Of a DNA stretch of 64,000 nucleotides, positions 1-64,000 are shown piece after piece. The translations under genes and the position numbers were made by a program. The notes under the pieces were generated by a model. It did no database searches. It was given only the letters and a program-made list of their open reading frames with translations, and was not told where the DNA came from. The stretch's first letter is position 1, and the number at the start of each line of letters is the position of its first letter. Source of the stretch: a virus; IMG/VR virus record IMGVR_UViG_3300013772_000002, positions 40,817 through 104,816 of that record; one strand, given 5' to 3'.

Positions 1-696
1 GCAGAGCGTGAGGGACGCGGTGCATCCCTTGCCGATGTGCCGGAGGAAGTTCCGCCCGACGAGGAAATCACCTATGCATTCAAGGCGCCGCACGACTACG
101 TTGTCGAAGTGCGCGAAATGAATGTCGTCTTGACGAAGGAGTCCCAAGAGTCAATGGCACTCCTAACCGTTGCTGACGCACAGGGCACGAAGCGTCGTAT
201 GGCAGTTTTCCCGCGACTCTATCGCGAGCTGGCGCCGGAGGGTCTCGCACAGGGCGCGCTGATGCGGGTCGTCGCGCGCGCGAACATCTACAAAGGCGAG
301 GTCGGTCTTGTCGCCAATGAAGCGCGTATCGTTGCCCTCGGCGACATCGAGCGGATGATGCGTGCGGATGATGCACGGATGCTCGAAGTCCTGCACGTTT
401 CATTCTCACAGGCACAGTTGGCGACACCAGTCTACATGCGCTTTCTTACAAGCGCCATCAATCGTCCGGAGTTCTCCGGAGACCGCCCTGTGATCCTCCA
501 CACGCCCGATGGCAAGGCGGTACCACTCTCGACGGGCGTCAAGGCCCCACGCGCCATCTGCGAGCACCTGCGCACTCTCTTTGGGGGTCGCGTGTCCACC
601 GGACCACCCGGACTCCGTTGGCGTGATGAGGCATGGAATTTGTACGACCCAAACGCGGCATTGAGTGAAGAAGACTTCGCCGACGTGCCATTTTAG
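1..696 (+). CDS. DNA polymerase III alpha-like, C-terminal end (5' partial)
   Basis: The reading frame is open from the first base of the window, so this is the 3' end of a longer gene rather than a protein starting at the internal GTG at 37. About 230 residues are visible. The middle carries an OB-fold-like stretch (VVLTKES, TKRRMAVFPRLY, MRVVARANIYKGEVGL) of the kind near the C-terminus of bacterial DnaE polymerases, and the end (PVILHTPDGKAVPLSTGVK, then a short helix-strand unit) resembles the extreme C-terminal domain of DnaE that contacts other replisome parts. The polymerase active site would lie upstream of the window. It probably replicates the phage genome. The next gene begins 15 bases downstream behind a GAGGAG ribosome site. 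The family call is inference from pattern; other OB-fold replication proteins are possible. Confidence 0.6.
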   Translation, partial: AEREGRGASLADVPEEVPPDEEITYAFKAPHDYVVEVREMNVVLTKESQESMALLTVADAQGTKRRMAVFPRLYRELAPEGLAQGALMRVVARANIYKGEVGLVANEARIVALGDIERMMRADDARMLEVLHVSFSQAQLATPVYMRFLTSAINRPEFSGDRPVILHTPDGKAVPLSTGVKAPRAICEHLRTLFGGRVSTGPPGLRWRDEAWNLYDPNAALSEEDFADVPF

Positions 697-711
697 ATTG
701 AGGAGAATATT

Positions 712-1578
712 GTGACTAAGACAAAGACCATTCGCATTGAATTGACGCAGCGTCAGACCGCTCTTATTGACATCGCCAACAAAGAGCGTGTGCGTCCCTA
801 CGACTGGCATGCGACCTTCGATCGCAATTCCGAGCGCTGGTACGCACGCGCCGCGATGACATCTCCTGACGGAACGCGCACCGAGGTGATGCTGCACCGC
901 TTTCTTCTCGACGAACCGTCCGGTACCGCCGTCCAGTTTATCGACGGTAACCCGCTCAATTGTACCGCCATCAACATGATTGGTGGTGTACGTAATCGTC
1001 TCGCACTGGGGCGCGGCACTTCTCGTTTCAAGGGCGTGTCGTTTGTCTCGAAGAAGAAGGTCAATCCCTGGCGGGCCGAGGTTCGTTTTGGTGGAATGAA
1101 GCATTATATCGGCGGCTTTCCCACCGAAGAAGAAGCCGCAAGCGCCTTTGACGATTTCTGGGAAACTCTTGGCGGTGACCCACGCCTGACGAACCGGGCA
1201 ATGATGGCGAGGCGGATGTTGCCAGCGGTCGCGATGGAGGTCGGTGTCGAAATCATGCCTCGGAGGGTTTCGCACAACGCTTCTGGCTATCGTGGCGTGA
1301 CACTCTTTAATAAGAAATGGCATCGCGCGACGATCTGGCTTGAAGATAAGACGAAATTGATTGGCTACTTCACGGAGATCACCGATGCCGCCCGGGCGTA
1401 TGACAGGGAGGCGTTTCTTCGCGACGGGGATCGGGCGCGCCTGAACTTCCCTAATGACGATCCGATGGTCTGGGTTGCTCCCCCTCCCGTCATTCGCGTC
1501 CCCCCGCCGCCAAAGCCGGTTTTCCCGCGTGATGCGAAGGATCGGCGGCGGCGCCCCGATCCGATGGCGGCGGCATAG
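712..1578 (+). CDS. AP2-domain protein with degenerate HNH module
   Basis: The 288-residue product starts at GTG 712, six bases after GAGGAG. Residues about 58-92 match the core of AP2-associated HNH homing endonucleases (MLHRFLLDEP, then FIDGNPLNC), but where the family has V-D-H-I-D-G-N this protein has V-Q-F-I-D-G-N, so the catalytic histidine is missing. Two AP2 DNA-binding domains follow at about 103-150 (RFKGVSF, WRAEVRFGG, YIGGFPTEEEAASAFDDF) and 191-247 (GYRGVTLF, WHRATIWL, IGYFTEITDAARAYD). A basic Pro-rich tail ends the protein. Family members are usually freestanding homing endonucleases; here the pattern suggests a DNA-binding protein derived from one. The next gene starts on the base after its stop codon. 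Confidence 0.75.
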   Translation: MTKTKTIRIELTQRQTALIDIANKERVRPYDWHATFDRNSERWYARAAMTSPDGTRTEVMLHRFLLDEPSGTAVQFIDGNPLNCTAINMIGGVRNRLALGRGTSRFKGVSFVSKKKVNPWRAEVRFGGMKHYIGGFPTEEEAASAFDDFWETLGGDPRLTNRAMMARRMLPAVAMEVGVEIMPRRVSHNASGYRGVTLFNKKWHRATIWLEDKTKLIGYFTEITDAARAYDREAFLRDGDRARLNFPNDDPMVWVAPPPVIRVPPPPKPVFPRDAKDRRRRPDPMAAA

Positions 1579-2007
1579 ATGTACGGATCGATCAATTCGT
1601 ACATAGAGGAATCAACCCAACACGATCTGAACGCGGAGATCGATCGGATCGCTAGGAGGCAGGAGGATATTCTCGTACGCGGTCGGAAAGCGCTGGAAGT
1701 CGCGGCGTTGCTCGCCGTTTCATTCTTTGGTATCAAGATGCCGTCATCGCTCCTCGTGCTTTGCGATGGGCCGCTTCGTGCCAATCATCGGCGGACAGAC
1801 GGACTCATGACGGGTGACGGCATGTGGCAAGAAATACGGTTTGATGGCGATACGCTTGTGCGTGCCGAGCAACGGCATGTCCTCGAGGAATCGTCAGTGC
1901 GCATGGAAGTTTCCGTTCAATTCGGGGAGCGGTTTCGGAAGGCACTCGAAGCGCGCGGGATGCTTGAATACGCGAATGGGGAGATTGAGCGATGCTTGAA
2001 GACATGA
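1579..2007 (+). CDS. hypothetical protein, 142 residues
   Basis: I do not recognise this protein. The ATG at 1579 follows the previous stop directly, with no clear ribosome site, so translation is probably coupled to the AP2 gene. Residues 15-50 look like a charged amphipathic helix (DLNAEIDRIARRQEDILVRG) leading into a hydrophobic stretch (VAALLAVSFFGI) too short and mixed to call a membrane span with confidence. The remainder is mixed alpha/beta with a charged C-terminal helix. The end overlaps the start of the next gene by 16 bases, which supports it being a translated member of the same transcript. Confidence 0.55.
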   Translation: MYGSINSYIEESTQHDLNAEIDRIARRQEDILVRGRKALEVAALLAVSFFGIKMPSSLLVLCDGPLRANHRRTDGLMTGDGMWQEIRFDGDTLVRAEQRHVLEESSVRMEVSVQFGERFRKALEARGMLEYANGEIERCLKT

Positions 2008-2828
2008 TGCCTTTTGTACTCCTAGACGTAAGTCGTCCCCGGAATGGCGGAAGGATGAGCGAGGACGATATTATTGATATTCACGTCTCGTACGCGGCGG
2101 GAATATGCACGCGAAAGAACCTCGCGGATCGCTATCATGTTTCCCAAAGACAGATCGGTGCGATCTTGTGTGGGGAACAATATTTGTTGATCGGTCGAGA
2201 TAATATGCCGGTCATTCAGAAACACCAAAATAAATTGACCGCTGATGATGCGCGGGCAATTTGTGCCGCGTCCGATATCGGTGAAACGCAAATGTCGATT
2301 GCTGGCCGCTTCGGCGTCTCGGGTGCCAGGGTCAATCAGGTTATCAACGGTTTTGCATGGAGGGAAGCGACGGGGCGTATATGCCAACGCCATAATCCCT
2401 ACCATCCGTCTAAACTGACGGGTGAGAAGGTGCGGGCTATCCGTATCGCGTATGCGAAGGGCGATGTGACGCAAGGCGAGATTGCCATTCGTTATGGAGT
2501 TTCGCAATCACTGATATCCAATATTATCCTTGGCATTGCGCACCTAGAAAGCGATGACGAGACGAAGGATGATTACTTCTGGCGCAAAGTAGATCGCACG
2601 GGTGGTTCCAGTGCCTGTTGGGAATGGCAAGGGTCGATAAAGGCAGGGAAGGGTTACGGAATAGTAAAGCGGTCCGGTTCCATTATCTCTGCCCATCGAT
2701 GTGCGTACGAGATGATTAATGGCAAAATTGCCCCCGGAATCACCCTCCGACAAACCTGTCGGAACCCTCGTTGCGTCAATCCCGCACATATGCAAGAAAA
2801 GACAAGGAGGGTACAAGGTGTCGATTAG
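1992..2828 (+). CDS. triple helix-turn-helix protein with HNH-type C-terminal domain
   Basis: The 278-residue product starts at ATG 1992 with GGGGAG eight bases upstream, inside the previous gene. Three tandem helix-turn-helix units are visible at about 23-64, 81-123 and 141-184, each with an ADRYHVSQRQI, GRFGVSGARV or AIRYGVSQSLI recognition-helix pattern. Residues 195-268 match the phage HNH_3 type endonuclease domain (FWRKVD, CWEWQGS, AHRCAYEMINGKI, CRNPRCVNPAHM). The residue that is normally the first catalytic histidine (v-x-H-x-C-x-N-P) is Gln254 here, while the second half (CVNPAHM) is intact. Such proteins are commonly homing endonucleases; the altered residue suggests reduced or lost cleavage, leaving a sequence-specific DNA-binding protein. 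Base composition is lower in GC than the neighbouring genes, consistent with separate acquisition. Confidence 0.75.
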   Translation: MLEDMMPFVLLDVSRPRNGGRMSEDDIIDIHVSYAAGICTRKNLADRYHVSQRQIGAILCGEQYLLIGRDNMPVIQKHQNKLTADDARAICAASDIGETQMSIAGRFGVSGARVNQVINGFAWREATGRICQRHNPYHPSKLTGEKVRAIRIAYAKGDVTQGEIAIRYGVSQSLISNIILGIAHLESDDETKDDYFWRKVDRTGGSSACWEWQGSIKAGKGYGIVKRSGSIISAHRCAYEMINGKIAPGITLRQTCRNPRCVNPAHMQEKTRRVQGVD

Positions 2829-3255
2829 TTACATCAATGGCGATCTCCTCGCCTCAACAATGGAGACCCTCGTCTGTCCGACAAACTGCGTTGGCATTAT
2901 GGGCGCGGGACTGGCGGCAAAATTCGCGCGACGTTTTCCGGAGGTGGCAGATGCGTATAACCGGAGTAGTAAGGATGGTCAGGTCAGTCCCGGAGTTTTG
3001 GTGCTCTCTCGCGGACCCGGAGCACACAATATCCTGATGTTTCCGACCAAGCGTCACTGGCGTGATTTGTCGCGGCTGGAGGACATTGTTGCCGGGCTTG
3101 CCAACATTCGGGTTTTTGGAATTCAATCCATCGCCGTACCCGCGCTTGGCTGCGGTCTTGGCGGTCTTGACTGGGAGATTGTTCGCCCCCTAATGGAGCA
3201 GTATCTCGGCGCGCTCGATATTCCGGTGGAAATCTATCCGCCAAAGGAACGATGA
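2818..3255 (+). CDS. macrodomain protein, ADP-ribose hydrolase-like (DarG/TARG1 type)
   Basis: I place the start at GTG 2818, behind AAGGAGG at 2804-2810; the open frame extends to 2719 but that part overlaps the HNH gene and has no ribosome site. The 145-residue product is a single macrodomain: an N-terminal INGDLL strand with the adenine-contacting Asp, CPTNCVGIMGAGLAAKF for the first phosphate loop, and VPALGCGLGGLDW for the second loop. The NCVG-MG-G-LA and LGCGLGGLDW pattern is that of the DarG/TARG1 branch, which removes ADP-ribose from DNA bases or acidic residues. No DarT-like toxin is adjacent, so it is not an ordinary DarTG pair in this window. Plausible roles are reversal of host ADP-ribosylation or processing the products of the phage's own ADP-ribosyltransferase-like domains at 20548-31461. 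Activity is inferred. Confidence 0.85.
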   Translation: MSISYINGDLLASTMETLVCPTNCVGIMGAGLAAKFARRFPEVADAYNRSSKDGQVSPGVLVLSRGPGAHNILMFPTKRHWRDLSRLEDIVAGLANIRVFGIQSIAVPALGCGLGGLDWEIVRPLMEQYLGALDIPVEIYPPKER

Positions 3256-3651
3256 ATGATGCCATTAATGGAAACCGCACTGAAGACGATGCAATTACCC
3301 GACATGGACCCCTTCGTTCGTCCCGATGAGACGACACATGTCGACCATCTTGACAAGCGCTGGTACATCCGCGAAGGAGATGAGGCGATCGGCGCACTTT
3401 GTGAAAACATCTCTGAGAAGTATCCCGATACCAAGACAATTAGCGTCGTTTCTTCATCCGGGGTCGAATATCGGGAGACCCCGGTTATCGGTGGCGGGTT
3501 CGTTTATCACCAATTCTATCACTGGGCGACGGCTATCTCCGTTTTTCGGCACGGTCCCTTCGGTATTATTCAAGGAACGTGGGAGCGGCGTTGCGGCTTC
3601 CTGCCGATTTTTACCAGCCCAAAACGACTCGATGGCATTCGTCTCGATTAA
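3256..3651 (+). CDS. hypothetical protein, 131 residues
   Basis: No family is recognised. The ATG at 3256 follows the macrodomain stop codon without a gap, so the two are very likely translated from one message. The protein is soluble, with no signal peptide or membrane segment; the second half is aromatic-rich (YHQFYHWATAISVF, GTWERRCGF). Its coupling to the macrodomain gene makes a functional link possible but nothing in the sequence defines it. A strong terminator follows 30 bases after the stop. Confidence 0.6.
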   Translation: MMPLMETALKTMQLPDMDPFVRPDETTHVDHLDKRWYIREGDEAIGALCENISEKYPDTKTISVVSSSGVEYRETPVIGGGFVYHQFYHWATAISVFRHGPFGIIQGTWERRCGFLPIFTSPKRLDGIRLD

Positions 3652-3680
3652 GGGCGTATCGCTTGACTCCGAGATAGCAC

Positions 3681-3715
3681 AATACCCCCGCTCGATCGAG
3701 CGGGGGTATTCTTTT
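3681..3715 (+). terminator. intrinsic terminator, perfect palindrome
   Basis: Bases 3681-3710 form a perfect 30-base inverted repeat (arms AATACCCCCGCTCGA and its complement) followed by CTTTT. It lies between convergent genes, so it can end the plus-strand transcript, and as a palindrome it may also slow the minus-strand transcript ending at 3724, although the T-tract on that side is poor. Confidence 0.85.
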
Positions 3716-3723
3716 CGCCTTGC

Positions 3724-4230
3724 CTAATCAGGATCGATCAGCGATCCATCGAAGAGCGGTCGCGCCGCCTCCATCGTCCAGTGACCACGTACCGCTCTCC
3801 ACCTGCCATCATATTGGCAGGAGAAACGGAGGGAGCCAGAGAGTGCGAAGCGAGCGATCTCTACCCTGCCCTTGTGTTTCGCGCGCTGGAGCGACGGTGG
3901 GTTGCCGTAGGAGTGCACCATGCTCCGAGCCACAATCAGTTCGATCGATTGGCCGAAAGAGTTCTGCCAGGTACGCGTTGTCGTTTCAAGAACGATCAGT
4001 GGTCGTGCCGGGAACTGAGCCTCGTGCTCTTCAAATGCCGTCAGAAAGCCGCTCGCTCTTGCTTCGTGATCGAGACCACCAAGTGAGCCGGATGGTTCGG
4101 AGAAAATGAGGTAGTCGCGAATCGGGAAATCCGCGTAATCATCTTCGCGCCCAAGAAGCGGATAGTTGCCGCCGAGATCGATGGCAAAGCCCAGTTCCTG
4201 CATGCGTGGGTCGATATTCCAGATGCTCAA
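3724..4230 (-). CDS. hypothetical protein, 168 residues
   Basis: I do not recognise it. The start is TTG 4230, overlapping the stop of the HAD gene upstream (TTGA), with AAGG seven bases before it. The product is a soluble mixed alpha/beta protein with a Glu- and aromatic-rich middle (FLTAFEEHEAQF, PLIVLETTTRTWQNSFG). It is the last gene of the minus-strand nucleotide-metabolism transcript. A nucleotide-related role is only suggested by position. Confidence 0.55.
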   Translation of the reverse strand: MSIWNIDPRMQELGFAIDLGGNYPLLGREDDYADFPIRDYLIFSEPSGSLGGLDHEARASGFLTAFEEHEAQFPARPLIVLETTTRTWQNSFGQSIELIVARSMVHSYGNPPSLQRAKHKGRVEIARFALSGSLRFSCQYDGRWRAVRGHWTMEAARPLFDGSLIDPD

Positions 4231-4859
4231 GCGGCGCCTTCTTTCTTCAGCCAGAGGTCGCGAACGAAGGCGCCGATCGCGACGTGACCCCTCATGCGCT
4301 TGATTTGTGGAAGGGTTATTTTATTACGATTGTACGACGCATCTAGAAGGAGAAGATCGAGAGGGCGGTCAAAGGTGTAATTGAGCGCGATGTTCGTCAG
4401 TGTCTCCAGGTGATCGTCGATAAAGACGAGGCGTTCGGGTCCGTGGAGGGCGAGTGCCGACATCTTTGTTTCCGGACCGCAGGAGAGGGATTCCTTGGGA
4501 CAATACGGCGTCAAGAAACCGTGCGCCTCGAGCCAGGTACGCGTTGTCGTCAGGAGGTGTTCGGGACGGCTGGAACGGAAGTAGATTGCACATCCAAGCG
4601 TACGCAATGCGAGAACCATTGCCAGTGCACCGCCCATCACGGGCGCGGTCGCGTAGTAGTAGGGATTGTTGTATGCGCTCTCCCACCAACGCAGACTCTC
4701 CGGGCTCATCCATGGATAGGCATCTGCCGTCCGGAAGGCGGTTGGCGCGGAGAGGGGCTTAGTGGGATGGAGCGTATTCCAGGCGTTCGTAATGTGACCG
4801 CTGACGTCACAAATGACGCCATCAATATCGCAAATGATGCCAATCGATTTGTTGAACAC
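4227..4859 (-). CDS. HAD-superfamily phosphatase, 5'-nucleotidase-like
   Basis: The 210-residue product starts at GTG 4859, sharing one base with the stop of the HD gene (TAGTG). HAD motif I is CDIDGVICD near residue 10-18 with both aspartates; motif II is the serine in YFRSSRPE; motif IV is VFIDDHLET. The large cap between motifs I and II (about residues 25-85, rich in Trp and Tyr) resembles that of deoxyribonucleotidases of the NT5C type, which dephosphorylate dNMPs. Together with the upstream HD phosphohydrolase, ribonucleotide reductase and dNMP kinase this points to control of the nucleotide pool. The substrate is inferred from family and context. Confidence 0.75.
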   Translation of the reverse strand: MFNKSIGIICDIDGVICDVSGHITNAWNTLHPTKPLSAPTAFRTADAYPWMSPESLRWWESAYNNPYYYATAPVMGGALAMVLALRTLGCAIYFRSSRPEHLLTTTRTWLEAHGFLTPYCPKESLSCGPETKMSALALHGPERLVFIDDHLETLTNIALNYTFDRPLDLLLLDASYNRNKITLPQIKRMRGHVAIGAFVRDLWLKKEGAA

Positions 4860-5506
4860 TAAGCGCTCACTTTCCTGTCATGGGTCGATACGAAATCTGG
4901 ATCGCGTGGGCGCGGATCGAAGGCGCCGAAGCCGGGACGACTAGCGAGATAATCGGCGGTCGCGACGGCGAGTTCGATCGGGACGGTGGGTTCGCCCATA
5001 CCATGACGACCCATGTGCGCTTCGCAAATTGCTACGAGTGGCTCATAGTACCGACCGAAAAGCGGGAGATCGGCAAGGTCGTCAGTCCGCATGCGCACCA
5101 GACTGTCATGAAAGCGGTCGATGTGCACCTCGTTATCCTGGTAGGAGGCGATATCGTGAACGAGCGCTCCCGCCATCGCGAGATCGTGCTCGACCTGAGT
5201 GAAGTCCCAAGCGTCAGCCAAGAGGGCGACGATATAGGCGACGCGGCGGCAGTGGTGAACCATGCCGCCCGTCTCTCCGGGGCTCGCGGGCGCGTTCGTT
5301 GGGTCTCCCTCCCGGGCGGAGAAGAACTCATCCGGCGGGTGGTAGATGCCCGTCGAGCTCGACGGACCTGTCAGGAAGCGCGGATGGGCACGACGGAGGA
5401 AGGCGACCGCCAGTTCACGAATCACCGCGTTCCTGATGCGTCCGAGCTCGGGCGCGAAGGCGGTGCGAACCGCCGTCTCATTAAGGAGACGCCCGGTCGT
5501 ACGCAT
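4859..5506 (-). CDS. HD-domain phosphohydrolase
   Basis: The 215-residue product begins with ATG 5506, adjacent to the upstream stop codon and without a clear ribosome site, which suggests coupled translation. The metal-binding signature is present in order: HHCRRVAYI (first His), then AGALVHDI with the HD pair about 45 residues later, HMGRHGM, and ATADYLASRPG giving the final Asp. HD enzymes of this size include dNTP triphosphohydrolases and nucleotidases, and the neighbouring genes all fit nucleotide metabolism. An N-terminal helical region (about 60 residues) precedes the catalytic core. Whether it acts on dNTPs, NMPs or a signalling nucleotide cannot be told from the sequence. Confidence 0.75.
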   Translation of the reverse strand: MRTTGRLLNETAVRTAFAPELGRIRNAVIRELAVAFLRRAHPRFLTGPSSSTGIYHPPDEFFSAREGDPTNAPASPGETGGMVHHCRRVAYIVALLADAWDFTQVEHDLAMAGALVHDIASYQDNEVHIDRFHDSLVRMRTDDLADLPLFGRYYEPLVAICEAHMGRHGMGEPTVPIELAVATADYLASRPGFGAFDPRPRDPDFVSTHDRKVSA

Positions 5507-5785
5507 CTAGTCGGCCGGATCGCCGGGCGGTAGTGAGGTCGGCACGGTCTCGACGCCCGAAATTGGCGTGACGTTGGCGGGTAGTGCGGGTTCGTCCTGG
5601 ATGTTAACGGCCTGCGGTTGGTTGACGCGATCGCAGAGGTCCAGGTATTTCCTTGCGATCGCCCTGGTGTCACCACTGACGTTGCCGAGGTTGGCGGCAT
5701 AGAAGCACGCCGCGAAGGTTTGGTAATCAACGGCGGGGATGACGAGCGCCACAAACTCTGGCGCTGCTGGGGTGGTGGGTTCCAT
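5507..5785 (-). CDS. hypothetical protein, 92 residues
   Basis: The frame runs to 5833, but the start I choose is ATG 5785 because AAGGAATT sits about six bases upstream of it and the putative promoter lies just above. The product is small and soluble: a Pro/Ala-rich N-terminus, a central helical part (VDYQTFAACFYAANLG, TRAIARKYLDLCDRV) and a Pro-rich tail. No family is recognised. It is the first gene after the promoter at 5842-5870, followed directly by the HD, HAD and last minus-strand genes. Confidence 0.55.
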   Translation of the reverse strand: MEPTTPAAPEFVALVIPAVDYQTFAACFYAANLGNVSGDTRAIARKYLDLCDRVNQPQAVNIQDEPALPANVTPISGVETVPTSLPPGDPAD

Positions 5786-5841
5786 GGTCAGGAATTCCTT
5801 TCGGATGAGCGAGGACTTATCGCAGATCGACAAGTCCTCTT

Positions 5842-5870
5842 ATGATATCATGGTATTCGTGCGTTGTAAA
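5842..5870 (-). promoter_or_regulatory. putative sigma-70-like promoter for the HD/HAD genes
   Basis: On the minus strand TTTACA (5870-5865) is followed after exactly 17 bases by TATCAT (5847-5842), and the first downstream start is at 5785. The same TTTACA with 17-base spacing is found in the promoter at 12137-12165. It lies in the gap immediately after the ribonucleotide reductase gene. Confidence 0.55.
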
Positions 5871-5872
5871 GC

Positions 5873-7996
5873 CTATGCCACAACGAACACGGGAGTCCAG
5901 TCGCACTGGCTGTAGCCGCAGGATTGGCAGGTGACACAACCACCGTCGTCCGCCATCGCATCGATCCCGCAATTCGGACAGCAGACGTCGTCATCGCCGG
6001 TCATTTCCGTCGATGCCTCCAGAAGAGCCTGTGGTGCCCCTCCACGCGCGAGAAGGCGGTCATCGGCAGTCTTGCCAATGTTATAGACCTGAACCTCCTT
6101 GCAGCCGTCACGGTAGATCGTCGTGCCCATGCAACCCGATGTGTACGAGAGGATGTACGCGGCACCGATCTCTTCACGCGTTGTCGAGTTTGGAGCATTC
6201 CCGGTCTTGGAAATGCCCGAATCGTTGTGCTCCTGCCATGCCGCCTGCATGAGGATGTGGTCGGTGAGCGAAATATCTCCCGCGGTGCGGAAGACGCGCT
6301 GCCATCGCTCCGGTACCATTGCAACGCCTTGGACTGACCCAGTCGCGACAACGTGTGCCTCCAGATCGCCTGACCAGAACCCCTCGTGTTCGGCCACGGC
6401 CCGGAAGGCGGCGTTAGCGATCTTCAGGTTGCGCCATGAGCCGTCGGTCTGCTTGACCGAGTGGTAAGCGAAGAGGGCAAAGACGGGCTCGATGCCGCTG
6501 GAACAATTGCCAAGAATTGAAATTGATCCGGTCGGCGCCACGGTCGTGAGGTTACTGTTGCGTCGCGGTGCGTCGTTTTTGTAGCGTGAGACGTTTTGTA
6601 GCGGGAAAGCCCCCCGATCGACCGCCAAGTTTTCCGAGGCAGAGATCGCCTCCTCATTAAGGACGCGCATGATATCGTTGCCCAGGGCACGAGCCTCGGG
6701 TGTGTGGTAGGCGATGCCCAGCAGAAAAAGGAGGTCAGCGAATCCCATCACGCCGAGACCGATCCGGCGCAAGTCTTGTGCGCGCTTGGTGATCTGTGGT
6801 AGTGGGAAGGGGTTGATCTCGATCACGTCGTCGAGGAAGCGGGTCGCGAGGCGGACGACGGACCGGAAGCGTGCCCAATCGAAGATCGGAATACCAAGTC
6901 CATACCCGCCAAAGTAGTGCGTGACGCTCTCGATAACAAAACGTCCGAGATTAATAGAGCCTAGATTGCAAACATCATATGGCCCCAAAGGTTGCTCTCC
7001 GCACGGATTAGTTGCCTCAATGCTTTCTATCTCTGGGATCGGATTCGCACGAGAAGCATTAACGCGATCGAGGAAGATAAGCCCCGGATCGCCCGTCCGC
7101 CACGCACAGTCAACAATCTGGTCCCAGATGTCGCGTGCCCGGCGCCGACTCGTCACCGCCTTCGTGTCGGGATCGATGAGATCGTATTCGCCATCTTCGC
7201 GTACCGCGTCCATGAAGACGTCAGTAATGCCGATCGAGCAATTAAAGTTCGTAATCGGATACTGAACTTCGTTCGTGCCGTTTAGTTTTGCGAGGACGCC
7301 GATTGGCTCCTTGCAATGAATGAATGTTTCCACGTCGGTATGATCGCAGCGTAATACCGCCATATTCGCGCCACGGCGGGTGCCCCCTTGCTTGATTTGC
7401 TCCGTTGCTACGTCGAAGATTTTCAAAAAACTGACGGGTCCGGACGCAACTCCCATGCTCCTTTTCACGGTTGCGCCCGCGGGACGGAGGCGCGAGAAAG
7501 AAAACCCGGTTCCGCCGCCGCTCTGATGCACAGTGGCAGCATCTCGTATTGTATTAAAGATTCCCTCTATTGAATCTTCGATAGGCAAAACAAAACATGC
7601 TGACAACTGAAGACCGTTCCCCTTCCCGGCGTTCATCAGACAGGGGCTATTGGGCAGGAAGTCTCCAGAGAGCAGCAGATCGGCGAATTGATCTCCGACG
7701 CGAGCGATCGCCGCATCTTCCTGGTGACCGCAAGCATCGAGATAGGTGGTGAATTCTTCGCGCGGCGTGAGGCCCGGCACGGAACCCCATTCGCTTCCGG
7801 CGCGCTCTTGATCAATCTTGACAAATTCGCGCTCGCCCTCGGCGACGGCGTATGCGACGCGTTTGTAGAGTCCCTGGGGAGTTTCGGTAATAGTGACTGT
7901 ACCATCTGGTTGTTTAACTTTTTGAAGATAGCGTTCTTCGAGGACGCGGAGCGCGGCGTCAGTAGTAAGGGGCGGTGAGTAAGGAGCGATGGTCAC
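5873..7996 (-). CDS. nrdJ: class II (adenosylcobalamin-dependent) ribonucleotide reductase
   Basis: The 707-residue enzyme reduces ribonucleotides to deoxyribonucleotides in the cytoplasm. The start is GTG 7996 with AGGAGG eight bases upstream, inside the end of the FtsH-like gene. The catalytic cysteines are visible as LSACFV, NPCGEQ (radical-site loop) and VCNLGSINLG, and the barrel carries the class II signatures LPNSPCLMNAG, HQSGGGTGFSFSRLRP and KQGGTRRGANMAVL. The C-terminus has the cysteine-rich unit typical of NrdJ (CCPNCGIDAM, CVTCQSCGYSQC), used for re-reduction or metal binding. There is no separate radical-generating subunit gene in the window, as expected for class II. The enzyme needs vitamin B12 from the host. 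It is the last gene of the transcript that starts with the MazG-like gene. Confidence 0.95.
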   Translation of the reverse strand: MTIAPYSPPLTTDAALRVLEERYLQKVKQPDGTVTITETPQGLYKRVAYAVAEGEREFVKIDQERAGSEWGSVPGLTPREEFTTYLDACGHQEDAAIARVGDQFADLLLSGDFLPNSPCLMNAGKGNGLQLSACFVLPIEDSIEGIFNTIRDAATVHQSGGGTGFSFSRLRPAGATVKRSMGVASGPVSFLKIFDVATEQIKQGGTRRGANMAVLRCDHTDVETFIHCKEPIGVLAKLNGTNEVQYPITNFNCSIGITDVFMDAVREDGEYDLIDPDTKAVTSRRRARDIWDQIVDCAWRTGDPGLIFLDRVNASRANPIPEIESIEATNPCGEQPLGPYDVCNLGSINLGRFVIESVTHYFGGYGLGIPIFDWARFRSVVRLATRFLDDVIEINPFPLPQITKRAQDLRRIGLGVMGFADLLFLLGIAYHTPEARALGNDIMRVLNEEAISASENLAVDRGAFPLQNVSRYKNDAPRRNSNLTTVAPTGSISILGNCSSGIEPVFALFAYHSVKQTDGSWRNLKIANAAFRAVAEHEGFWSGDLEAHVVATGSVQGVAMVPERWQRVFRTAGDISLTDHILMQAAWQEHNDSGISKTGNAPNSTTREEIGAAYILSYTSGCMGTTIYRDGCKEVQVYNIGKTADDRLLARGGAPQALLEASTEMTGDDDVCCPNCGIDAMADDGGCVTCQSCGYSQCDWTPVFVVA

Positions 7997-7999
7997 GGG

Positions 8000-9562
8000 C
8001 TAGACCTCCTGCGCGACAACACTGCCGCCAGACGAATGGAGTTGGGTTGAGAGCCTCGCCCACACATCGTGGGCGAGGGTACGGTGGAACCCCTCGCAGC
8101 CGCCAACGATCTCTGAGATCGCGACGGTGGCGTCGGAGCCGAGGATGATGCGCTCGACGCAAAGGCGATCGACTAGCGGCTTGAGTGCCTCAATGAGACC
8201 GATACCATGGAGTTTCTGGACGCGTTTGTCTGCTTCGATGACGATTTCCCAGGCGAGTGCGGCGACGGCCTCCATGACAAGTGTGGCGTCGTGATCGATG
8301 CGCGTAATGCGTGTCGCGGCGTTCTGTTTCATCTCATCCTTGAGGGCTGACCAGTCGAAGCGCGAGCCGTCAGCGCCACCACCCGCGACCGTTAGTTCGA
8401 CGAATGATTCGACGATCGCCTGGTAATCGCCGCCTGCCGCGTGGAGCGCGACGCCGTCTTCACTATAGACGAAGCGCTCCATTGCCTTACCCATGGCGAG
8501 GGAAACAATTTCGCAGAATCCGTCGAGGTAGTTCATCATCCGCTCGTTCCGGAAGAAAACTGACGCCTCCTGATCCCAAACGTCAAAGAGGTTGATGTTG
8601 GAGATCGAAAGACCGAGCGCGAAACCCCCGAGCGCGTGTCCACACTCATGGTGGGCGACGTGGATTTCGATCTCCGGTTCGTCCTGATCGTCAGGAATCG
8701 GGAACCACTGCTCGACCAGGGCACGGGCAATCCAGGATGGCGTTATCTCTCCGGGTGGGCAGATTTCAGCGCGAAGGGCAGTCCGTTCTACCGCGTCGTC
8801 AATGTCCGCTCCCGTCTGCGCGCTGCCACCAATTAGGTCGCGAAGATGCGCCGCGCTCGGAACGGGTAGATTGCGTGTGGTGAGGCGTTCCCCCAGCATG
8901 CGCGATGCTTCGCGGTCGGGTAAGCGAGAGCACTCCGCCTCGATCGACAATCGACCCGCACGGAGCAGCGAGGGATCGATACCATCCTTTTCATTGGCAG
9001 TCGCAAAAAGGAAAACGGGCACGCCACGATCCGCGAGCCCGTCCAGACATGTATTAAGAGCGGCGGTAATTGGGTCCTTGCCAACCGTTCCCCGGTCGGT
9101 CGTGACGTGCGCGTCGAATTCGTCCCAGATCAAGCCAATCGGTGCGTCGAGCCGTCTTGCCTCGTGGCATGCCGCCTTCCATAGCGCAACGACGTCGTTC
9201 TCTCCCCACTCGCCATTTTCCAGCGGCCACGCTCGTGCGTCGAAACACCGCGCCCTGACTTCCGTAATCAAGTGGCGAAGCATCAGCGTCTTGCCATTGC
9301 CCTGCTCGCCAAGCAGGATGCCGCCGCGTGGTAGGCGCTGACCGTTTGCCTTCATCTCGGGCCAGCGGTTGATTGCGGCGATAAATTCACCCATCGCGCG
9401 CTTGACATTCGAGAGTCCGTAGATGTCACCGGCATGAACGGTGTTCGCCCCAGTGCAGGAAAGAGGATGTTTCCAGTAGGCGACACGAGATTTTGTGAGG
9501 ATGGTGCGGGTACGTGGGATGACCGATATCTCCCCATCATCGAGACGGGCATTTTCGTTCAT
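8000..9562 (-). CDS. FtsH-like AAA+ zinc metalloprotease without membrane anchor
   Basis: I choose ATG 9562 (GGGAG six bases upstream) over the longer TTG start at 9583, giving 520 residues. The order of parts is that of FtsH: an AAA+ module with Walker A GEQGNGKT (about 85-92), Walker B GLIWDEFD (about 143-150) and an arginine-finger region FATANEKDGIDPSLLRAGRL, then an M41-type peptidase with the HEXXH zinc site in HHECGHALG (about 304-312). Unlike bacterial FtsH there are no N-terminal transmembrane helices, so the enzyme should be cytosolic, and it is shorter than FtsH (usually 600-650). Its gene lies between dNMP kinase and ribonucleotide reductase. It may degrade host or phage proteins at a set time; substrates are unknown. 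Confidence 0.85.
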   Translation of the reverse strand: MNENARLDDGEISVIPRTRTILTKSRVAYWKHPLSCTGANTVHAGDIYGLSNVKRAMGEFIAAINRWPEMKANGQRLPRGGILLGEQGNGKTLMLRHLITEVRARCFDARAWPLENGEWGENDVVALWKAACHEARRLDAPIGLIWDEFDAHVTTDRGTVGKDPITAALNTCLDGLADRGVPVFLFATANEKDGIDPSLLRAGRLSIEAECSRLPDREASRMLGERLTTRNLPVPSAAHLRDLIGGSAQTGADIDDAVERTALRAEICPPGEITPSWIARALVEQWFPIPDDQDEPEIEIHVAHHECGHALGGFALGLSISNINLFDVWDQEASVFFRNERMMNYLDGFCEIVSLAMGKAMERFVYSEDGVALHAAGGDYQAIVESFVELTVAGGGADGSRFDWSALKDEMKQNAATRITRIDHDATLVMEAVAALAWEIVIEADKRVQKLHGIGLIEALKPLVDRLCVERIILGSDATVAISEIVGGCEGFHRTLAHDVWARLSTQLHSSGGSVVAQEV

Positions 9563-9609
9563 GTAAAACTCCCATGACGGCAATGGTATGCCGTCCCGGA
9601 ATAGATCGA

Positions 9610-10293
9610 TTAGAACGCGATAGGTTTCAAGCAGTTAACGATGTCGTTCACACGGCAGTGGAGATCATCGAGACTACCGCCATTGACGATCTCCTCGTCG
9701 GCGGAGAGTGTGGACCAAAATTGCTCGGAGGAGTGATTCGCCGCTTCGCCTGTCAGTTTAGTGGCGTCGGGACGAATGATGCGAACGAAATGGAAGCCGT
9801 TGGCACGCAGTTGCTCGACTTCATGGGGGTAGCGAACATCGTCACAAACTATTGCTTTCCCAAAGAAACGAGATGTTTCCGCTTCCTGGAGTAGTAGTTT
9901 GACCCACGGTTCCTCGGGTGCGGCGAGACCCCGGATGACTTCCGTTCCCCACTGCTGGAGTGCGCCGCGGAAATGTGGCTTGTGTGCGTTGACGTAATTG
10001 ACGAAGTGATCGCGGACAATAATATCGCGGTGGTATGTCTCGAGATTTGGAGAATTCGTTGCGTACAGATATCCCATCTTGCCGGCCATAATACGCCTGA
10101 CGCTGCCGAACGTATCGGTAACGGACATGTGGAGTGGGAACGGCAGATCGAGTTGGACGTGGGCGAGAAAGCCAAGGCTTACCTTCATCGGATCAGCGAG
10201 TGCTGCCCGATGATAGTCATCTCGTACCTCGACCATCTGACTGACTGTCGTCTTTCCGCTACTGGCCATGCCGATAATGCCGAGATTTTGCAC
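9610..10293 (-). CDS. deoxynucleoside monophosphate kinase
   Basis: The 227-residue protein starts at GTG 10293 with AAGGAAT eight bases upstream. It is a P-loop kinase: Walker A-like GMASSGKTT near residue 8-16, ALADPMK in the position used by phage dNMP kinases to bind the acceptor nucleotide, and VCDDVRYPHEVEQLRANGF followed by VRIIRP, a run well known in T4 gp1-type enzymes. It should phosphorylate dNMPs to dNDPs, which can feed the phage polymerase together with host NDP kinase. Its place in the operon with ribonucleotide reductase and MazG-like genes fits. Confidence 0.85.
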   Translation of the reverse strand: MQNLGIIGMASSGKTTVSQMVEVRDDYHRAALADPMKVSLGFLAHVQLDLPFPLHMSVTDTFGSVRRIMAGKMGYLYATNSPNLETYHRDIIVRDHFVNYVNAHKPHFRGALQQWGTEVIRGLAAPEEPWVKLLLQEAETSRFFGKAIVCDDVRYPHEVEQLRANGFHFVRIIRPDATKLTGEAANHSSEQFWSTLSADEEIVNGGSLDDLHCRVNDIVNCLKPIAF

Positions 10294-10314
10294 GAGATAT
10301 TCCTTCCGTCGTGA

Positions 10315-11175
10315 CTAAATTTGATCGCGGTATGCCGCAAAACGAGTACGATCACGCCCTATTCTTGGCCTGAGCAATAGCCCTCGAATGGCAACGTCGC
10401 TGTTCGGGTAATTGGGAGTGACCATTGCTGTGAGTGCCGCTTGCAGTGCGCCGGCATTGGTACGCGATACGAAGATTTCATCCTGGACGGGGATGCCTGT
10501 CGCTTTCAAATCACTCCATCCGAGCCAATAATCCCTGGCAACGCAGTAGACCTCCTTAACGAGAAAGGTTGTGCGTTGGGATGAGGACCCGAGGGTTACG
10601 CCGTCGTAGGGCTCACCGAGCATTGTGCCAATGACAACGAGTGGGTAGAGGGGAGCGTAGCGCAAAAGAACGTCTCCCCATGCCCGCAACCAACCAACCG
10701 CAGCATCCTTACGTGTATTCCGACGTGGATCATGACTGTGACCGATGCCCTTCGTTGGATTCGGCGGCGGTGACATAATCGGATAGGGAGCGGGATCGTC
10801 CCAGTTATTCCAATCGCCGACACGAATACGAAACGTGCCTGTCGTCGTCTCTATCGCGAGTGGCAAGTGACCGATGCGCGGCAGGATGGCGACGCCAAAG
10901 GGCTCGGAGAAGTCAGTGGCGCTTGTCGTTACCGTCTTGCCGTCTCCGGAAAGCCAGATACGTAGTTGTTGACCGGGTGGCAGCGCCTGAAGAACGCCGA
11001 TCTCCGGGTCCAAAAGCAAGCTGGACAAAACAGCCGGGGTGAAGGCGGGTGCGGCACGACGTGTCTTTGGATCGGTCGTAAAGAGCGGACCCTCTACCAA
11101 TGGCGCCCATGGAACAGCACGGTCGCTCGAATGCGGAGACTCCAGTTCAAGGAGAATCGGTGGGACGGTAGACAT
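10315..11175 (-). CDS. hypothetical protein, 286 residues
   Basis: I do not recognise a domain. The ATG at 11173-11175 overlaps the previous stop codon (TAATG), showing translational coupling. The protein is soluble, Pro-rich in the first 60 residues, and has a Trp-rich centre (VGDWNNWDDPAPYPIM, VGWLRAWGDVLLRY, YWLGWSDL). A conserved-looking LPRIGHLPLAIETTTGTFRIRVGD part suggests a beta-rich core. It belongs to the nucleotide-metabolism transcript. Confidence 0.55.
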   Translation of the reverse strand: MSTVPPILLELESPHSSDRAVPWAPLVEGPLFTTDPKTRRAAPAFTPAVLSSLLLDPEIGVLQALPPGQQLRIWLSGDGKTVTTSATDFSEPFGVAILPRIGHLPLAIETTTGTFRIRVGDWNNWDDPAPYPIMSPPPNPTKGIGHSHDPRRNTRKDAAVGWLRAWGDVLLRYAPLYPLVVIGTMLGEPYDGVTLGSSSQRTTFLVKEVYCVARDYWLGWSDLKATGIPVQDEIFVSRTNAGALQAALTAMVTPNYPNSDVAIRGLLLRPRIGRDRTRFAAYRDQI

Positions 11176-11369
11176 TATGACTCCTGCCGGGCTTTCGCCA
11201 GGGGGGTTTCATCTTCGGTCGTGCGCCGTCCGGCAAGAGGCTCTTCGTCGTCCTCGCCACGGCGTTTTTGGAGGGGTTTCGAGTGATGAATCTTCCGCAG
11301 CGGCGTCTCGACCTCGTCGGCATCATCGTCGTCACTATCATCGCTTGGTGTAGGGGGTGTCTCGATCAA
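11175..11369 (-). CDS. small acidic hypothetical protein, 64 residues
   Basis: The open frame extends up to 11429, but TTG 11369 has AAGGAG seven bases upstream and starts 12 bases after the MazG-like stop, so I use it. The product is low-complexity and charged: an acidic cluster (SDDSDDDDADEVE) followed by basic and acidic alternations. It is probably disordered. No function can be assigned. Its stop overlaps the ATG of the next gene. Confidence 0.45.
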   Translation of the reverse strand: MIETPPTPSDDSDDDDADEVETPLRKIHHSKPLQKRRGEDDEEPLAGRRTTEDETPLAKARQES

Positions 11370-11380
11370 TGGTGGTCTCC

Positions 11381-12067
11381 TTATTCTACCGCACCGGGGC
11401 ATTCCGGTGCAAGGGTCTTCAGGGTCCAAGAGTCGATTACCGTCGTCTCACCGGAAGAGATTGGCAATTTGCCGAAGTAGATCGTCTCATTCTCGGGACC
11501 GACGTTGACGACAGACATGGCGCGTCCATAACCGTATGGGCGCTCCCGATTTTTGCGCCGCTTGTGGTGAAGCGCGTCGACGACGCGACGACCCCAAGCG
11601 CCGGCCAGATCAAGCCAGACGATACCGATATCAGCTACTTCCTCGACGTCAATCTCTCCCATCCGGTAGTCAGCGGCGCGTAGCGTGGCGAGCGATTCGC
11701 CGATCTCGGCGACGAGGTGCAGGAGTTGGCGCAGAACATGACCGTCAATTCCGTTTGTCGGAGTTGTCACGGTCTGCTCGCGCCTTCCAGAACCCCCAAC
11801 GCGGGCGTAGGGAGGAAGGCGGGCGGAGAATGCAACACGACGCAATAGATTGGTTGCGTTCTCGATCTCTTCGAGATGGCTCGACGGGATTCGACCTGTC
11901 TTGCGCTGACCGTCGATCGCCGCGCCAACCGCGCGGACGAGGTCGCCGAGAATAACGAGCTGTTCGGCGTCGGGTGGTGGCGATGATGACTCCGCTTCAT
12001 CCCAGAATCCCTGGCGAATCGCATCGATGCGGCAACTATCGACAATTGCTCCCAAACTCGTATCCAT
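11381..12067 (-). CDS. MazG-like nucleotide pyrophosphohydrolase
   Basis: The start is ATG 12067, eight bases after GAGGAGG; the open frame continues further upstream into the promoter region and is not used. The 228-residue protein has the MazG metal signature ExxE...ExxD: EIGE at about 121-124 and EEVAD at about 142-146, followed by DIGIVWLDLAGAWG and the typical closing KRRKNRERPYGYGR. The N-terminal half (residues 1-95) contains a second helical segment with E/D-rich helices that may be a degenerate repeat. The enzyme class hydrolyses (d)NTPs to NMPs. It is the first gene of the minus-strand transcript, so it and the dNMP kinase could work in series. The exact nucleotide is not determinable. 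Confidence 0.75.
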   Translation of the reverse strand: MDTSLGAIVDSCRIDAIRQGFWDEAESSSPPPDAEQLVILGDLVRAVGAAIDGQRKTGRIPSSHLEEIENATNLLRRVAFSARLPPYARVGGSGRREQTVTTPTNGIDGHVLRQLLHLVAEIGESLATLRAADYRMGEIDVEEVADIGIVWLDLAGAWGRRVVDALHHKRRKNRERPYGYGRAMSVVNVGPENETIYFGKLPISSGETTVIDSWTLKTLAPECPGAVE

Positions 12068-12131
12068 AGGAAGCCCCTCCTCAATAAAAATCGATTGCAG
12101 TCGAAGCATGAGCGGCATGCGTACTACGACT

Positions 12132-12160
12132 TTGCTAGTATACACGTGAAGTGGTACAAT
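12132..12160 (+). promoter_or_regulatory. putative promoter of the late (virion) genes
   Basis: TTGCTA (12132-12137) and TACAAT (12155-12160) are separated by 17 bases and lie 60 bases upstream of the putative small terminase gene. The -10 box ends on the base where the -35 box of the opposing promoter begins. Confidence 0.6.
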
Positions 12161-12165
12161 GTAAA
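12137..12165 (-). promoter_or_regulatory. putative promoter of the nucleotide-metabolism operon
   Basis: On the minus strand TTTACA (12165-12160) and TATACT (12142-12137) are separated by exactly 17 bases, 70 bases upstream of the MazG-like start. The elements overlap those of the divergent plus-strand promoter, so the two probably compete for RNA polymerase. Confidence 0.65.
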
Positions 12166-12219
12166 GCAGAGAAGACGACTTTCTACATGAGTTTTTGACA
12201 CCCCGGAAGGATCGCCCCT

Positions 12220-12966
12220 ATGCCCCGTCGTACGCTCAACGATCGCGACCTTAAGGCTGATCTTGATGAGGGGATGACGCCCGTCGAGATTGCCGTGCGG
12301 CGCAATGTCACCGATCGCACCGTCTCTCGTCGCATTCTCCGCCTCGGCGCGATGGGTGACGGCGCCGCCGTGCGTGCCGCCGATGAGATTATGGCCGCCG
12401 GTATTAATCAGGCGCGTGCCTACTACATGATCCAGATGACGATGTTGGAGCAACTGGACGACCTCGCCGAGGACGCGGAGCATTACCGCGAGGCGAAAGA
12501 GGAAGGGTTGGCGCTTGCCAATGAGTTTCTGGTTCGCTTTGCCGATGGTGAAGAGATTCTTACGCCACAGTTTGAGAAGACGCTCGATAGGCTTACCAAT
12601 CCGTCCGACCCCTACCCGAACATGTTCAAGGCGGCATCGCTTGCCTCCGCGAACATGCAACTCTATGTCGATATCTACAAGACGCTAATCGACATGCGCG
12701 CGATGGCGATGCTCAAGCAGGCGCTCCTGGAACTGCTCGATCTCGGTGACCCGCGCATCGCGGCGATCATCGGCGCTTATCAGACGCGCGCCGAGAGCGC
12801 CCGCAGTCTGCTTGGTATGGACTATCGCAACCCGGACCCCGACCCAAAGACATGGAGCGCGGCCGCTGAGCGTGATTTTCAGGCGCTCCCCCGCCCCGAC
12901 AGCTTGCCTGACCCGAAGCGGATTATTGCCGGTCACGGGATCGTCATCGAGGGGAAGGCGCGATGA
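12220..12966 (+). CDS. putative terminase small subunit
   Basis: The 248-residue product starts with ATG 12220 behind GGAAGG. A helix-turn-helix lies near residues 18-42 (MTPVEIAVRRNVTDRTVSRRIL), followed by a long helical region (about 55-130) and a second helical block around 145-200. A DNA-binding N-terminus, coiled helices and its location just before the RusA-like and large terminase genes fit a small terminase that recognises the packaging start site, but direct sequence similarity is not evident to me. A regulator of late genes is the alternative. Its stop overlaps the next start (ATGA). Confidence 0.55.
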   Translation: MPRRTLNDRDLKADLDEGMTPVEIAVRRNVTDRTVSRRILRLGAMGDGAAVRAADEIMAAGINQARAYYMIQMTMLEQLDDLAEDAEHYREAKEEGLALANEFLVRFADGEEILTPQFEKTLDRLTNPSDPYPNMFKAASLASANMQLYVDIYKTLIDMRAMAMLKQALLELLDLGDPRIAAIIGAYQTRAESARSLLGMDYRNPDPDPKTWSAAAERDFQALPRPDSLPDPKRIIAGHGIVIEGKAR

Positions 12967-13139
12967 CCAATATTTGGGATGAGCTCACGCTGGCGAAACG
13001 CCTGGCCGCTCGCGCTGCCGCCGAGGATCAACTGCGCGCCGCAGAGGAGCGCGCCTGGCACCGGGCGATCAACCGGCGTATCTGGGCGATCAACCACCCA
13101 TTGCTTGCTGCGCTATGCGTCGAGCGAGCCAAACGATGA
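12963..13139 (+). CDS. small Ala/Arg-rich protein, 58 residues
   Basis: The ATG at 12963 overlaps the stop of the preceding gene and its own TGA overlaps the ATG of the RusA-like gene, an ATGA chain on both sides that supports translation. The product is an amphipathic helical peptide (LAKRLAARAAAEDQLRAAEE, then WHRAINRRIWAI). No family is recognised. Confidence 0.6.
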   Translation: MTNIWDELTLAKRLAARAAAEDQLRAAEERAWHRAINRRIWAINHPLLAALCVERAKR

Positions 13140-13603
13140 TTGATTTTCTTCTCCGCCTGACGATTCCGATGCCGCCGACGGGCACCAACCACGCCTACGT
13201 CCCGCGCGTCGTTCATCGTGGTGGCGGCAAGATGGGCGCCTCCCTGATGCATTCCAAGGAGCACGCCACTTGGGAGTCGGGCGCCCTCAAGGCGATGGTC
13301 GATGACGACATGGGCGTCGAGTGGTTTATCAACCCGACTGATTTTGATCCCAAGGAGGCTCTCGGTCTTGCTTTCTCCTGGTATTTCAAGGATCGTCGCT
13401 CCGACCTCGACAGTCGCCACAAACTTGTCAAAGACCTCGTTTTCGATTACCTGACGGCACGGACGGGAATGAAATGCAATGATCGTGAGGTATCCGGCGA
13501 CATCAACGATCGCCATTACTACAAGACGAATCCTCATGTTTTCGTTACCGTTCGTACGCTTGACGCGCACAACGCTCGCTACCACACCGATGCCGAGCGA
13601 TAA
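13136..13603 (+). CDS. RusA-like Holliday junction resolvase
   Basis: I start at ATG 13136, which overlaps the previous stop (ATGA); an in-frame upstream ATG at 13115 lies within the preceding gene. The 155-residue product carries the RusA pattern: an N-terminal strand ending in a Pro-rich turn (LTIPMPPTGTNHAY), then RRSDLDSRHKLVKDLVFDYL with the acidic residues of the active site, and NDREVSGDIND followed by VFVTV. RusA enzymes form dimers that cut Holliday junctions. Its position before the large terminase suggests that it removes branches from replicating DNA before packaging. Confidence 0.8.
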   Translation: MIDFLLRLTIPMPPTGTNHAYVPRVVHRGGGKMGASLMHSKEHATWESGALKAMVDDDMGVEWFINPTDFDPKEALGLAFSWYFKDRRSDLDSRHKLVKDLVFDYLTARTGMKCNDREVSGDINDRHYYKTNPHVFVTVRTLDAHNARYHTDAER

Positions 13604-13611
13604 CCCGGTGG

Positions 13612-13641
13612 TTGAGTAAACACCATAAATCATGGTATACT
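13612..13641 (+). promoter_or_regulatory. putative promoter upstream of the large terminase
   Basis: TTGAGT (13612-13617) and TATACT (13636-13641) are 18 bases apart in the 87-base gap before the terminase ATG at 13691. The -35 match is partial; the -10 box equals the one used on the minus strand at 12137-12142. Confidence 0.45.
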
Positions 13642-13690
13642 GGTAGAGTATAGTATCGTTTCCCTCCCCATCCATAAAATCTGAGGCGCT

Positions 13691-15751
13691 ATGCCTGTCG
13701 CTACCTCCGCCGTTGACCCGCTCGACGATTTGTTTGGCGCGATCAAGGGCAAACTCAGCCAGCAAGTACAGCGCGACGAGCGCGCCCGGCTTCGCCTCGC
13801 AAGCGGCGGGGCGATTGGTGCTGGCGGCTCGGCTCTGCGCATGTACGAAGAAGGGACGATCTGGACGGATGGTATTGCGCCACCAACCTTCGTCGATTTC
13901 GTCACGAACGAGATGGAGGGCTTTCTTTATCCTCTGCAGGCCGAAGCAATCATGGCCGCGATTGGCAACGATCCTGCTTTGCTCTTTCATCCGCGAGTCG
14001 ACGAGAACGAGTATTACAACGATTGGCCGAATGGTCCACCACTACGCAATATTATATCTACTATTATCTTGTTATGGGGTAAGGGAAGCGGAAAAGACCT
14101 CATCATTTCATATCTAGTATCATATATAGTGTTTGTAATCATGCACATGGCAGACCCCTATGCATACTTTCATCATGCCCCCGGTGAACCCTTCGACATC
14201 ATTAACTGCGCCATTAATGCCCACCAAGCGCAGAACGTCTTCTTCCGTAAGCTCAAGAATTGTTTGTTGCGTGAGTGTTTTCAGAAGTTCGGCAGTAGGC
14301 CCGACATCCTCACTGATCGTGCCATCTTCTACCGCGTTGTTCCGGGCATCTCCGAGCCGGTCGAACTGATTCGTTGCTGGTCACGCCACTCGAAATCTGA
14401 ATCGATTGAGGGGATGAATATCATCGCCTTTATCCTCGACGAGGCATCGGGATTCGAGCTCAAGGGGAAGAAGGAACTGGCGGAAGACGACGAGGGCGAA
14501 GAGTACGCCCTCTCTCCCGCCGATGCGATCTTCGATGTTCTCGAAACATCCGCCGCAACGCGCTTCGAGGATCAGTACCTGGGATTCGTGATTTCGTATC
14601 CACGCTTTGAAGATGACTTTACGATGCGGATGTATAACCGGACACTTCTGGATCATCCAATGAACTACTTCTCGTTGGACGACATCGATGATCCGAATGA
14701 CTCCGTCGGGCTATCGCGGATCGGCAAGTTGAAGTATCCCCACATCTTCGCGCATAAAGCGGCTACCTGGGAAGTCAACCTCAAGAAACCACGCAGTGCA
14801 TTCGATAAGTTCTTTCGTGCCAATCCTGAGAAGTCGGCGATGCGCTTCGCTTGCGAACCGCCCCCCGCCAAGGGCGGCTACTTCTCGCAGCCACAAAAGA
14901 TTGACGAGGCATTCAGTGAACGCCTTCGCCCCGCTGTCCAGTGGACCGTCGACCATATTCGCCGCGGCTCTCAGGAGTTGGTCGGCGTCAAGTTGACAGG
15001 GCACCGCTTCTCTCCCGCCAACCTCTATGTTGCCCACTGCGATCCCGGTCTGAGTTCTGACGCTTTCACGCTCGGTATCGCGCACCCGAACTACGCGGTA
15101 CAAGCGGAAATCTTCGACTCCAAAGGAAAGGCGTACACGGTTCCGCAGGTGGTGATCGACTCGCTTATCGTCTGGCGTCCCGAGCCGCGCGAGCATCGTG
15201 TCGTTGATTTCATTAATGCCTCGCAGGTGATTCTCGATCTGGCCGGACTTTGTGACATGCGTCGTTGGTCGGCGGATCGTTGGAACAGCGCCCAGTTACA
15301 ACAACAACTGACTGCCGCTGGCATTCGCTGTGAGTACGCCGCCTTCTCGAATGCACAGCAAATCCAGCAGTACGAGAATTTCAAGACACTCCTCTATGCC
15401 GGACTGATCAAGTTCAGTGGTTTCTGGGATGTCGAGCCCTGGCGGCGCGTACGAGACGAACTTCGCAAGTTGATCCTCATCAATGGCACGCGCATCGATC
15501 ACCAAACGGGCGGATCGAAAGACTGTGCGGATGTCGTTGTTGGTGCTACCTGGCTCGCTTGCCAAAAAGGTCTCTCGCAGCGGGCATTCGAGGGATACGC
15601 TCCCCCCGCTCCGGGTCATGCCACTCTCCACCAGCACAACCAGACAACATCGACCCTTGATACCTTGCGCCGCATGCACCGCGCTCCAAACGCGAAGGAA
15701 ACGCTGCGGCTCCCCTACGCCAAGTCCCGCATTTCGGCAGGAGTTAGCTAA
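13691..15751 (+). CDS. terL: terminase large subunit
   Basis: The 686-residue DNA-packaging motor has an ATPase and a nuclease part. The Walker A-like motif is WGKGSGKD at about 129-136, and Walker B with the catalytic Glu is IIAFILDEASG. The nuclease domain shows spaced acidic positions in YVAHCDPGLSSDAF, in MRRWSADRWNS and in GGSKDCADVVVGAT, as in RNase H-like terminase nucleases. A 130-base patch around the Walker A motif (14040-14170) uses ATA, CTA and TTA codons that the rest of the gene avoids. The stop codon overlaps the portal start (TAATG), so the two are translationally coupled. Confidence 0.92.
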   Translation: MPVATSAVDPLDDLFGAIKGKLSQQVQRDERARLRLASGGAIGAGGSALRMYEEGTIWTDGIAPPTFVDFVTNEMEGFLYPLQAEAIMAAIGNDPALLFHPRVDENEYYNDWPNGPPLRNIISTIILLWGKGSGKDLIISYLVSYIVFVIMHMADPYAYFHHAPGEPFDIINCAINAHQAQNVFFRKLKNCLLRECFQKFGSRPDILTDRAIFYRVVPGISEPVELIRCWSRHSKSESIEGMNIIAFILDEASGFELKGKKELAEDDEGEEYALSPADAIFDVLETSAATRFEDQYLGFVISYPRFEDDFTMRMYNRTLLDHPMNYFSLDDIDDPNDSVGLSRIGKLKYPHIFAHKAATWEVNLKKPRSAFDKFFRANPEKSAMRFACEPPPAKGGYFSQPQKIDEAFSERLRPAVQWTVDHIRRGSQELVGVKLTGHRFSPANLYVAHCDPGLSSDAFTLGIAHPNYAVQAEIFDSKGKAYTVPQVVIDSLIVWRPEPREHRVVDFINASQVILDLAGLCDMRRWSADRWNSAQLQQQLTAAGIRCEYAAFSNAQQIQQYENFKTLLYAGLIKFSGFWDVEPWRRVRDELRKLILINGTRIDHQTGGSKDCADVVVGATWLACQKGLSQRAFEGYAPPAPGHATLHQHNQTTSTLDTLRRMHRAPNAKETLRLPYAKSRISAGVS

Positions 15752-17715
15752 TGCCCCGCGACCCGCGCATGCCAAACATCCCGGCGCCACCTGACTGGGA
15801 CTACCACCAGGGGAAAATCTATCTTCCCCCGACGATTGCCAAGTCAATTAGGGAAGAGAAGAGTGCCGAAGAGAAGGCGATCAAGGGGAAGCTCTTCTCC
15901 AACTGGTCCCGGACAATTACGCGTACCGCCGGCGGCGCCGTTGACCGTTCGCCGAACCGCCCCTCACACGCCCTCCTGAAGTACGTGGCACGTAACTGCA
16001 CGCTGGATTCAGCGATTATCTCGACACTCAAGGCGAACATTTCCGCCTTTACACAAGTCGCCCACGTCGAGGGGAAGCAGATTGGCTTCCGCGTCGTGCA
16101 CAAACGGTACAACGATCCCGCCTGGCAGCCGGACGAGGAGACGTTACACGATATCAATGATCGCTGCCGCCAGATGGAACGCTTGATCCTCAATACGACC
16201 AAGCCCGCCTGCCCTTCGTTCGCCACCTTTATGTCGGCGGCGACCGATGATGAGCTGACAATCGACCGCGCGAACATGGTGATCGTCCCTGACCGCCAGG
16301 GACGTCCCCTTAGTTATCACTATCTTCCCGGCGGGACGCTCTTGCCACGCTTCCTCTATCTCAAAGAGTTCATGGCTCGCTGGGGTAAAGAGGATTCGCT
16401 CTTCTATAATGACGACCGTGCCGCCCAACGTCTTTCCGAGGAGCTGAAACTTAACGGCGTGCGCACTCCCGAGGGGCACGAGATCGACCTGACGCATGCC
16501 GCTTTCGTACAGGTCCTTGATGACAATACCGTCTGTGGCGCTTGGACTGAGAAGCAATTGGCGATTGACATTATCAACCCGATGGTGGAGATCGACCAGA
16601 GTTACTTTGGCACTTCGCCGGTCGAGCAGTCACTCGACGTGAGCTATCTGTGGAACAGTGCCTGGAACTACCAGAAGCAGCTATTCCAAACGACCTGGCC
16701 CGAAGCGATCCTCCTGTTGCACGGCGACTACTCCCCCGAAGGGTTGCAGGGGTTCAAGGACGATGTCCTTGCCTCGCACGGTAACTCTCAACGTCTGCCA
16801 GTGATTTCCGGTGGTCCGAAAGGGGAGACCGACGTCTCGCTCGTTACATTGCGCAATACGCCACAGGACATGCTCTTCGACCAGCTGTTGAAATTCATGC
16901 TCGCGCTGAAGTGCGCCTTTTTTCGCATCCATCCCAGTACGATCAACTTCGCTTCCGAGGGCGCCGCTTCCGATGGCGGTCTGCCCCAAGACCGAAACTA
17001 CATCATCCAGCAGGCCAACGAAGAGGGCAACCGTTCGCGCCTGCGTCGTCGCTTCGGCTGGCTGACCCATCACCTGATCATCCCATGGTACGACGATCTG
17101 ATCGCCATTCCCGAAGGAATGGACATGGTTCCCTTCGAGCAGGTCATTCAACGTGAGATCGAGCTCTCCGGCGCGGGCATCAAGACGAAGAACGAGACGC
17201 GCGCGCAGATCGGTCTTCCGCCCATGCCCGATGGTCTACCTGGCTCCAACCTTGGCGACTGGACTGGATCACAGGTCGATGTCGCGATCGTCGGCGCCAT
17301 CCAGGCTCAGGAAGCGATGAAGCAGCAGCAACAGGCGCAGATGAACCCACAGAATGTCGCCGCACAACAGCCGGGCGCTAGCGGTGGCGACTATGGCGCC
17401 GACCAAGGGATGCCCCAGGGCGGTGCGACCACCCCACCTCCACAGGGTCAACCACCCCAACCCGGCGCCCCGCCGACGGGCGGACCACCCGCGGCGCCGC
17501 CGCCTCCTCCGGCACAAAAGAGTCTCAATCCATTGACGGAAACGGAGGGACATCCCCACCATCGGAAGACACATTACAGTCTTCTCTGGTCGGGTGGCCC
17601 GGTCGTGCCGCGCGGCGGTCTCGGTTCTGCCTACATGGAGGATGACGAGGACGACACTGATGATGGTCCGAATGGTTCGGACGATGATGGAGGCGAGGAT
17701 GGCGACGACGTCTAG
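15751..17715 (+). CDS. portal protein
   Basis: The 654-residue protein is assigned as the portal from its size, its coupling to terL, and features typical of the family: an N-terminal helical wing, a YFGTSPVEQSLDVSYLWNSAWNYQKQ helix run (clip and stem region), and residues about 320-355 (HGDYSPEGLQGFK, then RLPVISGG) that correspond to the portal core loop. The C-terminal 130 residues are low-complexity: Gln-, Pro- and Gly-rich, then an Asp-rich end. It should form the dodecameric ring at the head vertex through which DNA and internal proteins leave. A segment of it is mirrored in the small Tat-signal protein at 43098-43520. Confidence 0.85.
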   Translation: MPRDPRMPNIPAPPDWDYHQGKIYLPPTIAKSIREEKSAEEKAIKGKLFSNWSRTITRTAGGAVDRSPNRPSHALLKYVARNCTLDSAIISTLKANISAFTQVAHVEGKQIGFRVVHKRYNDPAWQPDEETLHDINDRCRQMERLILNTTKPACPSFATFMSAATDDELTIDRANMVIVPDRQGRPLSYHYLPGGTLLPRFLYLKEFMARWGKEDSLFYNDDRAAQRLSEELKLNGVRTPEGHEIDLTHAAFVQVLDDNTVCGAWTEKQLAIDIINPMVEIDQSYFGTSPVEQSLDVSYLWNSAWNYQKQLFQTTWPEAILLLHGDYSPEGLQGFKDDVLASHGNSQRLPVISGGPKGETDVSLVTLRNTPQDMLFDQLLKFMLALKCAFFRIHPSTINFASEGAASDGGLPQDRNYIIQQANEEGNRSRLRRRFGWLTHHLIIPWYDDLIAIPEGMDMVPFEQVIQREIELSGAGIKTKNETRAQIGLPPMPDGLPGSNLGDWTGSQVDVAIVGAIQAQEAMKQQQQAQMNPQNVAAQQPGASGGDYGADQGMPQGGATTPPPQGQPPQPGAPPTGGPPAAPPPPPAQKSLNPLTETEGHPHHRKTHYSLLWSGGPVVPRGGLGSAYMEDDEDDTDDGPNGSDDDGGEDGDDV

Positions 17716-17974
17716 CCCTAAGACCACCGTCGGCGACATCGTTATGTTTCATCGCGCGCATGGTGTCCACCGTGGTGTCGTACTCGCTTCTGGCAAGGAT
17801 GGCGCGCGCGTTCTCGATGCTTTCACGGGCGATAAGTTGGAAGTACGTCACGAAGGTATCTATCGTCACATTACTATTGATGCCACCGACCTCCGCGCCG
17901 CTGTTGCCGGATTGCACGGCATGGGCCTGCGCGTTCATTTGACCGACGCGCAACGCATCGCGCTGGAGGAGTAA
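17699..17974 (+). CDS. small SH3/KOW-like protein, 91 residues
   Basis: I choose ATG 17699, preceded by GGAGGCGAGG and overlapping the portal gene's end by 17 bases; the open frame upstream is only a shadow of the portal tail. The core (TVGDIVMFHRAHGVHRGVV, then ARVLDAFTGDKLEVRHEG) reads as a small beta-barrel of SH3/KOW type. A helical end (LRAAVAGLHGMGLRVHLTDAQ) follows. Role unknown; a head or connector accessory is likely from position. Confidence 0.5.
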   Translation: MATTSSPKTTVGDIVMFHRAHGVHRGVVLASGKDGARVLDAFTGDKLEVRHEGIYRHITIDATDLRAAVAGLHGMGLRVHLTDAQRIALEE

Positions 17975-17978
17975 TCCC

Positions 17979-18461
17979 ATGCCTACGCATCGTGTTGCCT
18001 GGATTGGCGCCTATGAACCGCTCAAGCCATGGCGTTTCGATACCGGATATCCCTCGATCTCTCTCTTTATGGGGGACGACGTCGATATCTATTTTCGGGC
18101 AACGATGCGTGCCGCCACGACGATCTATACTCCCGATGGGGGCTTTGAGAGTACCGTTGTCGATCTCACTTATGCCAAAATCATCTTTACCCTGACCCCC
18201 GCCGACCCCGACCTGACAGACCCCCAGACGATCACGAAGACGAGCGCTACCGGCGGCGGCATTGTGATCGTTGACGGTCCAACCGGGCAGTTGACGATTT
18301 CGCTTGCCGCCGCGGATACCGCCGACCTGCCAACGACCGTTTACACCGCTGAGTGTCGTGCGTTGTTTACGGACACGGGCAAGATCGGCATGATCGGCAA
18401 GAGTCCCGCCTTCTTCATCCCCACGAGCATTGGCGCGGACGCCTTCAACGCGATTCCATAA
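17979..18461 (+). CDS. beta-sandwich virion protein, 160 residues
   Basis: ATG 17979 follows GGAGGAG by nine bases and the previous stop by four. The sequence alternates strands and turns in the way of phage Ig-like baseplate and neck proteins: VDLTYAKIIFTLTP, then GGGIVIVDGPTGQLTISLAAADTADLPTTVYTAE is a typical strand-turn-strand with a D-x-x-T-G-x-L core. The gene at 54990 has a similar architecture (LVWELTA, TDGPNGLFSINLAAGT), so the phage uses this fold twice. It is probably structural. Confidence 0.6.
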   Translation: MPTHRVAWIGAYEPLKPWRFDTGYPSISLFMGDDVDIYFRATMRAATTIYTPDGGFESTVVDLTYAKIIFTLTPADPDLTDPQTITKTSATGGGIVIVDGPTGQLTISLAAADTADLPTTVYTAECRALFTDTGKIGMIGKSPAFFIPTSIGADAFNAIP

Positions 18462-18471
18462 TAGGAGCCAT

Positions 18472-19200
18472 ATGGCGACGCCCACGCTGCCGGAACAGCA
18501 CAAGTTCAGCTCGAAAATCTTCATCCCGGGTCACGGATGGAAATATAACTACGCGCCCGGCTTATCGTCGACACGCGTGCCGACCTTCGCTGCTGCTGCC
18601 GCGCGTGCGCGATCTGCCGCCACTCCCCCGGGAGGCACGGCGCCACCAACCCTTCCTTCGACCCCATCTCCTCAAACTCCACCCCCGCCGCCCGGTGACG
18701 ATGGCATGATTCGCGTCGGTGACCGGGTTGTTCCACGTGCTGAAGGTAAACGCGCCCGCCGCTCTTTTCGCCCCGATGGCGGACCCGACCCGGACGACGA
18801 AGCCACGGCACAATTCGTTGCTCAGGCGCGTGGTTATATCCGCAAGGCGCTTTTTCTCTATGCCCATGAACGATGTGCACTTGGGCATTTGCCCAATGTT
18901 TGGAGTGCGTTAGAGCCCCACCTAGACGCCGCGCTCGAGGCGGGAGTCGATATGGTTGTCGCCGATAAAGATCGTCTCTCCGCGCTCTTCAAGGCCGCGA
19001 AGGGAAACGCGCATATCGCCGGGCATCTCGCCGCCGCCGACCGCTGGATACCTGCCGCGCATGCCATCTGCGCCGCCGCCAATGTGCCGCAATTTGGCGG
19101 TGAACTTGCTCGGATCGCTCGACCACGCTCAGGTTGGCCAGCGTTCGATGCCGCCATGAGGGAACTTTCTGAGATGCGTCGTGGTACCCCAAATGACTGA
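18472..19200 (+). CDS. hypothetical virion-associated protein, 242 residues
   Basis: The start is ATG 18472 behind AGGAG; the longer frame to 18430 has no ribosome site. The first 110 residues are low-complexity and Pro/Ala-rich (TPSPQTPPPPPGDDG) with a basic stretch GKRARRSFRPDG; the rest is helical and Ala-rich. It contains no recognised domain. It starts the run of large accessory genes between portal and capsid, with which it shares Pro-rich linkers. Confidence 0.55.
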   Translation: MATPTLPEQHKFSSKIFIPGHGWKYNYAPGLSSTRVPTFAAAAARARSAATPPGGTAPPTLPSTPSPQTPPPPPGDDGMIRVGDRVVPRAEGKRARRSFRPDGGPDPDDEATAQFVAQARGYIRKALFLYAHERCALGHLPNVWSALEPHLDAALEAGVDMVVADKDRLSALFKAAKGNAHIAGHLAAADRWIPAAHAICAAANVPQFGGELARIARPRSGWPAFDAAMRELSEMRRGTPND

Positions 19201-20548
19201 TGCACTTGGTCCTGTCCCCACACTTCATCTTGACCACCACGGCTTACCCGTGGCGTTTGGAGACGTGCCAGCGGGGGCATATAGGATCATCACCCTTCTC
19301 GAGGGTCCCCTGACGGGAAAGGACATCCTCATCCGTAAACGCCCCGATAACGCCGTCGATCTCTTTCTCGTCCCCGAGAACAAGATTGGCAAATCCCTGC
19401 GCCTCGATGGTATCGGTCACGAACCTGATCGGGAACCGCTAGAGAAGACCTTTATCGAGCATCTCGGTTCTCACCTTGCCGCCCAATCCGCCGCAAAGAC
19501 CGTCGCTCCGACGCCGCCGCCACAGGCATCGTCAACATGGACGAGTACGAACAAGCCGACACATATAGCGCACGTCTCATTGCCATCAGGACAGACAAAA
19601 TACATCGGTATGCACGGCACTCCCATGCCTGATCTCGAGTCGTATAAGATTGGCAATCCCGCCGATCGTGCCGATGGTTCGATCGGTATCCGTAATGGGC
19701 AGAAGTTGGCGATGACGCCCGTTGAGCGCGCGACCAATCGTGCCTACGGCGTGACGAATCCGACTGCGGACCTCCCCTCCGCCCGGATCGGCACGAATGC
19801 GCAGGAGGCGGTCAGGCGGCGCGTCTCGCATCCTGACTTCCGGATGATCGACGAAACAGGTAAATCGAAGTCGGATCGTTGGGACGACATGGAACGCAAG
19901 GTATTGGCGGGCGGTCTGGTACCGAGCGACCATCCCTATCTCTCACCGCGCGCCTACATGGGCATTGGCCCTGACGGTCATGTCATTCATGTCGCCACCG
20001 CCGCGACGGAAAAGATGCGTCCCGAACTGCCGCAGTCTAGGGGCGAGAGCTATGCGTATGGCGAACATAGTCACAAGAGTACGGGCGACTACCCCGATCG
20101 CGGCCATGCCGACGATTTCCTCCATCATGCGATCTACAACCCCGCCTGGGTGACGATGCAGCGACGACATGGCAAGGACATCATGTACCGTCACGTCTAC
20201 CCGCGCGCGGACGGCAAGAACAGCCAGTTGGAACATGACGCGCCGGGCGGCCTCACGTACGTAATGGAGCGCATCCGTCACCCTAATGACCCAAACGGTA
20301 ATCACTGGAACCTGCAGACCGTGATTACGAACCAGGGTTATAGTCGTCACCACCCAACCCACGATCAATACGTCGCGGAGTCACATCGTCTCGCTGACGA
20401 TAATCGTGGCGCGCGCTATATCCGCAGTAGCGAGAATCCGAATGACCCGGGCGTCCAGGCTGCCGTTGCCGCCAGCGCCAAGCGGTATGAGTACCTCTCA
20501 AACAAGAACTCTCCCAAGATTGCCGATCCAGACACGGGAGGGCGCTAA
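19193..20548 (+). CDS. accessory virion-region protein, 451 residues
   Basis: The start is either ATG 19193, overlapping the previous stop, or GTG 19181; neither has a good ribosome site, so coupling is likely. Residues 15-75 form a small domain with a beta-turn pattern (VPAGAYRIITLLEGP, AVDLFLVPENK). A Pro-rich linker follows, then a His- and Asn-rich C-terminal half (EHSHKSTGDYPDRGH, MYRHVYPRADG, HPNDPNGNHW). Its stop overlaps the start of the 3637-residue gene (TAATG). I cannot assign a function; it is probably made and packaged together with the giant proteins. Confidence 0.5.
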   Translation: MTDALGPVPTLHLDHHGLPVAFGDVPAGAYRIITLLEGPLTGKDILIRKRPDNAVDLFLVPENKIGKSLRLDGIGHEPDREPLEKTFIEHLGSHLAAQSAAKTVAPTPPPQASSTWTSTNKPTHIAHVSLPSGQTKYIGMHGTPMPDLESYKIGNPADRADGSIGIRNGQKLAMTPVERATNRAYGVTNPTADLPSARIGTNAQEAVRRRVSHPDFRMIDETGKSKSDRWDDMERKVLAGGLVPSDHPYLSPRAYMGIGPDGHVIHVATAATEKMRPELPQSRGESYAYGEHSHKSTGDYPDRGHADDFLHHAIYNPAWVTMQRRHGKDIMYRHVYPRADGKNSQLEHDAPGGLTYVMERIRHPNDPNGNHWNLQTVITNQGYSRHHPTHDQYVAESHRLADDNRGARYIRSSENPNDPGVQAAVAASAKRYEYLSNKNSPKIADPDTGGR

Positions 20549-23500
20549 TGCCCGTCACGCCGTCAACAATCCCACCGAACAATGTTCCCGTCCGCCTTGC
20601 CGCTAACGCGGCGCAGGGAACGGCGCCGACGATGGGGCAAATACACGGTATTAGTAATGACCTGAAATTGGTGCCATCTCCGAACGCGGGAAAGACTGAC
20701 CTCACTCCGGGCGTGCCTGGTGGCATGGTGCCGAAACTCGCCCTCAATCTTCCCCAACGTCCACGCATCACGGCTGATCCGGTCGAAGATCAGCCATCAG
20801 CCAATGCATTTCCGGTTGCCGGTGGTGGATCGCCTCCGCCTCCCGCCGGTTCCGCCGTGCATCGTGCGGTTCCCCGGCTCTTCGGCGGACTCAATAACGC
20901 CAATGACCTGCGTCTCGATTACGCCGCCGCCGTTCGTCATCCCGACGGCGACTGGTTCGCGGACGGCGGCTACGCCCCGCCCCGCGTCACCGACGACCCG
21001 CTCGCGAATCGCGCGTACGGCGCTCAGCGCGCCGCCGCCCACACAAGCGTTGCCCAGGGTGCGCCCGCCGCTTGGGTTGGTCCAGACGGCGCGGTCGGTC
21101 ATGGCATCTCGCTCCACGATCGCGAAGGTAACTTGATTGGTCATACAATGCGCCACTATCATGACGACGGCGCCGGTGGTATCGCGACACGCATGCACCC
21201 GATGACCCTCGCTCCAGGGATTAATCCGGCGGTCGCGCACCAGCACGCCCATGCCGAGGATCAATGGCTCAGGGGGCATGGCGTGACACGCAAGGAGCGG
21301 TCGGTCGGCGCCGGGCAAGAAGCACACGACGCGGCGCGCGAGGGCTACGACTTTGCCTCGCCTGCCCAGGGCTACAATGCGACACAGCGCTATCACCGCT
21401 ATCTGATGGAGCGCGGCCATACGCGGGCGATGAACGAGTGGCAAGATCGGTTGGCCGCCGAGGGGCGAGACGCGATGACGCCCAACGAAATCGTCACGCA
21501 CGCTCCCTTCCAGACACAGGTAACACAGCGCGGTGAAAACGGTCATGCCGAGGACTTTCCGACGGTCGGTGCGGGCACTGCCTACATGCTCGAACATCAG
21601 CAGCCCTATGAGGCGGTGCAAGATTTTGATTCGCCCGGCGATCGGATCGGCGTTGCCCAACGCGCCGTGGAAATGAGCAAGTCCCTTGCTCCTCCGCCGA
21701 TGCCGAAGATCGATGTCCATGCGGAGCCGCCGCGTGGCGCTTACCGCATTCCGCCCGTACCGAAACCGGCGCCCGCCCAGCCGAAAGCGGCGGAACCGTG
21801 GCATGGCACCGCTGAACGGGCGGCCGCGACCTGGCGCTCACCGACGCCTGAACCAGAAGGATGGGGCAAACCGAAGCCGCCGCCCGAGTCGGTCACTGGT
21901 CCTGCCGTCCATGGCGCGACTCCCTACGCCAACGTGACGCCAACGCATATTCCCCACGAACCGGATGCCCCGCCGGTCCACCAGATGACCCAGGCGGAAT
22001 TCCTCAAGACTGGCCACCTCCTCTACCCGAGCAGCGAAGATAATGGCTACGGGAACACCGCCCGTATGCGTCTGACGCCGGAGATTGGCGGCAACCTCAA
22101 TCGCTACGCCGAAGAGGTCGGCGGCGCATCAGTACGCGGCAGGCATCGCAAGGCGGGCAACAGCGACCCGACCGGCGGCGGTCGTCCTCCGGAGCACGCG
22201 GCGATCCAGACGGAGCGGCGCGCTGACCTTCGGGCGGCGATGGAGAAGCATGGCGTCCTCTGGCATCACGACGAGCAAGGCAATCCACAACGAATCGACA
22301 ACCTCGACGCCCTGCCCGAGCATATCCACGACAATGGCAACATCTTTGCCTTCCCGCCTGATGCGCCCAAGCAGGACGCGAAGACGGTCTGGGGCAGTGG
22401 CTTCCGCGCCGACCAGGGTCACTCCCCTTACAGCGACGAACCCGATACCAGCGAGGACATGACCGATAGTTATACCGCCGGTCATCACGGTAAAGTCGTC
22501 GACCATAACTTCCTCTTCGACGCCGACGATGACTTCGAGGAGAACGAGCACGAAGGGACACCCAAGAAGCCCGCGCCAGACCCCAAGGTCGTCCTGGCAC
22601 GTCGGGACATGATCGGCAACAATGGCAAGAAAGTCCATGCGAACCTCGTACGCGCGGCCCTCATGCACGGCGACGAGCATGTCCCCGACTCCGTGCTCGC
22701 CGACTATCCGGGGTTGCGCGAGAAAGTCGACGCGGAGCGGCTTGAGAAGTTCCGTCCGCAGATGGAATACAACGCCACCCTCCGCCCCCACCTCGACGAT
22801 TTTGCCGTCAAGGCGCGCAAATTTATCCAGAACAGCGTCGACAAGAAGATGGAAGGGCATCTCGCGGCCGTCAAGCGGGACAAGCCGAATCACATCCCCG
22901 AGTACGGTGATTTCGATACCCATCCCTCTGCCAGTGACCGTCGGCTGGCGGCGTTGGACTATGAGACCGTCGCCCCCTTCGACGTTCCGGATGCCCATGC
23001 GGCGATGGAGTCTTGGCCCAAGGGCGCGCGGGAGCTCCCGAAAGTCGGTCAACTCGCCAAGCACTACGACGCCCATGCCGCGCTGACGCGCCACCATAGT
23101 GGCGCGGACCTCTATCACTACACCGTCTCCCCCGGTCATTTCTCTGACTTCCAGCCGGAGCGCAAGACCGAATACGAACCGGAGACCTCCTCGCGCAACG
23201 CCACCTACCTCGCCGAGACCCCCTTCGGCGCGGCAACCGGCGGCCGGGGTGGCTCGGAGAACCCCGACCCCTACTGGGGGGACGTCCCCCCGGCGCACTC
23301 TAGTCCCCCACCCACACTGCCGCTCGTCGGTCACCCGGAACGCCGGGACTATTCGCATCCCGGCACACGCGTCTTTGCCGTCAAGCATCACGGTCTTCGC
23401 ACCTTGGGCGAGGACATCCCCAAGCATCCGATCGCCAACGAGGCTGAGTGGCATAGCCATCGCGCCCTGATCCGCCGACTGGCAGAGAAGCGCGATGCGA

Positions 23501-26500
23501 TCAAGGACCCGAAGGTACGCGAGCGCGCCAAAGAGCTGATCGAGCAGCATCGCTTGGGTCTGGACGGTCATGTCGATGCGACGCAATTCGCCATGCGCTG
23601 GCACGATGCGGAGAACCCCTTGACGCAGGCCGCGGCAAAGGCGCTCGGCTACAATAACCTGATCGTCGCCGATGAAACGGGTCACTCCTCTGCCGTCATG
23701 GATCAGTCGAAGATCAAGGTTGGGCAGCCCGTCGCCTCGATCTTGCGTGCCTACGAACCCGGCGATCTCGCCAAGACGCTCGTTCATAGTCTCGCACCCA
23801 ACGCCAAAAAGAATGATGAAACCTGGCGCGACCTCGTCACCCTCCGTGAGTTGGGCAAGGATGAACTCGACGAGCACATCGCACGTCACCAGGGCATTAC
23901 CAAGTCAGTGCCAGTCGCCCGACCCGGCACTGCCGCCCAGATACCAACGCCAACTTCACCGCCACATATACCGACACTTCCGACACAAACCGCAACGCCG
24001 ATTCCCAAACACACGTCAACCATCAGTCCGCCCGATGCACCGGGGGAAACGCTAGGTAAGCCCCCGAAAGACGAGAGGTCGATGGCCCAATATCTGAATT
24101 TTAAAGACCTCTATCACGGCACGGGCATGCCTCATTTGGAGCCCTCGATTCTGGATAGTAAAAAAGTTTCAGCAGGCAGTCTCTTTGGTCCCGGTATCTA
24201 TCTGACGGATAATCCGACAGTCGCCCAAGGATATGCGCGTGACTCAGAGGGAAAGACCGGATACGAGTATCCCACCGTCTATCATGGCAAAACGAACCTG
24301 CGCCGCGTCCTCGACCTGGAACAGCCCGCACCCAGACGCGTACGCACGCTCTTTCGCCGTGCCGCTGCAAAAGTGCCAGCGGGACATCACGCGTCATACC
24401 CCGAAGGGCAGATGGCCGATGCGCTGATCGACCCGGCGACAAAGACCGAAGATTTGTATAGGCATCTTTTGAACGCGCACTCATACGTTCCGCATAGCGA
24501 TGCCGACCATCCCTATCGCCAAGTCAACGACGAACTGGCGCGGATGGGCTATGACGGTCTGACGCATATGGGGGGAGGACGGCGGGGCGGTGGTAACATG
24601 CACCGCGTCGCGATCGTCCTCGATCCGCAGGGCAGGAATCGAAAGCGAGTGGCGATCTCGGTGAAAAAACTGATCCCCCAGTTCCAGGGGAATGAAGCGT
24701 CCCCATATCCGAACCTGCAATACGGAGCGGACGCGGTGAAACGGAAGCGGGCATATATCGAAGACCTGCACGAAACCGCACGTGATTTTCGCCAGAGCCC
24801 GGATGTCTGGAGTGTTCCCAGTGGTCAACCACGTTATTTGCGCGAAGCACTTGATGCCGTCAAAACGCGTCACGATCCACACGATACGATGCCGGATGGG
24901 TATGATCCGCGAAGATTACTGGCCCAGCAGGGCGGGATGTACGATTGGGCGCGCAACACCCTTGCTGGCGGGAAGTTGACCGGCAACGACGCTCATTTTC
25001 CCCACGATCACGACCTTCTCTGGGGACATAGCATCGTTGCCGATAAGGGGAAGGGTGGTCCCGAGCAAGCAGAGAATTACGATGCCCATCGTGACGAAAG
25101 CCAAAATGCGCTTAGGCGCGAAGCGCATCCCTGGCTGGCGCAAAGAATCATGGAGGCGGCCAAGCGCGACAAGTGGTTCACGCCACCGGATGAAGAAGCA
25201 ACGAAGACGCTTTCGGGCGGTCTCGCTGATATGCTGCTGAAGGCGCTGGTGCATACACCGTCATCACCGACGCCGCCGTCAATCGACCAGGCGCCGCATT
25301 CCGCCCGCCTGACCGCGCAATATGCCGCTGACCCGACGCAGATGACGCGTGCCCAGTTCCGCGCGCCGCCCCCCGTGGCTCCCGAGGGACGGCGGATGCT
25401 CTACCATGCGGTTCGCGATCCCGCCGTCATTCCCAACATTATCAACGAAGGACTGGACCCGACCCGGGCGCGCAGCGACATGGACGGAGGTAGCAATGTC
25501 ATCTGGTCGGCGGCGTCGCGCACGGGCTACGGACCGGAAGCGCACAAGGTCGCCTTCCATGTTCCCGAAGACGATCGCTCCGTCGAGCGTGCTGGCGGAC
25601 CTGGTGAGGATGCGCACTATCGTGTTACGCGTCCAATCCTCCCACATGAGATCGCACAGGTTGATCGTCCCTACCACACCGCCGTCTCAGGCGGCAATAC
25701 CCTCGGTGCCCAACGCGCGAGTCACTACGCCGATGCCTATCACGAGCACATCATCCAGGAAGCACTCGATCGTGGCGACCCGGTACCGGAGCATGTGCGC
25801 GCGGAGTACCCACACCTCTCTCCACCAGACAAAGAACCGACGACGTGGCGCGATAACGTCAACCTAACCCCTCTCGGTGACGACGAACTCAACGAGCATA
25901 TCGCTCGCCATGCCGAATTGAACAAGTCGATTCCACAAGCGCCACCTGGTACTGCGGCAACGCTGCCGCCTCCGAAGCCGCCCCCGACGACGACGCCCAC
26001 TCCGACCACGCCAATGGTGCCGCGCAAGGTCTCGCCTGCGAAAACCGACTGGCGCTCACTGGAAACGCCGCAGTCCGAGGAGCGAGCGATGGCGCAGCGC
26101 CTCAACCGGACCGACTTCTACCACGGCACGGGGATGCCGCACCTCGAACCGACTAACCTCGACAGTGGCAAGACGAAAGCCTCCGGACTCTACGGACCGG
26201 GCGTCTATATGACCGACAACCCCACCGTCGCTCAGGGATACGCAAAGGACTCAAGGGGCAAGGCGGGCTCCGAGTTCCCGGTCGTCTACCACGGGAAGAC
26301 AAATTTTCGGCGCGTCCTAGATGCCGATCGAGAAGCGCCGCGTCACGTCCGGGATATCTTTCGCAAGGTAGCGAAGCCGTTCACTGACGATGTTGACACT
26401 GACGCCGAGAAGTACGAGACCTTCGACGGGCACCTCAACGATCCCACAACGCCGACGACGAAGCTCTATCGCGCCCTGCGACCGATGATCGAAGACGTCG

Positions 26501-29500
26501 ACGACTACTCCGAGGAAGACCATCCGTTCCGCCAGGTCAATCGCGCACTTGCGAGTCACGGTTACGACGCGATTACCCATCTCGGCGGCGGTATTCGCGG
26601 CAACGTGCGTCACCGGGTCGCGATCGCCCTCGATCCGCAGCGCGAGGATCGCCAACGTCCCGTTTCGCCGATCAAGAAGCTCGAGCCGAAGTTTCAGGAG
26701 GGAGACGCATCGCATTACCCGAATCTGAACTACAGCTCGACGTTACATCAGAAATACCTCGACGAGTTGCATGCGACCGCCCGCGACTTCCGCTACCCTG
26801 GCAGCGCGCCGGACGCGGGGGATGCCACCGATGTAACGGACGCCCTCAGTCGTGTCAAGTACAAACATGACCCCGGAAATACCGCACCAGAGTCGGTCGA
26901 CGATCGCGGCGTGAGCATGACGACCAAGTTGCGGCGTCGTGCGCGACTCTACCATTGGGCGCGGGAGATAGAAGAGCAAGGACACGACGCCGATCTCCCT
27001 TTCGACGATGCCCAGGTGCCGAACGAACACGGCATGCTCTCGGGTCACGGCGTCGTTTCCCACGACAATCCCGACGAAGAGCAAGTACGCGAATACGAGA
27101 ACAAGCGGCAGGAGGGTGATCACTTCCGCGGACAACCGTCCTACCTTCGCATGGGCGCGCATCCTTGGCTTGCCAATCGGATCATGGAGACCGCCAAGCG
27201 CGACAAGTGGTTCGAGCCGCCAAAAGTGGAAGCAACGAAATCCTTCGCCGAACTCTTGCTCAAGACGTTCGTTCATACCCCCTTGACAGCGCCGTCCGGC
27301 CTCAGTGGTCGCTCCTTTGCTACCGTCCTCGTCACGTCACTCGACGGTAACCATGAGATACGCAAGGCGAGCGTCCCCCCGCCCCCCGCGTCCGTGCCGG
27401 CATCGACGGTTGTTGCCCACAACACGAACTGGTTCCGACGACCGTCAGGCGAGACGGGGACGACGGCAACCAAGACCGCAGCAATCAAGGCACAGGGCGG
27501 TCTGACACTCACCGGCAATAATAAGGCGCCGATGACGCAGGAATTCAACCGGCGGCTTGGGCGTGCCCCGGAATCGCTGTTTACGACGCGCACCGGGGAT
27601 AATACGCTCGACACGATGCGCGAGAATGGCATTCGTCCCGAAGCGTCGCTCGCTGAACATGCTGACGCGTTCCGCGATAAACTCTATCTGGGCATACCCC
27701 ATGATACCTACGGTCGGTTGAAGGTCGATGATATGTGGAGCCTGCCGAGTACGCGAGGGGCGTCACAAAACCCCGAGGCGATCGCCTCGGACCGCAGGGT
27801 CTACGAACAGAACCGCCGTCCACTTGCCGCGCACGATGCCTTTCATCGCGGAGTCAACCCAAAACACGGCGGAATCCGTGAGTACAACGAGATTCCAATC
27901 GACCGCACTGCACACCCAAGTGGTCATTTTCCCCTCGATCACCTCGCCTTCGGCCACGACATCGTTGAAGGCGCGCTCGCCGAGGACCCCCAAACGACCG
28001 TCCATGACTACCTTCATAAACATCTCGCGCCCCATCTCGCCGAGCGTTTTGGCTATCAACTCCCCGCCCACGATATCAGTGCTTTGGCCGGACTCGATGA
28101 TTCAGATTTCAGTGGCGTCCAGTACGACTATAACGGGCGCTCTCCACTGCCGATCGATCACTGGGACGGCGAAGAATTGCCACAGGGTATCAAAGACCTG
28201 GGTTGGCATACGCCGCAGGTCGAGAAATCGTTCGCCAAATCTAATGCTGCTCAGACAGGCGTGATGATCGGTCTCTGGGTGCCAAAAGAGGCTGCGGAGA
28301 AGTTGGCGATGCCGGACGGTGAAGAATCTGACGAATTACACATCACGCTCGCCTACCTTGGCAAATTAGGAGAGGACGTCGATCAACAGACAGTCACGCG
28401 TATGACAAATGCCGTCCGTCGTTGGGCAGCAAACCAATCTCCCTTTGTCGGCCATGTCGAGGACGGCGGCCGCTTCCCTGCCTCCGAAGGAAGTGACGGC
28501 AAGGACGTCCTCTTTGCCGTGCCGGAGATCGATGGGTTGCGCGAGGCGCGAACCGATCTCTGTCGACAATTGAAGAAAGCGAAAATAGAGTGGAAGCAGG
28601 ATCACGGATTCACGCCACACATAACCCTCGCCTACGTCGACCAGGGCGGGAAATGGCCTGCGGATGGTCCCGCCGAGACGCAACTGACATTCACACACGT
28701 TACGGTTTGCGCTGGACCTGACCGGACGGCGATCCCCTTCAAGGGTATCGCAAAGGTACATAAAGATGGGGCGATTGGCGAGGGTTGGGGAACCTATAAG
28801 AAAACGGGCGCGGTCAAAGCAGAGAAAATGGATGCCGCTTTCACAGTCGCAACGAAGGAAGGTAAGGCTTCCGGCAAAGCCGGGGATTATCGTGTTACCG
28901 GGATTGATGGCGAACAATGGCCGATCCCTGCCACTGACCTGTCGCGTTTCTATCGCCCAACGAAAGAGGCGGGCGTCTATCGTTCCGTCGGCACACCTGT
29001 GCGAGCAAAGAAGATGACCGAGACATTCACTGTCAAGATTGACAATGGAGAACAATTGCACGGTAAGATAGGCGATTATCTCATCGAGGGTAAGGATGGT
29101 GCGCGCTGGGTTGTTGACTCCCATATCTTTGCGCGCACGTACGAAGCCGTCACGGGCGTGTCGCTGGCAAAGACGCTGATCCACGCCATGTCTGGATCGT
29201 CCACCCCCGCCGTTCAAAGGTCACCAACCACACCGATCGCCGCACCCGCACCCGCAATGTCGCCGAAGGCGGAGAACGTTAACTATGCATCTCTTCCCAA
29301 GGAACACCCTTTCTGGGAGGGGAGCGACGATCATCTCTACCACTCCACTCCCGCAGATAACCTGCCGAGTATTGCGCGCCACGGTCTGCATACGAACATC
29401 CCATTCAATGACTACGAGGACGACGAGAACCCGGACGCACCAGGTGCGTGGCCGGAGGGCGGGAGTGAGCCGCGAACCTACTTCGGTGATAGCCCCCGTA

Positions 29501-31461
29501 ATGCGGACGAGTACGGAGGAGGGAATAACGCGATGCTGCGCGTACCATATGATCACGTCAGCGCGCGGGATCACGGGAGCGACTATTCCGGAACCTACGC
29601 GCGCGAGGATATCCCGGCTAAGCACGTCGAGTATTACGGCGATGGCGCTTGGAAACCGATGGAACACCATCCCTCCCTCGCCGAAACGGAGAAATCACTC
29701 GCCAAGGCGACGACCTTCTCACTAAAGAATCTGCCGCCCGCCAAGCCGATTCATCACTACCGCCATCGCACCGATAGCGGGCACGAGCATCTCGGCGTCG
29801 TACCGACCGGCACACCTCATGGCGCGGGCGAACGACCCGAGCACGCTTCACCTGCCTGGCGACTGGCGACGACCGGACATGTCGATTTCTCTGGTACGAA
29901 CCATCAGGATCATCCCCGTCACCACCACACGCTGCTGCCGATTTACCAGGGAGAGCAGGGGCGGCACGACCTTCTCACTCACCATCGCTTCGCGGCGCAT
30001 ACCCGTCGCGCGCACGAACAGGGCGAGACGAAGGGATACTGGGATGAGTTGCCGGGACCCGAGGATGTGCCGACCTATGGTGACCGCGAGCACGCGGAAC
30101 ATGCCCTGGCGCATTACCGTCAAGCACGCGATACCGCCAAGCACGTGCATCATGCCGCCGATGGTGACGCGCGCCATGCCGACGCTGCCGGAAAATGGCA
30201 ACACTACGTCAGCGACCTCTCTGCCCTCCACCACAAACTGACGGGCAAGCATCCTGAACTGGACCTTCTCGAAGGCGATGTCAAGCGGATGCAGCGCGTT
30301 CACCAAATGCTGACATCAATGACCCCTGCCGATCTGGCGCGTGACGCGACAGCGGGCGTCCTTCCCCAGCCGGGCACGACTTTTCACCTGCACGCCGATC
30401 GGTCCGCTTTCGACGACGGTGACGTGGAAGCGCTCGACATGGCTGATAGCGCGATGGCCGGACTCGCTGATGAGATTGGGCGCGCCATCCCAACGGGAAT
30501 GCCGCTCGATGCTCGCAAGGGAGAGCGCGTCCGTACCGCGCGTCGCGCCTGGTTGCAACTGGCGCGAGATTTGAAGCGCCAGAGCGCGCTTCGTCACCAT
30601 GTCGCGGATACCGGACGCGCGCCACACGAGTCACTTTGGCACGATCTCGAAACGCCAGGTTCAGGAACGCCCTTTTACCGCCTTTCCCAAGGAGCGCTCA
30701 ATCGCAACGTCGATCGCCTCTTGCCCCAGCGTCGCCAACAGGATGCCGAACGCGCCTTGGGCATGACGTTCGCGCAGTTCGTCGCGGAGAAAATGCGCGA
30801 TACCGGAACGCAGGCGCCGCCCGAATTGGCGTCGATGAAACTGATTCAGTACTGCGACAAGATGCGCCCTGTCCATGGTGGCTCGCTCGATCAGTTGCGA
30901 CAAATACTCGCCCAGGGCGCTTTCGATATTCTTGGCACACAAGATCGCTCGGGCATCTCACACGCGACGCTCTCCGGCGATGAGGAAGCGTCCGGATTGG
31001 AGAACGCGGTTTTCCTCCAGGACGGTCCGCCCCATGGCGACCCGGAGTATATTGCCGTCTTTCACCCGCGCGTTCTCAGCCTCCACGGCGCGGTTGCGAT
31101 CCCGATCAATCATGTCTCGCTCGATTCCGGAAAGACTCTTCCACTCGATAACTTGCTCGTTTCTTGCGCCGACCGAGCCATTCGTGGTAAGATTATGATA
31201 GCCCTTGGCATTATGCCTGCTATTCTCGCCGGGCGCTGGGACGACCTCACCTCCGGCGCTTGGGCCGATCACGCGGGTTTGTGGTATGCCTTCCCCTTCG
31301 GCATCGCCCTCTCTGACATCACCCACTTGATTCTCGCACCCGGCACGGACGCTGACCGGGTTGCCGATATTACGCGACACGCTCATGCCGCCTCCCACAC
31401 CATTGAAGTAACGACGGGTCGCTACGCGGACGTCGTGACGCTGACCGCGGAGCGCAAGTGA
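20548..31461 (+). CDS. giant polyvalent protein with multiple ADP-ribosyltransferase-like domains and a 2H phosphoesterase
   Basis: The 3637-residue protein, coupled to the previous gene by TAATG, is a chain of domains joined by Pro-rich linkers. ADP-ribosyltransferase-like modules show the H-Y core: LYHYT (855) with TYLAETP (887); LYHGTG (1188) with GPGIYLTDNP (1216); LYHAV (1618) with NIINEGLDP; FYHGTG (1857) with GPGVYMTDNP (1885); LYHST (2930) with YFGDSP (2978). Modules two and four are diverged copies. Residues 2566-2733 are a 2H phosphoesterase with both H-x-T motifs (HITLAYLG at 2598, HITLAYV at 2691). Two PGDYG-type domains follow (GDY near 2779 and 2843). The remaining parts, including about 100-370 and the C-terminal 600 residues, are unrecognised. 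Position between portal and capsid genes suggests a virion protein delivered into the host, comparable with T4 Alt. Enzyme activities are inferred. Confidence 0.8.
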   Translation: MPVTPSTIPPNNVPVRLAANAAQGTAPTMGQIHGISNDLKLVPSPNAGKTDLTPGVPGGMVPKLALNLPQRPRITADPVEDQPSANAFPVAGGGSPPPPAGSAVHRAVPRLFGGLNNANDLRLDYAAAVRHPDGDWFADGGYAPPRVTDDPLANRAYGAQRAAAHTSVAQGAPAAWVGPDGAVGHGISLHDREGNLIGHTMRHYHDDGAGGIATRMHPMTLAPGINPAVAHQHAHAEDQWLRGHGVTRKERSVGAGQEAHDAAREGYDFASPAQGYNATQRYHRYLMERGHTRAMNEWQDRLAAEGRDAMTPNEIVTHAPFQTQVTQRGENGHAEDFPTVGAGTAYMLEHQQPYEAVQDFDSPGDRIGVAQRAVEMSKSLAPPPMPKIDVHAEPPRGAYRIPPVPKPAPAQPKAAEPWHGTAERAAATWRSPTPEPEGWGKPKPPPESVTGPAVHGATPYANVTPTHIPHEPDAPPVHQMTQAEFLKTGHLLYPSSEDNGYGNTARMRLTPEIGGNLNRYAEEVGGASVRGRHRKAGNSDPTGGGRPPEHAAIQTERRADLRAAMEKHGVLWHHDEQGNPQRIDNLDALPEHIHDNGNIFAFPPDAPKQDAKTVWGSGFRADQGHSPYSDEPDTSEDMTDSYTAGHHGKVVDHNFLFDADDDFEENEHEGTPKKPAPDPKVVLARRDMIGNNGKKVHANLVRAALMHGDEHVPDSVLADYPGLREKVDAERLEKFRPQMEYNATLRPHLDDFAVKARKFIQNSVDKKMEGHLAAVKRDKPNHIPEYGDFDTHPSASDRRLAALDYETVAPFDVPDAHAAMESWPKGARELPKVGQLAKHYDAHAALTRHHSGADLYHYTVSPGHFSDFQPERKTEYEPETSSRNATYLAETPFGAATGGRGGSENPDPYWGDVPPAHSSPPPTLPLVGHPERRDYSHPGTRVFAVKHHGLRTLGEDIPKHPIANEAEWHSHRALIRRLAEKRDAIKDPKVRERAKELIEQHRLGLDGHVDATQFAMRWHDAENPLTQAAAKALGYNNLIVADETGHSSAVMDQSKIKVGQPVASILRAYEPGDLAKTLVHSLAPNAKKNDETWRDLVTLRELGKDELDEHIARHQGITKSVPVARPGTAAQIPTPTSPPHIPTLPTQTATPIPKHTSTISPPDAPGETLGKPPKDERSMAQYLNFKDLYHGTGMPHLEPSILDSKKVSAGSLFGPGIYLTDNPTVAQGYARDSEGKTGYEYPTVYHGKTNLRRVLDLEQPAPRRVRTLFRRAAAKVPAGHHASYPEGQMADALIDPATKTEDLYRHLLNAHSYVPHSDADHPYRQVNDELARMGYDGLTHMGGGRRGGGNMHRVAIVLDPQGRNRKRVAISVKKLIPQFQGNEASPYPNLQYGADAVKRKRAYIEDLHETARDFRQSPDVWSVPSGQPRYLREALDAVKTRHDPHDTMPDGYDPRRLLAQQGGMYDWARNTLAGGKLTGNDAHFPHDHDLLWGHSIVADKGKGGPEQAENYDAHRDESQNALRREAHPWLAQRIMEAAKRDKWFTPPDEEATKTLSGGLADMLLKALVHTPSSPTPPSIDQAPHSARLTAQYAADPTQMTRAQFRAPPPVAPEGRRMLYHAVRDPAVIPNIINEGLDPTRARSDMDGGSNVIWSAASRTGYGPEAHKVAFHVPEDDRSVERAGGPGEDAHYRVTRPILPHEIAQVDRPYHTAVSGGNTLGAQRASHYADAYHEHIIQEALDRGDPVPEHVRAEYPHLSPPDKEPTTWRDNVNLTPLGDDELNEHIARHAELNKSIPQAPPGTAATLPPPKPPPTTTPTPTTPMVPRKVSPAKTDWRSLETPQSEERAMAQRLNRTDFYHGTGMPHLEPTNLDSGKTKASGLYGPGVYMTDNPTVAQGYAKDSRGKAGSEFPVVYHGKTNFRRVLDADREAPRHVRDIFRKVAKPFTDDVDTDAEKYETFDGHLNDPTTPTTKLYRALRPMIEDVDDYSEEDHPFRQVNRALASHGYDAITHLGGGIRGNVRHRVAIALDPQREDRQRPVSPIKKLEPKFQEGDASHYPNLNYSSTLHQKYLDELHATARDFRYPGSAPDAGDATDVTDALSRVKYKHDPGNTAPESVDDRGVSMTTKLRRRARLYHWAREIEEQGHDADLPFDDAQVPNEHGMLSGHGVVSHDNPDEEQVREYENKRQEGDHFRGQPSYLRMGAHPWLANRIMETAKRDKWFEPPKVEATKSFAELLLKTFVHTPLTAPSGLSGRSFATVLVTSLDGNHEIRKASVPPPPASVPASTVVAHNTNWFRRPSGETGTTATKTAAIKAQGGLTLTGNNKAPMTQEFNRRLGRAPESLFTTRTGDNTLDTMRENGIRPEASLAEHADAFRDKLYLGIPHDTYGRLKVDDMWSLPSTRGASQNPEAIASDRRVYEQNRRPLAAHDAFHRGVNPKHGGIREYNEIPIDRTAHPSGHFPLDHLAFGHDIVEGALAEDPQTTVHDYLHKHLAPHLAERFGYQLPAHDISALAGLDDSDFSGVQYDYNGRSPLPIDHWDGEELPQGIKDLGWHTPQVEKSFAKSNAAQTGVMIGLWVPKEAAEKLAMPDGEESDELHITLAYLGKLGEDVDQQTVTRMTNAVRRWAANQSPFVGHVEDGGRFPASEGSDGKDVLFAVPEIDGLREARTDLCRQLKKAKIEWKQDHGFTPHITLAYVDQGGKWPADGPAETQLTFTHVTVCAGPDRTAIPFKGIAKVHKDGAIGEGWGTYKKTGAVKAEKMDAAFTVATKEGKASGKAGDYRVTGIDGEQWPIPATDLSRFYRPTKEAGVYRSVGTPVRAKKMTETFTVKIDNGEQLHGKIGDYLIEGKDGARWVVDSHIFARTYEAVTGVSLAKTLIHAMSGSSTPAVQRSPTTPIAAPAPAMSPKAENVNYASLPKEHPFWEGSDDHLYHSTPADNLPSIARHGLHTNIPFNDYEDDENPDAPGAWPEGGSEPRTYFGDSPRNADEYGGGNNAMLRVPYDHVSARDHGSDYSGTYAREDIPAKHVEYYGDGAWKPMEHHPSLAETEKSLAKATTFSLKNLPPAKPIHHYRHRTDSGHEHLGVVPTGTPHGAGERPEHASPAWRLATTGHVDFSGTNHQDHPRHHHTLLPIYQGEQGRHDLLTHHRFAAHTRRAHEQGETKGYWDELPGPEDVPTYGDREHAEHALAHYRQARDTAKHVHHAADGDARHADAAGKWQHYVSDLSALHHKLTGKHPELDLLEGDVKRMQRVHQMLTSMTPADLARDATAGVLPQPGTTFHLHADRSAFDDGDVEALDMADSAMAGLADEIGRAIPTGMPLDARKGERVRTARRAWLQLARDLKRQSALRHHVADTGRAPHESLWHDLETPGSGTPFYRLSQGALNRNVDRLLPQRRQQDAERALGMTFAQFVAEKMRDTGTQAPPELASMKLIQYCDKMRPVHGGSLDQLRQILAQGAFDILGTQDRSGISHATLSGDEEASGLENAVFLQDGPPHGDPEYIAVFHPRVLSLHGAVAIPINHVSLDSGKTLPLDNLLVSCADRAIRGKIMIALGIMPAILAGRWDDLTSGAWADHAGLWYAFPFGIALSDITHLILAPGTDADRVADITRHAHAASHTIEVTTGRYADVVTLTAERK

Positions 31462-31781
31462 TCCCGTTTGACGAGAAAACATCATTGACTGATTTGAGGG
31501 AGCTTTACCCGGACCCCCCTCATAATTTGGTGGTATCTTCGCCGCCCTTAATACATCATGGCTACTTTCTCGGTCACGCGACGGTTTGTGTTCCCGCTCT
31601 CAAAGAATGCCTGGAGATCGCGAAGAAACGCGGCGACCAGGCCGCCGTCGCGCACCTACGCGCCCATGCTCAGGCATATGCCAAGTGGAAGAAAGAGCGC
31701 ACCGATGCGCGCTCAGTCCAGGAGTCGGCAACGCGCCGCTCCACCGGACCACGCCCCCAAACGATGCCGTCTGGCATCTAG
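31458..31781 (+). CDS. hypothetical protein, 107 residues
   Basis: GTG 31458 overlaps the stop of the giant gene (GTGA), so it is probably translated by coupling. The C-terminal half is helical and basic (ALKECLEIAKKRGDQAAVAHL, then AYAKWKKERTDARS). Nothing recognised. The gap to the next gene is 26 bases. Confidence 0.5.
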   Translation: MIPFDEKTSLTDLRELYPDPPHNLVVSSPPLIHHGYFLGHATVCVPALKECLEIAKKRGDQAAVAHLRAHAQAYAKWKKERTDARSVQESATRRSTGPRPQTMPSGI

Positions 31782-31807
31782 TCCCGCATTCCCGCAGCGA
31801 GGTTTGA

Positions 31808-34800
31808 ATGGTAACGAAACGATCGCCTGTGGACGATCTTGGAAAAAATCCAGATACGTCCCCCGACTACAGCGCGTACGGTCGCTGGGGGAAACAGCTC
31901 ACTGACGAGCCGTTTCAAATAAGCCGTCATGGCAAAGGCGGTGTTCCCCATTTCGATCCGGACAACAATGTCTCTTATGACAAACCTGCCCAGGGACATA
32001 AGCCCAAACCAATTGTGGACCCAGCCGGCAAGACCGTCAAACTCGGCAACGACCAGCATGGCTTTCTGCAGGTCTTTCAGCAGGCGGCACTGAAAACGGG
32101 CGTGACCGTGCCCACTCACGTGCTCGTCCTGATGAGTGATGCCGCGAACGCCGCCGCCAAGACGAGCGTTGACGATTTGCGCGCCCACATGGAGCGCGGC
32201 ACCAAGGGCGCCCATCGGGAACATGCTCGGACGCGGATGTATAACGAGCCCTTCCTAGCGGCGTTGAAGGTCGGCGAACAGCACCTGCAAGGTCAGGACT
32301 TGCGCAAATTGATGACGCGTGCCGCCGGTGGGTTTCGTGATGGGGCATCACATAGTCTCTCCGACGGTACCGAGTCGCCGATTCCCCTTCCCCTCGCTTC
32401 GGTTGCTCGTCATCACCTGACAGGTGGTGAACGGCGGGATGGTCTGGACGTCAAGGACATCCTCGATGAGCGCGACAAACCCTTCCATGACGGTCTGAAG
32501 AAGTACCAGAAGGCGAGCGAGGCGGCGGCCAAGAATCCCGCCTCCACCGCGCATATGCAAGCGGCTGCCGCGCATCGCTCTTCGCTCGGTGAACTGGGTA
32601 AGCACCACACCGATCATCTCAATCAATTGCGTCAGCGTACCAAGGATGAGGACGCGAAGCGACCCGCCGCCGAAAAGGAGCAGCGCTCTCGCGAGGTCGC
32701 CGGGCAATGGGATCAGGAAGCGGACGCGAACCTGCAACCAATGAGCGACCAGGAATTGGCTTCATTAAAAGAAGTTGTCCAGCGTCTCGTCGCTGATCCG
32801 TCGCAGTTCGCCGAGGTGAACGCACTACCGAACGCGGCACAGGGCGGTAAGGCGCACGACTCGGGACGCGCTTCCATCGTCCGCGCCCTCGAAGAGGCGG
32901 TTAAGTCGGAATCGGCTCGCCCACCCGATCAGCGTACTCCTGCCGAGACCCTGATCGCGCGCACGCTCGTTCGTGCCATGGCACCGCGTGCGAATGCACA
33001 TATCAGTCGTGCCGAGAAGACGGGTGAGGCGAAGAACTACCACGTGCTTGCTCACCGAGACATTCATACCGATCGGCATGCGATCGCGCGCGCGATCGTC
33101 GAGTCCGCGCACAATACGCCGGATCAATCAATATGCGCGATCATGCATCTCGACGCTTATAGGGTCGCTCGCTATATCACTGCCAGCCTCCCCGGACCCG
33201 ACGATATGCTCCGCCATCTGACCGAGCAAGGGCGCGTGAAGCCGAAACCACCCGACGCCAAGGACCCAAAATTGATGCCCGGCGGTAAAAAGCCAGGCGC
33301 GAGTGGTGATCCGAAAACTGCCGGAGCAGGCGTACCTCCACTCATCCTCAAGGCGAACAACGTCCCTTTTCTAAAAGCCTCCGGGTGGGAGGGTGCCGAC
33401 CAATGGTCGCGTTCACGCCCCCGCTCCGGAGGCGGTAAGCCGACCCTCTATCGCGATCAGCGTCCCGCCAACCTTGGCGCCGTCCAAGTTGACGCATCAA
33501 ACTCAACGCCGGTCCGCAATGCGCTCGGACGTGGATTCGATGATGACCAGGCAATGCGCGACGCACGCGACACTTTCAACACGATGCGGGACAAACATCT
33601 TTCCCAGCCATTGAGCGCGCGTGACGATTCGCACATTCCCGAGATGGTTGCACACGGTACCGACCTCCTCCATGGCCCGATGGCGCCGATGCGCCGCCAG
33701 ATGAACAAGATCGGCGGTCCTGAACTCGTCCACCGCTTCCTGACCCACTATGGAGCACATCCACGCGACAGTTACGACGAGACGATGCCGCACAAACACT
33801 TCGATGACCACGTCGGTCGCGCGGCGGGCAATGCAATCGCCGATCATCTCTATGATGAGGAGTATGGCAAGGCACGGCAGGGCGCGGAGGACGATTATAC
33901 CGCGCGACGAGACTCGCACAAAATATCTCCTGATACCCAGAAGGAAATTGATGATGTCCATCGCCGCTACTCCAATCCTGGCAGCAGCACCGACTGGACG
34001 CGCAAGGTTCGCTTGCATGAGAAAGAGGCTCATATCAACAACATTATTCGTAACCAGTCAGCGACAGAACCTGGCGTTAATGAGACTGGGGGACAAAAGT
34101 TTCTGCGCGAACTTCGTGACTCGACGCGCGGTCAGATGGACGTGATGACGCGTTCGGCCCGTAATCCCGCTACCGCGATTTTTGGTGATCTTGGCGGTCG
34201 TGCAATGGATGCCGTTCAACGCGGCATTGACTTGCGTCGCGCACACAAAACCGCGCTCGATGCCGTCAAGAAACGGATGAATGGACTCTATTCGCGCGCT
34301 GAGGCCGAGCAATCAGCGCCTGCGTTTACGCCGACCGCCCCGTCGGGTGGTGGACCCGTCGGTGGTAAGACGTCCAATTATAGCCGGACTGGACCGATGG
34401 TGCCGACGACGCGGCGGTATGGCGGACAAAAACGCGCGGAACCCGTGGTCGAACAACCGCCTGCGCGCATTCTCCGTGACCCGCGCGCCATGACTCGAGC
34501 GGGCATGAACGGGTCTAATGCGCCGACGCTTTCCCCCGAACGTGTCGTACGCGATCCGCGTGCAATGACGCGCCAGGGTGAATCAGATACCCCATCGATC
34601 GCCAGCAACGGTGCGACGCCAATGGTGCCTGCCGCGCGCGCGCACGTAGAATCACCGACCGAGTCCGTTACGAACGTCGATCCAGCGAAGACGCAGATGC
34701 GTTCCCTGGATGACGGCACCAACGCGCGCCCAGAGGCACAGCCCGTTCGTCGCGCATTGCCCGTCGGCGGCGGCGGGCACGGCGGCTCCGACGGGCGGTT

Positions 34801-36025
34801 CATCGCTGACACCCTCGCTACCCTCTCCCGATACGCCAACGCGACCGGAAATCCTGCGAGGCATCGGACACCCGGCGGCGCCGACGCGCGCCTAGCCGCC
34901 AACGCGCGCGAGAACGCCAACGCGCGCCTAGAGGAACAGCCTGTTCGTCGCGCTAACCCGCACGTCGCCGCACCGCCCGACGTAGGGCGTGGTGACGATC
35001 CAACTGGGGAGATCACCGAGGGCGTTCCTCCAACGAATGCCCCTTCCCCAGGCGGGTCGCCACCAATGGACGCGACACCAACATTGGCCGCCGATCCGCC
35101 CGCCGCGACTCCCAATCGCGCGCGGGAGTGGGCAGACTCGATGCTTTCCGGCAAGGGGCGGCGCGTTACGGTCCCACAACACGTGCGTCAGGCTGCCAAC
35201 GATCTGGGCGTCCCGTACGATCCGAACTTGACTGCACGAGAGTTTGCGAAACTCATTCGTGACGGCGAAGGTGGTGCGGTGACGTCGGGCGCAACGCCAA
35301 CACTGACCACCACCCCGCCACCTTCGCCTCTCGCCGCGCCGTCATCTACCGCCGACAGTGGATCGACCGTCCAGGGAAAACGCGCACGAGATATTGCGAC
35401 CGGAGTAGTCCCTGTTCCCACTCCACCCGTCATCAGTGGCGCGAACTTGACTGGCAGGGATGCAAGGGATGCATACGGCCAAAGCCAGGAAGTCGCCACT
35501 CACAAGAAACTTGGTACCTATGTCCTTCACCCCCACGAGGACGGCTATCGGATCAGTCGAGATGATGGCAGTGAGCCGATGAGTCTCAAAGCCATCAAGG
35601 GGCACGACGTCTTCCCGACCAAGGAAGAAGCACTCGATCACTTCCAGTCAGCCAAGGGACACATCCCCGGTTACAATCTCTCGCATTCTTACTTCGGCGA
35701 TACCGCTGCACCGGAGGACGATGAAGAGCCTACATCACCACCGCCTGCTCCCGCCACACCACCGCCCCCGCCATCTGCACCGACACCTACCCAAGAGCCG
35801 ACCATTCCGCCTCCCGCGCCACCATCCAGTTTCGACTATAGCGACGTTAACGTTCCACGACGCTCGTTGCGCGCCGGTACTCCGATTACAACGTCATCGA
35901 CCCCGGAACCACCTGAATCAAAAGCCCCGAAAGTAGTAAAGCCAAAGAGCTACAGTGTTGCAGATTTGCTCGCCGCTAAGAGCATGACCCCGATGCTCAC
36001 CTACGACCGTATGCCTCACGCATAG
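31808..36025 (+). CDS. large virion-region protein, 1405 residues, repeat-bearing
   Basis: ATG 31808 follows GAGG by six bases. The first 480 residues are helical, charged and soluble, with His-rich patches (HREHARTRMYNEP, ARHHLTGGERRDG). A middle part (about 540-800) contains HFDDHVGRAAGNAIADHLYDE and basic helices. The C-terminal 550 residues are low-complexity with short repeats: LRDPRAMTRAG / VRDPRAMTRQG at about 895-925, and two ANAR-x-EEQPVRRA / NARPEAQPVRRA units around 975-1045, separated by Thr/Pro-rich linkers. A small domain near 1220-1300 (YVLHPHEDGYRISRDDG, GHDVFPTKEEALDHF) looks folded. No enzyme signature was found. Most likely an internal head protein or a substrate-binding companion of the 3637-residue protein; this is inference from position. 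Confidence 0.6.
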   Translation: MVTKRSPVDDLGKNPDTSPDYSAYGRWGKQLTDEPFQISRHGKGGVPHFDPDNNVSYDKPAQGHKPKPIVDPAGKTVKLGNDQHGFLQVFQQAALKTGVTVPTHVLVLMSDAANAAAKTSVDDLRAHMERGTKGAHREHARTRMYNEPFLAALKVGEQHLQGQDLRKLMTRAAGGFRDGASHSLSDGTESPIPLPLASVARHHLTGGERRDGLDVKDILDERDKPFHDGLKKYQKASEAAAKNPASTAHMQAAAAHRSSLGELGKHHTDHLNQLRQRTKDEDAKRPAAEKEQRSREVAGQWDQEADANLQPMSDQELASLKEVVQRLVADPSQFAEVNALPNAAQGGKAHDSGRASIVRALEEAVKSESARPPDQRTPAETLIARTLVRAMAPRANAHISRAEKTGEAKNYHVLAHRDIHTDRHAIARAIVESAHNTPDQSICAIMHLDAYRVARYITASLPGPDDMLRHLTEQGRVKPKPPDAKDPKLMPGGKKPGASGDPKTAGAGVPPLILKANNVPFLKASGWEGADQWSRSRPRSGGGKPTLYRDQRPANLGAVQVDASNSTPVRNALGRGFDDDQAMRDARDTFNTMRDKHLSQPLSARDDSHIPEMVAHGTDLLHGPMAPMRRQMNKIGGPELVHRFLTHYGAHPRDSYDETMPHKHFDDHVGRAAGNAIADHLYDEEYGKARQGAEDDYTARRDSHKISPDTQKEIDDVHRRYSNPGSSTDWTRKVRLHEKEAHINNIIRNQSATEPGVNETGGQKFLRELRDSTRGQMDVMTRSARNPATAIFGDLGGRAMDAVQRGIDLRRAHKTALDAVKKRMNGLYSRAEAEQSAPAFTPTAPSGGGPVGGKTSNYSRTGPMVPTTRRYGGQKRAEPVVEQPPARILRDPRAMTRAGMNGSNAPTLSPERVVRDPRAMTRQGESDTPSIASNGATPMVPAARAHVESPTESVTNVDPAKTQMRSLDDGTNARPEAQPVRRALPVGGGGHGGSDGRFIADTLATLSRYANATGNPARHRTPGGADARLAANARENANARLEEQPVRRANPHVAAPPDVGRGDDPTGEITEGVPPTNAPSPGGSPPMDATPTLAADPPAATPNRAREWADSMLSGKGRRVTVPQHVRQAANDLGVPYDPNLTAREFAKLIRDGEGGAVTSGATPTLTTTPPPSPLAAPSSTADSGSTVQGKRARDIATGVVPVPTPPVISGANLTGRDARDAYGQSQEVATHKKLGTYVLHPHEDGYRISRDDGSEPMSLKAIKGHDVFPTKEEALDHFQSAKGHIPGYNLSHSYFGDTAAPEDDEEPTSPPPAPATPPPPPSAPTPTQEPTIPPPAPPSSFDYSDVNVPRRSLRAGTPITTSSTPEPPESKAPKVVKPKSYSVADLLAAKSMTPMLTYDRMPHA

Positions 36026-36035
36026 GAGAAGACCC

Positions 36036-39000
36036 ATGGCGATGTCGCCGCTCGAACACTACTTGCACGAACGCGACCTCAAGCGCGGCGAACGGTCGCT
36101 TCTCCGCATGGAGTCATACGATCGCGGCACTTCGCTTATCAAGGCAGCGGAACCACAGCCCGACGATGAGGATCGCGCGCGCCAGACGAACATGCGTGCG
36201 GACTTCGCGGCGAAAATGTATCACCGCCTGCGCAATAGTCGTGTTCCCGAGGAGGAGATCGTCACTCAGATCGCCGCCAAGATCGGCGTCCGTCCCGAGC
36301 GCGTCGATGCCTATGTCAAGCATGGCCGCCAGCGCGACGTTCAGCGTGCCGAGTCACAGAGCGCCGACCTACGCACTTCGACAACTAAGATCGCCGGTGG
36401 TCAGCGTGCCGATGCGCGGAGCGCGGCGAATGCCCAACTCGCCCCGATGTCTGTTATGGAAGCCAAGCAGATGAAGATGCTGATGGCGAAGGACGACAGG
36501 GGAGAGGCAACTGACGAGGAGATTGAAGACCTCAATGGCCTGATGCATATCAAGGCAGGTCGCAACTCGAAGGACGCACAGGCATATCGCGCCAAAAATG
36601 GCGAACCCGACGCCGCCGTCACACAACCGGAAAAGCCGAAACCACAAGCTGTCGTGCCCGCCGATCCCAATGCTCCCGAAGACGCCGCTTCCTCTGAGGC
36701 ATCCGCGTCCGCCCCCGCCAGCAGCCAGGCTGCCGCGCCACCGCCCGCCGAGTCTGCACCGCCAACCGAAGAGGAGATGGCGCCGTCGGCAGGCAGCGCC
36801 GATCCGAATGGCCCCCAGGAGGAGGAAGCGCCTCAGGGCGGGGGAGACTCGCAACTCAACCTCGACGCGATGATGGCCGATGAGGGCGAGGAGGAGAAGC
36901 CGAAACCGAAACGCAAGAAGAAGGTCAAGAACCCGAACGAAGTGCCCGAAGGCGCGGTCGAGGTTCCCGAGGAGCCCCAAGCCGCTCCCCAGCCCGAAGA
37001 AGCGCCCGCGCCCGAGGAGGCAGGTCCTTCGGAATCAGAAACGCCACCGGACGATCAAGCAAATCCCATGATGGCCGACGAGCCCGAACAGGTCGCGCCG
37101 CCACAGCAGCAAGAGGCAGCCGCGCCGAAACCAAAGCGCGTCCGTCGTCAACGAGCCGCCGCGCCTCAAGAAGGGATGGAAGAAGGACCGAAAGCCGCGC
37201 ATGGTGGTCCGGTAACCGAAACCGGGGAAGTGATGGGGGGCGGCGGTACCCAGCGTAAGCAGGGCCTTGGTGTCGATACCGTCCGTGGACCGAACGGTGG
37301 CTTCTATCAGGTGACGCAGAACGGCAACTATCGCCGCATCAGCCAGCGCGAGTACTCCGAACGACAGGGCAAGGGAAACCAGCCCCGCCACGCAAGCAAA
37401 CTCGGTCCCGAGGACGATCGCAACGGTCCTATGGACGCCTATCATCGCTGGAACGAGATGGAGGGAATGGGGCACAAGCCCTTCCATAGCTCCAACGTCA
37501 CCGCGACGACGCATCACAAGACGGGCGAATCGATCGACGAACTTTCCGGTCCCGAGGCGATGCATGGAACCGATGCCGCGCGCGAAGAGTACCAGGAACA
37601 CATGTCCCAACAGGCAGAGGAGCGCAAGGCCAGTCGCGAAGCCGACCATTCCCTGACAAACCACGCACACAAATATGAGCGTCCCGAGACGCCGGGCGGT
37701 CATTTCCAAGGGAAGAAAAACCTCACCACCGATGACGTGCGCGCCCATATCCGCGCCCTCTCCGAATTCACGGGGCTCGGCGGCAAGGCGGGTCACCGGA
37801 TGAGCTGGGTCGTCGAGCCCGAATATCACACCATCTACCGTGACGGTAAGAAGTACCGCGTTCGTAAGAATGAGGGCGGTGGCCGGGCGATCGACTTCGA
37901 TGTCAAGGAGAACGAGGACGGCTCGATGACGGTGCAGGGCAAACTGCTCAGTTACGCGCCGACACACAAGAAACTCTCCGCCAAGCAGATCGCCTACTTG
38001 ATTGCTACCGGACAGATTCATCCTGCTAATAACAAGCATAACCCCGAGTCCGTCAAGGACTTCGGTCAGGAAGTGACTCTCTCCGCCGAAGACCTCAAGA
38101 ACGGCAATATGTTGCAACTCAACAACCTGATGTCACACTGCGCTGAGACATCACACAACATGCGTGGCGCGCGCGTCAATCGCCGAATGCACGATCTTTA
38201 CGAAGCGCACGGCGCCGGTCACCACAACTGGAGGTATGACCAGATGTTCAATACCGCGGGTCGTGGTGGCACCGGGGCGCATGCCCAAGGACGCGCGGGC
38301 GGCGGATCGTACGAAGCGCACGGCGGTAAAGAGCAGCCTCTCGCCGCGTCGATGACCAGTCTACGCGAAAGCCAGATGGCCACCTATCTCGGTCCTGACT
38401 GGCGCGCGAAGCTGGCAACGGCGGTCGCGCTACGTAAGGCGGGCGTTCCCATTGAGGCGACCGAGGTAGATGGCGAGCGTTATCTGCATACGCCTGTCCT
38501 CGTTTCGCTTACGAAAGCGGATACGATGATGTCGCAACAGGCAATGATGCGCGCCGCGTATGCGATGATCGCCGCCTCGGGTGGTTCACAGCCACCTCGA
38601 ATCGCCGGAGACCCACTTGGCACGGTCGAGCGCCTGCCGCCCCCACCTGCCACCCATACGCCGACACGCCAGCCGCGCGAGGCAGCCGCGCCCAGCATGC
38701 GTCCGCCACGGACACCTAGCAAGTTCTTTGAGACCGTCAATGGTGGTCCGGCGAGCTGGCGACCCGCGATCGGAACGTACGACGGGCGTGGCAATCGCCA
38801 AGGTCTTGCTTCGGCAGTACTCGCTGCTCTCAAGGGAGGCAATCCCGATGGTGACTGGGAGTCAACTGTCTCTTCGCATACTTGGCGATACGGTCCCATT
38901 CGCATGGATAAGGTTCATGCCGTAGGGGTGAAGGAGCGAAGCTTCAGTCCTGAGAAGGCTGACATGTACCGCCAAAACTATCTCGATGGCATTGCGCTAC

Positions 39001-39179
39001 CGCCGATTGTCTGCATCGCGCATGGCGCGTCCAATCATATTCTGGATGGTCGTCATCGGTATGTTGGGGCCTTCGATGCGGGCATGCGCTCACTTTTCGG
39101 TTTCATTGGCACCCCCAAGCGCAATGCCGCGGGTTACCAAACTTCGGACGGTCCGACGGCGACTCGTCAGAATGGCTGA
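36036..39179 (+). CDS. large virion-region protein with C-terminal ParB-like domain, 1047 residues
   Basis: ATG 36036 follows GGAG. Residues 1-200 are helical. Residues 200-390 are strongly acidic and Pro/Ala-rich with a basic island KPKPKRKKKVKNP. A folded central region (about 600-780) contains VVEPEYHTIYRDGKKYRVRK and VKENEDGSMTVQGKLLSYAPTHK. The C-terminal 60 residues read as a ParB/sulfiredoxin-like core: YRQNYLDGIALPPIVCI, then NHILDGRHRYVGAFDAG near 1000-1017, which has the DGxHR nucleotide-binding motif. ParB-like domains are frequent in phage polyvalent proteins as nuclease or NTPase units. Its stop overlaps the next start. The overall role is unknown. Confidence 0.65.
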   Translation: MAMSPLEHYLHERDLKRGERSLLRMESYDRGTSLIKAAEPQPDDEDRARQTNMRADFAAKMYHRLRNSRVPEEEIVTQIAAKIGVRPERVDAYVKHGRQRDVQRAESQSADLRTSTTKIAGGQRADARSAANAQLAPMSVMEAKQMKMLMAKDDRGEATDEEIEDLNGLMHIKAGRNSKDAQAYRAKNGEPDAAVTQPEKPKPQAVVPADPNAPEDAASSEASASAPASSQAAAPPPAESAPPTEEEMAPSAGSADPNGPQEEEAPQGGGDSQLNLDAMMADEGEEEKPKPKRKKKVKNPNEVPEGAVEVPEEPQAAPQPEEAPAPEEAGPSESETPPDDQANPMMADEPEQVAPPQQQEAAAPKPKRVRRQRAAAPQEGMEEGPKAAHGGPVTETGEVMGGGGTQRKQGLGVDTVRGPNGGFYQVTQNGNYRRISQREYSERQGKGNQPRHASKLGPEDDRNGPMDAYHRWNEMEGMGHKPFHSSNVTATTHHKTGESIDELSGPEAMHGTDAAREEYQEHMSQQAEERKASREADHSLTNHAHKYERPETPGGHFQGKKNLTTDDVRAHIRALSEFTGLGGKAGHRMSWVVEPEYHTIYRDGKKYRVRKNEGGGRAIDFDVKENEDGSMTVQGKLLSYAPTHKKLSAKQIAYLIATGQIHPANNKHNPESVKDFGQEVTLSAEDLKNGNMLQLNNLMSHCAETSHNMRGARVNRRMHDLYEAHGAGHHNWRYDQMFNTAGRGGTGAHAQGRAGGGSYEAHGGKEQPLAASMTSLRESQMATYLGPDWRAKLATAVALRKAGVPIEATEVDGERYLHTPVLVSLTKADTMMSQQAMMRAAYAMIAASGGSQPPRIAGDPLGTVERLPPPPATHTPTRQPREAAAPSMRPPRTPSKFFETVNGGPASWRPAIGTYDGRGNRQGLASAVLAALKGGNPDGDWESTVSSHTWRYGPIRMDKVHAVGVKERSFSPEKADMYRQNYLDGIALPPIVCIAHGASNHILDGRHRYVGAFDAGMRSLFGFIGTPKRNAAGYQTSDGPTATRQNG

Positions 39180-39459
39180 ACGACGCCGCGGTGCGCTCTG
39201 CCCCCACTGTGGGGGCGAGACGTACCTGCTTGAGGCGAAAGAGAACCCCGGCGCCTATCAGTATATCGGTAAGGGCGTACGCTACCACCCGGAGGACGGA
39301 AGCACACGCTGGAACTGTCCGAAGTGTGGCGCCGAGCACCGACATACACATGAAGTCACCTTGACGAAAGGGGGTGGTACTAGCACCCGCTCACGTCTCT
39401 CAACATTGCCACCACCGATTCCTGTTTTGCCGCTTTCGAAGCGGATCGCACCTAAGTAA
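39172..39459 (+). CDS. zinc-ribbon protein, 95 residues
   Basis: ATG 39172 overlaps the preceding gene's stop (ATGGCTGA). Two CxxC pairs, CPHCGG near residue 11 and CPKCGAEHRH near residue 47, form a zinc ribbon. The second half is Ser/Thr/Pro-rich and probably unstructured. It could bind nucleic acid or stabilise a virion protein; no partner is evident. Confidence 0.65.
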   Translation: MAERRRGALCPHCGGETYLLEAKENPGAYQYIGKGVRYHPEDGSTRWNCPKCGAEHRHTHEVTLTKGGGTSTRSRLSTLPPPIPVLPLSKRIAPK

Positions 39460-39488
39460 TTGCGGGTATTACCCCGCGGAGGTTCCCC

Positions 39489-39590
39489 GTGCTCCAGACA
39501 CTCGCTGCCATCGATGCCAGTAGCCCGCTCGTTATCGTCGTTCTCGTGCTCCTAGCAATCGCACTCCTGATCTTCATCATCCGCCGCTGA
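39489..39590 (+). CDS. 33-residue single-membrane-span peptide
   Basis: GTG 39489 lies seven bases after CGGAGG. The 33-residue product is LQTLAAIDASSP followed by one strongly hydrophobic span (LVIVVLVLLAIALLIFII) and a terminal RR. Codon order, a good ribosome site, and a stop 21 bases before the next gene support a real gene. Candidate roles are a small holin-like or virion membrane peptide. A second peptide of the same length and design is at 43614-43715. Confidence 0.55.
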   Translation: MLQTLAAIDASSPLVIVVLVLLAIALLIFIIRR

Positions 39591-39611
39591 TCGCGCTAAG
39601 GAGAGAATCCT

Positions 39612-41057
39612 ATGACTGCCACCGCCTTCGCGCGTTTTCGGATGCGCGACACCGAGTTTTCCCGCAATGTCGCCGCCCAGTCGGTCGTCGGCTGCCGCGT
39701 CGAACTCGATGACGTCCCCGGGGCGGTGACGGTCAGCTATGCGCTCGTTCAAGAAGATTCACAGACGACGATCGCGACCAAGATTGTTGTGCCAACCGAG
39801 AAGCGTTTCGATGTTGGCATCGACCTGACCCGTGATTGCTTTGATCCCCTCTATCTTGGTCGTGCCGGACATCCTGACGTCAATGTTTATCAGGGTCGGT
39901 ACGGTCTTTATCACTGCGTCCTAACCCTGATGGATGGCATGAGCATGCCGATCGCCGTCGTCACGACGCCAAGTTTTGCGATTATGCCAGTCACGGTCAA
40001 AGAACTCAGAGGGGGATATGCGTATGGTTTGTCCGGACTTGCCTCCGATGTGATTGCCCCGGTCAAACAGCCAGTCAATATTACGGGCGTCACCATTGAG
40101 ACAATTTCTCCGACGATGTACAAGGCAAATTACACCCTTCGATGGAATGTTGGCGACGCGACACTGACGCTCGTGCCGAAGGTCCGCGTCCCGGGATTTC
40201 CGCCCCCGTCGGTCGCGATCGACCCCAATAGTGCCGGAACCGCCATCATGCATGTGAGTCCGCTCGGTGGCGACTACGCCACGATCGTTTATGACGGCTG
40301 GGACTTGCCGAATACCGATGCCGAGGACGTGATGGAGTTCGATAATGCTCGCATCAAGGACGAGGTCTGGCGTAAGCATATCTTCGACGCGATCCGCTAT
40401 GTTGAAAGCAAACTCTTTTGTTACGTCGAGCCTGTCCGCATCGCAACTGATGCCGATCTTGACCCAAGAGCAGTCGACAACGATCGGATGCCAGTTGGTT
40501 ACGAGAGGCCACCATCGCAAAACAACTGGCTCACCGTTCCCCTCCCCGTCCGCCCCTTGCTCGTCGTCAATCAGTTAATTGGCAAAATGAACGATGGCAA
40601 GGTACTCGATATTCCGCCGGAGTGGCGCAAAGTAGGCCGCCAGAACGGGCGCGTCTCACTCGTACCAAGCGCGGGTTCTCCGATTAACTGGTTGCTCTAT
40701 GGTCCACAATTCATCGGCTTCCTTTGGTACGGCTTTCCCAATATCCCCGACTTCTGGCATTATGCCGCGATCGCCGGTATCCCTGATTTCGACGGCGAAA
40801 TCTATTCTGACGTGCGCGAGTTGATCGCCAAACGAGCGATGGTCAACATCTTGCAGGTAATGGGACGAGCGTTGGCAGGTGGACGAAGTTCGGAAAGTTA
40901 TTCAAAAGACGGTATAAATACTTCATCTAGTTACACAAGTGGATCGGGTTCTCCAATGTATGGCGCCGAGATCGCCGAGTACAGTAAGCAGGTCGAGGAC
41001 GGTCTGAAACGAGCGCGCCAGCGGGTCCTTGGTATTATCAGTACTACCTTTTCCTGA
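39612..41057 (+). CDS. putative head-tail connector (neck) protein, 481 residues
   Basis: ATG 39612 follows AAGGAGAG. The N-terminal 250 residues are beta-rich with a repeated sandwich pattern (VTVSYALVQEDSQTTIATKIVV; YKANYTLRWNVGDATLTLVPK); the C-terminal 230 residues are mixed, with Trp/Tyr/Pro clusters (FLWYGFPNIPDFWHYAAIAG) and a helical end (GAEIAEYSKQVEDGLKRARQ). The Ser-rich segment before that helix uses AT-rich codons unlike the rest of the gene. Size and place between accessory head proteins and capsid genes suggest a neck or adaptor protein. A hairpin terminator follows. Confidence 0.5.
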   Translation: MTATAFARFRMRDTEFSRNVAAQSVVGCRVELDDVPGAVTVSYALVQEDSQTTIATKIVVPTEKRFDVGIDLTRDCFDPLYLGRAGHPDVNVYQGRYGLYHCVLTLMDGMSMPIAVVTTPSFAIMPVTVKELRGGYAYGLSGLASDVIAPVKQPVNITGVTIETISPTMYKANYTLRWNVGDATLTLVPKVRVPGFPPPSVAIDPNSAGTAIMHVSPLGGDYATIVYDGWDLPNTDAEDVMEFDNARIKDEVWRKHIFDAIRYVESKLFCYVEPVRIATDADLDPRAVDNDRMPVGYERPPSQNNWLTVPLPVRPLLVVNQLIGKMNDGKVLDIPPEWRKVGRQNGRVSLVPSAGSPINWLLYGPQFIGFLWYGFPNIPDFWHYAAIAGIPDFDGEIYSDVRELIAKRAMVNILQVMGRALAGGRSSESYSKDGINTSSSYTSGSGSPMYGAEIAEYSKQVEDGLKRARQRVLGIISTTFS

Positions 41058-41060
41058 TCC

Positions 41061-41089
41061 TTGACGAGACAAGAGAAACATGAGATAGT
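41061..41089 (+). promoter_or_regulatory. putative promoter of the methyltransferase gene
   Basis: TTGACG (41061-41066) and GATAGT (41084-41089) are separated by 17 bases, 45 bases upstream of the methyltransferase start. The same arrangement with the same -10 hexamer recurs upstream of recA. Confidence 0.6.
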
Positions 41090-41120
41090 GACGGTGGCGA
41101 TTGAGCCACCGTCACTTATG
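41087..41120 (+). terminator. hairpin terminator overlapping the promoter
   Basis: AGTGACGGTGGC (41087-41098) pairs perfectly with GCCACCGTCACT (41105-41116) around a GATTGA loop, followed by TATGTTT. The left arm begins within the -10 box, so transcripts starting here would lack it; the hairpin can therefore end transcription coming from the neck gene while the same DNA starts a new message. The T-tract is only moderate. Confidence 0.6.
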
Positions 41121-41133
41121 TTTGGGAGCGATC

Positions 41134-41964
41134 ATGCCCTTAGAACCTGCGGCTCGCGCGACGATTATTACCGGCGACGCGGTACGCACGTTGGCATCGA
41201 TCGACGATGCAACATGTGCCTTGACGCTCTTTAGTCCGCCTTACGATAAGGTCCGTGACTATGAAGACCATCCCACTTACGACAGTAGGACGCTCGGTGA
41301 TGAATTGCTACGTGTGACGATGGACGGCGGTATTTGCGCCGTCGTGATTGGCGACGGTACGGAAAAATTCGCCAAGTCGCTGACTTCATTTCGTCTCGCC
41401 GTCGATTGGTGCGATCGGGTGGGGTGGCGTCTCTTCGAGTGTTGTATCTACCAGCGCGACGGTCGACCCGGCGCTTGGTGGAGCAAACGTTTTCGTGTCG
41501 ACCATGAGTATCTCCTCTTTTTCCTCAAGGGCGCTCGTCCACGTTACTTCGACAAGACGCACCTCACGATTCCAACGAAACACGCCGGGGCCGTCTGGCA
41601 CGGAACGCAGCGCCATACGGACGGCACGCTGACAAAGATTGGCCCGAAGGCGGTCTCCGCGACGAAGTGTCGTGGCACAATCTGGCCTTACGCGACGAGC
41701 AATAGCGAAGGGAACAAGGAGAAAATGCGTCATCCGGCCACCTTCCCCGACAAACTGGCCGACGACGTGATTCGCTGTTTCTCGCGCCCCGGAGACCTCG
41801 TGCTTGACCCGATGTGCGGGAGTGGCACGACATTAGCGATGGCGCTACGGGCAGGACGCTCGGCGATCGGGATCGAAATCGCCGAGGACTATGCGACACT
41901 TGCACGCGAGCGTATTGCACGGGAACAGGGTGGGTCTGTACTTGACAATACACTCGTAGCATGA
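41134..41964 (+). CDS. DNA methyltransferase, beta class (N4-cytosine or N6-adenine)
   Basis: The start is ATG 41134, after GGGAG; the in-frame ATG at 41101 lies within the terminator hairpin. The 276-residue enzyme has the catalytic motif IV SPPY at 34-37 near the N-terminus and the AdoMet-binding motif I DPMCGSGTT at about 225-233, with IGIEIAEDY after it. This circular order is the beta class. SPPY rather than DPPY favours N4-cytosine methylation, but N6-adenine cannot be excluded. No restriction enzyme partner is adjacent, so it probably protects phage DNA or marks it. It has its own promoter and is followed by the recA promoter, which begins inside its last codons. Confidence 0.85.
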   Translation: MPLEPAARATIITGDAVRTLASIDDATCALTLFSPPYDKVRDYEDHPTYDSRTLGDELLRVTMDGGICAVVIGDGTEKFAKSLTSFRLAVDWCDRVGWRLFECCIYQRDGRPGAWWSKRFRVDHEYLLFFLKGARPRYFDKTHLTIPTKHAGAVWHGTQRHTDGTLTKIGPKAVSATKCRGTIWPYATSNSEGNKEKMRHPATFPDKLADDVIRCFSRPGDLVLDPMCGSGTTLAMALRAGRSAIGIEIAEDYATLARERIAREQGGSVLDNTLVA

Positions 41965-41970
41965 GATAGT
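41942..41970 (+). promoter_or_regulatory. putative promoter of recA
   Basis: TTGACA (41942-41947) and GATAGT (41965-41970) are 17 bases apart. The -35 box is inside the methyltransferase coding sequence and the -10 box begins on the base after its stop codon. The flanking bases CATGA-GATAGTG are identical to the promoter at 41061-41089. Confidence 0.65.
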
Positions 41971-41973
41971 GGG

Positions 41974-41999
41974 GGCGATCCATCAGGATCGTCTTTCTC
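41974..41999 (+). terminator. hairpin terminator between methyltransferase and recA
   Basis: GGCGATCC (41974-41981) pairs with GGATCGTC (41986-41993), one pair being G-T, around ATCA, followed by TTTCTC. It starts four bases after the -10 box, repeating the promoter/terminator overlap at 41087. An attenuator function for recA is possible if transcription begins before the left arm. Confidence 0.5.
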
Positions 42000-42018
42000 A
42001 TTTCAAAGGAGTTCACGC

Positions 42019-43101
42019 TTGGCTAAAACCCCAGCACCCACGGCAGCATCGCGCGACGAACAAAAACAAGCCGCACTCGCCATGGCGATCGGTCAGATCG
42101 AAAAAGCGTATGGCAAGGGTTCGGTGATGTATCGCGACAATATCGCGCGCCTTCCGGTCTCGGTGATTTCCACGGGAGCGATCGCTCTCGACCTTGCGCT
42201 TGGCGTCGGCGGTCTGCCGCGCGGACGAATCACGGAGATTTACGGCGCTGAGGGTTCAGGAAAAAGCTCGTTGTGTTTTCATGTGATCGCCGAGGCGCAG
42301 AAAGCGGGCGGTCTCGCTGCTTTTATTGATATGGAGCACGCGGTCGATCCTGTTTTCGCGGCCAAATGTGGTATGGACATGCACAACCTCGTTTTCTTGC
42401 AGCCCGACACGGGAGAGCAAGCGCTAGAGGATGCGGAAACGCTGATTCGCTCGGGAGCGATCGATGTGGTGGTGATCGACTCTGTGGCGGCGCTTGTACC
42501 GAAAGCAGAGATCGATGGCGACATGGGCGACTCCCACATGGGTCTCCAGGCACGCCTGATGTCCCAAGGGCTGCGGAAGATCGCGGCGGCGATTAATCAC
42601 ACAAACACCTGCGTCATCTTCACGAACCAACTCCGGATGAAGATTGGGGTCGTTTGGGGCAATCCCGAGGTTCAGCCAGGCGGTCGGGCACTGAAGTTCT
42701 GGGCAGGCGTCCGCCTCGAAGTCAAGCGAGGCGACTCGATCAAGCGCGGCGATCTTGTCATTGGTCACCGCATGCGGGTAAATGTCGTCAAGAACAAGGT
42801 CGCGCCCCCATTCCGTCATGCAGAATTCGATATTATGTATTACGCCAACGGTATTTCTAAGTCGGGTGGCGTCCTGGATGTTGGTGAAGGGTTGGCCATC
42901 ATCGCGAAGACCGGATCGCACTACGCGTTCGGTGAAGAAAAACTTGGTCACGGGCACGAGGCGGCCAAGGCGTATCTAGATGCCAATCCGGAGACCATGG
43001 CGAAGATCGCTACTGCCATCTATGCGAAGGTAGAACAACACGGTTCCCCCGCACCGGGGATGACTGATACCTTGTTCTCAGAAGAGGAGGAGTTGGGATG
43101 A
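42019..43101 (+). CDS. recA: RecA recombinase
   Basis: The start is TTG 42019 with AAAGGAG eight bases upstream. The 360-residue protein is a full-length bacterial-type RecA: Walker [10 protein letters not shown] at 76-84, the catalytic MEHAVDP, Walker [13 protein letters not shown], the L1 region [18 protein letters not shown], the NQLRMKIGV segment, L2-adjacent [18 protein letters not shown], and the C-terminal [21 protein letters not shown]. The acidic tail (LFSEEEELG) is also typical. It should form filaments on single-stranded DNA and promote recombination or repair of replicating phage DNA. The next gene starts within its last codons (ATGA overlap). Confidence 0.97.
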
Positions 43102-43520
43102 CATTCACACGACGGGGATTCTTTCGGACTGCAGGCGGCGCGGTAGCGACCCTCGCTGCGGCGGCGACCAGCGGAGCGCTTCTGGCGAAGGCAATCGCGC
43201 CACCGCAGGACAATCCCGTGACATTTGATAAGCGCGGCCATCTCTCGATTACTACACCACCCGATCTTGATCTGGATCGGTTTCCCCTTGTGGTGACGGG
43301 CAATCTTGTGACGAATGACATCGACATGAAGAGCGAAAACCTTGTGCAGTGGAACGTTGTGCCCCCCGGTGGCTCTCTCGTAATTCATGGCAATTACAGC
43401 TCCGAAGGTCTGGAAGCATTCAAGCGTTCTGTCCTCGCGATGAACACCGACATGCACCGCCTCCCGATCGTCGCGAGCGATTCAGAGATGGACGAGAAGT
43501 TTACGTTCATCTCGAAATAG
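43098..43520 (+). CDS. twin-arginine signal protein with a portal-like segment, 140 residues
   Basis: ATG 43098 overlaps the recA stop. The N-terminus is a textbook twin-arginine signal: TRRGFF at residues 4-9, an Ala-rich hydrophobic stretch, then AKAIAPP with possible signal peptidase sites near 30-34. Residues 93-127 match residues about 320-354 of the portal: [13 protein letters not shown] against HGDYSPEGLQGFK, then V-L-A and R-L-P at the same spacing (15 identities in 29 by my count). I know no family with this combination. It may be an exported protein built from a portal fragment, or a fusion of unrelated origin. A strong terminator follows 22 bases downstream. Confidence 0.65.
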
Positions 43521-43542
43521 ATTTGTGACCGATGGCAATGAT

Positions 43543-43575
43543 GGGGCGGCGAATTGCGTCGCCCCTTTCTTTCTG
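43543..43575 (+). terminator. intrinsic terminator after the recA cassette
   Basis: GGGGCGGCG (43543-43551) pairs with CGTCGCCCC (43557-43565), with one G-T pair and an AATTG loop, followed by TTTCTTTCT. Confidence 0.85.
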
Positions 43576-43613
43576 TTACAATTGACGTATCGCTATAAAA
43601 ACAGGAGACCCCT

Positions 43614-43715
43614 ATGGTCGTCATTACCGTCGTCTTTTTGCTCTTGCTTGTGGCATTCCTAAGCACCGGCGTTTATTACACCACGCGAGCACCGGAGCGC
43701 CATGACCTTCAATAA
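43614..43715 (+). CDS. 33-residue single-membrane-span peptide
   Basis: ATG 43614 follows AGGAG by seven bases. The product is MVVITVVFLLLLVAFLS, a single hydrophobic span directly from the N-terminus, then a polar tail TGVYYTTRAPERHDLQ. It overlaps the next gene by 14 bases in another frame, so both are probably translated together. Length and design match the peptide at 39489-39590. A holin-like, lysis-related or virion membrane role is possible but not shown. Confidence 0.55.
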   Translation: MVVITVVFLLLLVAFLSTGVYYTTRAPERHDLQ

Positions 43716-44496
43716 CACTCGCATGCGCACCCAGGGACTGGGCGATCTTACCCGTTCCCAGGGCGAGCAGGTTGTCTTTACCCCGGCGGTGGCCTGTCCA
43801 TGCAGCCTCAACCGCAATCGCCCCAACCCCGACTGCAAAATCTGTGGTGGTTTCGGCGCCTTCTGGGACGACGATTCCGAGCGCAAACAGATGCTCTGGG
43901 CGTCGGTCGCCAGCGTCCATCTGACACGCAGCCTCCAGGTCTTTGGCGAAGTCGAGTCAGGCGATCTTGTGCTCGGGCAAGAGTTGATGCCTTACCCGAT
44001 GCTGACGGTCTACGACCGTATCGAATTCACCAATGTTCTTGGTGAGCCCTTCGAGCCCGAAACGGTGGAGCGCGCGGGCGACCGCTGTGTTCTTTCCTAC
44101 GCCCCAATGGTCGTCGAGGAAGTGCTGATCGGCAACCCGGACGTCGGTCCCGCGTCAGTCGTTCGCTATAATTGTTACTGGCTCGAGGAAGGATCGTTAC
44201 CTGCTTCTCTTCCCCCGGACGCTGACTGCTACTTCCGTTGGGGGGTTCGTCGCATTACCTGGATGCCGGGACGCGGACCCAAAGAGGGGGAATATGTCTC
44301 GATTCGCTATCGCGCGCGAATGGAATGGATTGTTTACAAGACCCCCGATCCGCGCTTCGTACGTGGCACCAACCTCTCTGAGGCAGTCGCCCTCCAACTC
44401 AAACATCGCTTGCTGGCGCGGATGCGTGACCTGGATGCGGGACGCGAGGAACCGAAGCCACCAGACAGGAAGCGCATCCAGCGCAATGCTTGGTAG
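43702..44496 (+). CDS. putative virion structural protein with a zinc-knuckle, 264 residues
   Basis: ATG 43702 lies within the end of the small membrane peptide gene. Near residues 32-49 is CPCSLNRNRPNPDCKICGG, four cysteines that fit a zinc knuckle. The rest is beta-rich (LTVYDRIEFTNVLG; WGVRRITWMPGRGPKEGEYVSIRYRAR) with a helical basic end. Such proteins occur in phage neck or tail-completion modules, and its place just before the protease/capsid transcript agrees with that. Two strong promoters follow its stop codon. Confidence 0.55.
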   Translation: MTFNNTRMRTQGLGDLTRSQGEQVVFTPAVACPCSLNRNRPNPDCKICGGFGAFWDDDSERKQMLWASVASVHLTRSLQVFGEVESGDLVLGQELMPYPMLTVYDRIEFTNVLGEPFEPETVERAGDRCVLSYAPMVVEEVLIGNPDVGPASVVRYNCYWLEEGSLPASLPPDADCYFRWGVRRITWMPGRGPKEGEYVSIRYRARMEWIVYKTPDPRFVRGTNLSEAVALQLKHRLLARMRDLDAGREEPKPPDRKRIQRNAW

Positions 44497-44503
44497 TAGA
44501 CCC

Positions 44504-44532
44504 TTGACAAGACATTCAAAGAATGATATTCT
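44504..44532 (+). promoter_or_regulatory. strong putative promoter 1 of the capsid operon
   Basis: TTGACA (44504-44509), 17 bases, TATTCT (44527-44532). The -35 box is the perfect sigma-70 consensus. It lies in the 288-base gap before the protease gene. Confidence 0.75.
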
Positions 44533-44571
44533 GAAATTGTACCCCAGAAACACCCACCCGCACGATCACTA

Positions 44572-44600
44572 TTGACGTGACACACATAACGTGTTATTCT
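44572..44600 (+). promoter_or_regulatory. strong putative promoter 2 of the capsid operon
   Basis: TTGACG (44572-44577), 17 bases, TATTCT (44595-44600), followed by GA as in promoter 1. The two promoters are 68 bases apart and point the same way. Confidence 0.75.
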
Positions 44601-44784
44601 GAGGATACACCCCGATCGACCGAGGTAGAAAACCGGGCACTATTACACCCACCGCGTAGCGGTCGGTGATTGATGCGGGAACTGCTCGACCCGCCGGAAC
44701 GATCCCCCTTCGTACAACCTACGTGCCCATTACGGGGCCAGAAGCACCTCCGGGGTGTTTTTTGGCTTGCGTTCCCGGAGACCC
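44601..44784 (+). promoter_or_regulatory. structured leader with attenuator-like hairpin
   Basis: About 180 bases lie between promoter 2 and the protease start. They hold a perfect small hairpin (ACCGC-GTA-GCGGT, 44651-44663) and, at 44742-44760, a stem with CACC/GGTG core flanked by A-T and G-T pairs, followed by a run of six T ending at 44763. The second looks like a weak intrinsic terminator placed 22 bases before the protease ATG, so it could attenuate capsid operon transcription. No known riboswitch is recognised. Confidence 0.45.
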
Positions 44785-45681
44785 ATGCCCGAGACGGTCT
44801 ACTACAAAGATTTCCGTCCCGACGAACTCGAAGAGAGCTTCTCCTTCGGGATGCCAATCTCGAAGAGCGAGATGTGCGAGCACACGGGGTTGCGCTATAT
44901 CGAGGGGATTGCCTCTACCGAGGATTGGGACCAGCAGGACGAGCAGATGCTCGCTTCCGGCATGGACCTCGATTACCTCATCAATAAGGGTACGATCAAC
45001 TGGAACCACTCGCACGCCGCCGCCGATCTGATCGGCATCCCCGAGAAGGTTCAGATCAAGATTTGGGAAGGCAAGCCCGCCCTCTGGGTACGCGCCGCCC
45101 TCCTCCCCAATGTCGCGAATGCCGATTACGCCTGGACTCTGATGAATGCCTACGACTCGGTCAAATCGATGGGTGGTCCCATCCGCACCGTCGGTTGGTC
45201 AGTCGAGGGAGGCGTCCTCCGCAAGGAGAACGGACGCATCACCAAGAGCGTAATTCGCAACCTCGCCCTCACCCAGGAGCCGGTCAACGACAAGACCTTC
45301 GCCGACTTCGCCAAGTCGCTCAATCACAACGCGATCGCGAAGACCTTCTCCTCCGGCGGTTCGGTCAATCCAACCTTCGCTGGCGCGGATGACGCGGGTG
45401 CGGCTCTCCGGTTGGAGAACCTTTCCGCCGGTCGTCGCGACGAAGAGGACGAGGACGAGGAACGTAAGAACGGTACCTATAACGCCTCTCTGGTTGGTAT
45501 CGGCGAACTGCGCCGCTCCCTCGCCGCCAGCGGCTCTCCCCACTACGACGCGCGCACCGGGCGCTTCGTGAACGGATTTGACGGGATGTTCAAGCATCTC
45601 ACCCAGATCGATCTAATGCCGTTCGGTGCAGCGGCGGAATTGGTCAGTTGGCTGCGGGCGCAAAGCCTGCCCGCCGCGTAA
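44785..45681 (+). CDS. prohead protease with capsid-like segment
   Basis: I start at ATG 44785 (GGAG seven bases upstream); the ATG at 44755 is inside the leader hairpin region. The 298-residue protein has a prohead protease core: YIEGIASTEDWDQQDEQM, candidate catalytic His75 in INWNHSH, candidate Ser139 in GWSVEGGV, and the closing LALTQEPVN. It should cleave scaffold and capsid precursors inside the prohead. Residues 185-213 (AKTFSSGGSVNPT, then DAGAALRLENL) are nearly identical to residues 35-63 of the major capsid protein. An acidic linker (DEEDEDEE) and a small C-terminal domain follow, perhaps a scaffold-type tail or self-cleaved piece. Protease class is assigned from motif order, not proved. 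Confidence 0.8.
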   Translation: MPETVYYKDFRPDELEESFSFGMPISKSEMCEHTGLRYIEGIASTEDWDQQDEQMLASGMDLDYLINKGTINWNHSHAAADLIGIPEKVQIKIWEGKPALWVRAALLPNVANADYAWTLMNAYDSVKSMGGPIRTVGWSVEGGVLRKENGRITKSVIRNLALTQEPVNDKTFADFAKSLNHNAIAKTFSSGGSVNPTFAGADDAGAALRLENLSAGRRDEEDEDEERKNGTYNASLVGIGELRRSLAASGSPHYDARTGRFVNGFDGMFKHLTQIDLMPFGAAAELVSWLRAQSLPAA

Positions 45682-45698
45682 TCGGAGGCGACACTTCC

Positions 45699-46652
45699 AT
45701 GGACTACACTGAGTACAACAAGCTCAACGAAGAGGCAAAGCCCTACTTCCTCAAGGCGTATGGTTTCACCGACGAGGAAATTCCCGGCGCGATGGCACTA
45801 CTCGCGAAGGGTCTTCAGGTGACGGCACAGCCGACCGCGGCCGCTGCCGCGACAGGCTTCAACGAGCACCCTGACAAAGCAAGCGTTGAGAAAGTCAAGG
45901 GGCGCGAAGGCGCCGAGACCGTTCCCGCGAGCAAGTACAACAAGAGCGATGCCGCGATGCTGGACGATGAGGAGCGGGAAGACGACGACGAAGATGGCGA
46001 CGGCATTCCTGATGACGAGGAGTACCCGCCCAAGGGCGCGATGAAGGCCAAGAAGAGCCAGACGCCCGACTTCGGTACCGAGGACTTTGCCGACGACTGG
46101 ATGGACACACTCGCCAAGAGCGCGGGTCCGCAGGTCGCGCCGCAGTTCGACGCCTCGGTTGTTCTCCAGTCGCTGCGCGACACAATCGCCGACATGTACG
46201 GTGAACTCGCCTTCGGCCTCCAGGAGATGCGCAAGTCGCTCGACACGGTCGATGCTCGCACGAAGAACATCTCCAAGCGGCAGACGGTCTCCAACAACAA
46301 GCTGGTTGACCACATCACGAAGACGATCGGCGAGATTCCCGGTCAGATCGAGACCTTGCAAAAGAGCATGGCCGCAGTCGCCGAATCCCCCGTCGCCCCG
46401 GTTTCCACGGGCGTCGTCCATCGCATCGAGAGCCATAACGGCGATGCGTCGAAGGGTGTCTACGTTCGGACGGGCAACTTCGACGCCGACCATGCAAAGA
46501 TCAGCGCCTCGCTCGAGAAGAGTCTTCAGATGACGACCGGCCCCGACGAGGTCGAAATCCAGAACGTGATGATCAAGATGCCGCGCGTCAAGAATTACGA
46601 CGAACTTGACTGGCTGACGGCGAGCGTCAAGCCCGAGTATCTCAGCCGCTAA
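45699..46652 (+). CDS. putative capsid scaffold protein, 317 residues
   Basis: ATG 45699 has GGAGG ten bases upstream; the frame open to 45648 is a shadow of the protease end. The position between protease and major capsid genes, the high charge and the long helical C-terminal half (SLRDTIADMYGELAFGLQEM, then QIETLQKSMAA) fit a scaffold. Residues about 90-108 hold an acidic run with DEDGDGIPDDEE, which looks like a thrombospondin type 3 calcium-binding repeat. The C-terminus (MIKMPRVKNYDELDWL) may be the capsid-binding part. Function is inferred from order and composition. Confidence 0.65.
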   Translation: MDYTEYNKLNEEAKPYFLKAYGFTDEEIPGAMALLAKGLQVTAQPTAAAAATGFNEHPDKASVEKVKGREGAETVPASKYNKSDAAMLDDEEREDDDEDGDGIPDDEEYPPKGAMKAKKSQTPDFGTEDFADDWMDTLAKSAGPQVAPQFDASVVLQSLRDTIADMYGELAFGLQEMRKSLDTVDARTKNISKRQTVSNNKLVDHITKTIGEIPGQIETLQKSMAAVAESPVAPVSTGVVHRIESHNGDASKGVYVRTGNFDADHAKISASLEKSLQMTTGPDEVEIQNVMIKMPRVKNYDELDWLTASVKPEYLSR

Positions 46653-46695
46653 TCCCCCCGCCCCTACCGCGGACTCCCCATCCGCTTCCCCTTCC

Positions 46696-46716
46696 GGCGG
46701 GTGCCCCTCACCCGCC
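46696..46716 (+). repeat. hairpin in the scaffold-capsid gap
   Basis: GGCGGGTG (46696-46703) pairs perfectly with CACCCGCC (46709-46716) around a five-base loop. There is no T-tract, so it is more likely an mRNA stability or processing element than a terminator. The surrounding 139-base gap is very C-rich and contains no gene. Confidence 0.5.
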
Positions 46717-46791
46717 CCCCTCGATCCCCCTTGACGGCGCCTCGCGCCCCTCGATGACCCCACAGGCATGTTTCCCAGGAGGACCCCTTCC

Positions 46792-48300
46792 ATGCTGACT
46801 CAGGAACGCAAGCAACTCGTCAAGAGCTTTTATCAGCTCGGGCGCGAGGCGATCGGCCAAGACTTCCGACCCAATGAGATGGTGAATGAGTTCGCCAAGA
46901 CGTTCTCGTCCGGCGGCTCGGTTAATCCGACGCTTGCGGGCGCCGGTGACGCGGGTGCGGCTCTCCGTTTGGAGAACCTCGACCCGATTATGACGACCGT
47001 CCTCTATGACGAGTCGGACATCAAGATTTTCCCTTGGATCGAGCGCGAAGTCTCGACGCAAGCGATGTTCATGTATAACAAGCGACTCAGTTACGGCGGC
47101 GGCGGTCGCGGTAAGGCCGGTTTCGCCGAAGGCAACACGCCTGTCGGTGGAACCGCGACGTACGAGCGCGATATCGCCCAGATTCGCTACATGGGCACCC
47201 GGCGCGGAACGACCCACCAGTTCACCACGATGAGTGAGGCGGGCGGCACACAGCTCGACATCATCGACGAGGAGAACCGGAACGGCACGATGGCACTGAT
47301 GGAGATGATCGAGCGCGCGACCCTCTGGGGCGACGCCCGCATTCTCGATGACAGCGGCACCGTCGTGCATTACGACGGCGTGATTCGCCAGCTTTTGGCC
47401 AGTCCGTTCGCGGTCTCAAACGTCCTCGACTTGCGCGACTCGATCAACCCGGACGTCTTCAACTTCATCGGTACGCAACTCCGCCAGGAAGGCAAGCTGC
47501 ATTCGAGCGGCTTCGCCAAGATGTGCGCGTTCATGCCGCCAACCAGCAAGGCAACGCTCTCGCAGGAGCTCTACTCGACGCAGCGCGTCGTTGTGCAGCA
47601 AACCAGCGGAACGGCGAATCCGAACCCCTACAGCCAGCTCGGCACGATGATCGACGGGATGACGACCAACTTCGGCTACCTGCGCTTCGAGGACTCCATC
47701 CTCATGGAGCGGGTCGATACGTCCCTGCCGGTCAATAGCTTCTCCGCTTCCGGTGACGCGGGCGCTCCGGTCGCACCAGCATCGGCGACAGCAACGGCGG
47801 CGGCTGTTGCCGGCGGACGCGTCTCCAAGTTTGCCAAGGCGCTTACCGCCACCTACTGGGTCTCGGCCTTCAATAACTACGGCGAGTCTTTGTCGGTTGC
47901 CAGCGCGGCGACGGTGATCGCGGGCGCCAACGCCCAAGAAGTCAACATCGTCATGCCCGCGACGGTCGGCGCGTGGGGCTATCGCATCTATCGTTCCGAC
48001 ACGGACGGGTTGGCGACAAGTGCCGGGATCATCGACGAGATTCCCGCCGCGCTTTCCGGTAACACGACCTTCCACGACGATAACGTGTGGCTGCCGAATA
48101 CGGATACAATCGTCATGATCGAGCGCGACAAGCGCGACCTCTCGATCGTCCAGCTGATGCCGCTGATCAAGTTCCCCCTCGCCGTGGTCTCGACCAAGCA
48201 GGAATTCCTCCTGATGCTCTACCACACGGTCCTTCTCAAGGCGGCGCAGCGCATGTTCATGATCAAAAACGTCACCCGACCGACGTTGACCACGTACTAA
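46792..48300 (+). CDS. major capsid protein
   Basis: ATG 46792 follows AGGAGG by ten bases; an upstream in-frame ATG at 46768 precedes that ribosome site and is unlikely. The 502-residue protein has an N-terminal region (1-65) probably removed at maturation, then ENLDPIMTTVLYDESDIKIFPWIERE, a gene pattern seen in capsid proteins of SPO1/Twort-like myoviruses with an HK97 fold, followed by YGGGGRGKAGFAEGNTPVG and IERATLWGDARIL. Residues about 326-435 form an inserted fibronectin-like domain (ATYWVSAFNNYGESLSVAS, WGYRIYRSD) before the fold resumes at LMPLIKFPLAVVS. A strong terminator follows the stop. It should be the shell subunit. Confidence 0.85.
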   Translation: MLTQERKQLVKSFYQLGREAIGQDFRPNEMVNEFAKTFSSGGSVNPTLAGAGDAGAALRLENLDPIMTTVLYDESDIKIFPWIEREVSTQAMFMYNKRLSYGGGGRGKAGFAEGNTPVGGTATYERDIAQIRYMGTRRGTTHQFTTMSEAGGTQLDIIDEENRNGTMALMEMIERATLWGDARILDDSGTVVHYDGVIRQLLASPFAVSNVLDLRDSINPDVFNFIGTQLRQEGKLHSSGFAKMCAFMPPTSKATLSQELYSTQRVVVQQTSGTANPNPYSQLGTMIDGMTTNFGYLRFEDSILMERVDTSLPVNSFSASGDAGAPVAPASATATAAAVAGGRVSKFAKALTATYWVSAFNNYGESLSVASAATVIAGANAQEVNIVMPATVGAWGYRIYRSDTDGLATSAGIIDEIPAALSGNTTFHDDNVWLPNTDTIVMIERDKRDLSIVQLMPLIKFPLAVVSTKQEFLLMLYHTVLLKAAQRMFMIKNVTRPTLTTY

Positions 48301-48327
48301 CCCGCGCTCCCCTTATTGTGACATGTC

Positions 48328-48358
48328 GGGGGAGCTCCGGCTCCCCCATTTCTTTTCT
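48328..48358 (+). terminator. intrinsic terminator after the capsid gene
   Basis: GGGGGAGC (48328-48335) and GCTCCCCC (48340-48347) flank a TCCG loop and are followed by ATTTCTTTTCT. Partial read-through would reduce expression of the downstream genes relative to the capsid protein. Confidence 0.9.
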
Positions 48359-48376
48359 CTCGGAGGACACACACCA

Positions 48377-49375
48377 ATGAATGAGTACGTGAACGAACCG
48401 ATGGGCAACCCCGTAGATGCGCATGTGAACGAACCCCTCCATGCTCCCGTTGCTTCGCACGCGGACGGGCGAGTCGTCAATGGGCACGTCGCGGACGGCG
48501 ACCCGTACGAGCGGATGAACGGCCCGATGCCGGTGCGCGTCAATGCGGCGAGCATCCCTCATCCTCATGACCCAGCAGACCATCGCGAAGATCGCGTGGA
48601 CGTCGATCACGACGGTCTGGGGCCGATCGTTGTCGAACGATTTACCGTTCGTGCCGCCGAAGCCGCTCTCTTCGGACGCACGGTCACCTTCGTTGCTCTC
48701 GACAACAAGGAAGACACCTTCGTCGTTGAATTCGACGCGACGGGGAATGGCACGATTGATGGCGATGCGACGATCTGCGCCGCCGATGCTGCGGTGATTG
48801 TCGGGAACGATCCCACACACACCATGTACGTCGCCACGGCGCTCGTCAGCACGCCATTCATGGCAAGCCTGCCCACGGCACTCGCCAGTCTAGTCAACAA
48901 CCCGACCGACTACTCTCACGTTGGCACGTCCGACCACCCGACCGATGACCCGACCGGAGACAATCACGTCGATCCAACCCACTATCTGAAGGTGGATACG
49001 ACGAATCATGCAACGGCTTACGTCGGGCAAGATGCAGTTGACGACCCGAACCGCGAAGTGATGGATGACTCAGACGACCATCCGTACCGCGAAGGAATTG
49101 ATGACCCGGACAACCGTCCAAATCATTTCCCGCTCCTCGGCAAGCACGAAGATCGCGCAGACCATGTAACGGATCGTCACGCGGATTACTCTGCGGATCG
49201 TCGTCCAGATTACCCGGCGGATCGTTCAACGGCTCGTCTTGCAGACTACCCGGTAAATCACTCAGCGGACGACTCGACTGACGATTCGCTCTTTGACCAA
49301 ATCGACGAACCAGTCGATGCCCCGGCTCCCATGCCGGTACGTGCGAATCGCGCGCCCAGGTTGGAACAGGAATAA
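48377..49375 (+). CDS. putative capsid decoration protein with Asp/His-rich tail, 332 residues
   Basis: ATG 48377 follows GGAGG. Residues about 90-165 form a domain (VVERFTV, LFGRTVTFVALDNKEDTFVVEFD, GNGTIDGD, NDPTHTMYVAT) paralogous to most of the next gene's product. Its GNGTIDGD loop resembles a dockerin or EF-hand type calcium site. The N-terminus (1-85) is rich in repeated VNEP/VDAHVNEP-like pieces and His; the C-terminal 150 residues are low-complexity with recurring DHP, DDP, ADY and ADR units. Position right after the capsid terminator suggests a head decoration protein or fibre. Confidence 0.55.
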   Translation: MNEYVNEPMGNPVDAHVNEPLHAPVASHADGRVVNGHVADGDPYERMNGPMPVRVNAASIPHPHDPADHREDRVDVDHDGLGPIVVERFTVRAAEAALFGRTVTFVALDNKEDTFVVEFDATGNGTIDGDATICAADAAVIVGNDPTHTMYVATALVSTPFMASLPTALASLVNNPTDYSHVGTSDHPTDDPTGDNHVDPTHYLKVDTTNHATAYVGQDAVDDPNREVMDDSDDHPYREGIDDPDNRPNHFPLLGKHEDRADHVTDRHADYSADRRPDYPADRSTARLADYPVNHSADDSTDDSLFDQIDEPVDAPAPMPVRANRAPRLEQE

Positions 49376-49428
49376 CTTCCTAATCTCAGCCGACATCGCA
49401 CATCTTCAATCATCAAAGGATAAGTTCG

Positions 49429-49782
49429 ATGACTGAACGTTTCACCGTTCATACCCACCAGTCCAATCTCTATGGTCGGGCGCTCAATTTCGTGGCGCTC
49501 GGTGACGACGAAGATACCTTCGTCGTCGAGTTTGACTGGACGGGAGTCGGTTCGATCGACGGTGACACGGAGATCACGGACGGTGACGCTCGGGTGATCG
49601 CCGCAAACGACCCCGGACGCACCATGTTCATCACTACGCCGATCTCCGATCCAATCCCCGATCCGGTCGTTGTGGAAGGGGAACCTGCGGAAACCCTAGA
49701 ACCCACACCGCCCCCAACAATCGTACCGCCACCCGCTCCACGCGGAAAGCCAGGACCGAAGCCCAAAGTAAAGGGAGCGTAA
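49429..49782 (+). CDS. putative capsid decoration protein, 117 residues
   Basis: ATG 49429 follows AAAGGA. Residues 1-75 match the core of the preceding protein: ERFTV, GRALNFVALGDDEDTFVVEFD, GVGSIDGD, then NDPGRTMFITT. A Pro-rich tail (PPPTIVPPPAPRGKPGPKP) replaces the Asp/His-rich one. Such tandem paralogs after the capsid gene are commonly minor head or decoration proteins; the calcium-like loop is retained. Four bases separate it from the next gene. Confidence 0.6.
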   Translation: MTERFTVHTHQSNLYGRALNFVALGDDEDTFVVEFDWTGVGSIDGDTEITDGDARVIAANDPGRTMFITTPISDPIPDPVVVEGEPAETLEPTPPPTIVPPPAPRGKPGPKPKVKGA

Positions 49783-49785
49783 CCG

Positions 49786-50169
49786 ATGAGCGTCCCCGGC
49801 TATCCACACGTCTTTAGCAAGAAAGAGCATCGCGGCACCCTGCATGGTCAGAACCGCTTCTACACGGCGGTTGAAACCGAGAAGTCCGTGATCGTTGCCA
49901 CCGAGCTTACCGATCCCGGCGAGCGTGTCGATATCTTTGGCCTGACAACGGTGACGATCGTCGTGAACAAGGTCACCGGCGGTGGAACCCTCAGCCTTGC
50001 CGTCAAGGGGTCGATCGATCCAAACGCCAGTAGCGCGCTTGCTTTCTCCACCCCCCTCGCCTTTACGGCGAGCGGCATCTATACCTTTACCGTCAATGTC
50101 CCCTATCTCTGGATCGGCGGCACGAATACCGGCACCGCCGTCGAATATCAACTCTACGCGACCCGATAG
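49786..50169 (+). CDS. beta-sandwich virion protein, 127 residues
   Basis: ATG 49786 comes four bases after the previous stop. The protein is almost entirely beta-strand: SVIVATELTDPGERVDIFG, TVTIVVNKVTGGGTLSLAVKGS, then ALAFSTPLAFTASGIYTFTVNVPYLWIGG. It resembles small phage head or fibre sandwich domains. No catalytic motif. It is probably a head surface or head completion protein. Confidence 0.5.
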   Translation: MSVPGYPHVFSKKEHRGTLHGQNRFYTAVETEKSVIVATELTDPGERVDIFGLTTVTIVVNKVTGGGTLSLAVKGSIDPNASSALAFSTPLAFTASGIYTFTVNVPYLWIGGTNTGTAVEYQLYATR

Positions 50170-50180
50170 GCGGTAACGCC

Positions 50181-50819
50181 ATGCTGATCGATCCGAGCTA
50201 CTACGTCGAGGACGCGATTCGGGGCACGTTGGCACTGATTCGCGCTGACCAGAACTATCTCCTAGAAATCTTCAGCGGTAATCCACCCCGCGTGATCGAG
50301 CAGATCACCCGCTTCATTCCCACATGGAATCCCTCCGACATCGGTCCGACCTATGCTCGAGAGGAAAGAGAACTTCCCTGCATCTCCATCCTGTCGGGCG
50401 ATGGCGGCAATGTTGACCACTACGTCGGTAACTCGCTCGGGTACTGGTACGACGAAAACAATCTGACCATTGCCGAAGAGGTTGGACCACGCGACCGGGC
50501 GAGTTGCGAGATTGTGATCTTTGCCGGCTCCGACAGCCACTTACGCATTCTCCTCGCACTCGTTCGTGGCGCACTGGAATACCACCGTGCCGACTTTGAC
50601 GAACTGGGTCTCAACGAGATGGAAGTGAACTATACCCACGCGGAACCCGACGAGCAGTCGCTTGCGTGGCCGGCGATGCGGGTGACCGTCAATGTTGAGT
50701 GGACGTGTTTCGCTTCCGTTGCTCTCCGTTACGGCAATGCCCCCAATGAGTTTCTCGTCTCCCTGAACGAGACCGGAGCATTCCCGACTACCACCGAACC
50801 ACACTTCCGCTATCCATAA
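50181..50819 (+). CDS. putative tail terminator / neck protein, 212 residues
   Basis: ATG 50181 lies 12 bases after the preceding stop. A conserved-looking helical N-terminus (DAIRGTLALIRADQNYLLEIF) precedes mixed alpha/beta segments (ISILSGDGGNVDHYVGNS, RASCEIVIFAGSDSHLRILLALVRGALEYH) ending in a strand (MRVTVNVEWTCFASV). Proteins of this size directly before the sheath gene are usually tail terminators or completion proteins. The assignment rests on order and length. Confidence 0.5.
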   Translation: MLIDPSYYVEDAIRGTLALIRADQNYLLEIFSGNPPRVIEQITRFIPTWNPSDIGPTYAREERELPCISILSGDGGNVDHYVGNSLGYWYDENNLTIAEEVGPRDRASCEIVIFAGSDSHLRILLALVRGALEYHRADFDELGLNEMEVNYTHAEPDEQSLAWPAMRVTVNVEWTCFASVALRYGNAPNEFLVSLNETGAFPTTTEPHFRYP

Positions 50820-50835
50820 GAAAGGGGCGCCTCAC

Positions 50836-51336
50836 GTGCCTGAACCCGAAACCAAAACGCGCACAACCACACGCAAGGGTCAGACGAAAATTCGTTTCGA
50901 GGCGCTCGAAGCGATGGACGATTACGAAGAGGTGCGTCAAAAACTCGGTTTTGATCTTCCGATTTTGCCGATAAATGGAGACGTTCGCCGTTGTCGCCAC
51001 CCGGACCCCGAGGAATGGGATGCCAAACGCCTTGAGGCAACAGAACGCGGCAAAGAAGAAACGGCACTAATGCGCTATTTCTCCCCCGATACGACTAAGG
51101 AGCAAGACGTGTCCGACTCGAAAGACGATGAAAAAGATGACGAGGAAGCACCCTTCGACCCTGTTGAGTCGCTCGGTATTTTCTGTGCCAATCTCGACAT
51201 TACCAAACAGCATAACCCCCATACGGTCATGCAGTTCTACTCGCGCATGCTCAACCGGGCAAAGTTGACCGTTGGGCGGCGTAGCGAATTCCAGTCCCAC
51301 TGGGAACAATTCAACCATGTAGATCGACCCGCCTAA
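50836..51336 (+). CDS. hypothetical virion-region protein, 166 residues
   Basis: The start is GTG 50836 after AAAGGGG. The N-terminus is basic (KTRTTTRKGQTKIRF), the middle acidic (DSKDDEKDDEEAPFD), and the C-terminal third helical (HTVMQFYSRMLNRAKLTVG). No family is recognised. Its location just before the sheath suggests a tail assembly part. Confidence 0.5.
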   Translation: MPEPETKTRTTTRKGQTKIRFEALEAMDDYEEVRQKLGFDLPILPINGDVRRCRHPDPEEWDAKRLEATERGKEETALMRYFSPDTTKEQDVSDSKDDEKDDEEAPFDPVESLGIFCANLDITKQHNPHTVMQFYSRMLNRAKLTVGRRSEFQSHWEQFNHVDRPA

Positions 51337-51360
51337 TAGGCGCGTCGGGAGGACCCCCTA

Positions 51361-53484
51361 ATGCCTGGATTCTTCGATAAGCAGTTCTACGGGCAGACGC
51401 TCGTCAACCCGGGCGTTTACATTAAGCGCAACGAGCAGGGCGGCCTCCTCCCGCCGGACCCGAACGAGCTGATCCCGCTGATTATTGGTGACTCTCTCGG
51501 TGGCGCGCCCGGCATTATCCATGAGTTCAGGAGTGCCTCTCAGGCATCAGCAGTCCTGCGGGGTGGCGACCTCTTGACCGCCGTTCTTGCCGCCTTCCAA
51601 CCACGCACCACCGGACCCGGTCCGGATACCATTCTGGCGATCCGCATCGGTGATGGTGTCGATGCGCCTACCCAAGCAGCACACACCTTCAACGACAGTG
51701 GAACCAATCCGGTCCTGATCGTGAAGAGCATTGACTATGGCCAATACACGAATGGCATGGCGTTGGCGATCGAGTCCTCTGCTGTTGCGAACGCCGGTTA
51801 TAAGATCATCCTTTCCCAGGACGGTACGGCGGCAGGCAAGCGCTTCGCGAACCCGAAAGACCCGGTTGGGCGACAGGGCATCAAGGTACGCTATCTCGGC
51901 TCCGGCACTACCTGTGCCGTGACGATCACGCGCACTCACCTGACGACCACCTGCACGGGCGCATCGGGAGACAACCTCAATATCGATCTGACGGCGACGG
52001 CAACAAATACGCTCGACAAACTCGTCAGCATCATCAATGGAACAGGCGGTGGTACGAAGTACGCTGCGGACGTCGTTGATGTCGCACCAAACCGTCCGTC
52101 GAATCAGCAAGACCTCCTCTCCGCTATCGACATCTTCTCGTCGATGACGGTCAGTTACACGGGCGCGGGACTCTCTTCGACTCTCTCGGTAACGATCGGC
52201 GCGTCGGATACGACGTTGACGACAACCGCCGGCACCGTCACTGCCGATCAACTTTCGATTGCCTTCTCGGGTTTGCGCACGATCCAAGACCTCGCCGCGG
52301 CAATCGCCGGGACGGCGACCAATGTCGTGGGATCGGGCATCCTCACCTATACCGGCGCGAAATACACTGTCGTGCTTCAGACGTCCTTCAAGGACCTGCC
52401 GGTCGCGAACGTTCCCGCAACGACAACGCCGATCAACATCCTCACTGGCGGCAAGTTGCCCGCCTTCTTCCAGACCACCCAGCACCTCCAGGCAGTCGTT
52501 GACTTCCTCAACGTCCAGCTCTCGGCCTACGTGACGGCATCGCTCGTCGCTGACGCCGGTGGCGTGACGGTCGGCGCTCTCCGCCTCGCCACGGTTCCCA
52601 CTACATACCTGACGGGTGGGGCAAACGCGACAGTCAATGGTCCCTCATGGGCCGCGGGGCTAACACTGGCCGAGGTTGCCCATTGCCAGATCGTAGTGCT
52701 CCTTTCTCCCGATATCGACGACCATATGGCCCTCAAGGCGCACTGCGCGCTGATGAGTTCACCAAAGAGACGTCGCGAGCGCGTCGGTATCTGCGGAGGG
52801 GCGGCGGGCGAGTCCTTGCAAGAAGCTATCGACCGGGCATATGCTCTCGGAATCAACTTCGACGGTGACTATATCCAGCTCGTCTGGCCGGGCGTTATCC
52901 GCGTCGACCCGATCACCGAGACGAAGGTTTCTTACGCGCCGTGGATGTTCGCGGCGATGAAGGCGGGTCTTTCCGCCGCCCTTGGCGCGGGTCGCAGCTC
53001 AACGAACAAAATTCTTGACATCATCGGTCTGGAGACCGACGTCAGCCAGGACGACCTGGAGCTGTTGATTGATGGCGGCGTTTGCGCGGTCGTTAAACTC
53101 GACAGTGGCGTGCGCAAGGGATTCATCGTTGCCAAGGATATCATGACCTATCAGGAGGATGCGAACTTCATCAAGTCCTTCTTTATGACACGAATGAATG
53201 CCCTCATCTCCGCGCGACGAGTACGCGAATCACTGGAACCATTGGTTGGCGAGCCAAATAACAAGAGTCTCGAGCAACGCGCCGCAGTGATCGTCAGGAC
53301 CGAACTCAATCACCAGGTGGACGACGAGATTCTCGTCGCTTCCGGTAGTGATGGCGGTTGGGCAAACCTTATCGTCAACCAGACAGCCGATACGATCACA
53401 ATTGAGTACAACGCTCGATTGACGACTGAGGCGGACTTCTTCCTCATCACCGCGAACTTCACGGTCATCGGCGGCGCCGTCTAA
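51361..53484 (+). CDS. tail sheath protein
   Basis: ATG 51361 follows GGAGGAC. The 707-residue product starts with the family's NPGVYIKRNEQG arm and continues with LIPLIIGDSLGGAPG and PDTILAIRIGDG. A central insertion of Thr-rich beta repeats (about 180-430) makes it longer than usual and is probably the outer sheath domain. The conserved C-terminal domain contains RRRERVGICGGAAGES, YIQLVWPGVIRVDP and KGFIVAKDIMTYQEDANFIKSFFMTRMNALI. It forms the contractile layer around the tube and establishes this as a myovirus. Confidence 0.92.
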   Translation: MPGFFDKQFYGQTLVNPGVYIKRNEQGGLLPPDPNELIPLIIGDSLGGAPGIIHEFRSASQASAVLRGGDLLTAVLAAFQPRTTGPGPDTILAIRIGDGVDAPTQAAHTFNDSGTNPVLIVKSIDYGQYTNGMALAIESSAVANAGYKIILSQDGTAAGKRFANPKDPVGRQGIKVRYLGSGTTCAVTITRTHLTTTCTGASGDNLNIDLTATATNTLDKLVSIINGTGGGTKYAADVVDVAPNRPSNQQDLLSAIDIFSSMTVSYTGAGLSSTLSVTIGASDTTLTTTAGTVTADQLSIAFSGLRTIQDLAAAIAGTATNVVGSGILTYTGAKYTVVLQTSFKDLPVANVPATTTPINILTGGKLPAFFQTTQHLQAVVDFLNVQLSAYVTASLVADAGGVTVGALRLATVPTTYLTGGANATVNGPSWAAGLTLAEVAHCQIVVLLSPDIDDHMALKAHCALMSSPKRRRERVGICGGAAGESLQEAIDRAYALGINFDGDYIQLVWPGVIRVDPITETKVSYAPWMFAAMKAGLSAALGAGRSSTNKILDIIGLETDVSQDDLELLIDGGVCAVVKLDSGVRKGFIVAKDIMTYQEDANFIKSFFMTRMNALISARRVRESLEPLVGEPNNKSLEQRAAVIVRTELNHQVDDEILVASGSDGGWANLIVNQTADTITIEYNARLTTEADFFLITANFTVIGGAV

Positions 53485-53538
53485 GTGTCGCTTCGACCGC
53501 CCCTCGCTTCCCCGCGTACCGGGGAGGAGTAGACCCTC

Positions 53539-54048
53539 ATGGCAAATGTACGACAAAACCGCCAGACCTATGTGGCCAACCGGATGGACGTCCAGTTCGC
53601 GGACTCTCAAGGCGGTGCCGTCGGCGCCGTTCAGAACGCGAACGTTTCGATGTCCTTCGGTCTGGATGGCGTTTCCGGCATCGGCGCGGTAACGATGATC
53701 GAATATGTCCCGACCGTCGCGCGTATCAGCGTTTCGACCGATCAGGTCTATCTCTTCGGACGGGAACTCGATCGCGTCAGCGCCGGAGGCTTTGGCGGTC
53801 AAACGGGCATTCTGCCGCACCAAGCGGAAGAGAGCCTCAATGGCGTGGTCTTCAATATCTCCGCCGCGGTCCTCAAAACAGACAAGGACACGAATGGGCA
53901 AGCATACACGACTCTCTGGCAAGCCGTTGATTGCTTCCTCGACTCAGGAGACTTCTCCACGGCGAAGCATGGCACGGTCGGTCGGCGCTGCCAATTCATG
54001 GCACTCAACTATGCGGTCGGTTCCGCGTTCTCTAAGGGCGCTGCGTAG
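53539..54048 (+). CDS. tail tube protein
   Basis: ATG 53539 follows GGGGAGGAG. The 169-residue protein comes directly after the sheath, the usual order. It is beta-rich with a typical tube start (VANRMDVQFADSQGGAVGAVQNANVSM) and end (TAKHGTVGRRCQFMALNYAVG). Length is normal for the family. It polymerises into the inner tube on the baseplate. Confidence 0.85.
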   Translation: MANVRQNRQTYVANRMDVQFADSQGGAVGAVQNANVSMSFGLDGVSGIGAVTMIEYVPTVARISVSTDQVYLFGRELDRVSAGGFGGQTGILPHQAEESLNGVVFNISAAVLKTDKDTNGQAYTTLWQAVDCFLDSGDFSTAKHGTVGRRCQFMALNYAVGSAFSKGAA

Positions 54049-54102
54049 GCTTCGCTCTTTCTTGCTCACGCCGCCCAGTAGGCGGGAAAGGTAGGCCATC
54101 AC

Positions 54103-54576
54103 GTGGCCGAAGTAAACGAACCGAAGAAGGAAGGCGGCAAGCCCGACATCAGGGCTGGCGCGAAGATAGATACCAAAGTCGATGTCGCCGTCGCCGCAGT
54201 AAATCCCTTCCTCCCCACCGTCGATCCCGCCGAAAAGAACTGGGAGTTCATCACGCTCCGTACGCCGCTCGTCCCGGGCGGCGTGCTTCGTATCGAACGT
54301 CCCGGATTCGCGGCGGAAACAACCCTGCGTTACGACCTCCGACAGATCGCGCGCCGTCAGAATGTCAATCCCGAGGACATGGACGGCAATACCTACGATA
54401 CCTATTACGTCGCCGCGCTCTGTGCGAAACACGCGACCGAGCCTGCAGAATTCGACTATCTCTCCCTGAACCCGAAGAGTCGTAAGCAAATGGAAGGCTT
54501 ACAGCGCGTCCAGTTGGAGGTACTCCTATGGATGTCCTTCTTTCGGGACGACGAGGTTGACGAAGGAGTCTCCTGA
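54103..54576 (+). CDS. tail assembly chaperone (first of an overlapping pair)
   Basis: The start is GTG 54103. The 157-residue protein lies between the tube and tape measure genes, the position of gpG-type chaperones. It carries ENWEFITLRTPLVPGG-like beta strands then a helical C-terminus (RKQMEGLQRVQLEVLLWMSFFRDDEVDE). The gene overlaps the following frame by 20 bases. A frameshift near its end would give a longer chaperone, as in many phages. Confidence 0.7.
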   Translation: MAEVNEPKKEGGKPDIRAGAKIDTKVDVAVAAVNPFLPTVDPAEKNWEFITLRTPLVPGGVLRIERPGFAAETTLRYDLRQIARRQNVNPEDMDGNTYDTYYVAALCAKHATEPAEFDYLSLNPKSRKQMEGLQRVQLEVLLWMSFFRDDEVDEGVS

Positions 54577-55000
54577 GTCCTTCGTCACCCTGCGAGAGAT
54601 CGTCAATACCGAACCGAGTTGGGCACGCCGCTATCGCGAACTCTTCGGCTACGGACCCGATGACCCCCTGTATCGAAATGCCAAGACCCCACGAATGCTC
54701 GCCGAACTCCATGCCGACGACATTCGTCACGGACGTCGCAATCTCGACGGCACATTGGTAACCGATGACGAAGACGACGACGAGAATGTCCCTGACTGGG
54801 ACGAGGATACGGACTACCTGGGCGAAGGTAGCGAGCCGGTCCAGATGGATCGCTACGAGTTGGAGCGCTTCCTCAAACGAGGTGGTGCGGATACCGCGGC
54901 TACTCTGGAAGAGCGCGACCAGCTGATGCGCGAACTCGAAGACGAAGCATTAACTGAAATGCTTGGCGAAGTTGGTGGAGGGTATTACGATGGCCGTTGA
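54557..55000 (+). CDS. tail assembly chaperone, second frame (possible frameshift extension)
   Basis: The frame is open from about 54476 and only TTG 54557 or a late internal ATG could start it; the only GAGG lies directly against the TTG, too close to act as a ribosome site, unlike the neighbours. This suggests it is reached by ribosome frameshifting from the first chaperone frame (+1 or -2 relative to it). The stretch TTC TTT CGG at about 54538-54546 would allow a UUU to UUC slip. The 147-residue product has TEPSWARRYRELFGYGPDDPLYRN and an acidic segment (DEDDDENVPDWDEDTD). Its stop overlaps the next gene. Confidence 0.6.
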   Translation: MTKESPESFVTLREIVNTEPSWARRYRELFGYGPDDPLYRNAKTPRMLAELHADDIRHGRRNLDGTLVTDDEDDDENVPDWDEDTDYLGEGSEPVQMDRYELERFLKRGGADTAATLEERDQLMRELEDEALTEMLGEVGGGYYDGR

Positions 55001-55400
55001 TCGCTATGTCCTCCGAATCTCTCCCGACGGCACGCCGACCGCGTTGCCGTCACCGCTCGTCATTACTCCCGGCGTCGACACGATCTGGGAATGCGAAGCA
55101 ACCGCCGCCAATGGCGCTGACATTGGCCCGGTCGATCTGACCGCCGCTCGACTTGTCTGGGAATTAACCGCCCTGAGCTTTAGTATCGCAATGTGGATCG
55201 AAGACGCGCCGTTCTTCCTGATCACTGACGGTCCCAACGGTCTCTTCTCGATCAATCTCGCCGCCGGAACGACTTCCTTCCTCGTCGACGGCACCTACCA
55301 ACTCGAGGTCAAGGCGGTAACGAGTGACGGACGGCGGCGGCGAATCATCTGGATGCCGAGCCTGCTCGTTCTTCTTGCCCCGCTTGCCACGCAACCTTAA
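54990..55400 (+). CDS. beta-sandwich virion protein, 136 residues
   Basis: ATG 54990 with GGAGG seven bases upstream; overlaps the chaperone stop by 11 bases. The protein has the Ig-like strand pattern seen also at 17979 (GVDTIWECEATAANG, ARLVWELTALSF, DGPNGLFSINLAAGTTSFLVDGTYQLEVKAV). It may be a tail or baseplate-associated structural protein. No catalytic features. Confidence 0.55.
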   Translation: MAVDRYVLRISPDGTPTALPSPLVITPGVDTIWECEATAANGADIGPVDLTAARLVWELTALSFSIAMWIEDAPFFLITDGPNGLFSINLAAGTTSFLVDGTYQLEVKAVTSDGRRRRIIWMPSLLVLLAPLATQP

Positions 55401-55448
55401 TGTCAACCATTAACTCCGTCGACGAACGAATCGACCGGAGGTTTTCCC

Positions 55449-58400
55449 ATGCCCGACGATAATCGCATCGGCGATTTGCAGAACAGTATCCGCGAAACGC
55501 AGGGACAAGTCCAACAGGCCGTTTCTACCGGGCAGAAGACCGCGTCCGCGAGTAGCGACACCAACACGCAAATGCTCAATCGTTCGATTGCTGACCTTGG
55601 CGCGAAATTCGTAAGTCTCACAAAGGCAATTGCCGAACTCGTCAAGGCCACGGATCAAAGCGACACGGAAAGCGGGCGGGACACCGACAAGCTCGAAGGC
55701 GCGATGAAGTCGCTTACCGATGCCCTAAACACAACGCGTGGGGTTGGAGGCGGCATGTCGTCCGCGGCCGGCGCAAGTGGATTTATGGCTGGCATGGCTC
55801 CGGGCATGGCGTCAGCAAACATGGGATGGAATTCCAATCCCACCCTTGCCGGCAAGGGTGGCGCGGGAAAAGAAATGCTCGGTACGTTGCTTTCTACCGG
55901 AACGGGCGCGCCGAGTAGTATTGCTGGCTTCCGTTCCGATGTCAATAGCGCGATGGGTGGTACCTCCCAGCTCTGGCCTGACTACATGCAGACGATCCAG
56001 CAGGTCAAAACGCTCGGCACCGAGATGACCGCCTTCGGTAAGGGTCTTGGCTTCGTTGGTAATAGCGCGATGGACGCCTATCGCCGGATGCAGAAAGTCG
56101 GTGCCGACTACGGTCAGTCGATGCAGCAGAGCCTGCAGCAGTCGCAGCAGATTCTCCAACAGATGTCGTTCACGGGTTCCCCCGAACAGGTCTCGAGTCA
56201 GGTGAATCGCGCCTACAAGAGCGCCACCGGACGTGCGATTGGCTACGGTATGGCACCCTCCGAGATGATCGGCATTCAGGCGCAGCAACAGCAACTGGGG
56301 ATGGACCCGGATCGTCTCGGCAACTCAATCGGCGTGGCGATGGAACGCGCCCAAGCACGTGGCTCTCAGGGCCAGTTCATGGCCTCGATCAATCAGCTCC
56401 TCCAGGCACAGGCACAAAACTCGGTCACTGGACCGGGACGCAGCGGCGATATCAACGCCGCCTTTGTGAGCAGTCTCTATAAGCAGAATGCTGATAATCC
56501 CCTCGCGCGCTCGGCGGGCATGGGGGTCATGGGACAGTTCACCCAGCAATCGGGACAGACGGGTAATATTGATAACAGTCTCGTTTATGCCGCGGTACAA
56601 GCGAGACCGGAAAATCGTGGTAAGGACATGATCGATATTATCGGCCAGGTGCAGGAGATGTCCGGTCCTGAACGCATGCAAGTCCTGCTGCAGCAATCAT
56701 TCCATGGCCGAACGCCAACGGATAAGGAACTCAAACGTTTCAACATGATCCGTGGCATTAGCCCAAACAACCTCCAAGCGGGAGTCGTTGCTGACCGAGC
56801 GGCGCTGGATTTGACTCCCGAGCAGATCGCCCTCCAGCACGCACAGAGCGATACGCGCGCGCAGCTTGGCTTGGAACCGGACAAGGGTGGCTTTGGCGAG
56901 GGAAACCAGTCGGCGCTCCTCGACGCGCTCGCCACGAATACTGATCCAGGAAAGAAGGCACTCTACGACGCGTTGCAGAAAAGCGACAAGGGCAAGGCGT
57001 TCATCAAACAGATCGGTGGCAAGGACGCCTTCGATAAACAAGACGGCGCGGTTTTGCTCAATAATTACAAGAGTTTCAACCCCGGTTTCGATATCACCAA
57101 GGACGATGCGTTCAATGACGTATCGACTCAATTGGCGCAATCGAAGGCGAGAACTGAGACTGCGATGACTGGCAGTGTCACTGATAATCTACTCACGAAC
57201 ATTCGCGATAATCAGCAAAAAGAAGAGGGAAAGGCAGACCTGGCAGCCAAGACGATGGACGGCATTCTTAAGCATGGGCAGGCACTCCTCAACCCGCTCA
57301 ATGCGGTAATGGGATTTACTGGGGTAATCGCTGGGAACTCGATCGCCCAGACGGGCTTGATGAAGGTCTGCTGCATGGGTGGCGGAAAACTGCCTGGCGG
57401 TGGCATGACGCCGGGTGGTGGTGCTGGTGGAACCGGAACGAATGGAATCCCCCCCGGTAAGGCCCTGACTGTCGAGGAGGCAGCACGCAACGCCGGCAAG
57501 GGACGCGCGCTCGCCGGACCGATCTCAACCGCCGGAAAGGCTCTCGGCACGGTGACCGCGATCGGCGCAATTGGCGGTATCTCGGACTCCGCCCTCAATG
57601 CCAATGATGGGCGCTTCGGTCTGCCAACCGTTGATAAAGAAGGCACACAGGGATTGGGTCTTGGTCCTCTTTTGCCGACCCACAGTTCTCTCAAAGATGA
57701 GTTCACTAACACCCCATTCACGCGTTCTGTCGGTTGGGCGCGGAAGAAGTTGGGCTTCGCCTCTGGCGGCACCGTACCGACAACCGTTGGCGAACGTGGC
57801 ATGGAAGCGATCAATCTCCGACCTGGTGACAACGTCACGCCGATGTCCTCACTAATCAATCTTGCTCTCTCCGATCCATCAAAACAACCAGCGACCGAAA
57901 AAACAATGCGCGAACTCCTTTCACTGATACAACAGTCAATCAGGAGTCAAGGCGGTGCGTCGGGGCTTGGCGCCTACGGATTCGGTCTCTCTGGCGCTGG
58001 TGGTTCTGCCCTCTCCAGCGGGACCAACCTTGCAGTGATTCGCGCGCTTCTGGGTGGCACCGGCGCGTTCTCCGGCAACGATAACGGCGTTGTCTCTCCC
58101 GGCGGCTCCGCTGACGTTGGCAGTTGGGGTACGCCCGACGTCCCCACGGGCGGCGGTGTTGCGCCAACCGGCGGCGGGGGCATCGCACCGGGCGGCGGCG
58201 GCAATGATGTCACTGCGCCCGGGGGTGGGGAGGCGCAATGGAACAAGTTCCAGCCACTTGACTACGATTCGTATCTGAAGATCATCAAGGATGGCTCCGC
58301 TAAGGGCAAGCAGAGCCCGTGGGGCAACGAAGAGACCTACAAGCAGCTGATCTCCGCCGCGCAGAGCCGCCAGGTCGATCCCCGCGCCCTGCTCGCCTGG

Positions 58401-60227
58401 ACGAAGCTGGAGAGTGGCAATGGCACAACGAGCGCGGCCAATCTCAACGCGATCCACAATTATGGCGGTATCCAGATCGGCAACCAGCCAGGGGCGACCG
58501 ATTCTGGGTTCGCCGAGCCGGGGTATTCGGTCAACTTTGCCGATTTCCACAGCGATGAGAACTTCTTCAATGCGCTCGCCACCAACCTCTCAACGGGCTC
58601 CTATGCGCAGGATTACCAAAGTGGAAACTTGGATGCGGTCGCGCGCCGCTACGCGAAGTCCCCGGGGAATCGCGTGCAGCAGACGTACGATTACGAACAA
58701 CAATATCCACCCGGACCGACGGCGCCCGGTACGTCCGGGGGTGGTGGACGTACCAAACCGACCCCGAACCCGACCCGCTCTGCGGGTCCACAATCGATCA
58801 CGGCGCAGTCCGTCACGGCGATTAAGGCGCGAGCCGGGCAGACGGCTGGCACTCCCTATGTCTATGGTGGCGGTCATGGGTCTGCGGATGTCGGTGGATT
58901 CGACTGCTCTGGCTATGTTGTCGACCTACTTCACGCGGGTGGTATCAATGTCCCCTACATGACTGCAGGCGGTTTATACGCGTGGTCGAAGACGGGAGAG
59001 GGCGCGAAAATCCTCGACGCCGCCGGTATTGAACTCGGCTTTCTCAACCCCGGTGCGGGCGGTCAAAACGAACATGTCGCCATGAAGGTCGACGGTGTTT
59101 GGTACGAGGATGGGGGCATGCACGGTCCTTCGGCGGGCGCGAGTGCGAATGCGGCACAGGGGCTAAATGTCTTCACCGGACTCGGTATCCCGACTTCGCC
59201 GGACACTCTTCCTGACGCGACTACCGCCGTGCATAGTTTCGGCCTTGTCCCGCCGACGTCAGGTTCTGGCGGCATATCGCAACAAACGAGCGGTACGCTA
59301 CCGCCGGAACTGAATGCCTTTAACCCGAAGAGCAAGCTCTACGATCCGGTCGGCGTCTCGAGTAAATACATGCAAACCGCCTTCGGTGCCAATGTTCCCG
59401 GAGAAACGCCCCAGCAACGCCAGCAACGCGTCCAAGCGGCGATTGACACGCATCAGTCTGAGACTGACAAACAGAATCGCTGGGGTGCGCAAATATCGAC
59501 CGGAACCTTCGATCGCTACGAGAACGCGGACGCCAAATTTGACGATGCCAATACCCAGTATCAACAAATGCTCGCCGCAAAGGAAAATAATCCAGAAGTC
59601 CTTGCCTACTACCAGCAGGCGAAGCGCGAGCAGCAGAGTCACCAGCAATACCTCAATTTCATCAAAGACCCGGCCGCGGCCAAGCGCGACTATCTGGATT
59701 CCCATATTGGCGCTGTTGGCAATGTCGGCAACATCGATCAAGCGATCGCAAACGCCGGCGGTTTCGACTATCAACCTGGGCGAGCACAAACAGCGGTCGG
59801 TTATGATGAGGCGAATAAAGCACAGGCGCAAAAGGACCTCGATAATTATCAGAAAGGTCAGGGTGCGCCGCCAACGACCGTTGGTGGGCTACGAACCGAT
59901 GCGACGGGTGCCGCAGTCGTCAGTTTCCCGCCGGAATTGATTGACTACCTACGCCAGATCGCTGCCAACACAACCCAGACAAATACCATTCTTACCGGAC
60001 AGTCGGGAGGAGCAACGCCCCCCACGTCCCTTTATGACCGCATCGGCAATCCGCAAACATCGCAGCCACCGCCTCGTGGCGGTCCATATCGACGCACGAA
60101 CCCACAGGGTGGCACGGACGAGATCACCACTAGAAAAGGGCAGGTATACGCTAATAGCGACGTCCTGCCAAATGCAGGCGATGTGATCGACGGCGTCCAT
60201 GTTAACCCGAAGAACCGCGGCTATTAA
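55449..60227 (+). CDS. tape measure protein with two peptidoglycan hydrolase domains
   Basis: ATG 55449 follows CGGAGG. The 1592-residue length, helical Gln/Ala-rich N-terminal half (coiled stretches around 10-60 and 200-300) and position after the chaperones identify the tail length ruler. Residues about 965-1087 form a lysozyme/glucosaminidase-like domain (RQVDPRALLAWTKLESGNGTT, NYGGIQIGN, DFHSDENFFNALATNL). Residues about 1120-1240 are an NlpC/P60-type peptidase with GTPYVYGGGH, catalytic Cys in GGFDCSGYVVDLL and His in NEHVAMKVDG. A hydrophobic segment near 617-640 may insert in the membrane. The protein would help the tail cross the cell wall at infection. Confidence 0.9.
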   Translation: MPDDNRIGDLQNSIRETQGQVQQAVSTGQKTASASSDTNTQMLNRSIADLGAKFVSLTKAIAELVKATDQSDTESGRDTDKLEGAMKSLTDALNTTRGVGGGMSSAAGASGFMAGMAPGMASANMGWNSNPTLAGKGGAGKEMLGTLLSTGTGAPSSIAGFRSDVNSAMGGTSQLWPDYMQTIQQVKTLGTEMTAFGKGLGFVGNSAMDAYRRMQKVGADYGQSMQQSLQQSQQILQQMSFTGSPEQVSSQVNRAYKSATGRAIGYGMAPSEMIGIQAQQQQLGMDPDRLGNSIGVAMERAQARGSQGQFMASINQLLQAQAQNSVTGPGRSGDINAAFVSSLYKQNADNPLARSAGMGVMGQFTQQSGQTGNIDNSLVYAAVQARPENRGKDMIDIIGQVQEMSGPERMQVLLQQSFHGRTPTDKELKRFNMIRGISPNNLQAGVVADRAALDLTPEQIALQHAQSDTRAQLGLEPDKGGFGEGNQSALLDALATNTDPGKKALYDALQKSDKGKAFIKQIGGKDAFDKQDGAVLLNNYKSFNPGFDITKDDAFNDVSTQLAQSKARTETAMTGSVTDNLLTNIRDNQQKEEGKADLAAKTMDGILKHGQALLNPLNAVMGFTGVIAGNSIAQTGLMKVCCMGGGKLPGGGMTPGGGAGGTGTNGIPPGKALTVEEAARNAGKGRALAGPISTAGKALGTVTAIGAIGGISDSALNANDGRFGLPTVDKEGTQGLGLGPLLPTHSSLKDEFTNTPFTRSVGWARKKLGFASGGTVPTTVGERGMEAINLRPGDNVTPMSSLINLALSDPSKQPATEKTMRELLSLIQQSIRSQGGASGLGAYGFGLSGAGGSALSSGTNLAVIRALLGGTGAFSGNDNGVVSPGGSADVGSWGTPDVPTGGGVAPTGGGGIAPGGGGNDVTAPGGGEAQWNKFQPLDYDSYLKIIKDGSAKGKQSPWGNEETYKQLISAAQSRQVDPRALLAWTKLESGNGTTSAANLNAIHNYGGIQIGNQPGATDSGFAEPGYSVNFADFHSDENFFNALATNLSTGSYAQDYQSGNLDAVARRYAKSPGNRVQQTYDYEQQYPPGPTAPGTSGGGGRTKPTPNPTRSAGPQSITAQSVTAIKARAGQTAGTPYVYGGGHGSADVGGFDCSGYVVDLLHAGGINVPYMTAGGLYAWSKTGEGAKILDAAGIELGFLNPGAGGQNEHVAMKVDGVWYEDGGMHGPSAGASANAAQGLNVFTGLGIPTSPDTLPDATTAVHSFGLVPPTSGSGGISQQTSGTLPPELNAFNPKSKLYDPVGVSSKYMQTAFGANVPGETPQQRQQRVQAAIDTHQSETDKQNRWGAQISTGTFDRYENADAKFDDANTQYQQMLAAKENNPEVLAYYQQAKREQQSHQQYLNFIKDPAAAKRDYLDSHIGAVGNVGNIDQAIANAGGFDYQPGRAQTAVGYDEANKAQAQKDLDNYQKGQGAPPTTVGGLRTDATGAAVVSFPPELIDYLRQIAANTTQTNTILTGQSGGATPPTSLYDRIGNPQTSQPPPRGGPYRRTNPQGGTDEITTRKGQVYANSDVLPNAGDVIDGVHVNPKNRGY

Positions 60228-60239
60228 AGGAGCACTTCG

Positions 60240-61694
60240 ATGACCGATGGTCACGACTACACGCCATTTTACGAAGTCTTCTTTGCCGGCAAGGGCTCTA
60301 AGGCGAACGGGAACAAGCCGCGCCTTGACGCGGTCGATAATGTCATCTCGATCGTCACGCAGAAGTCGATCGGCGACCCCGCCGGGGCGTTCGAAATTAC
60401 GCTCGACGGCACGCATATCGAAGGCAATGCTCGCTGGCGCGAACTGATCGTACCCAACGACTACGTCGAAATCCGCATCGGCGTCCAGCCGCGCTATCCA
60501 GAAGTACGTGTCGTGCTACGCGGTTGGGTTGACAATGTCCGTCTCATCGAAAGTGGCGAGGGACAGGGGTCGCGCCGGATCATTATCTCGGGTCGGGACT
60601 ACGGAAAAATCTGGCTCGTTGTCAAGTTGCTCAATATTTACCCCCCGTTCACCGAAGCAACCGCCCTCCTCCTCAACTTCTATCACTTTTCCGAGGACTC
60701 GCTGATCGACGTTCCCCTCACGCGTTTCTTCCTTGCCGTGATGGAAAAAATCCTCCAGCCGTACGTCGAATTCCAGAAAAAGCGCATTCCGTCAGGCCCT
60801 GACGGCGTGAAGTCTTTTGTCGCCACAAGTGAAATTCAGGACTTCCTCCATCTGGCGAACACCCAGTCGTCAAGTGCGCTGGACATCATCTTCAATTATC
60901 TCAAGACATACCAGAACAGCCCCTGGATCGAGATGTTTGTTCGGGACGACGACGACGCACCTCGCTTTTATCTTCGCTGGGCACGACTCAGGACAAGCGA
61001 GAACAAGTTGATCGATCCCTTCGATAACCCGCTGCCACCTGACCGTCACCACCAGATGGACGAAACAGACGATGTAATCGTCACCAATCTCGGTGGAACC
61101 GACAACGAAGTCTTCAACTGGTTCTACACCGCCAACTCTGCCTTTGGCAATGTCGACCAAGACGTCAGTGCCTTCTACGATCCAGGCGTCAATCCCTACG
61201 TCGCCGGTGACTCGATCGACCTCTACGGACTCAGGAAGATGAACGCAAATACCACCTTCACGCCGACGGCCGAAGGTGACACCGAGGTGGGTCTTAACAA
61301 CGCCGTTGCCAAGCACCGAGACCTGACCGGCCCCCTCAATCTCTGGCTCGTAAAAATGTACAGTTATACCTATCTCCTCGAGAACGGCACGGCCTCATCC
61401 CTCGGCTGGCCCGATTTTCGCGTCGGCGAGGAACTCTACATTCCCGATACGGACATGCAGTACTACATCGAGGGCGTACAACACAACTATATCCATAATG
61501 AAACGTACACAATGTCGCTTACTCTGACGCGCGGGATGAATTACAACAATGGCACGGGTCTGGGCGCCTCACCGTTCAAAATCAGCCCCTACGCGATGCC
61601 TCAATCCTATGGCGACATCACGCCGATCGTCGGCGGAGAGTTTGCTCGTGGGCATACCTTCACCACGGATGGATCGTTCAGTCCTCAGCCGTAA
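60240..61694 (+). CDS. putative baseplate hub protein, 484 residues
   Basis: ATG 60240 follows GGAG, 13 bases after the tape measure stop. The N-terminal half (AGAFEITLDGT, NDYVEIRIGVQPRYPEVRVVLRGWVDNVR, RRIIISGRDYGK) matches the layout of phage hub proteins of the gp27/XkdQ type, with a long helical middle and LYIPDTDMQYYIEGVQHNYIHNETYTMSLTLTRGM near the end. It links the tail tube to the baseplate and spike. No enzyme signature. Confidence 0.7.
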   Translation: MTDGHDYTPFYEVFFAGKGSKANGNKPRLDAVDNVISIVTQKSIGDPAGAFEITLDGTHIEGNARWRELIVPNDYVEIRIGVQPRYPEVRVVLRGWVDNVRLIESGEGQGSRRIIISGRDYGKIWLVVKLLNIYPPFTEATALLLNFYHFSEDSLIDVPLTRFFLAVMEKILQPYVEFQKKRIPSGPDGVKSFVATSEIQDFLHLANTQSSSALDIIFNYLKTYQNSPWIEMFVRDDDDAPRFYLRWARLRTSENKLIDPFDNPLPPDRHHQMDETDDVIVTNLGGTDNEVFNWFYTANSAFGNVDQDVSAFYDPGVNPYVAGDSIDLYGLRKMNANTTFTPTAEGDTEVGLNNAVAKHRDLTGPLNLWLVKMYSYTYLLENGTASSLGWPDFRVGEELYIPDTDMQYYIEGVQHNYIHNETYTMSLTLTRGMNYNNGTGLGASPFKISPYAMPQSYGDITPIVGGEFARGHTFTTDGSFSPQP

Positions 61695-61695
61695 C

Positions 61696-61724
61696 TATAC
61701 GAGATACCTCAACCATGTTATAAT
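61696..61724 (+). promoter_or_regulatory. possible promoter before the HNH nuclease gene
   Basis: A perfect TATAAT (61719-61724) lies in the 80-base gap; 17 bases upstream is TATACG (61696-61701), a poor -35 box. Evidence is limited to the -10 match. Confidence 0.3.
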
Positions 61725-61774
61725 GAGAGGGAGCGAGTATGCGCTCATTCCCCACAAATTGAAGGACGTCTTCT

Positions 61775-62344
61775 ATGAATGCGATCGCGTATTTCCTCCA
61801 TCGCGCGAGCGAATTATTGCATATGGCCAAGCCTCCTATTGTCATGCTCCAACAACCGATAACTCATGTCGGTCCTCCCGAAGCCTATCCCAATCCCACG
61901 ATCACCCCTGGCGCGCTCAACCCCACCGTCACCCAGGCAACCATCAAGAAAACGATCGGTGTACCGGGGTGGACGGACAAGATTCGCCCCCCCACAAGCT
62001 ACACCAACGCACTAAAGCGAAAACAGCTGACGGCATACGGATACCCTTCCTTCACAAATCTTGCCGACCTGGAGGAGGATCATTTTATCCCACTCTGCTG
62101 TGGTGGCCACCCTACGAACCCAAAGAACCTTTGGCCACAACGAAGGGCGGGACACTTCGGCGCGAGGACGAAAGACATAGCAGAATCCGCGGCACAGCAC
62201 GCGATATTGAATGGCATCATTACGCTACGAGAGGCACAAGATGGATTTGCGCAAGACTGGGTGGCACTCCATAAGAGGCTCCTTGCAAACCCAAAGATCG
62301 TTGGTTTAATGATGGCAATGGGACCACCTGATGAGGAGCCCTAG
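61775..62344 (+). CDS. HNH nuclease-like protein, 189 residues
   Basis: ATG 61775 follows AAGGA. An N-terminal segment of about 50 residues, partly hydrophobic, leads into the core: NPTVTQATIKKTIGVPGW, YGYPSFTNLADLEEDHFIPL, GGHPTNPKNLWPQR. This is the pattern of a family of small HNH nucleases in which DH before IPL and NLWPQ are conserved; both catalytic features are intact. It lies between hub and spike genes, with no gap to the next gene. It could be a homing endonuclease, or a nuclease delivered with the tail. The choice cannot be made from sequence. Confidence 0.75.
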   Translation: MNAIAYFLHRASELLHMAKPPIVMLQQPITHVGPPEAYPNPTITPGALNPTVTQATIKKTIGVPGWTDKIRPPTSYTNALKRKQLTAYGYPSFTNLADLEEDHFIPLCCGGHPTNPKNLWPQRRAGHFGARTKDIAESAAQHAILNGIITLREAQDGFAQDWVALHKRLLANPKIVGLMMAMGPPDEEP

Positions 62345-63358
62345 ATGAGCAGTAGCCCCTACAATCCCAGTGGCGTCGCGCGCCACCGGGCGCTGGAACA
62401 GTTCGCCTGGTTCAATACCGGATCGAACAACCGTCCGCCACCAATGCCGATCCAGCGCGCCAAGATTATCCAGGTGCGCCAGGAGGAGAACACGGTCGAC
62501 ATCCGATTGACCGATGGGTCGATCGTGCGTCACGTTTCGCTTTCCAGTCCCCACGCTGGCACGAACTACGGCAGCTATCGCACACCAAAGATCAAGAATT
62601 ACATCGACGATGCGGGACCGGAAGGATCGCTTGATACCTACCAGAAAACGGGGGAACGAGATAATTATGTAATGGTTGCCTACTTGGGCGGGACAGATGG
62701 CGCTGACGATATCCAGCGTCCGGTGATCATCGGCAGTATCCTTCCACAAGTTAATCATTTGACGAACAAGGAAATTGGACAGGTCGATCGAACTCCCAAC
62801 GATCAAGTAGAACTTATTACAGATAGTGAACATTTTGCTCAATACGCACCAGATTATACTGGCATATCGCGTGGACCTGATCCCGAGAAGTTTTATCCAC
62901 AGGCTGTCGATCCGCAAATGGAGGGACCGCCTGACTTCGACAATAAATGGAAACTTCACAACGAAGATGATAAGAAGTTCTTTTTTAGCATACGTCAACA
63001 ATCTGGGGACAACACTTTTATCCAGCACCCAGATGGCCGCATGCAATTGCATCATGGTGATGGAAATGGTAGCACACTTTCTGCAATTGAGATGCATCCC
63101 GATGGTCACGTGACGAGCTTTTCTGTCTCGGGACATACGATCCAGTCCCCAGTCGTTACCATCACGGGAAACTTATTCGTAAACGGTAATATTTCAACAC
63201 CTAATAACATCAATGGTGGAAACATCCAATCTCCTGCCGGTGGGGTCCCGGGTCCGCCCGGAGGCGCCGGCGCTGCCGGTACGCCCGGTCCGATCACTCC
63301 GCATGATTATCCACTCGCCAGCCCGCCCCCCAATCCTGTAACGAGTAAACGACCGTAA
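62345..63358 (+). CDS. putative baseplate spike / OB-fold protein, 337 residues
   Basis: ATG 62345 follows the previous stop directly. The N-terminal part (AKIIQVRQEENTVDIRLTDGSIV, VMVAYLGGTDGADDIQRPVIIGSI) matches the gpV/gp5-type OB-fold spike start. The C-terminal part is a beta-helix-like run (TIQSPVVTITGNLFVNGNIS) closing in a short collagen-like segment (GVPGPPGGAGAAGTPGP). Bases 62640-63240 are more AT-rich than elsewhere in this operon. It probably forms the cell-puncturing spike or its cap. Confidence 0.7.
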   Translation: MSSSPYNPSGVARHRALEQFAWFNTGSNNRPPPMPIQRAKIIQVRQEENTVDIRLTDGSIVRHVSLSSPHAGTNYGSYRTPKIKNYIDDAGPEGSLDTYQKTGERDNYVMVAYLGGTDGADDIQRPVIIGSILPQVNHLTNKEIGQVDRTPNDQVELITDSEHFAQYAPDYTGISRGPDPEKFYPQAVDPQMEGPPDFDNKWKLHNEDDKKFFFSIRQQSGDNTFIQHPDGRMQLHHGDGNGSTLSAIEMHPDGHVTSFSVSGHTIQSPVVTITGNLFVNGNISTPNNINGGNIQSPAGGVPGPPGGAGAAGTPGPITPHDYPLASPPPNPVTSKRP

Positions 63359-63379
63359 TCCCTTCCCGGAGTTAATCCC

Positions 63380-64000
63380 ATGGCGACAAAAGGACCCGCA
63401 AGAGGCATAGTACGAGCTCGTGGGGATAGCAGTAATCTTCTCCCTGGGTCAAGTCGCCCATTGCCCTTTTATCTTAGTTTTGGAAATATAGGAGATTTCG
63501 AATATCCAGTTCCTCCCGAATCTATAGACATTGCCATGAATCAGCGCGAAACCGTTTTACAAACGAAACATGGTTACCATGTTGACTCCTGGGGGCCCGC
63601 GCCGATTGAAATTAGCATGCAGGGCACCTTTGGCTGGCGTGAAAGCGATACCTCAAATGGTAAAATGACCGGCAAGCAGAGCTTCCGCTTCTTTGCCAAC
63701 CTTCACCGCGAACGCTCCAAGGCAATCGAGCGTGCCCGCGACAATCCAGAGCGCTTCCTCGTAACATTAGTGGATTTGCAGGACGGCGTATTGATAGACG
63801 CAGTAGCGCCAATGTTCAATTATCACCGCGATAAGTCAAGCCCCCAACTCTATCACTACACACTGAAACTAATCTCGGTCAAGGTGAACGCCCTCTTTCA
63901 GGGGTTCTCTTCTAACATCCCATCGCCACCCCGCCCCTCAACTCCAACCGGATCAACGACCGCCTCGATCTTCTCCTCGACCACCAATACTTTCAATGCC
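63380..64000 (+). CDS. putative baseplate protein (3' partial)
   Basis: ATG 63380 lies 21 bases after the spike gene, behind CGGAG; the frame is open to the window end, so 207 residues are visible. Residues around 38-75 (FEYPVPPESIDIAMNQRET, YHVDSWGPAPIEISMQG) resemble the N-terminal domain of phage baseplate proteins that precede a LysM-type or late baseplate domain. The next part (RFFANLHRERSKAIERARDNPERFLVTLVD) is helical then beta. A Ser/Pro/Thr-rich stretch begins near residue 180. Confidence 0.6.
   Translation, partial: MATKGPARGIVRARGDSSNLLPGSSRPLPFYLSFGNIGDFEYPVPPESIDIAMNQRETVLQTKHGYHVDSWGPAPIEISMQGTFGWRESDTSNGKMTGKQSFRFFANLHRERSKAIERARDNPERFLVTLVDLQDGVLIDAVAPMFNYHRDKSSPQLYHYTLKLISVKVNALFQGFSSNIPSPPRPSTPTGSTTASIFSSTTNTFNA

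What the first reader, a model, noticed from the sequence alone, without database searches (positions are those of the whole stretch)
20548..31461. Giant polyvalent protein with about five ADP-ribosyltransferase-like modules plus a 2H phosphoesterase
Five positions show the H-Y core of ADP-ribosyltransferases (LYHYT, LYHGTG, LYHAV, FYHGTG, LYHST, most followed 25-50 residues later by a Y-containing strand such as GIYLTDN). The same chain contains a 2H phosphoesterase, a fold that includes enzymes opening cyclic ADP-ribose phosphates. A macrodomain gene lies elsewhere in the genome (2818-3255). This could be a self-contained system that writes, processes and removes ADP-ribose marks during infection. 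T4 Alt shows that such proteins can be packaged and injected. To my knowledge this domain combination in one chain is not described; I cannot search to confirm.
Basis: partly seen in the sequence, partly recalled or inferred. Interest (0 to 1): 0.85.

Follow-up and report, generated by a model that had tools for sequence, protein, structure and literature searches.

The report
Phage multi-effector polyprotein with protease-like sites
A virus of bacteria encodes one giant head-region protein that strings together at least three NAD-using enzyme-like modules and an RNA/nucleotide phosphoesterase, and sequence patterns suggest that the virus's own capsid protease cuts it between the modules into separate effectors; this is inferred from sequence and not yet shown.

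Summary
The 3637-codon ORF is real, and its five LYH/FYH motifs exceed chance (5 seen, 0.36 expected). Two modules (residues 1120-1565, 1794-2239) are a 446-aa duplication carrying ART-PolyVal domains with an invariant H-Y-D triad. A third (2928-3040) is ART-like by a moderate AlphaFold model: its top PDB matches are KptA/Tpt1, cholera toxin, PARPs and DarT. The other two (857, 1620) have motif support only. A 2H phosphoesterase (both HxT motifs intact) and a PGDYG domain are also present. Multi-ART and 2H polyvalent phage proteins were described by Iyer et al. 2017, so that part is a new member of a known class. 'Write, process and remove ADP-ribose' is not supported.

What looks new lies at the joints. 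The phage has SPO1-type head genes. In 78 such major capsid proteins the N-terminal motif [LIMF]xK[AST][LVFM] is invariant, and it is 14.7-fold enriched in their scaffolds. The giant carries it 8 times (1.3 expected), always between modules and bracketing both duplicated ARTs. Four of these share LxK[AT][LF][VI]H[STA] (0.0002 expected). Best reading: an effector polyprotein packaged in the head and cut in trans by the prohead protease. Packaging and cleavage are inferred; no cut site is experimentally known to me.

The parts
20548..31461 (+). Giant polyvalent head-region protein, 3637 aa, proposed effector polyprotein
   Evidence: Continuous ORF; between portal and prohead protease genes
20548..21681 (+). 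Predicted fragment 1 (residues 1-378), no known domain
   Evidence: No Pfam or PHROG match; ends at motif K378
21682..23775 (+). Predicted fragment 2 (residues 379-1076); holds the LYHYT module at about 838-1065 (H857, Y887, N1036), ART-like by motif only
   Evidence: No profile match; AlphaFold model low confidence
23776..23904 (+). 43-residue linker peptide (1077-1119) with TWRDxVxLxxLGxDELxEHIARH, repeated at the end of fragment 1566-1793
   Evidence: Internal alignment, fragment table
23905..25242 (+). Predicted fragment (1120-1565, 446 aa), ART-PolyVal copy 1; H1190, Y1218, D1336
   Evidence: PF18760; HMM made without window sequences 79.9 bits; triad invariant in 10 sequences
25243..25926 (+). 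Predicted fragment (1566-1793) holding the LYHAV module (H1620, W1653), ART-like by motif only
   Evidence: No profile match
25927..27264 (+). Predicted fragment (1794-2239, 446 aa), ART-PolyVal copy 2; H1859, Y1887, D2007
   Evidence: PF18760; 44% identical to copy 1 over 587 columns including linkers; HMM 86.2 bits
27265..28227 (+). Predicted fragment (2240-2560), no known domain
   Evidence: No match
28228..29172 (+). Predicted fragment (2561-2875): 2H phosphoesterase (2563-2731, HxT at H2598 and H2691) and PGDYG domain (2777-2865)
   Evidence: PF02834, PF14083, TIGR02258 below cut-off, alignment of five 2H domains
29173..29676 (+). LYHST module (2876-3043; H2932, Y2978, E3028), ART fold by model
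   Evidence: AlphaFold pLDDT 62.8, pTM 0.61; Foldseek PDB top matches all ART superfamily; homologous to the C-terminus of Bixzunavirus ParB-like proteins
29677..31458 (+). C-terminal part (3044-3637), no known domain; weaker ninth site TEKSLAK at K3049
   Evidence: No match; site position
21673..21687 (+). Protease-like site MSKSL, K378
23767..23781 (+). Protease-like site LAKTL(VHS), K1076
23896..23910 (+). Protease-like site ITKSV, K1119
25234..25248 (+). Protease-like site LLKAL(VHT), K1565
25918..25932 (+). Protease-like site LNKSI, K1793
27256..27270 (+). Protease-like site LLKTF(VHT), K2239
28219..28233 (+). Protease-like site VEKSF, K2560
29164..29178 (+). Protease-like site LAKTL(IHA), K2875
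44755..45681 (+). SPO1-type prohead (head maturation) protease, proposed processing enzyme; three motif copies
   Evidence: phrog_1028 E 5e-26; SPO1 gp3.2 and others by tblastn
45648..46652 (+). Probable scaffold (position between protease and capsid), four motif copies
   Evidence: No family match; position and motifs
46768..48300 (+). Major capsid protein; conserved N-terminal site FAKTF
   Evidence: phrog_752 E 4e-61; alignment of 78 MCPs
15751..17715 (+). Portal protein
   Evidence: phrog_2662 E 5e-13

Best explanation
The ORF encodes an effector polyprotein of a SPO1-like myophage. It is made with the head proteins, taken into the prohead, and cut by the phage's prohead protease at eight or nine [LIMFV]xK[AST][LVFMI] sites that lie between its modules. 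This would release about nine fragments (5-84 kDa), among them two paralogous 446-aa ART-PolyVal enzymes, a 2H/PGDYG fragment and an ART-like fragment. The fragments would be ejected with the DNA; the ARTs would ADP-ribosylate host targets early in infection, and the 2H domain would act on RNA ends or on 2',3'-cyclic or 2',5'-linked nucleotides of host defence. Shown here: the ORF, the domains named above, the gene neighbourhood, the motif in capsid, scaffold and protease of the clade, its excess in the giant and its position between modules. Inferred: packaging, cleavage (and cleavage after Lys), ejection, catalytic activity and targets.
For: Position between portal and protease/capsid genes. 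K invariant in 78 of 78 MCPs with hydrophobic -2, A/S/T +1, L/V/F/M +2. Motif observed/expected: scaffolds 306/20.9, proteases 215/29.9, MCPs 152/29.8; ORFs upstream of the protease 2.9-fold, downstream of the MCP 1.2-fold for the K[ST] form. Giant: 8 against 1.32, 1 of 20000 shuffles reaches 8. Four sites share LxK[AT][LF][VI]H[STA], expected 0.00024, none in other listed window ORFs or in relatives' ORFs. No site falls inside the seven domain spans (chance 0.024). Both duplicated ART units are bracketed by sites into fragments of exactly 446 aa. No HExxH, i.e. no embedded zincin peptidase of the kind usual in polyvalent proteins.
Against: No cleavage, virion or activity data. The phage is known only as a metagenomic record. 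The motif is low in information: corrected by the background of the window's other ORFs the excess has P 0.01 (K[AST]) or 0.0016 (K[ST]). The relative G022 has a 3021-aa polyvalent protein at the same place without excess (3 against 1.6); G012's 1791-aa one has 7 against 2.1. I found no paper giving the cut site of a SPO1-type protease, so the motif as cut site, and Lys as P1, rest on conservation.
Confidence: 0.55

Rival explanations
1. An ordinary polyvalent protein that is packaged and injected whole (or cut once or twice); the K[ST]-hydrophobic peptides are scaffold- or capsid-binding tags that bring it into the prohead, not cut sites between effectors.
For: The same motif is densest in scaffolds, which fits a binding role as well; four sites share an amphipathic LxKxLVH peptide beyond the MCP-type core; related polyvalent protein of G022 lacks the excess.
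Against: In MCPs the motif sits at the conserved N-terminal position expected for maturation cleavage, and the protease itself carries it; a loading tag would be needed once, not at each joint.
Confidence: 0.27
2. A self-contained ADP-ribose system: ARTs write, the 2H domain processes and the macrodomain gene removes ADP-ribose marks.
For: All three domain types exist in the genome; 2H-fold enzymes that open ADP-ribose cyclic phosphate are known (general knowledge).
Against: The 2H domain matches RNA 2',3'-cyclic phosphodiesterases best (PDB 1vdx, 5h7e; TIGR02258). The macrodomain gene lies in another gene group about 17 kb upstream. Iyer et al. propose RNase or 2'-5' oligonucleotide roles for phage 2H domains.
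Confidence: 0.07
3. An injected RNA-repair set: the 2H domain opens 2',3'-cyclic ends and the LYHST module, closest in fold to KptA/Tpt1, removes the 2'-phosphate with NAD.
For: Foldseek ranks KptA/Tpt1 first for that module; the 2H-KptA link in phage RNA repair is discussed in PMC9503650.
Against: The module has H2932-Y2978-E3028 rather than the arginine-rich KptA set (my knowledge of KptA); model confidence is moderate; no RNA ligase was sought or found in the window.
Confidence: 0.06
4. The motif excess is chance plus shared amphipathic-helix composition; the protein is a polyvalent protein without special processing.
For: Background-corrected P is only 0.01 to 0.0016 within the genome.
Against: Position between modules, extended peptide shared by four sites, conserved brackets of the duplication.
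Confidence: 0.05

Closest known systems
Phage polyvalent proteins (Iyer et al. 2017, PMC5512222)
   Same: Giant multidomain protein next to head genes; ART of the H-Y-D (Tox-ART-HYD2) type in more than one copy; 2H domain; predicted to be packaged and injected
   Different: No embedded metallopeptidase motif found; instead capsid-protease-like sites between modules. Iyer et al. compare polyvalent proteins with polyproteins but invoke embedded peptidases
ART-PolyVal, Pfam PF18760
   Same: Two copies with H, GPGxY and GYD motifs
   Different: Single copies score 21-25 bits, below the family cut-off of 31.2; only the whole chain passes
T4 Alt
   Same: ART proposed to be packaged in the head and injected
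   Different: Alt is of the R-S-E type (PMC5512222); these are H-Y-D, or H-Y-E for the third module
Bixzunavirus ParB-like protein (EasyJones gp85, Alice gp75)
   Same: C-terminal domain homologous to the LYHST module, 32% identity; by eye two further ART-like stretches
   Different: 575 aa, with a ParB domain, encoded near tRNA genes upstream of the portal
SPN3US/T4 prohead-protease substrates (PMC10052503)
   Same: Ejected head proteins processed by the prohead protease
   Different: In SPN3US all identified gp245 cuts other than the protease's self-cleavage give N-terminal propeptides; here the proposed cuts separate functional modules

Membership tests
Phage polyvalent protein | Two or more unrelated effector domains in one large chain | tested here: met
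   ART-PolyVal x2, 2H, PGDYG
Phage polyvalent protein | Encoded with late head/structural genes | tested here: met
   Between portal and prohead protease/MCP
Phage polyvalent protein | Embedded zincin-like peptidase (frequent hub, not obligatory) | tested here: not met
   No HExxH in 3637 aa, no peptidase Pfam match
Phage polyvalent protein | Delivered with the DNA | not testable with these tools
   Needs virion proteomics
ART-PolyVal (PF18760) / H-Y-D ART, modules 1120-1565 and 1794-2239 | Profile match and H, Y, D active-site triad | tested here: met
   PF18760 35.8 bits whole chain; independent HMM 80-86 bits against at most 8.3 for shuffles; invariant H, Y, D
ART superfamily, module 2928-3040 | ART fold with H/Y/E-type pocket | tested here: met
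   Model pLDDT 62.8; the first 50 PDB matches are ART-fold or ART-toxin entries, best E 1.2e-3, prob 1.00; BFVD matches ART/ParB phage proteins. Moderate confidence
ART superfamily, modules at H857 and H1620 | Fold or profile match | tested here: inconclusive
   No profile match, no relatives found, model pLDDT 44
2H phosphoesterase | Two HxT motifs in the LigT fold | tested here: met
   PF02834 28.4 bits, cut-off 23.3; LHIT and PHIT conserved in five sequences
KptA/Tpt1 2'-phosphotransferase, module 2928-3040 | KptA family profile and its arginine-rich active site | tested here: not met
   No KptA Pfam match; YH in place of the KptA residues (sequence; KptA residues from memory)
Substrate of the SPO1-type prohead protease | Carries the clade's MCP/scaffold site motif above chance | tested here: met
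   8 against 1.32; P 0.01-0.0016 after background correction
Substrate of the SPO1-type prohead protease | Actual cleavage in the prohead | not testable with these tools
   Needs virion mass spectrometry or co-expression

The most novel reading that the evidence does not exclude
A phage effector polyprotein processed in trans by the capsid maturation protease: each module sits in its own slot between sites that mimic the capsid and scaffold sites, so effectors can be duplicated or swapped as cassettes, loaded as one chain and released as single enzymes only inside the prohead.
Probability: 0.5. Interest if true: 0.8.

Novelty: new variant of a known kind. Interest (0 to 1): 0.6.

Why it matters
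If true, it explains how a phage can load many different effectors with one packaging step and still deliver them as free enzymes, without the embedded peptidase that polyvalent proteins are thought to use. It would also give a sequence rule for finding head-loaded effectors in the many phages with SPO1-type head genes: look for the capsid-site motif between domains of large ORFs near the portal.

Tried and rejected
Relatives of the whole giant or of the portal in viral contigs by single-sequence search: none, and the first ART-module alignment gave none. Bacterial genome contigs with the second ART unit: none. Relatives of the LYHYT and LYHAV modules in 50 related records: none. Profile-profile comparison of these modules with the ART families: no significant score. 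AlphaFold of residues 838-1800 with ten sequences: pLDDT 44, not interpretable and not searched. PDB sequence search with the ART-PolyVal profile gave only weak ART matches (diphtheria toxin, tankyrase, E 0.014 and up). An intact write-process-remove ADP-ribose circuit: rejected as not supported. A protein-level annotation 'RNA ligase' for the 2H part (phrog names) is a naming artefact of 2H domains; no ligase domain was found. Literature for the experimental cut site of SPO1-type capsid proteins: not found in the open library.

Full report
The window is bases 40817-104816 of a 104,816-base IMG/VR virus record. The head genes are a probable terminase large subunit (13691-15751, weak match), portal (15751-17715), head maturation protease (44755-45681, phrog_1028), probable scaffold (45648-46652) and major capsid protein (46768-48300, phrog_752), followed by a tail sheath (51361-53484). 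Capsid protein and protease resemble those of SPO1-like phages. The giant ORF lies between portal and protease, on the same strand.

Checking the observation. ORF 20548-31461 is a continuous 3637-codon frame. Its five YH motifs exceed chance (5 against 0.36). Residues 1053-1571 and 1737-2245 are a diverged duplication (44% identity over 587 columns), so two of the five motifs are one event. Pfam finds ART-PolyVal (PF18760), LigT 2H phosphoesterase and PGDYG above their cut-offs for the chain. The individual ART copies score 21-25 bits, below the 31.2 cut-off.

Which modules are ARTs. An HMM built from ten phage ARTs, none from this window, scores the two duplicated modules at 80 and 86 bits; the best of 40 shuffles of each module scores 8.3. 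Across ten sequences the H, the Y of GPGxY and the D of GYD are invariant, the H-Y-D set that Iyer et al. give for ARTs of polyvalent proteins. Stand-alone relatives exist in jumbo phages GAP32 and CBB, and others lie inside large polyvalent-type ORFs. The LYHST module is homologous to the C-terminus of Bixzunavirus ParB-like proteins. Its AlphaFold model is moderate (pLDDT 62.8, pTM 0.61), and the 50 best PDB matches are KptA/Tpt1, cholera toxin, PARPs, DarT and an Rhs toxin complex. The LYHYT and LYHAV modules have no relatives, no profile match and no usable model; LYHAV has W in place of the expected Y, and LYHYT has N1036 in place of D. So three ART modules are supported and two are open.

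The 2H domain keeps both HxT motifs. Its closest solved relatives are RNA 2',3'-cyclic phosphodiesterases. Stand-alone relatives sit in the head gene region of Arthrobacter phage Laroye and Mycobacterium phage Colt.

The joints. While reading the module borders I saw a recurring K[ST]-hydrophobic peptide and the same peptide in capsid protein, scaffold and protease. I fixed the motif without using the giant: in 78 capsid proteins of the clade one K is invariant, with L/I/M/F at -2, A/S/T at +1 and L/V/F/M at +2. The scanning pattern is slightly wider, [LIMFV]xK[AST][LVFMI]. In relatives it is enriched 14.7-fold in scaffolds, 7.2-fold in proteases and 5.1-fold in capsid proteins. For the K[ST] form, ORFs upstream of the protease show 2.9-fold and ORFs downstream of the capsid gene 1.2-fold. 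The giant has 8 sites against 1.32 expected; one of 20,000 shuffles reaches 8. A stricter correction by the background of other ORFs in the window gives P 0.01, or 0.0016 for the K[ST] form. I noticed the motif in the giant before testing it, so these P values are somewhat optimistic.

Position. None of the eight sites lies within the seven domain spans (chance 0.024; three of those spans are set by motif or model). Sites bracket both duplicated ART units into fragments of exactly 446 aa. Four sites share LxK[AT][LF][VI]H[STA] (expected 0.00024), two of them outside the duplication. A ninth, weaker site (TEKSLAK, K3049) follows the LYHST module.

Mechanism. The best-supported reading is a head-loaded effector polyprotein cut in trans by the prohead protease. 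Iyer et al. compare polyvalent proteins with polyproteins but invoke embedded peptidases; none was found here. In SPN3US all identified cuts by the prohead protease other than self-cleavage yield N-terminal propeptides, so cuts between effector modules would be different. Packaging, cleavage and activity are inferred. I found no publication with the experimental cut site of a SPO1-type protease, and cleavage after Lys is a guess from the conserved position. The main rival is that the peptides are loading tags and the protein stays whole.

Relatives. Phage G022, with a related capsid protein, has at the same place a 3021-aa polyvalent protein with inorganic pyrophosphatase, ART-PolyVal, LPD1 and Hint domains; it shows no motif excess (3 against 1.6). 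G012 has a 1791-aa ddrB-ParB protein there with 7 sites against 2.1. Thus polyvalent proteins recur at this place, while the proposed processing is not general.

Verdict. Multi-ART polyvalent proteins are known. The candidate novelty is the processing, which is testable by mass spectrometry or co-expression.

Noticed in passing
44755-45681 and 46768-48300; also L007 (SPO1) and L008 (Touem01): The C-terminal tail of the prohead protease carries a near copy of the capsid protein's N-terminal site region (AKTFSSGGSVNPT.AGA.DAGAALRLENL); SPO1 and Touem01 show the same mimicry.
   Followed up: partly
record G000:C1:21767-27529, outside the window (L124 1767-7529): The phage carries PrkA kinase, DUF444 (YeaH/YhbH) and SpoVR genes together, a bacterial stress-response trio, each with a strong Pfam match.
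   Followed up: partly
L123 10264-10974 and 11900-12652 (record, outside the window): Two neighbouring C5-cytosine DNA methylase genes with similar N-termini.
   Followed up: no
L122 4615-6342 (Bixzunavirus ParB-like protein): Besides ParB and the C-terminal YHAT module it seems to hold two more ART-like stretches (YRGISV...GRHWTTD; SLVHFT), read by eye.
   Followed up: no
L113 6964-16029 (record G022): A 3021-aa polyvalent protein upstream of a SPO1-type capsid gene carries a Hint/intein-like domain, possibly another self-processing solution.
   Followed up: partly
31808-36025 and 36036-39179: Two more large ORFs (1405 and 1047 aa) directly after the giant have no Pfam or PHROG match and no site motif; the second looks ParB-like at its C-terminus by eye.
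   Followed up: partly
41101-43101: A DNA methylase (PF01555) and a RecA-like gene (by eye) lie within the head gene cluster.
   Followed up: partly
23776-23904 and about 25840-25926: A short TWRDxVxLxxLGxDELxEHIARH peptide occurs twice, each time just before a K[S][VI]P site; it may be a loading tag.
   Followed up: no

Follow-up and report, generated by a model that had tools for sequence, protein, structure and literature searches.

The prohead protease encoded in virus record IMGVR_UViG_3300013772_000002 carries, in the predicted linker between its two folded domains, a near-copy of the N-terminal arm of the major capsid protein (MCP), encoded 1.5 kb away. The match is real and no artefact; nor is it special to this phage, as it recurs within a protease family that is itself known. 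We propose that the segment starts with a processing site common to both proteins and continues as a mimic of the capsid arm, which would keep the protease docked in the prohead until it cleaves itself; we put the probability of this combined reading at roughly one half. 'Window' denotes the whole stretch of DNA that was analysed, 64,000 nucleotides in length (positions 40,817 to 104,816 of the record).

A segment shared by the prohead protease and the capsid protein

The initial annotation had reported agreement at 27 of 29 positions between protease residues 185-213 and MCP residues 35-63, and pairwise blastp bore this out (E 7e-14). The aligned letters are AKTFSSGGSVNPTFAGADDAGAALRLENL in the protease, with residues counted from the ATG at 44785, and AKTFSSGGSVNPTLAGAGDAGAALRLENL in the MCP. 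At the DNA level, 73 of the 87 bases are identical, and the codon differences comprise 11 synonymous and 2 nonsynonymous ones. A chance match is ruled out by the E-value together with recurrence in relatives, and a recent copy or assembly duplicate by the 11 synonymous differences. No third copy was found in the whole 104,816-base record, a search of which gave only the protease and MCP places.

From the differing third positions it had also been argued that this is no recent copy, but a protein sequence kept by selection. That it is not fresh stands, whereas the codons are not uniformly diverged. Protease residues 185-202 are saturated: the two genes share the codon at 7 of 16 positions, where codon usage predicts 5.8. 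Over residues 203-213 the count is 9 of 11 and the expectation 4.1 (P 0.003, with the split picked post hoc). Identical codons number 16 of 27 over the full segment (9.9 expected, P 0.011), and 18 of 30 over a longer aligned stretch with codon usage taken from the protease and MCP genes alone (13.6 expected, P 0.065). The excess in the 3' half makes a later partial exchange possible in the window lineage, and part of the identity there may come from DNA exchange.

Head module of the window phage

Residues 14-213 of the protease gave a profile match to the head maturation proteases of PHROG 1028 (E 4.9e-26), and a Foldseek search with its AlphaFold2 model gave herpesvirus assemblin proteases as structural matches (probability 1.00, E 5e-4); a sequence search found no solved structures of protease relatives. 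In three alignments of relatives of the predicted protease, S139 is invariant and H75 nearly so (at least 90%), and K177 and S178 are kept in 90% or more of the 61 proteases compared. The mimic falls, in the AlphaFold2 model, into a disordered stretch between two folded domains (Table 1). For the MCP, which profile and fold matches place among the HK97-fold major head proteins, the best Foldseek match is the SPO1 capsid 9vel (E 6e-32), with a corresponding phmmer match to SPO1 gp6.1 (E 6e-29); the MCP monomer model has pLDDT <50 over residues 47-70. The probable scaffold gave no named family match in family searches, and no match better than E 0.6 was obtained between it and the protease.

Table 1 Features of the protease, scaffold and MCP genes. 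Positions are those of the window; a slash between residues marks the cut
Feature	Position	Strand	Evidence
Prohead (head maturation) protease, 298 aa	44785..45681	+	PHROG 1028; alternative GTG start 44755
Protease catalytic domain, residues 35-178	44887..45318	+	pLDDT about 97 over most of domain
Probable self-cleavage site K177/S178 (FAK/SL), end of catalytic domain	45313..45318	+	Conservation and scaffold-derived consensus
Predicted disordered linker, protease residues 181-231, contains mimic	45325..45477	+	pLDDT <50 (AlphaFold2)
Capsid-arm mimic, protease residues 185-213	45337..45423	+	MCP match; equivalents in relatives
Probable cleavage site K186/T187, first residues of mimic	45340-45345	+	Homology
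Small helical C-terminal domain, protease residues 240-295	45502..45669	+	pLDDT mostly 85-94
Probable scaffold / core protein	45699..46652	+	Acidic ORF between protease and MCP, place of SPO1 gp3.3
Major capsid protein (MCP), 502 aa	46792..48300	+	PHROG 752, E 3.6e-61
Probable MCP propeptide, residues 1-36, end at K36/T37 (46897-46902)	46792..46899	+	K24/S25 of Staphylococcus phage MCP
MCP N-arm segment matching protease, residues 35-63	46894..46980	+	27/29 identity

Bacillus phage SPO1 offers the closest layout for comparison: its gp3.2 protease and gp6.1 MCP are homologous to those of the window, the order protease-scaffold (gp3.3)-MCP is the same and its protease bears an arm-like segment. 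The two SPO1 segments are, however, ~40% identical over 63 aa, against 27 of 29 residues in the window. A further difference concerns the portal, which directly precedes the protease in SPO1. In the window, protease, scaffold and MCP are contiguous, but some 27 kb separate the protease from the only portal-like ORF found, which lies upstream (15751-17715); the row portal-protease-scaffold-MCP is therefore broken and the head genes are split.

Several other genes of the window deserve mention. Directly before the head module the window encodes a RecA-like recombinase (42019-43101, judged from its translation alone), followed by a short protein (43098-43520) whose start resembles a twin-arginine (Tat) signal peptide, unusual in a phage. 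Just 3' of the MCP, two neighbouring ORFs (48323-49375 and 49429-49782) have a common domain (RFTV...FVALD..EDTFVVEFD.TG.G.IDGD), the former also with a long repetitive tail rich in Asp, His and Thr. Additionally, a ribonucleotide reductase large subunit is encoded on the minus strand (5873-7996).

Recurrence in related phages

A search of related phages for the same duplication, suggested in the initial annotation, was carried out and found it in SPO1-type phages and in many of the pairs compared. Alignment queries retrieved the family, the window protease query alone retrieved four relatives, and the window MCP and arm queries alone found no close ones. The comparison set, enlarged with IMG/VR contigs, consisted of 79 non-redundant protease/MCP pairs; 57% of these outscore the 99th percentile obtained with shuffled controls. 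In SPO1, and in phages of Exiguobacterium, Lysinibacillus, Staphylococcus, Enterococcus and Bacillus, the protease linker likewise contains a lysine cleavage site and, after it, a stretch resembling the MCP arm. The SPO1 segments are LDKSLEAGYEVDPEKMEGGDVFRKESLDKDLKNLSY in the protease and LNKALEAGHTVNPLDLEGGGAFRVESLERSLHNLSF in the MCP; further pairs are KALSAGYQTSNQTGGSALRPESL and KALSAGYQTSGQTGGSALRVESL (L011), KALSVGHGTDSAGFTGGDALRTEDLE and KALTVGSGTDSALFTGGDALRPESLE (L044), and TTNSGPAMTERTSPLMKENLD and TTNSGPITVPRTSPLMLENMD (L021). They follow the pattern K-[AST]-[LMF], then residues that vary, then G-x-x-L-x-x-[EQ]-[SN]-L.

Some lineages have only a weak trace of the mimic or none that can be recognised, among them the nearest relatives of the window (L010, L096, L099 and L100) and the Bacteroides phage DAC19; the mimic is thus not indispensable across the whole family. 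Other genomes encode apparent protease-scaffold fusions, ORFs of ~480-550 aa (L030, L057, L081, L060, L090, L054 and L056, and further L086, L029, L084, L089, L076 and L037). At these loci the protease ORF extends to the MCP, so that a separate scaffold ORF would hardly fit in, and the arm motif is retained at the junction.

We found no published description of a capsid-arm mimic in a protease in the full-text literature, much of the subscription literature on SPO1/Twort-like phages lying outside that scope, and the accessible portions of the papers on phage 812, CKA15 and SPN3US mention no MCP-arm copy in the protease. The capsid-arm mimicry and its coevolution with the MCP are the new element here; the protease family itself is known.

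Probable cleavage sites

A shared cleavage site, one of the explanations initially offered for the match, fits the residues at K186/T187 of the protease and K36/T37 of the MCP, and leaves the 25-40 residues that follow unexplained. In chain 9row, the MCP of a Staphylococcus phage as deposited, the first residue is Ser25, right after the lysine aligned with K36 of the window (from the search with the N-terminal part of a Staphylococcus phage capsid protein, only the exact match to PDB 5lii and the 9row start were used). For the SPO1 MCP, cleavage at K23/A24 predicts a product of 445 residues (468 minus 23); 9vel_B has 445 modelled residues, which fits if the model is unbroken from residue 24. 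The MCP of these relatives appears cut at the equivalent lysine, rather than keeping residues 1-65 in its mature form.

Compared with expectation, K-S dipeptides are 3.3x as frequent in scaffolds and 2.7x in protease C-terminal regions, against 0.7x in mature MCPs; the window scaffold has six (K82, K119, K140, K179, K222 and K274) where 1.6 are expected from composition. Among 474 scaffold K-S sites, ~83% have L, V, I, M or F two residues before the lysine, the third position before the cut, giving a scaffold-derived consensus hydrophobic-x-K/S; the cleavage site inferred at the start of the segment has the form hydrophobic-x-K/(S, A or T). Window sites that fit are EFAK/TF in the MCP and AIAK/TF and DFAK/SL in the protease, the AK/TF motif being common to both proteins. 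That the first residues of the segment act as a processing site in protease and MCP alike is well supported by these sequence comparisons, from which we also infer self-cleavage of the protease within the segment.

A processing site alone might be thought sufficient, the longer match then being an extended recognition sequence, read on the P-prime side or by an exosite, with no docking involved. We consider this explanation unlikely, though deserving of serious attention: the cleavage-site residues match and covary, K-S pairs are over-represented in the scaffold and the protease linker, the Staphylococcus phage MCP chain 9row begins at the site and, in the accessible text on the giant phage SPN3US, gp245 self-cuts at a motif shared with its MCP (PMC10052503). 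However, the match extends 15-40 residues past the cut, whereas the 474 scaffold sites share hydrophobic-x-K-S alone, in scaffolds with neither arm motif nor covariation. Since these numerous sites and the nearly invariant K177/S178 of the protease all do without the arm motif, the motif is probably not needed for cutting, and cleavage alone leaves a match of 29-45 residues unexplained. The protease-scaffold fusions argue in the same direction, as they keep the motif even where the residues flanking the lysine differ from those of the MCP.

Coevolution of the two copies

Covariation was tested on a tree of protease domains and MCP bodies. At all 13 deep nodes the protease segment scored higher against the MCP of its own genome than in cross comparisons, by +24 on average (Wilcoxon p 0.0012 overall), with three control regions flat. 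Whole-clade permutation over 14 clades gave p 5e-5, a result that holds without the window too; the own MCP is the best match in 11 of the 14 clades, and the largest own-versus-cross contrast of any node is that of the window. Cleavage-site, linker and motif parts covary separately (11 of 11 deep nodes each). The covariation is found mainly at deep nodes, with little at shallow ones; between scaffold and MCP arm there is hardly any (mean +1.9 vs +26). The possibility that the scaffold bears a third copy of the arm was rejected, no convincing motif or tracking being seen there.

In the relatives, with the window excluded, 274 of 694 shared residues have identical codons where 297 are expected, which amounts to synonymous saturation. 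Own-lineage tracking in spite of such saturation argues that the match is maintained at the protein level, and the selection on protein sequence first proposed for the window is thereby supported family-wide. Independent drift after one ancient duplication predicts that a protease matches its own MCP no better than that of a sister lineage; the own MCP matches better while the controls stay flat, and drift is rejected.

Another explanation is that the segment was duplicated long ago and that gene conversion has since acted repeatedly on the neighbouring copies, which would have no function of their own. The codon excess at residues 203-213 and a window match far above those of its relatives speak for it, but the saturated codons of the other genomes bear no trace of conversion and the match persists through deep divergence. 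Moreover, the similarity stops at protease-type residues (ENLS-GRR in the proteases of the window and L102, against ENLD in the MCP). As an account of the match, functionless conversion is improbable.

Proposed docking of the protease in the prohead

In our proposal the window protease, a prohead protease with the assemblin fold, carries a mimic of the capsid arm in its linker. The protease would cut the I/F-A-K/T-F site in the MCP, removing propeptide 1-36, and the same site in itself, parting its catalytic domain from the C-terminal domain. The residues after the site, copying the mature MCP N-arm, would allow the protease to occupy the site at which the growing shell binds the arm, or alternatively to bind whatever partner the MCP arm itself binds; either way the protease would be carried into the prohead. 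Self-cleavage at K186/T187 (and K177/S178) would then free it to digest the K-S-rich scaffold. The docking and this order of events belong to the inferred part of the proposal; docking, which was also among the explanations initially offered, is a plausible candidate, in our analysis the best remaining one, for explaining the arm-like residues. The HK97 MCP offers a precedent: it is cut at a lysine-serine pair (K103/S104), and its N-arm, flexible before cleavage, afterwards docks on the shell in sites earlier held by scaffold (PMC10275583). HK97 has no separate scaffold. A protease with a copy of the arm could use such sites.

The covariation would also follow from exosite recognition of an extended substrate, or from binding of both segments to the scaffold. 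In the latter case the segments would be two copies of a core-targeting signal rather than shell ligands, in the manner of the short capsid targeting sequences that, in the accessible part of one source, T4 core proteins bear and the protease removes (PMC7411985). We give this little credence. The matched part remains on the mature MCP after cleavage, the 445 modelled residues of 9vel_B suggest an ordered arm in the mature, scaffold-free SPO1 capsid, and neither protease nor MCP shows sequence tracking with the scaffold. Least probable is an autoinhibitory pseudo-substrate, a reading also offered in the initial annotation, which we take to mean that the linker would fill the active site until assembly and then be displaced by MCP arms: the segment is substrate-like and lies just after the catalytic domain, but it is predicted disordered and outside the active site (in an AlphaFold2 monomer model of low confidence there), its lysine site remains cuttable rather than blocked, and the long arm-like extension is left unexplained.

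Comparison with known systems and significance

The docking proposal has parallels among the prohead proteases. In herpesvirus UL26 and lambda C/Nu3, the catalytic domain is followed by a linker cleavage site and then by a region responsible for carrying the protease into the procapsid, this targeting region being scaffold sequence. The fold of the window protease matches that of herpesvirus proteases, and some relatives are natural protease-scaffold fusions, but what the window protease shares is sequence of the actual capsid protein; sharing between protease C-terminus and scaffold is absent from the window and confined to some of the fused relatives. As far as the accessible text of the two sources goes, gp245 of Salmonella phage SPN3US is a prohead protease that self-cleaves at the motif of its own MCP (PMC10052503, PMC7411985), and its C-terminal propeptide was proposed to target the enzyme into the prohead (PMC7411985). 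It differs in cutting after A-x-E (PMC7411985, PMC10052503), whereas the window protease is predicted to cut after lysine. The same portions mention no capsid-arm copy for its propeptide; the window linker copies ~29-45 MCP residues, which coevolve.

For the family as a whole, it is possible, and we suggest it tentatively, that the proteases gain their place in the growing shell by posing as the N-arm of the capsid protein and release themselves at the junction; the arm copies, coevolved across about a dozen lineages, would then be a lineage-specific address label for head assembly. How a protease enters the prohead, and why it does so only there, is known for few phages. If the proposal is true, a capsid-arm copy that tracks its own MCP would be a simple recruitment signal in a large group of phages, including therapy phages, and would provide a sequence handle to predict cleavage sites of MCPs, proteases and scaffolds in this group.
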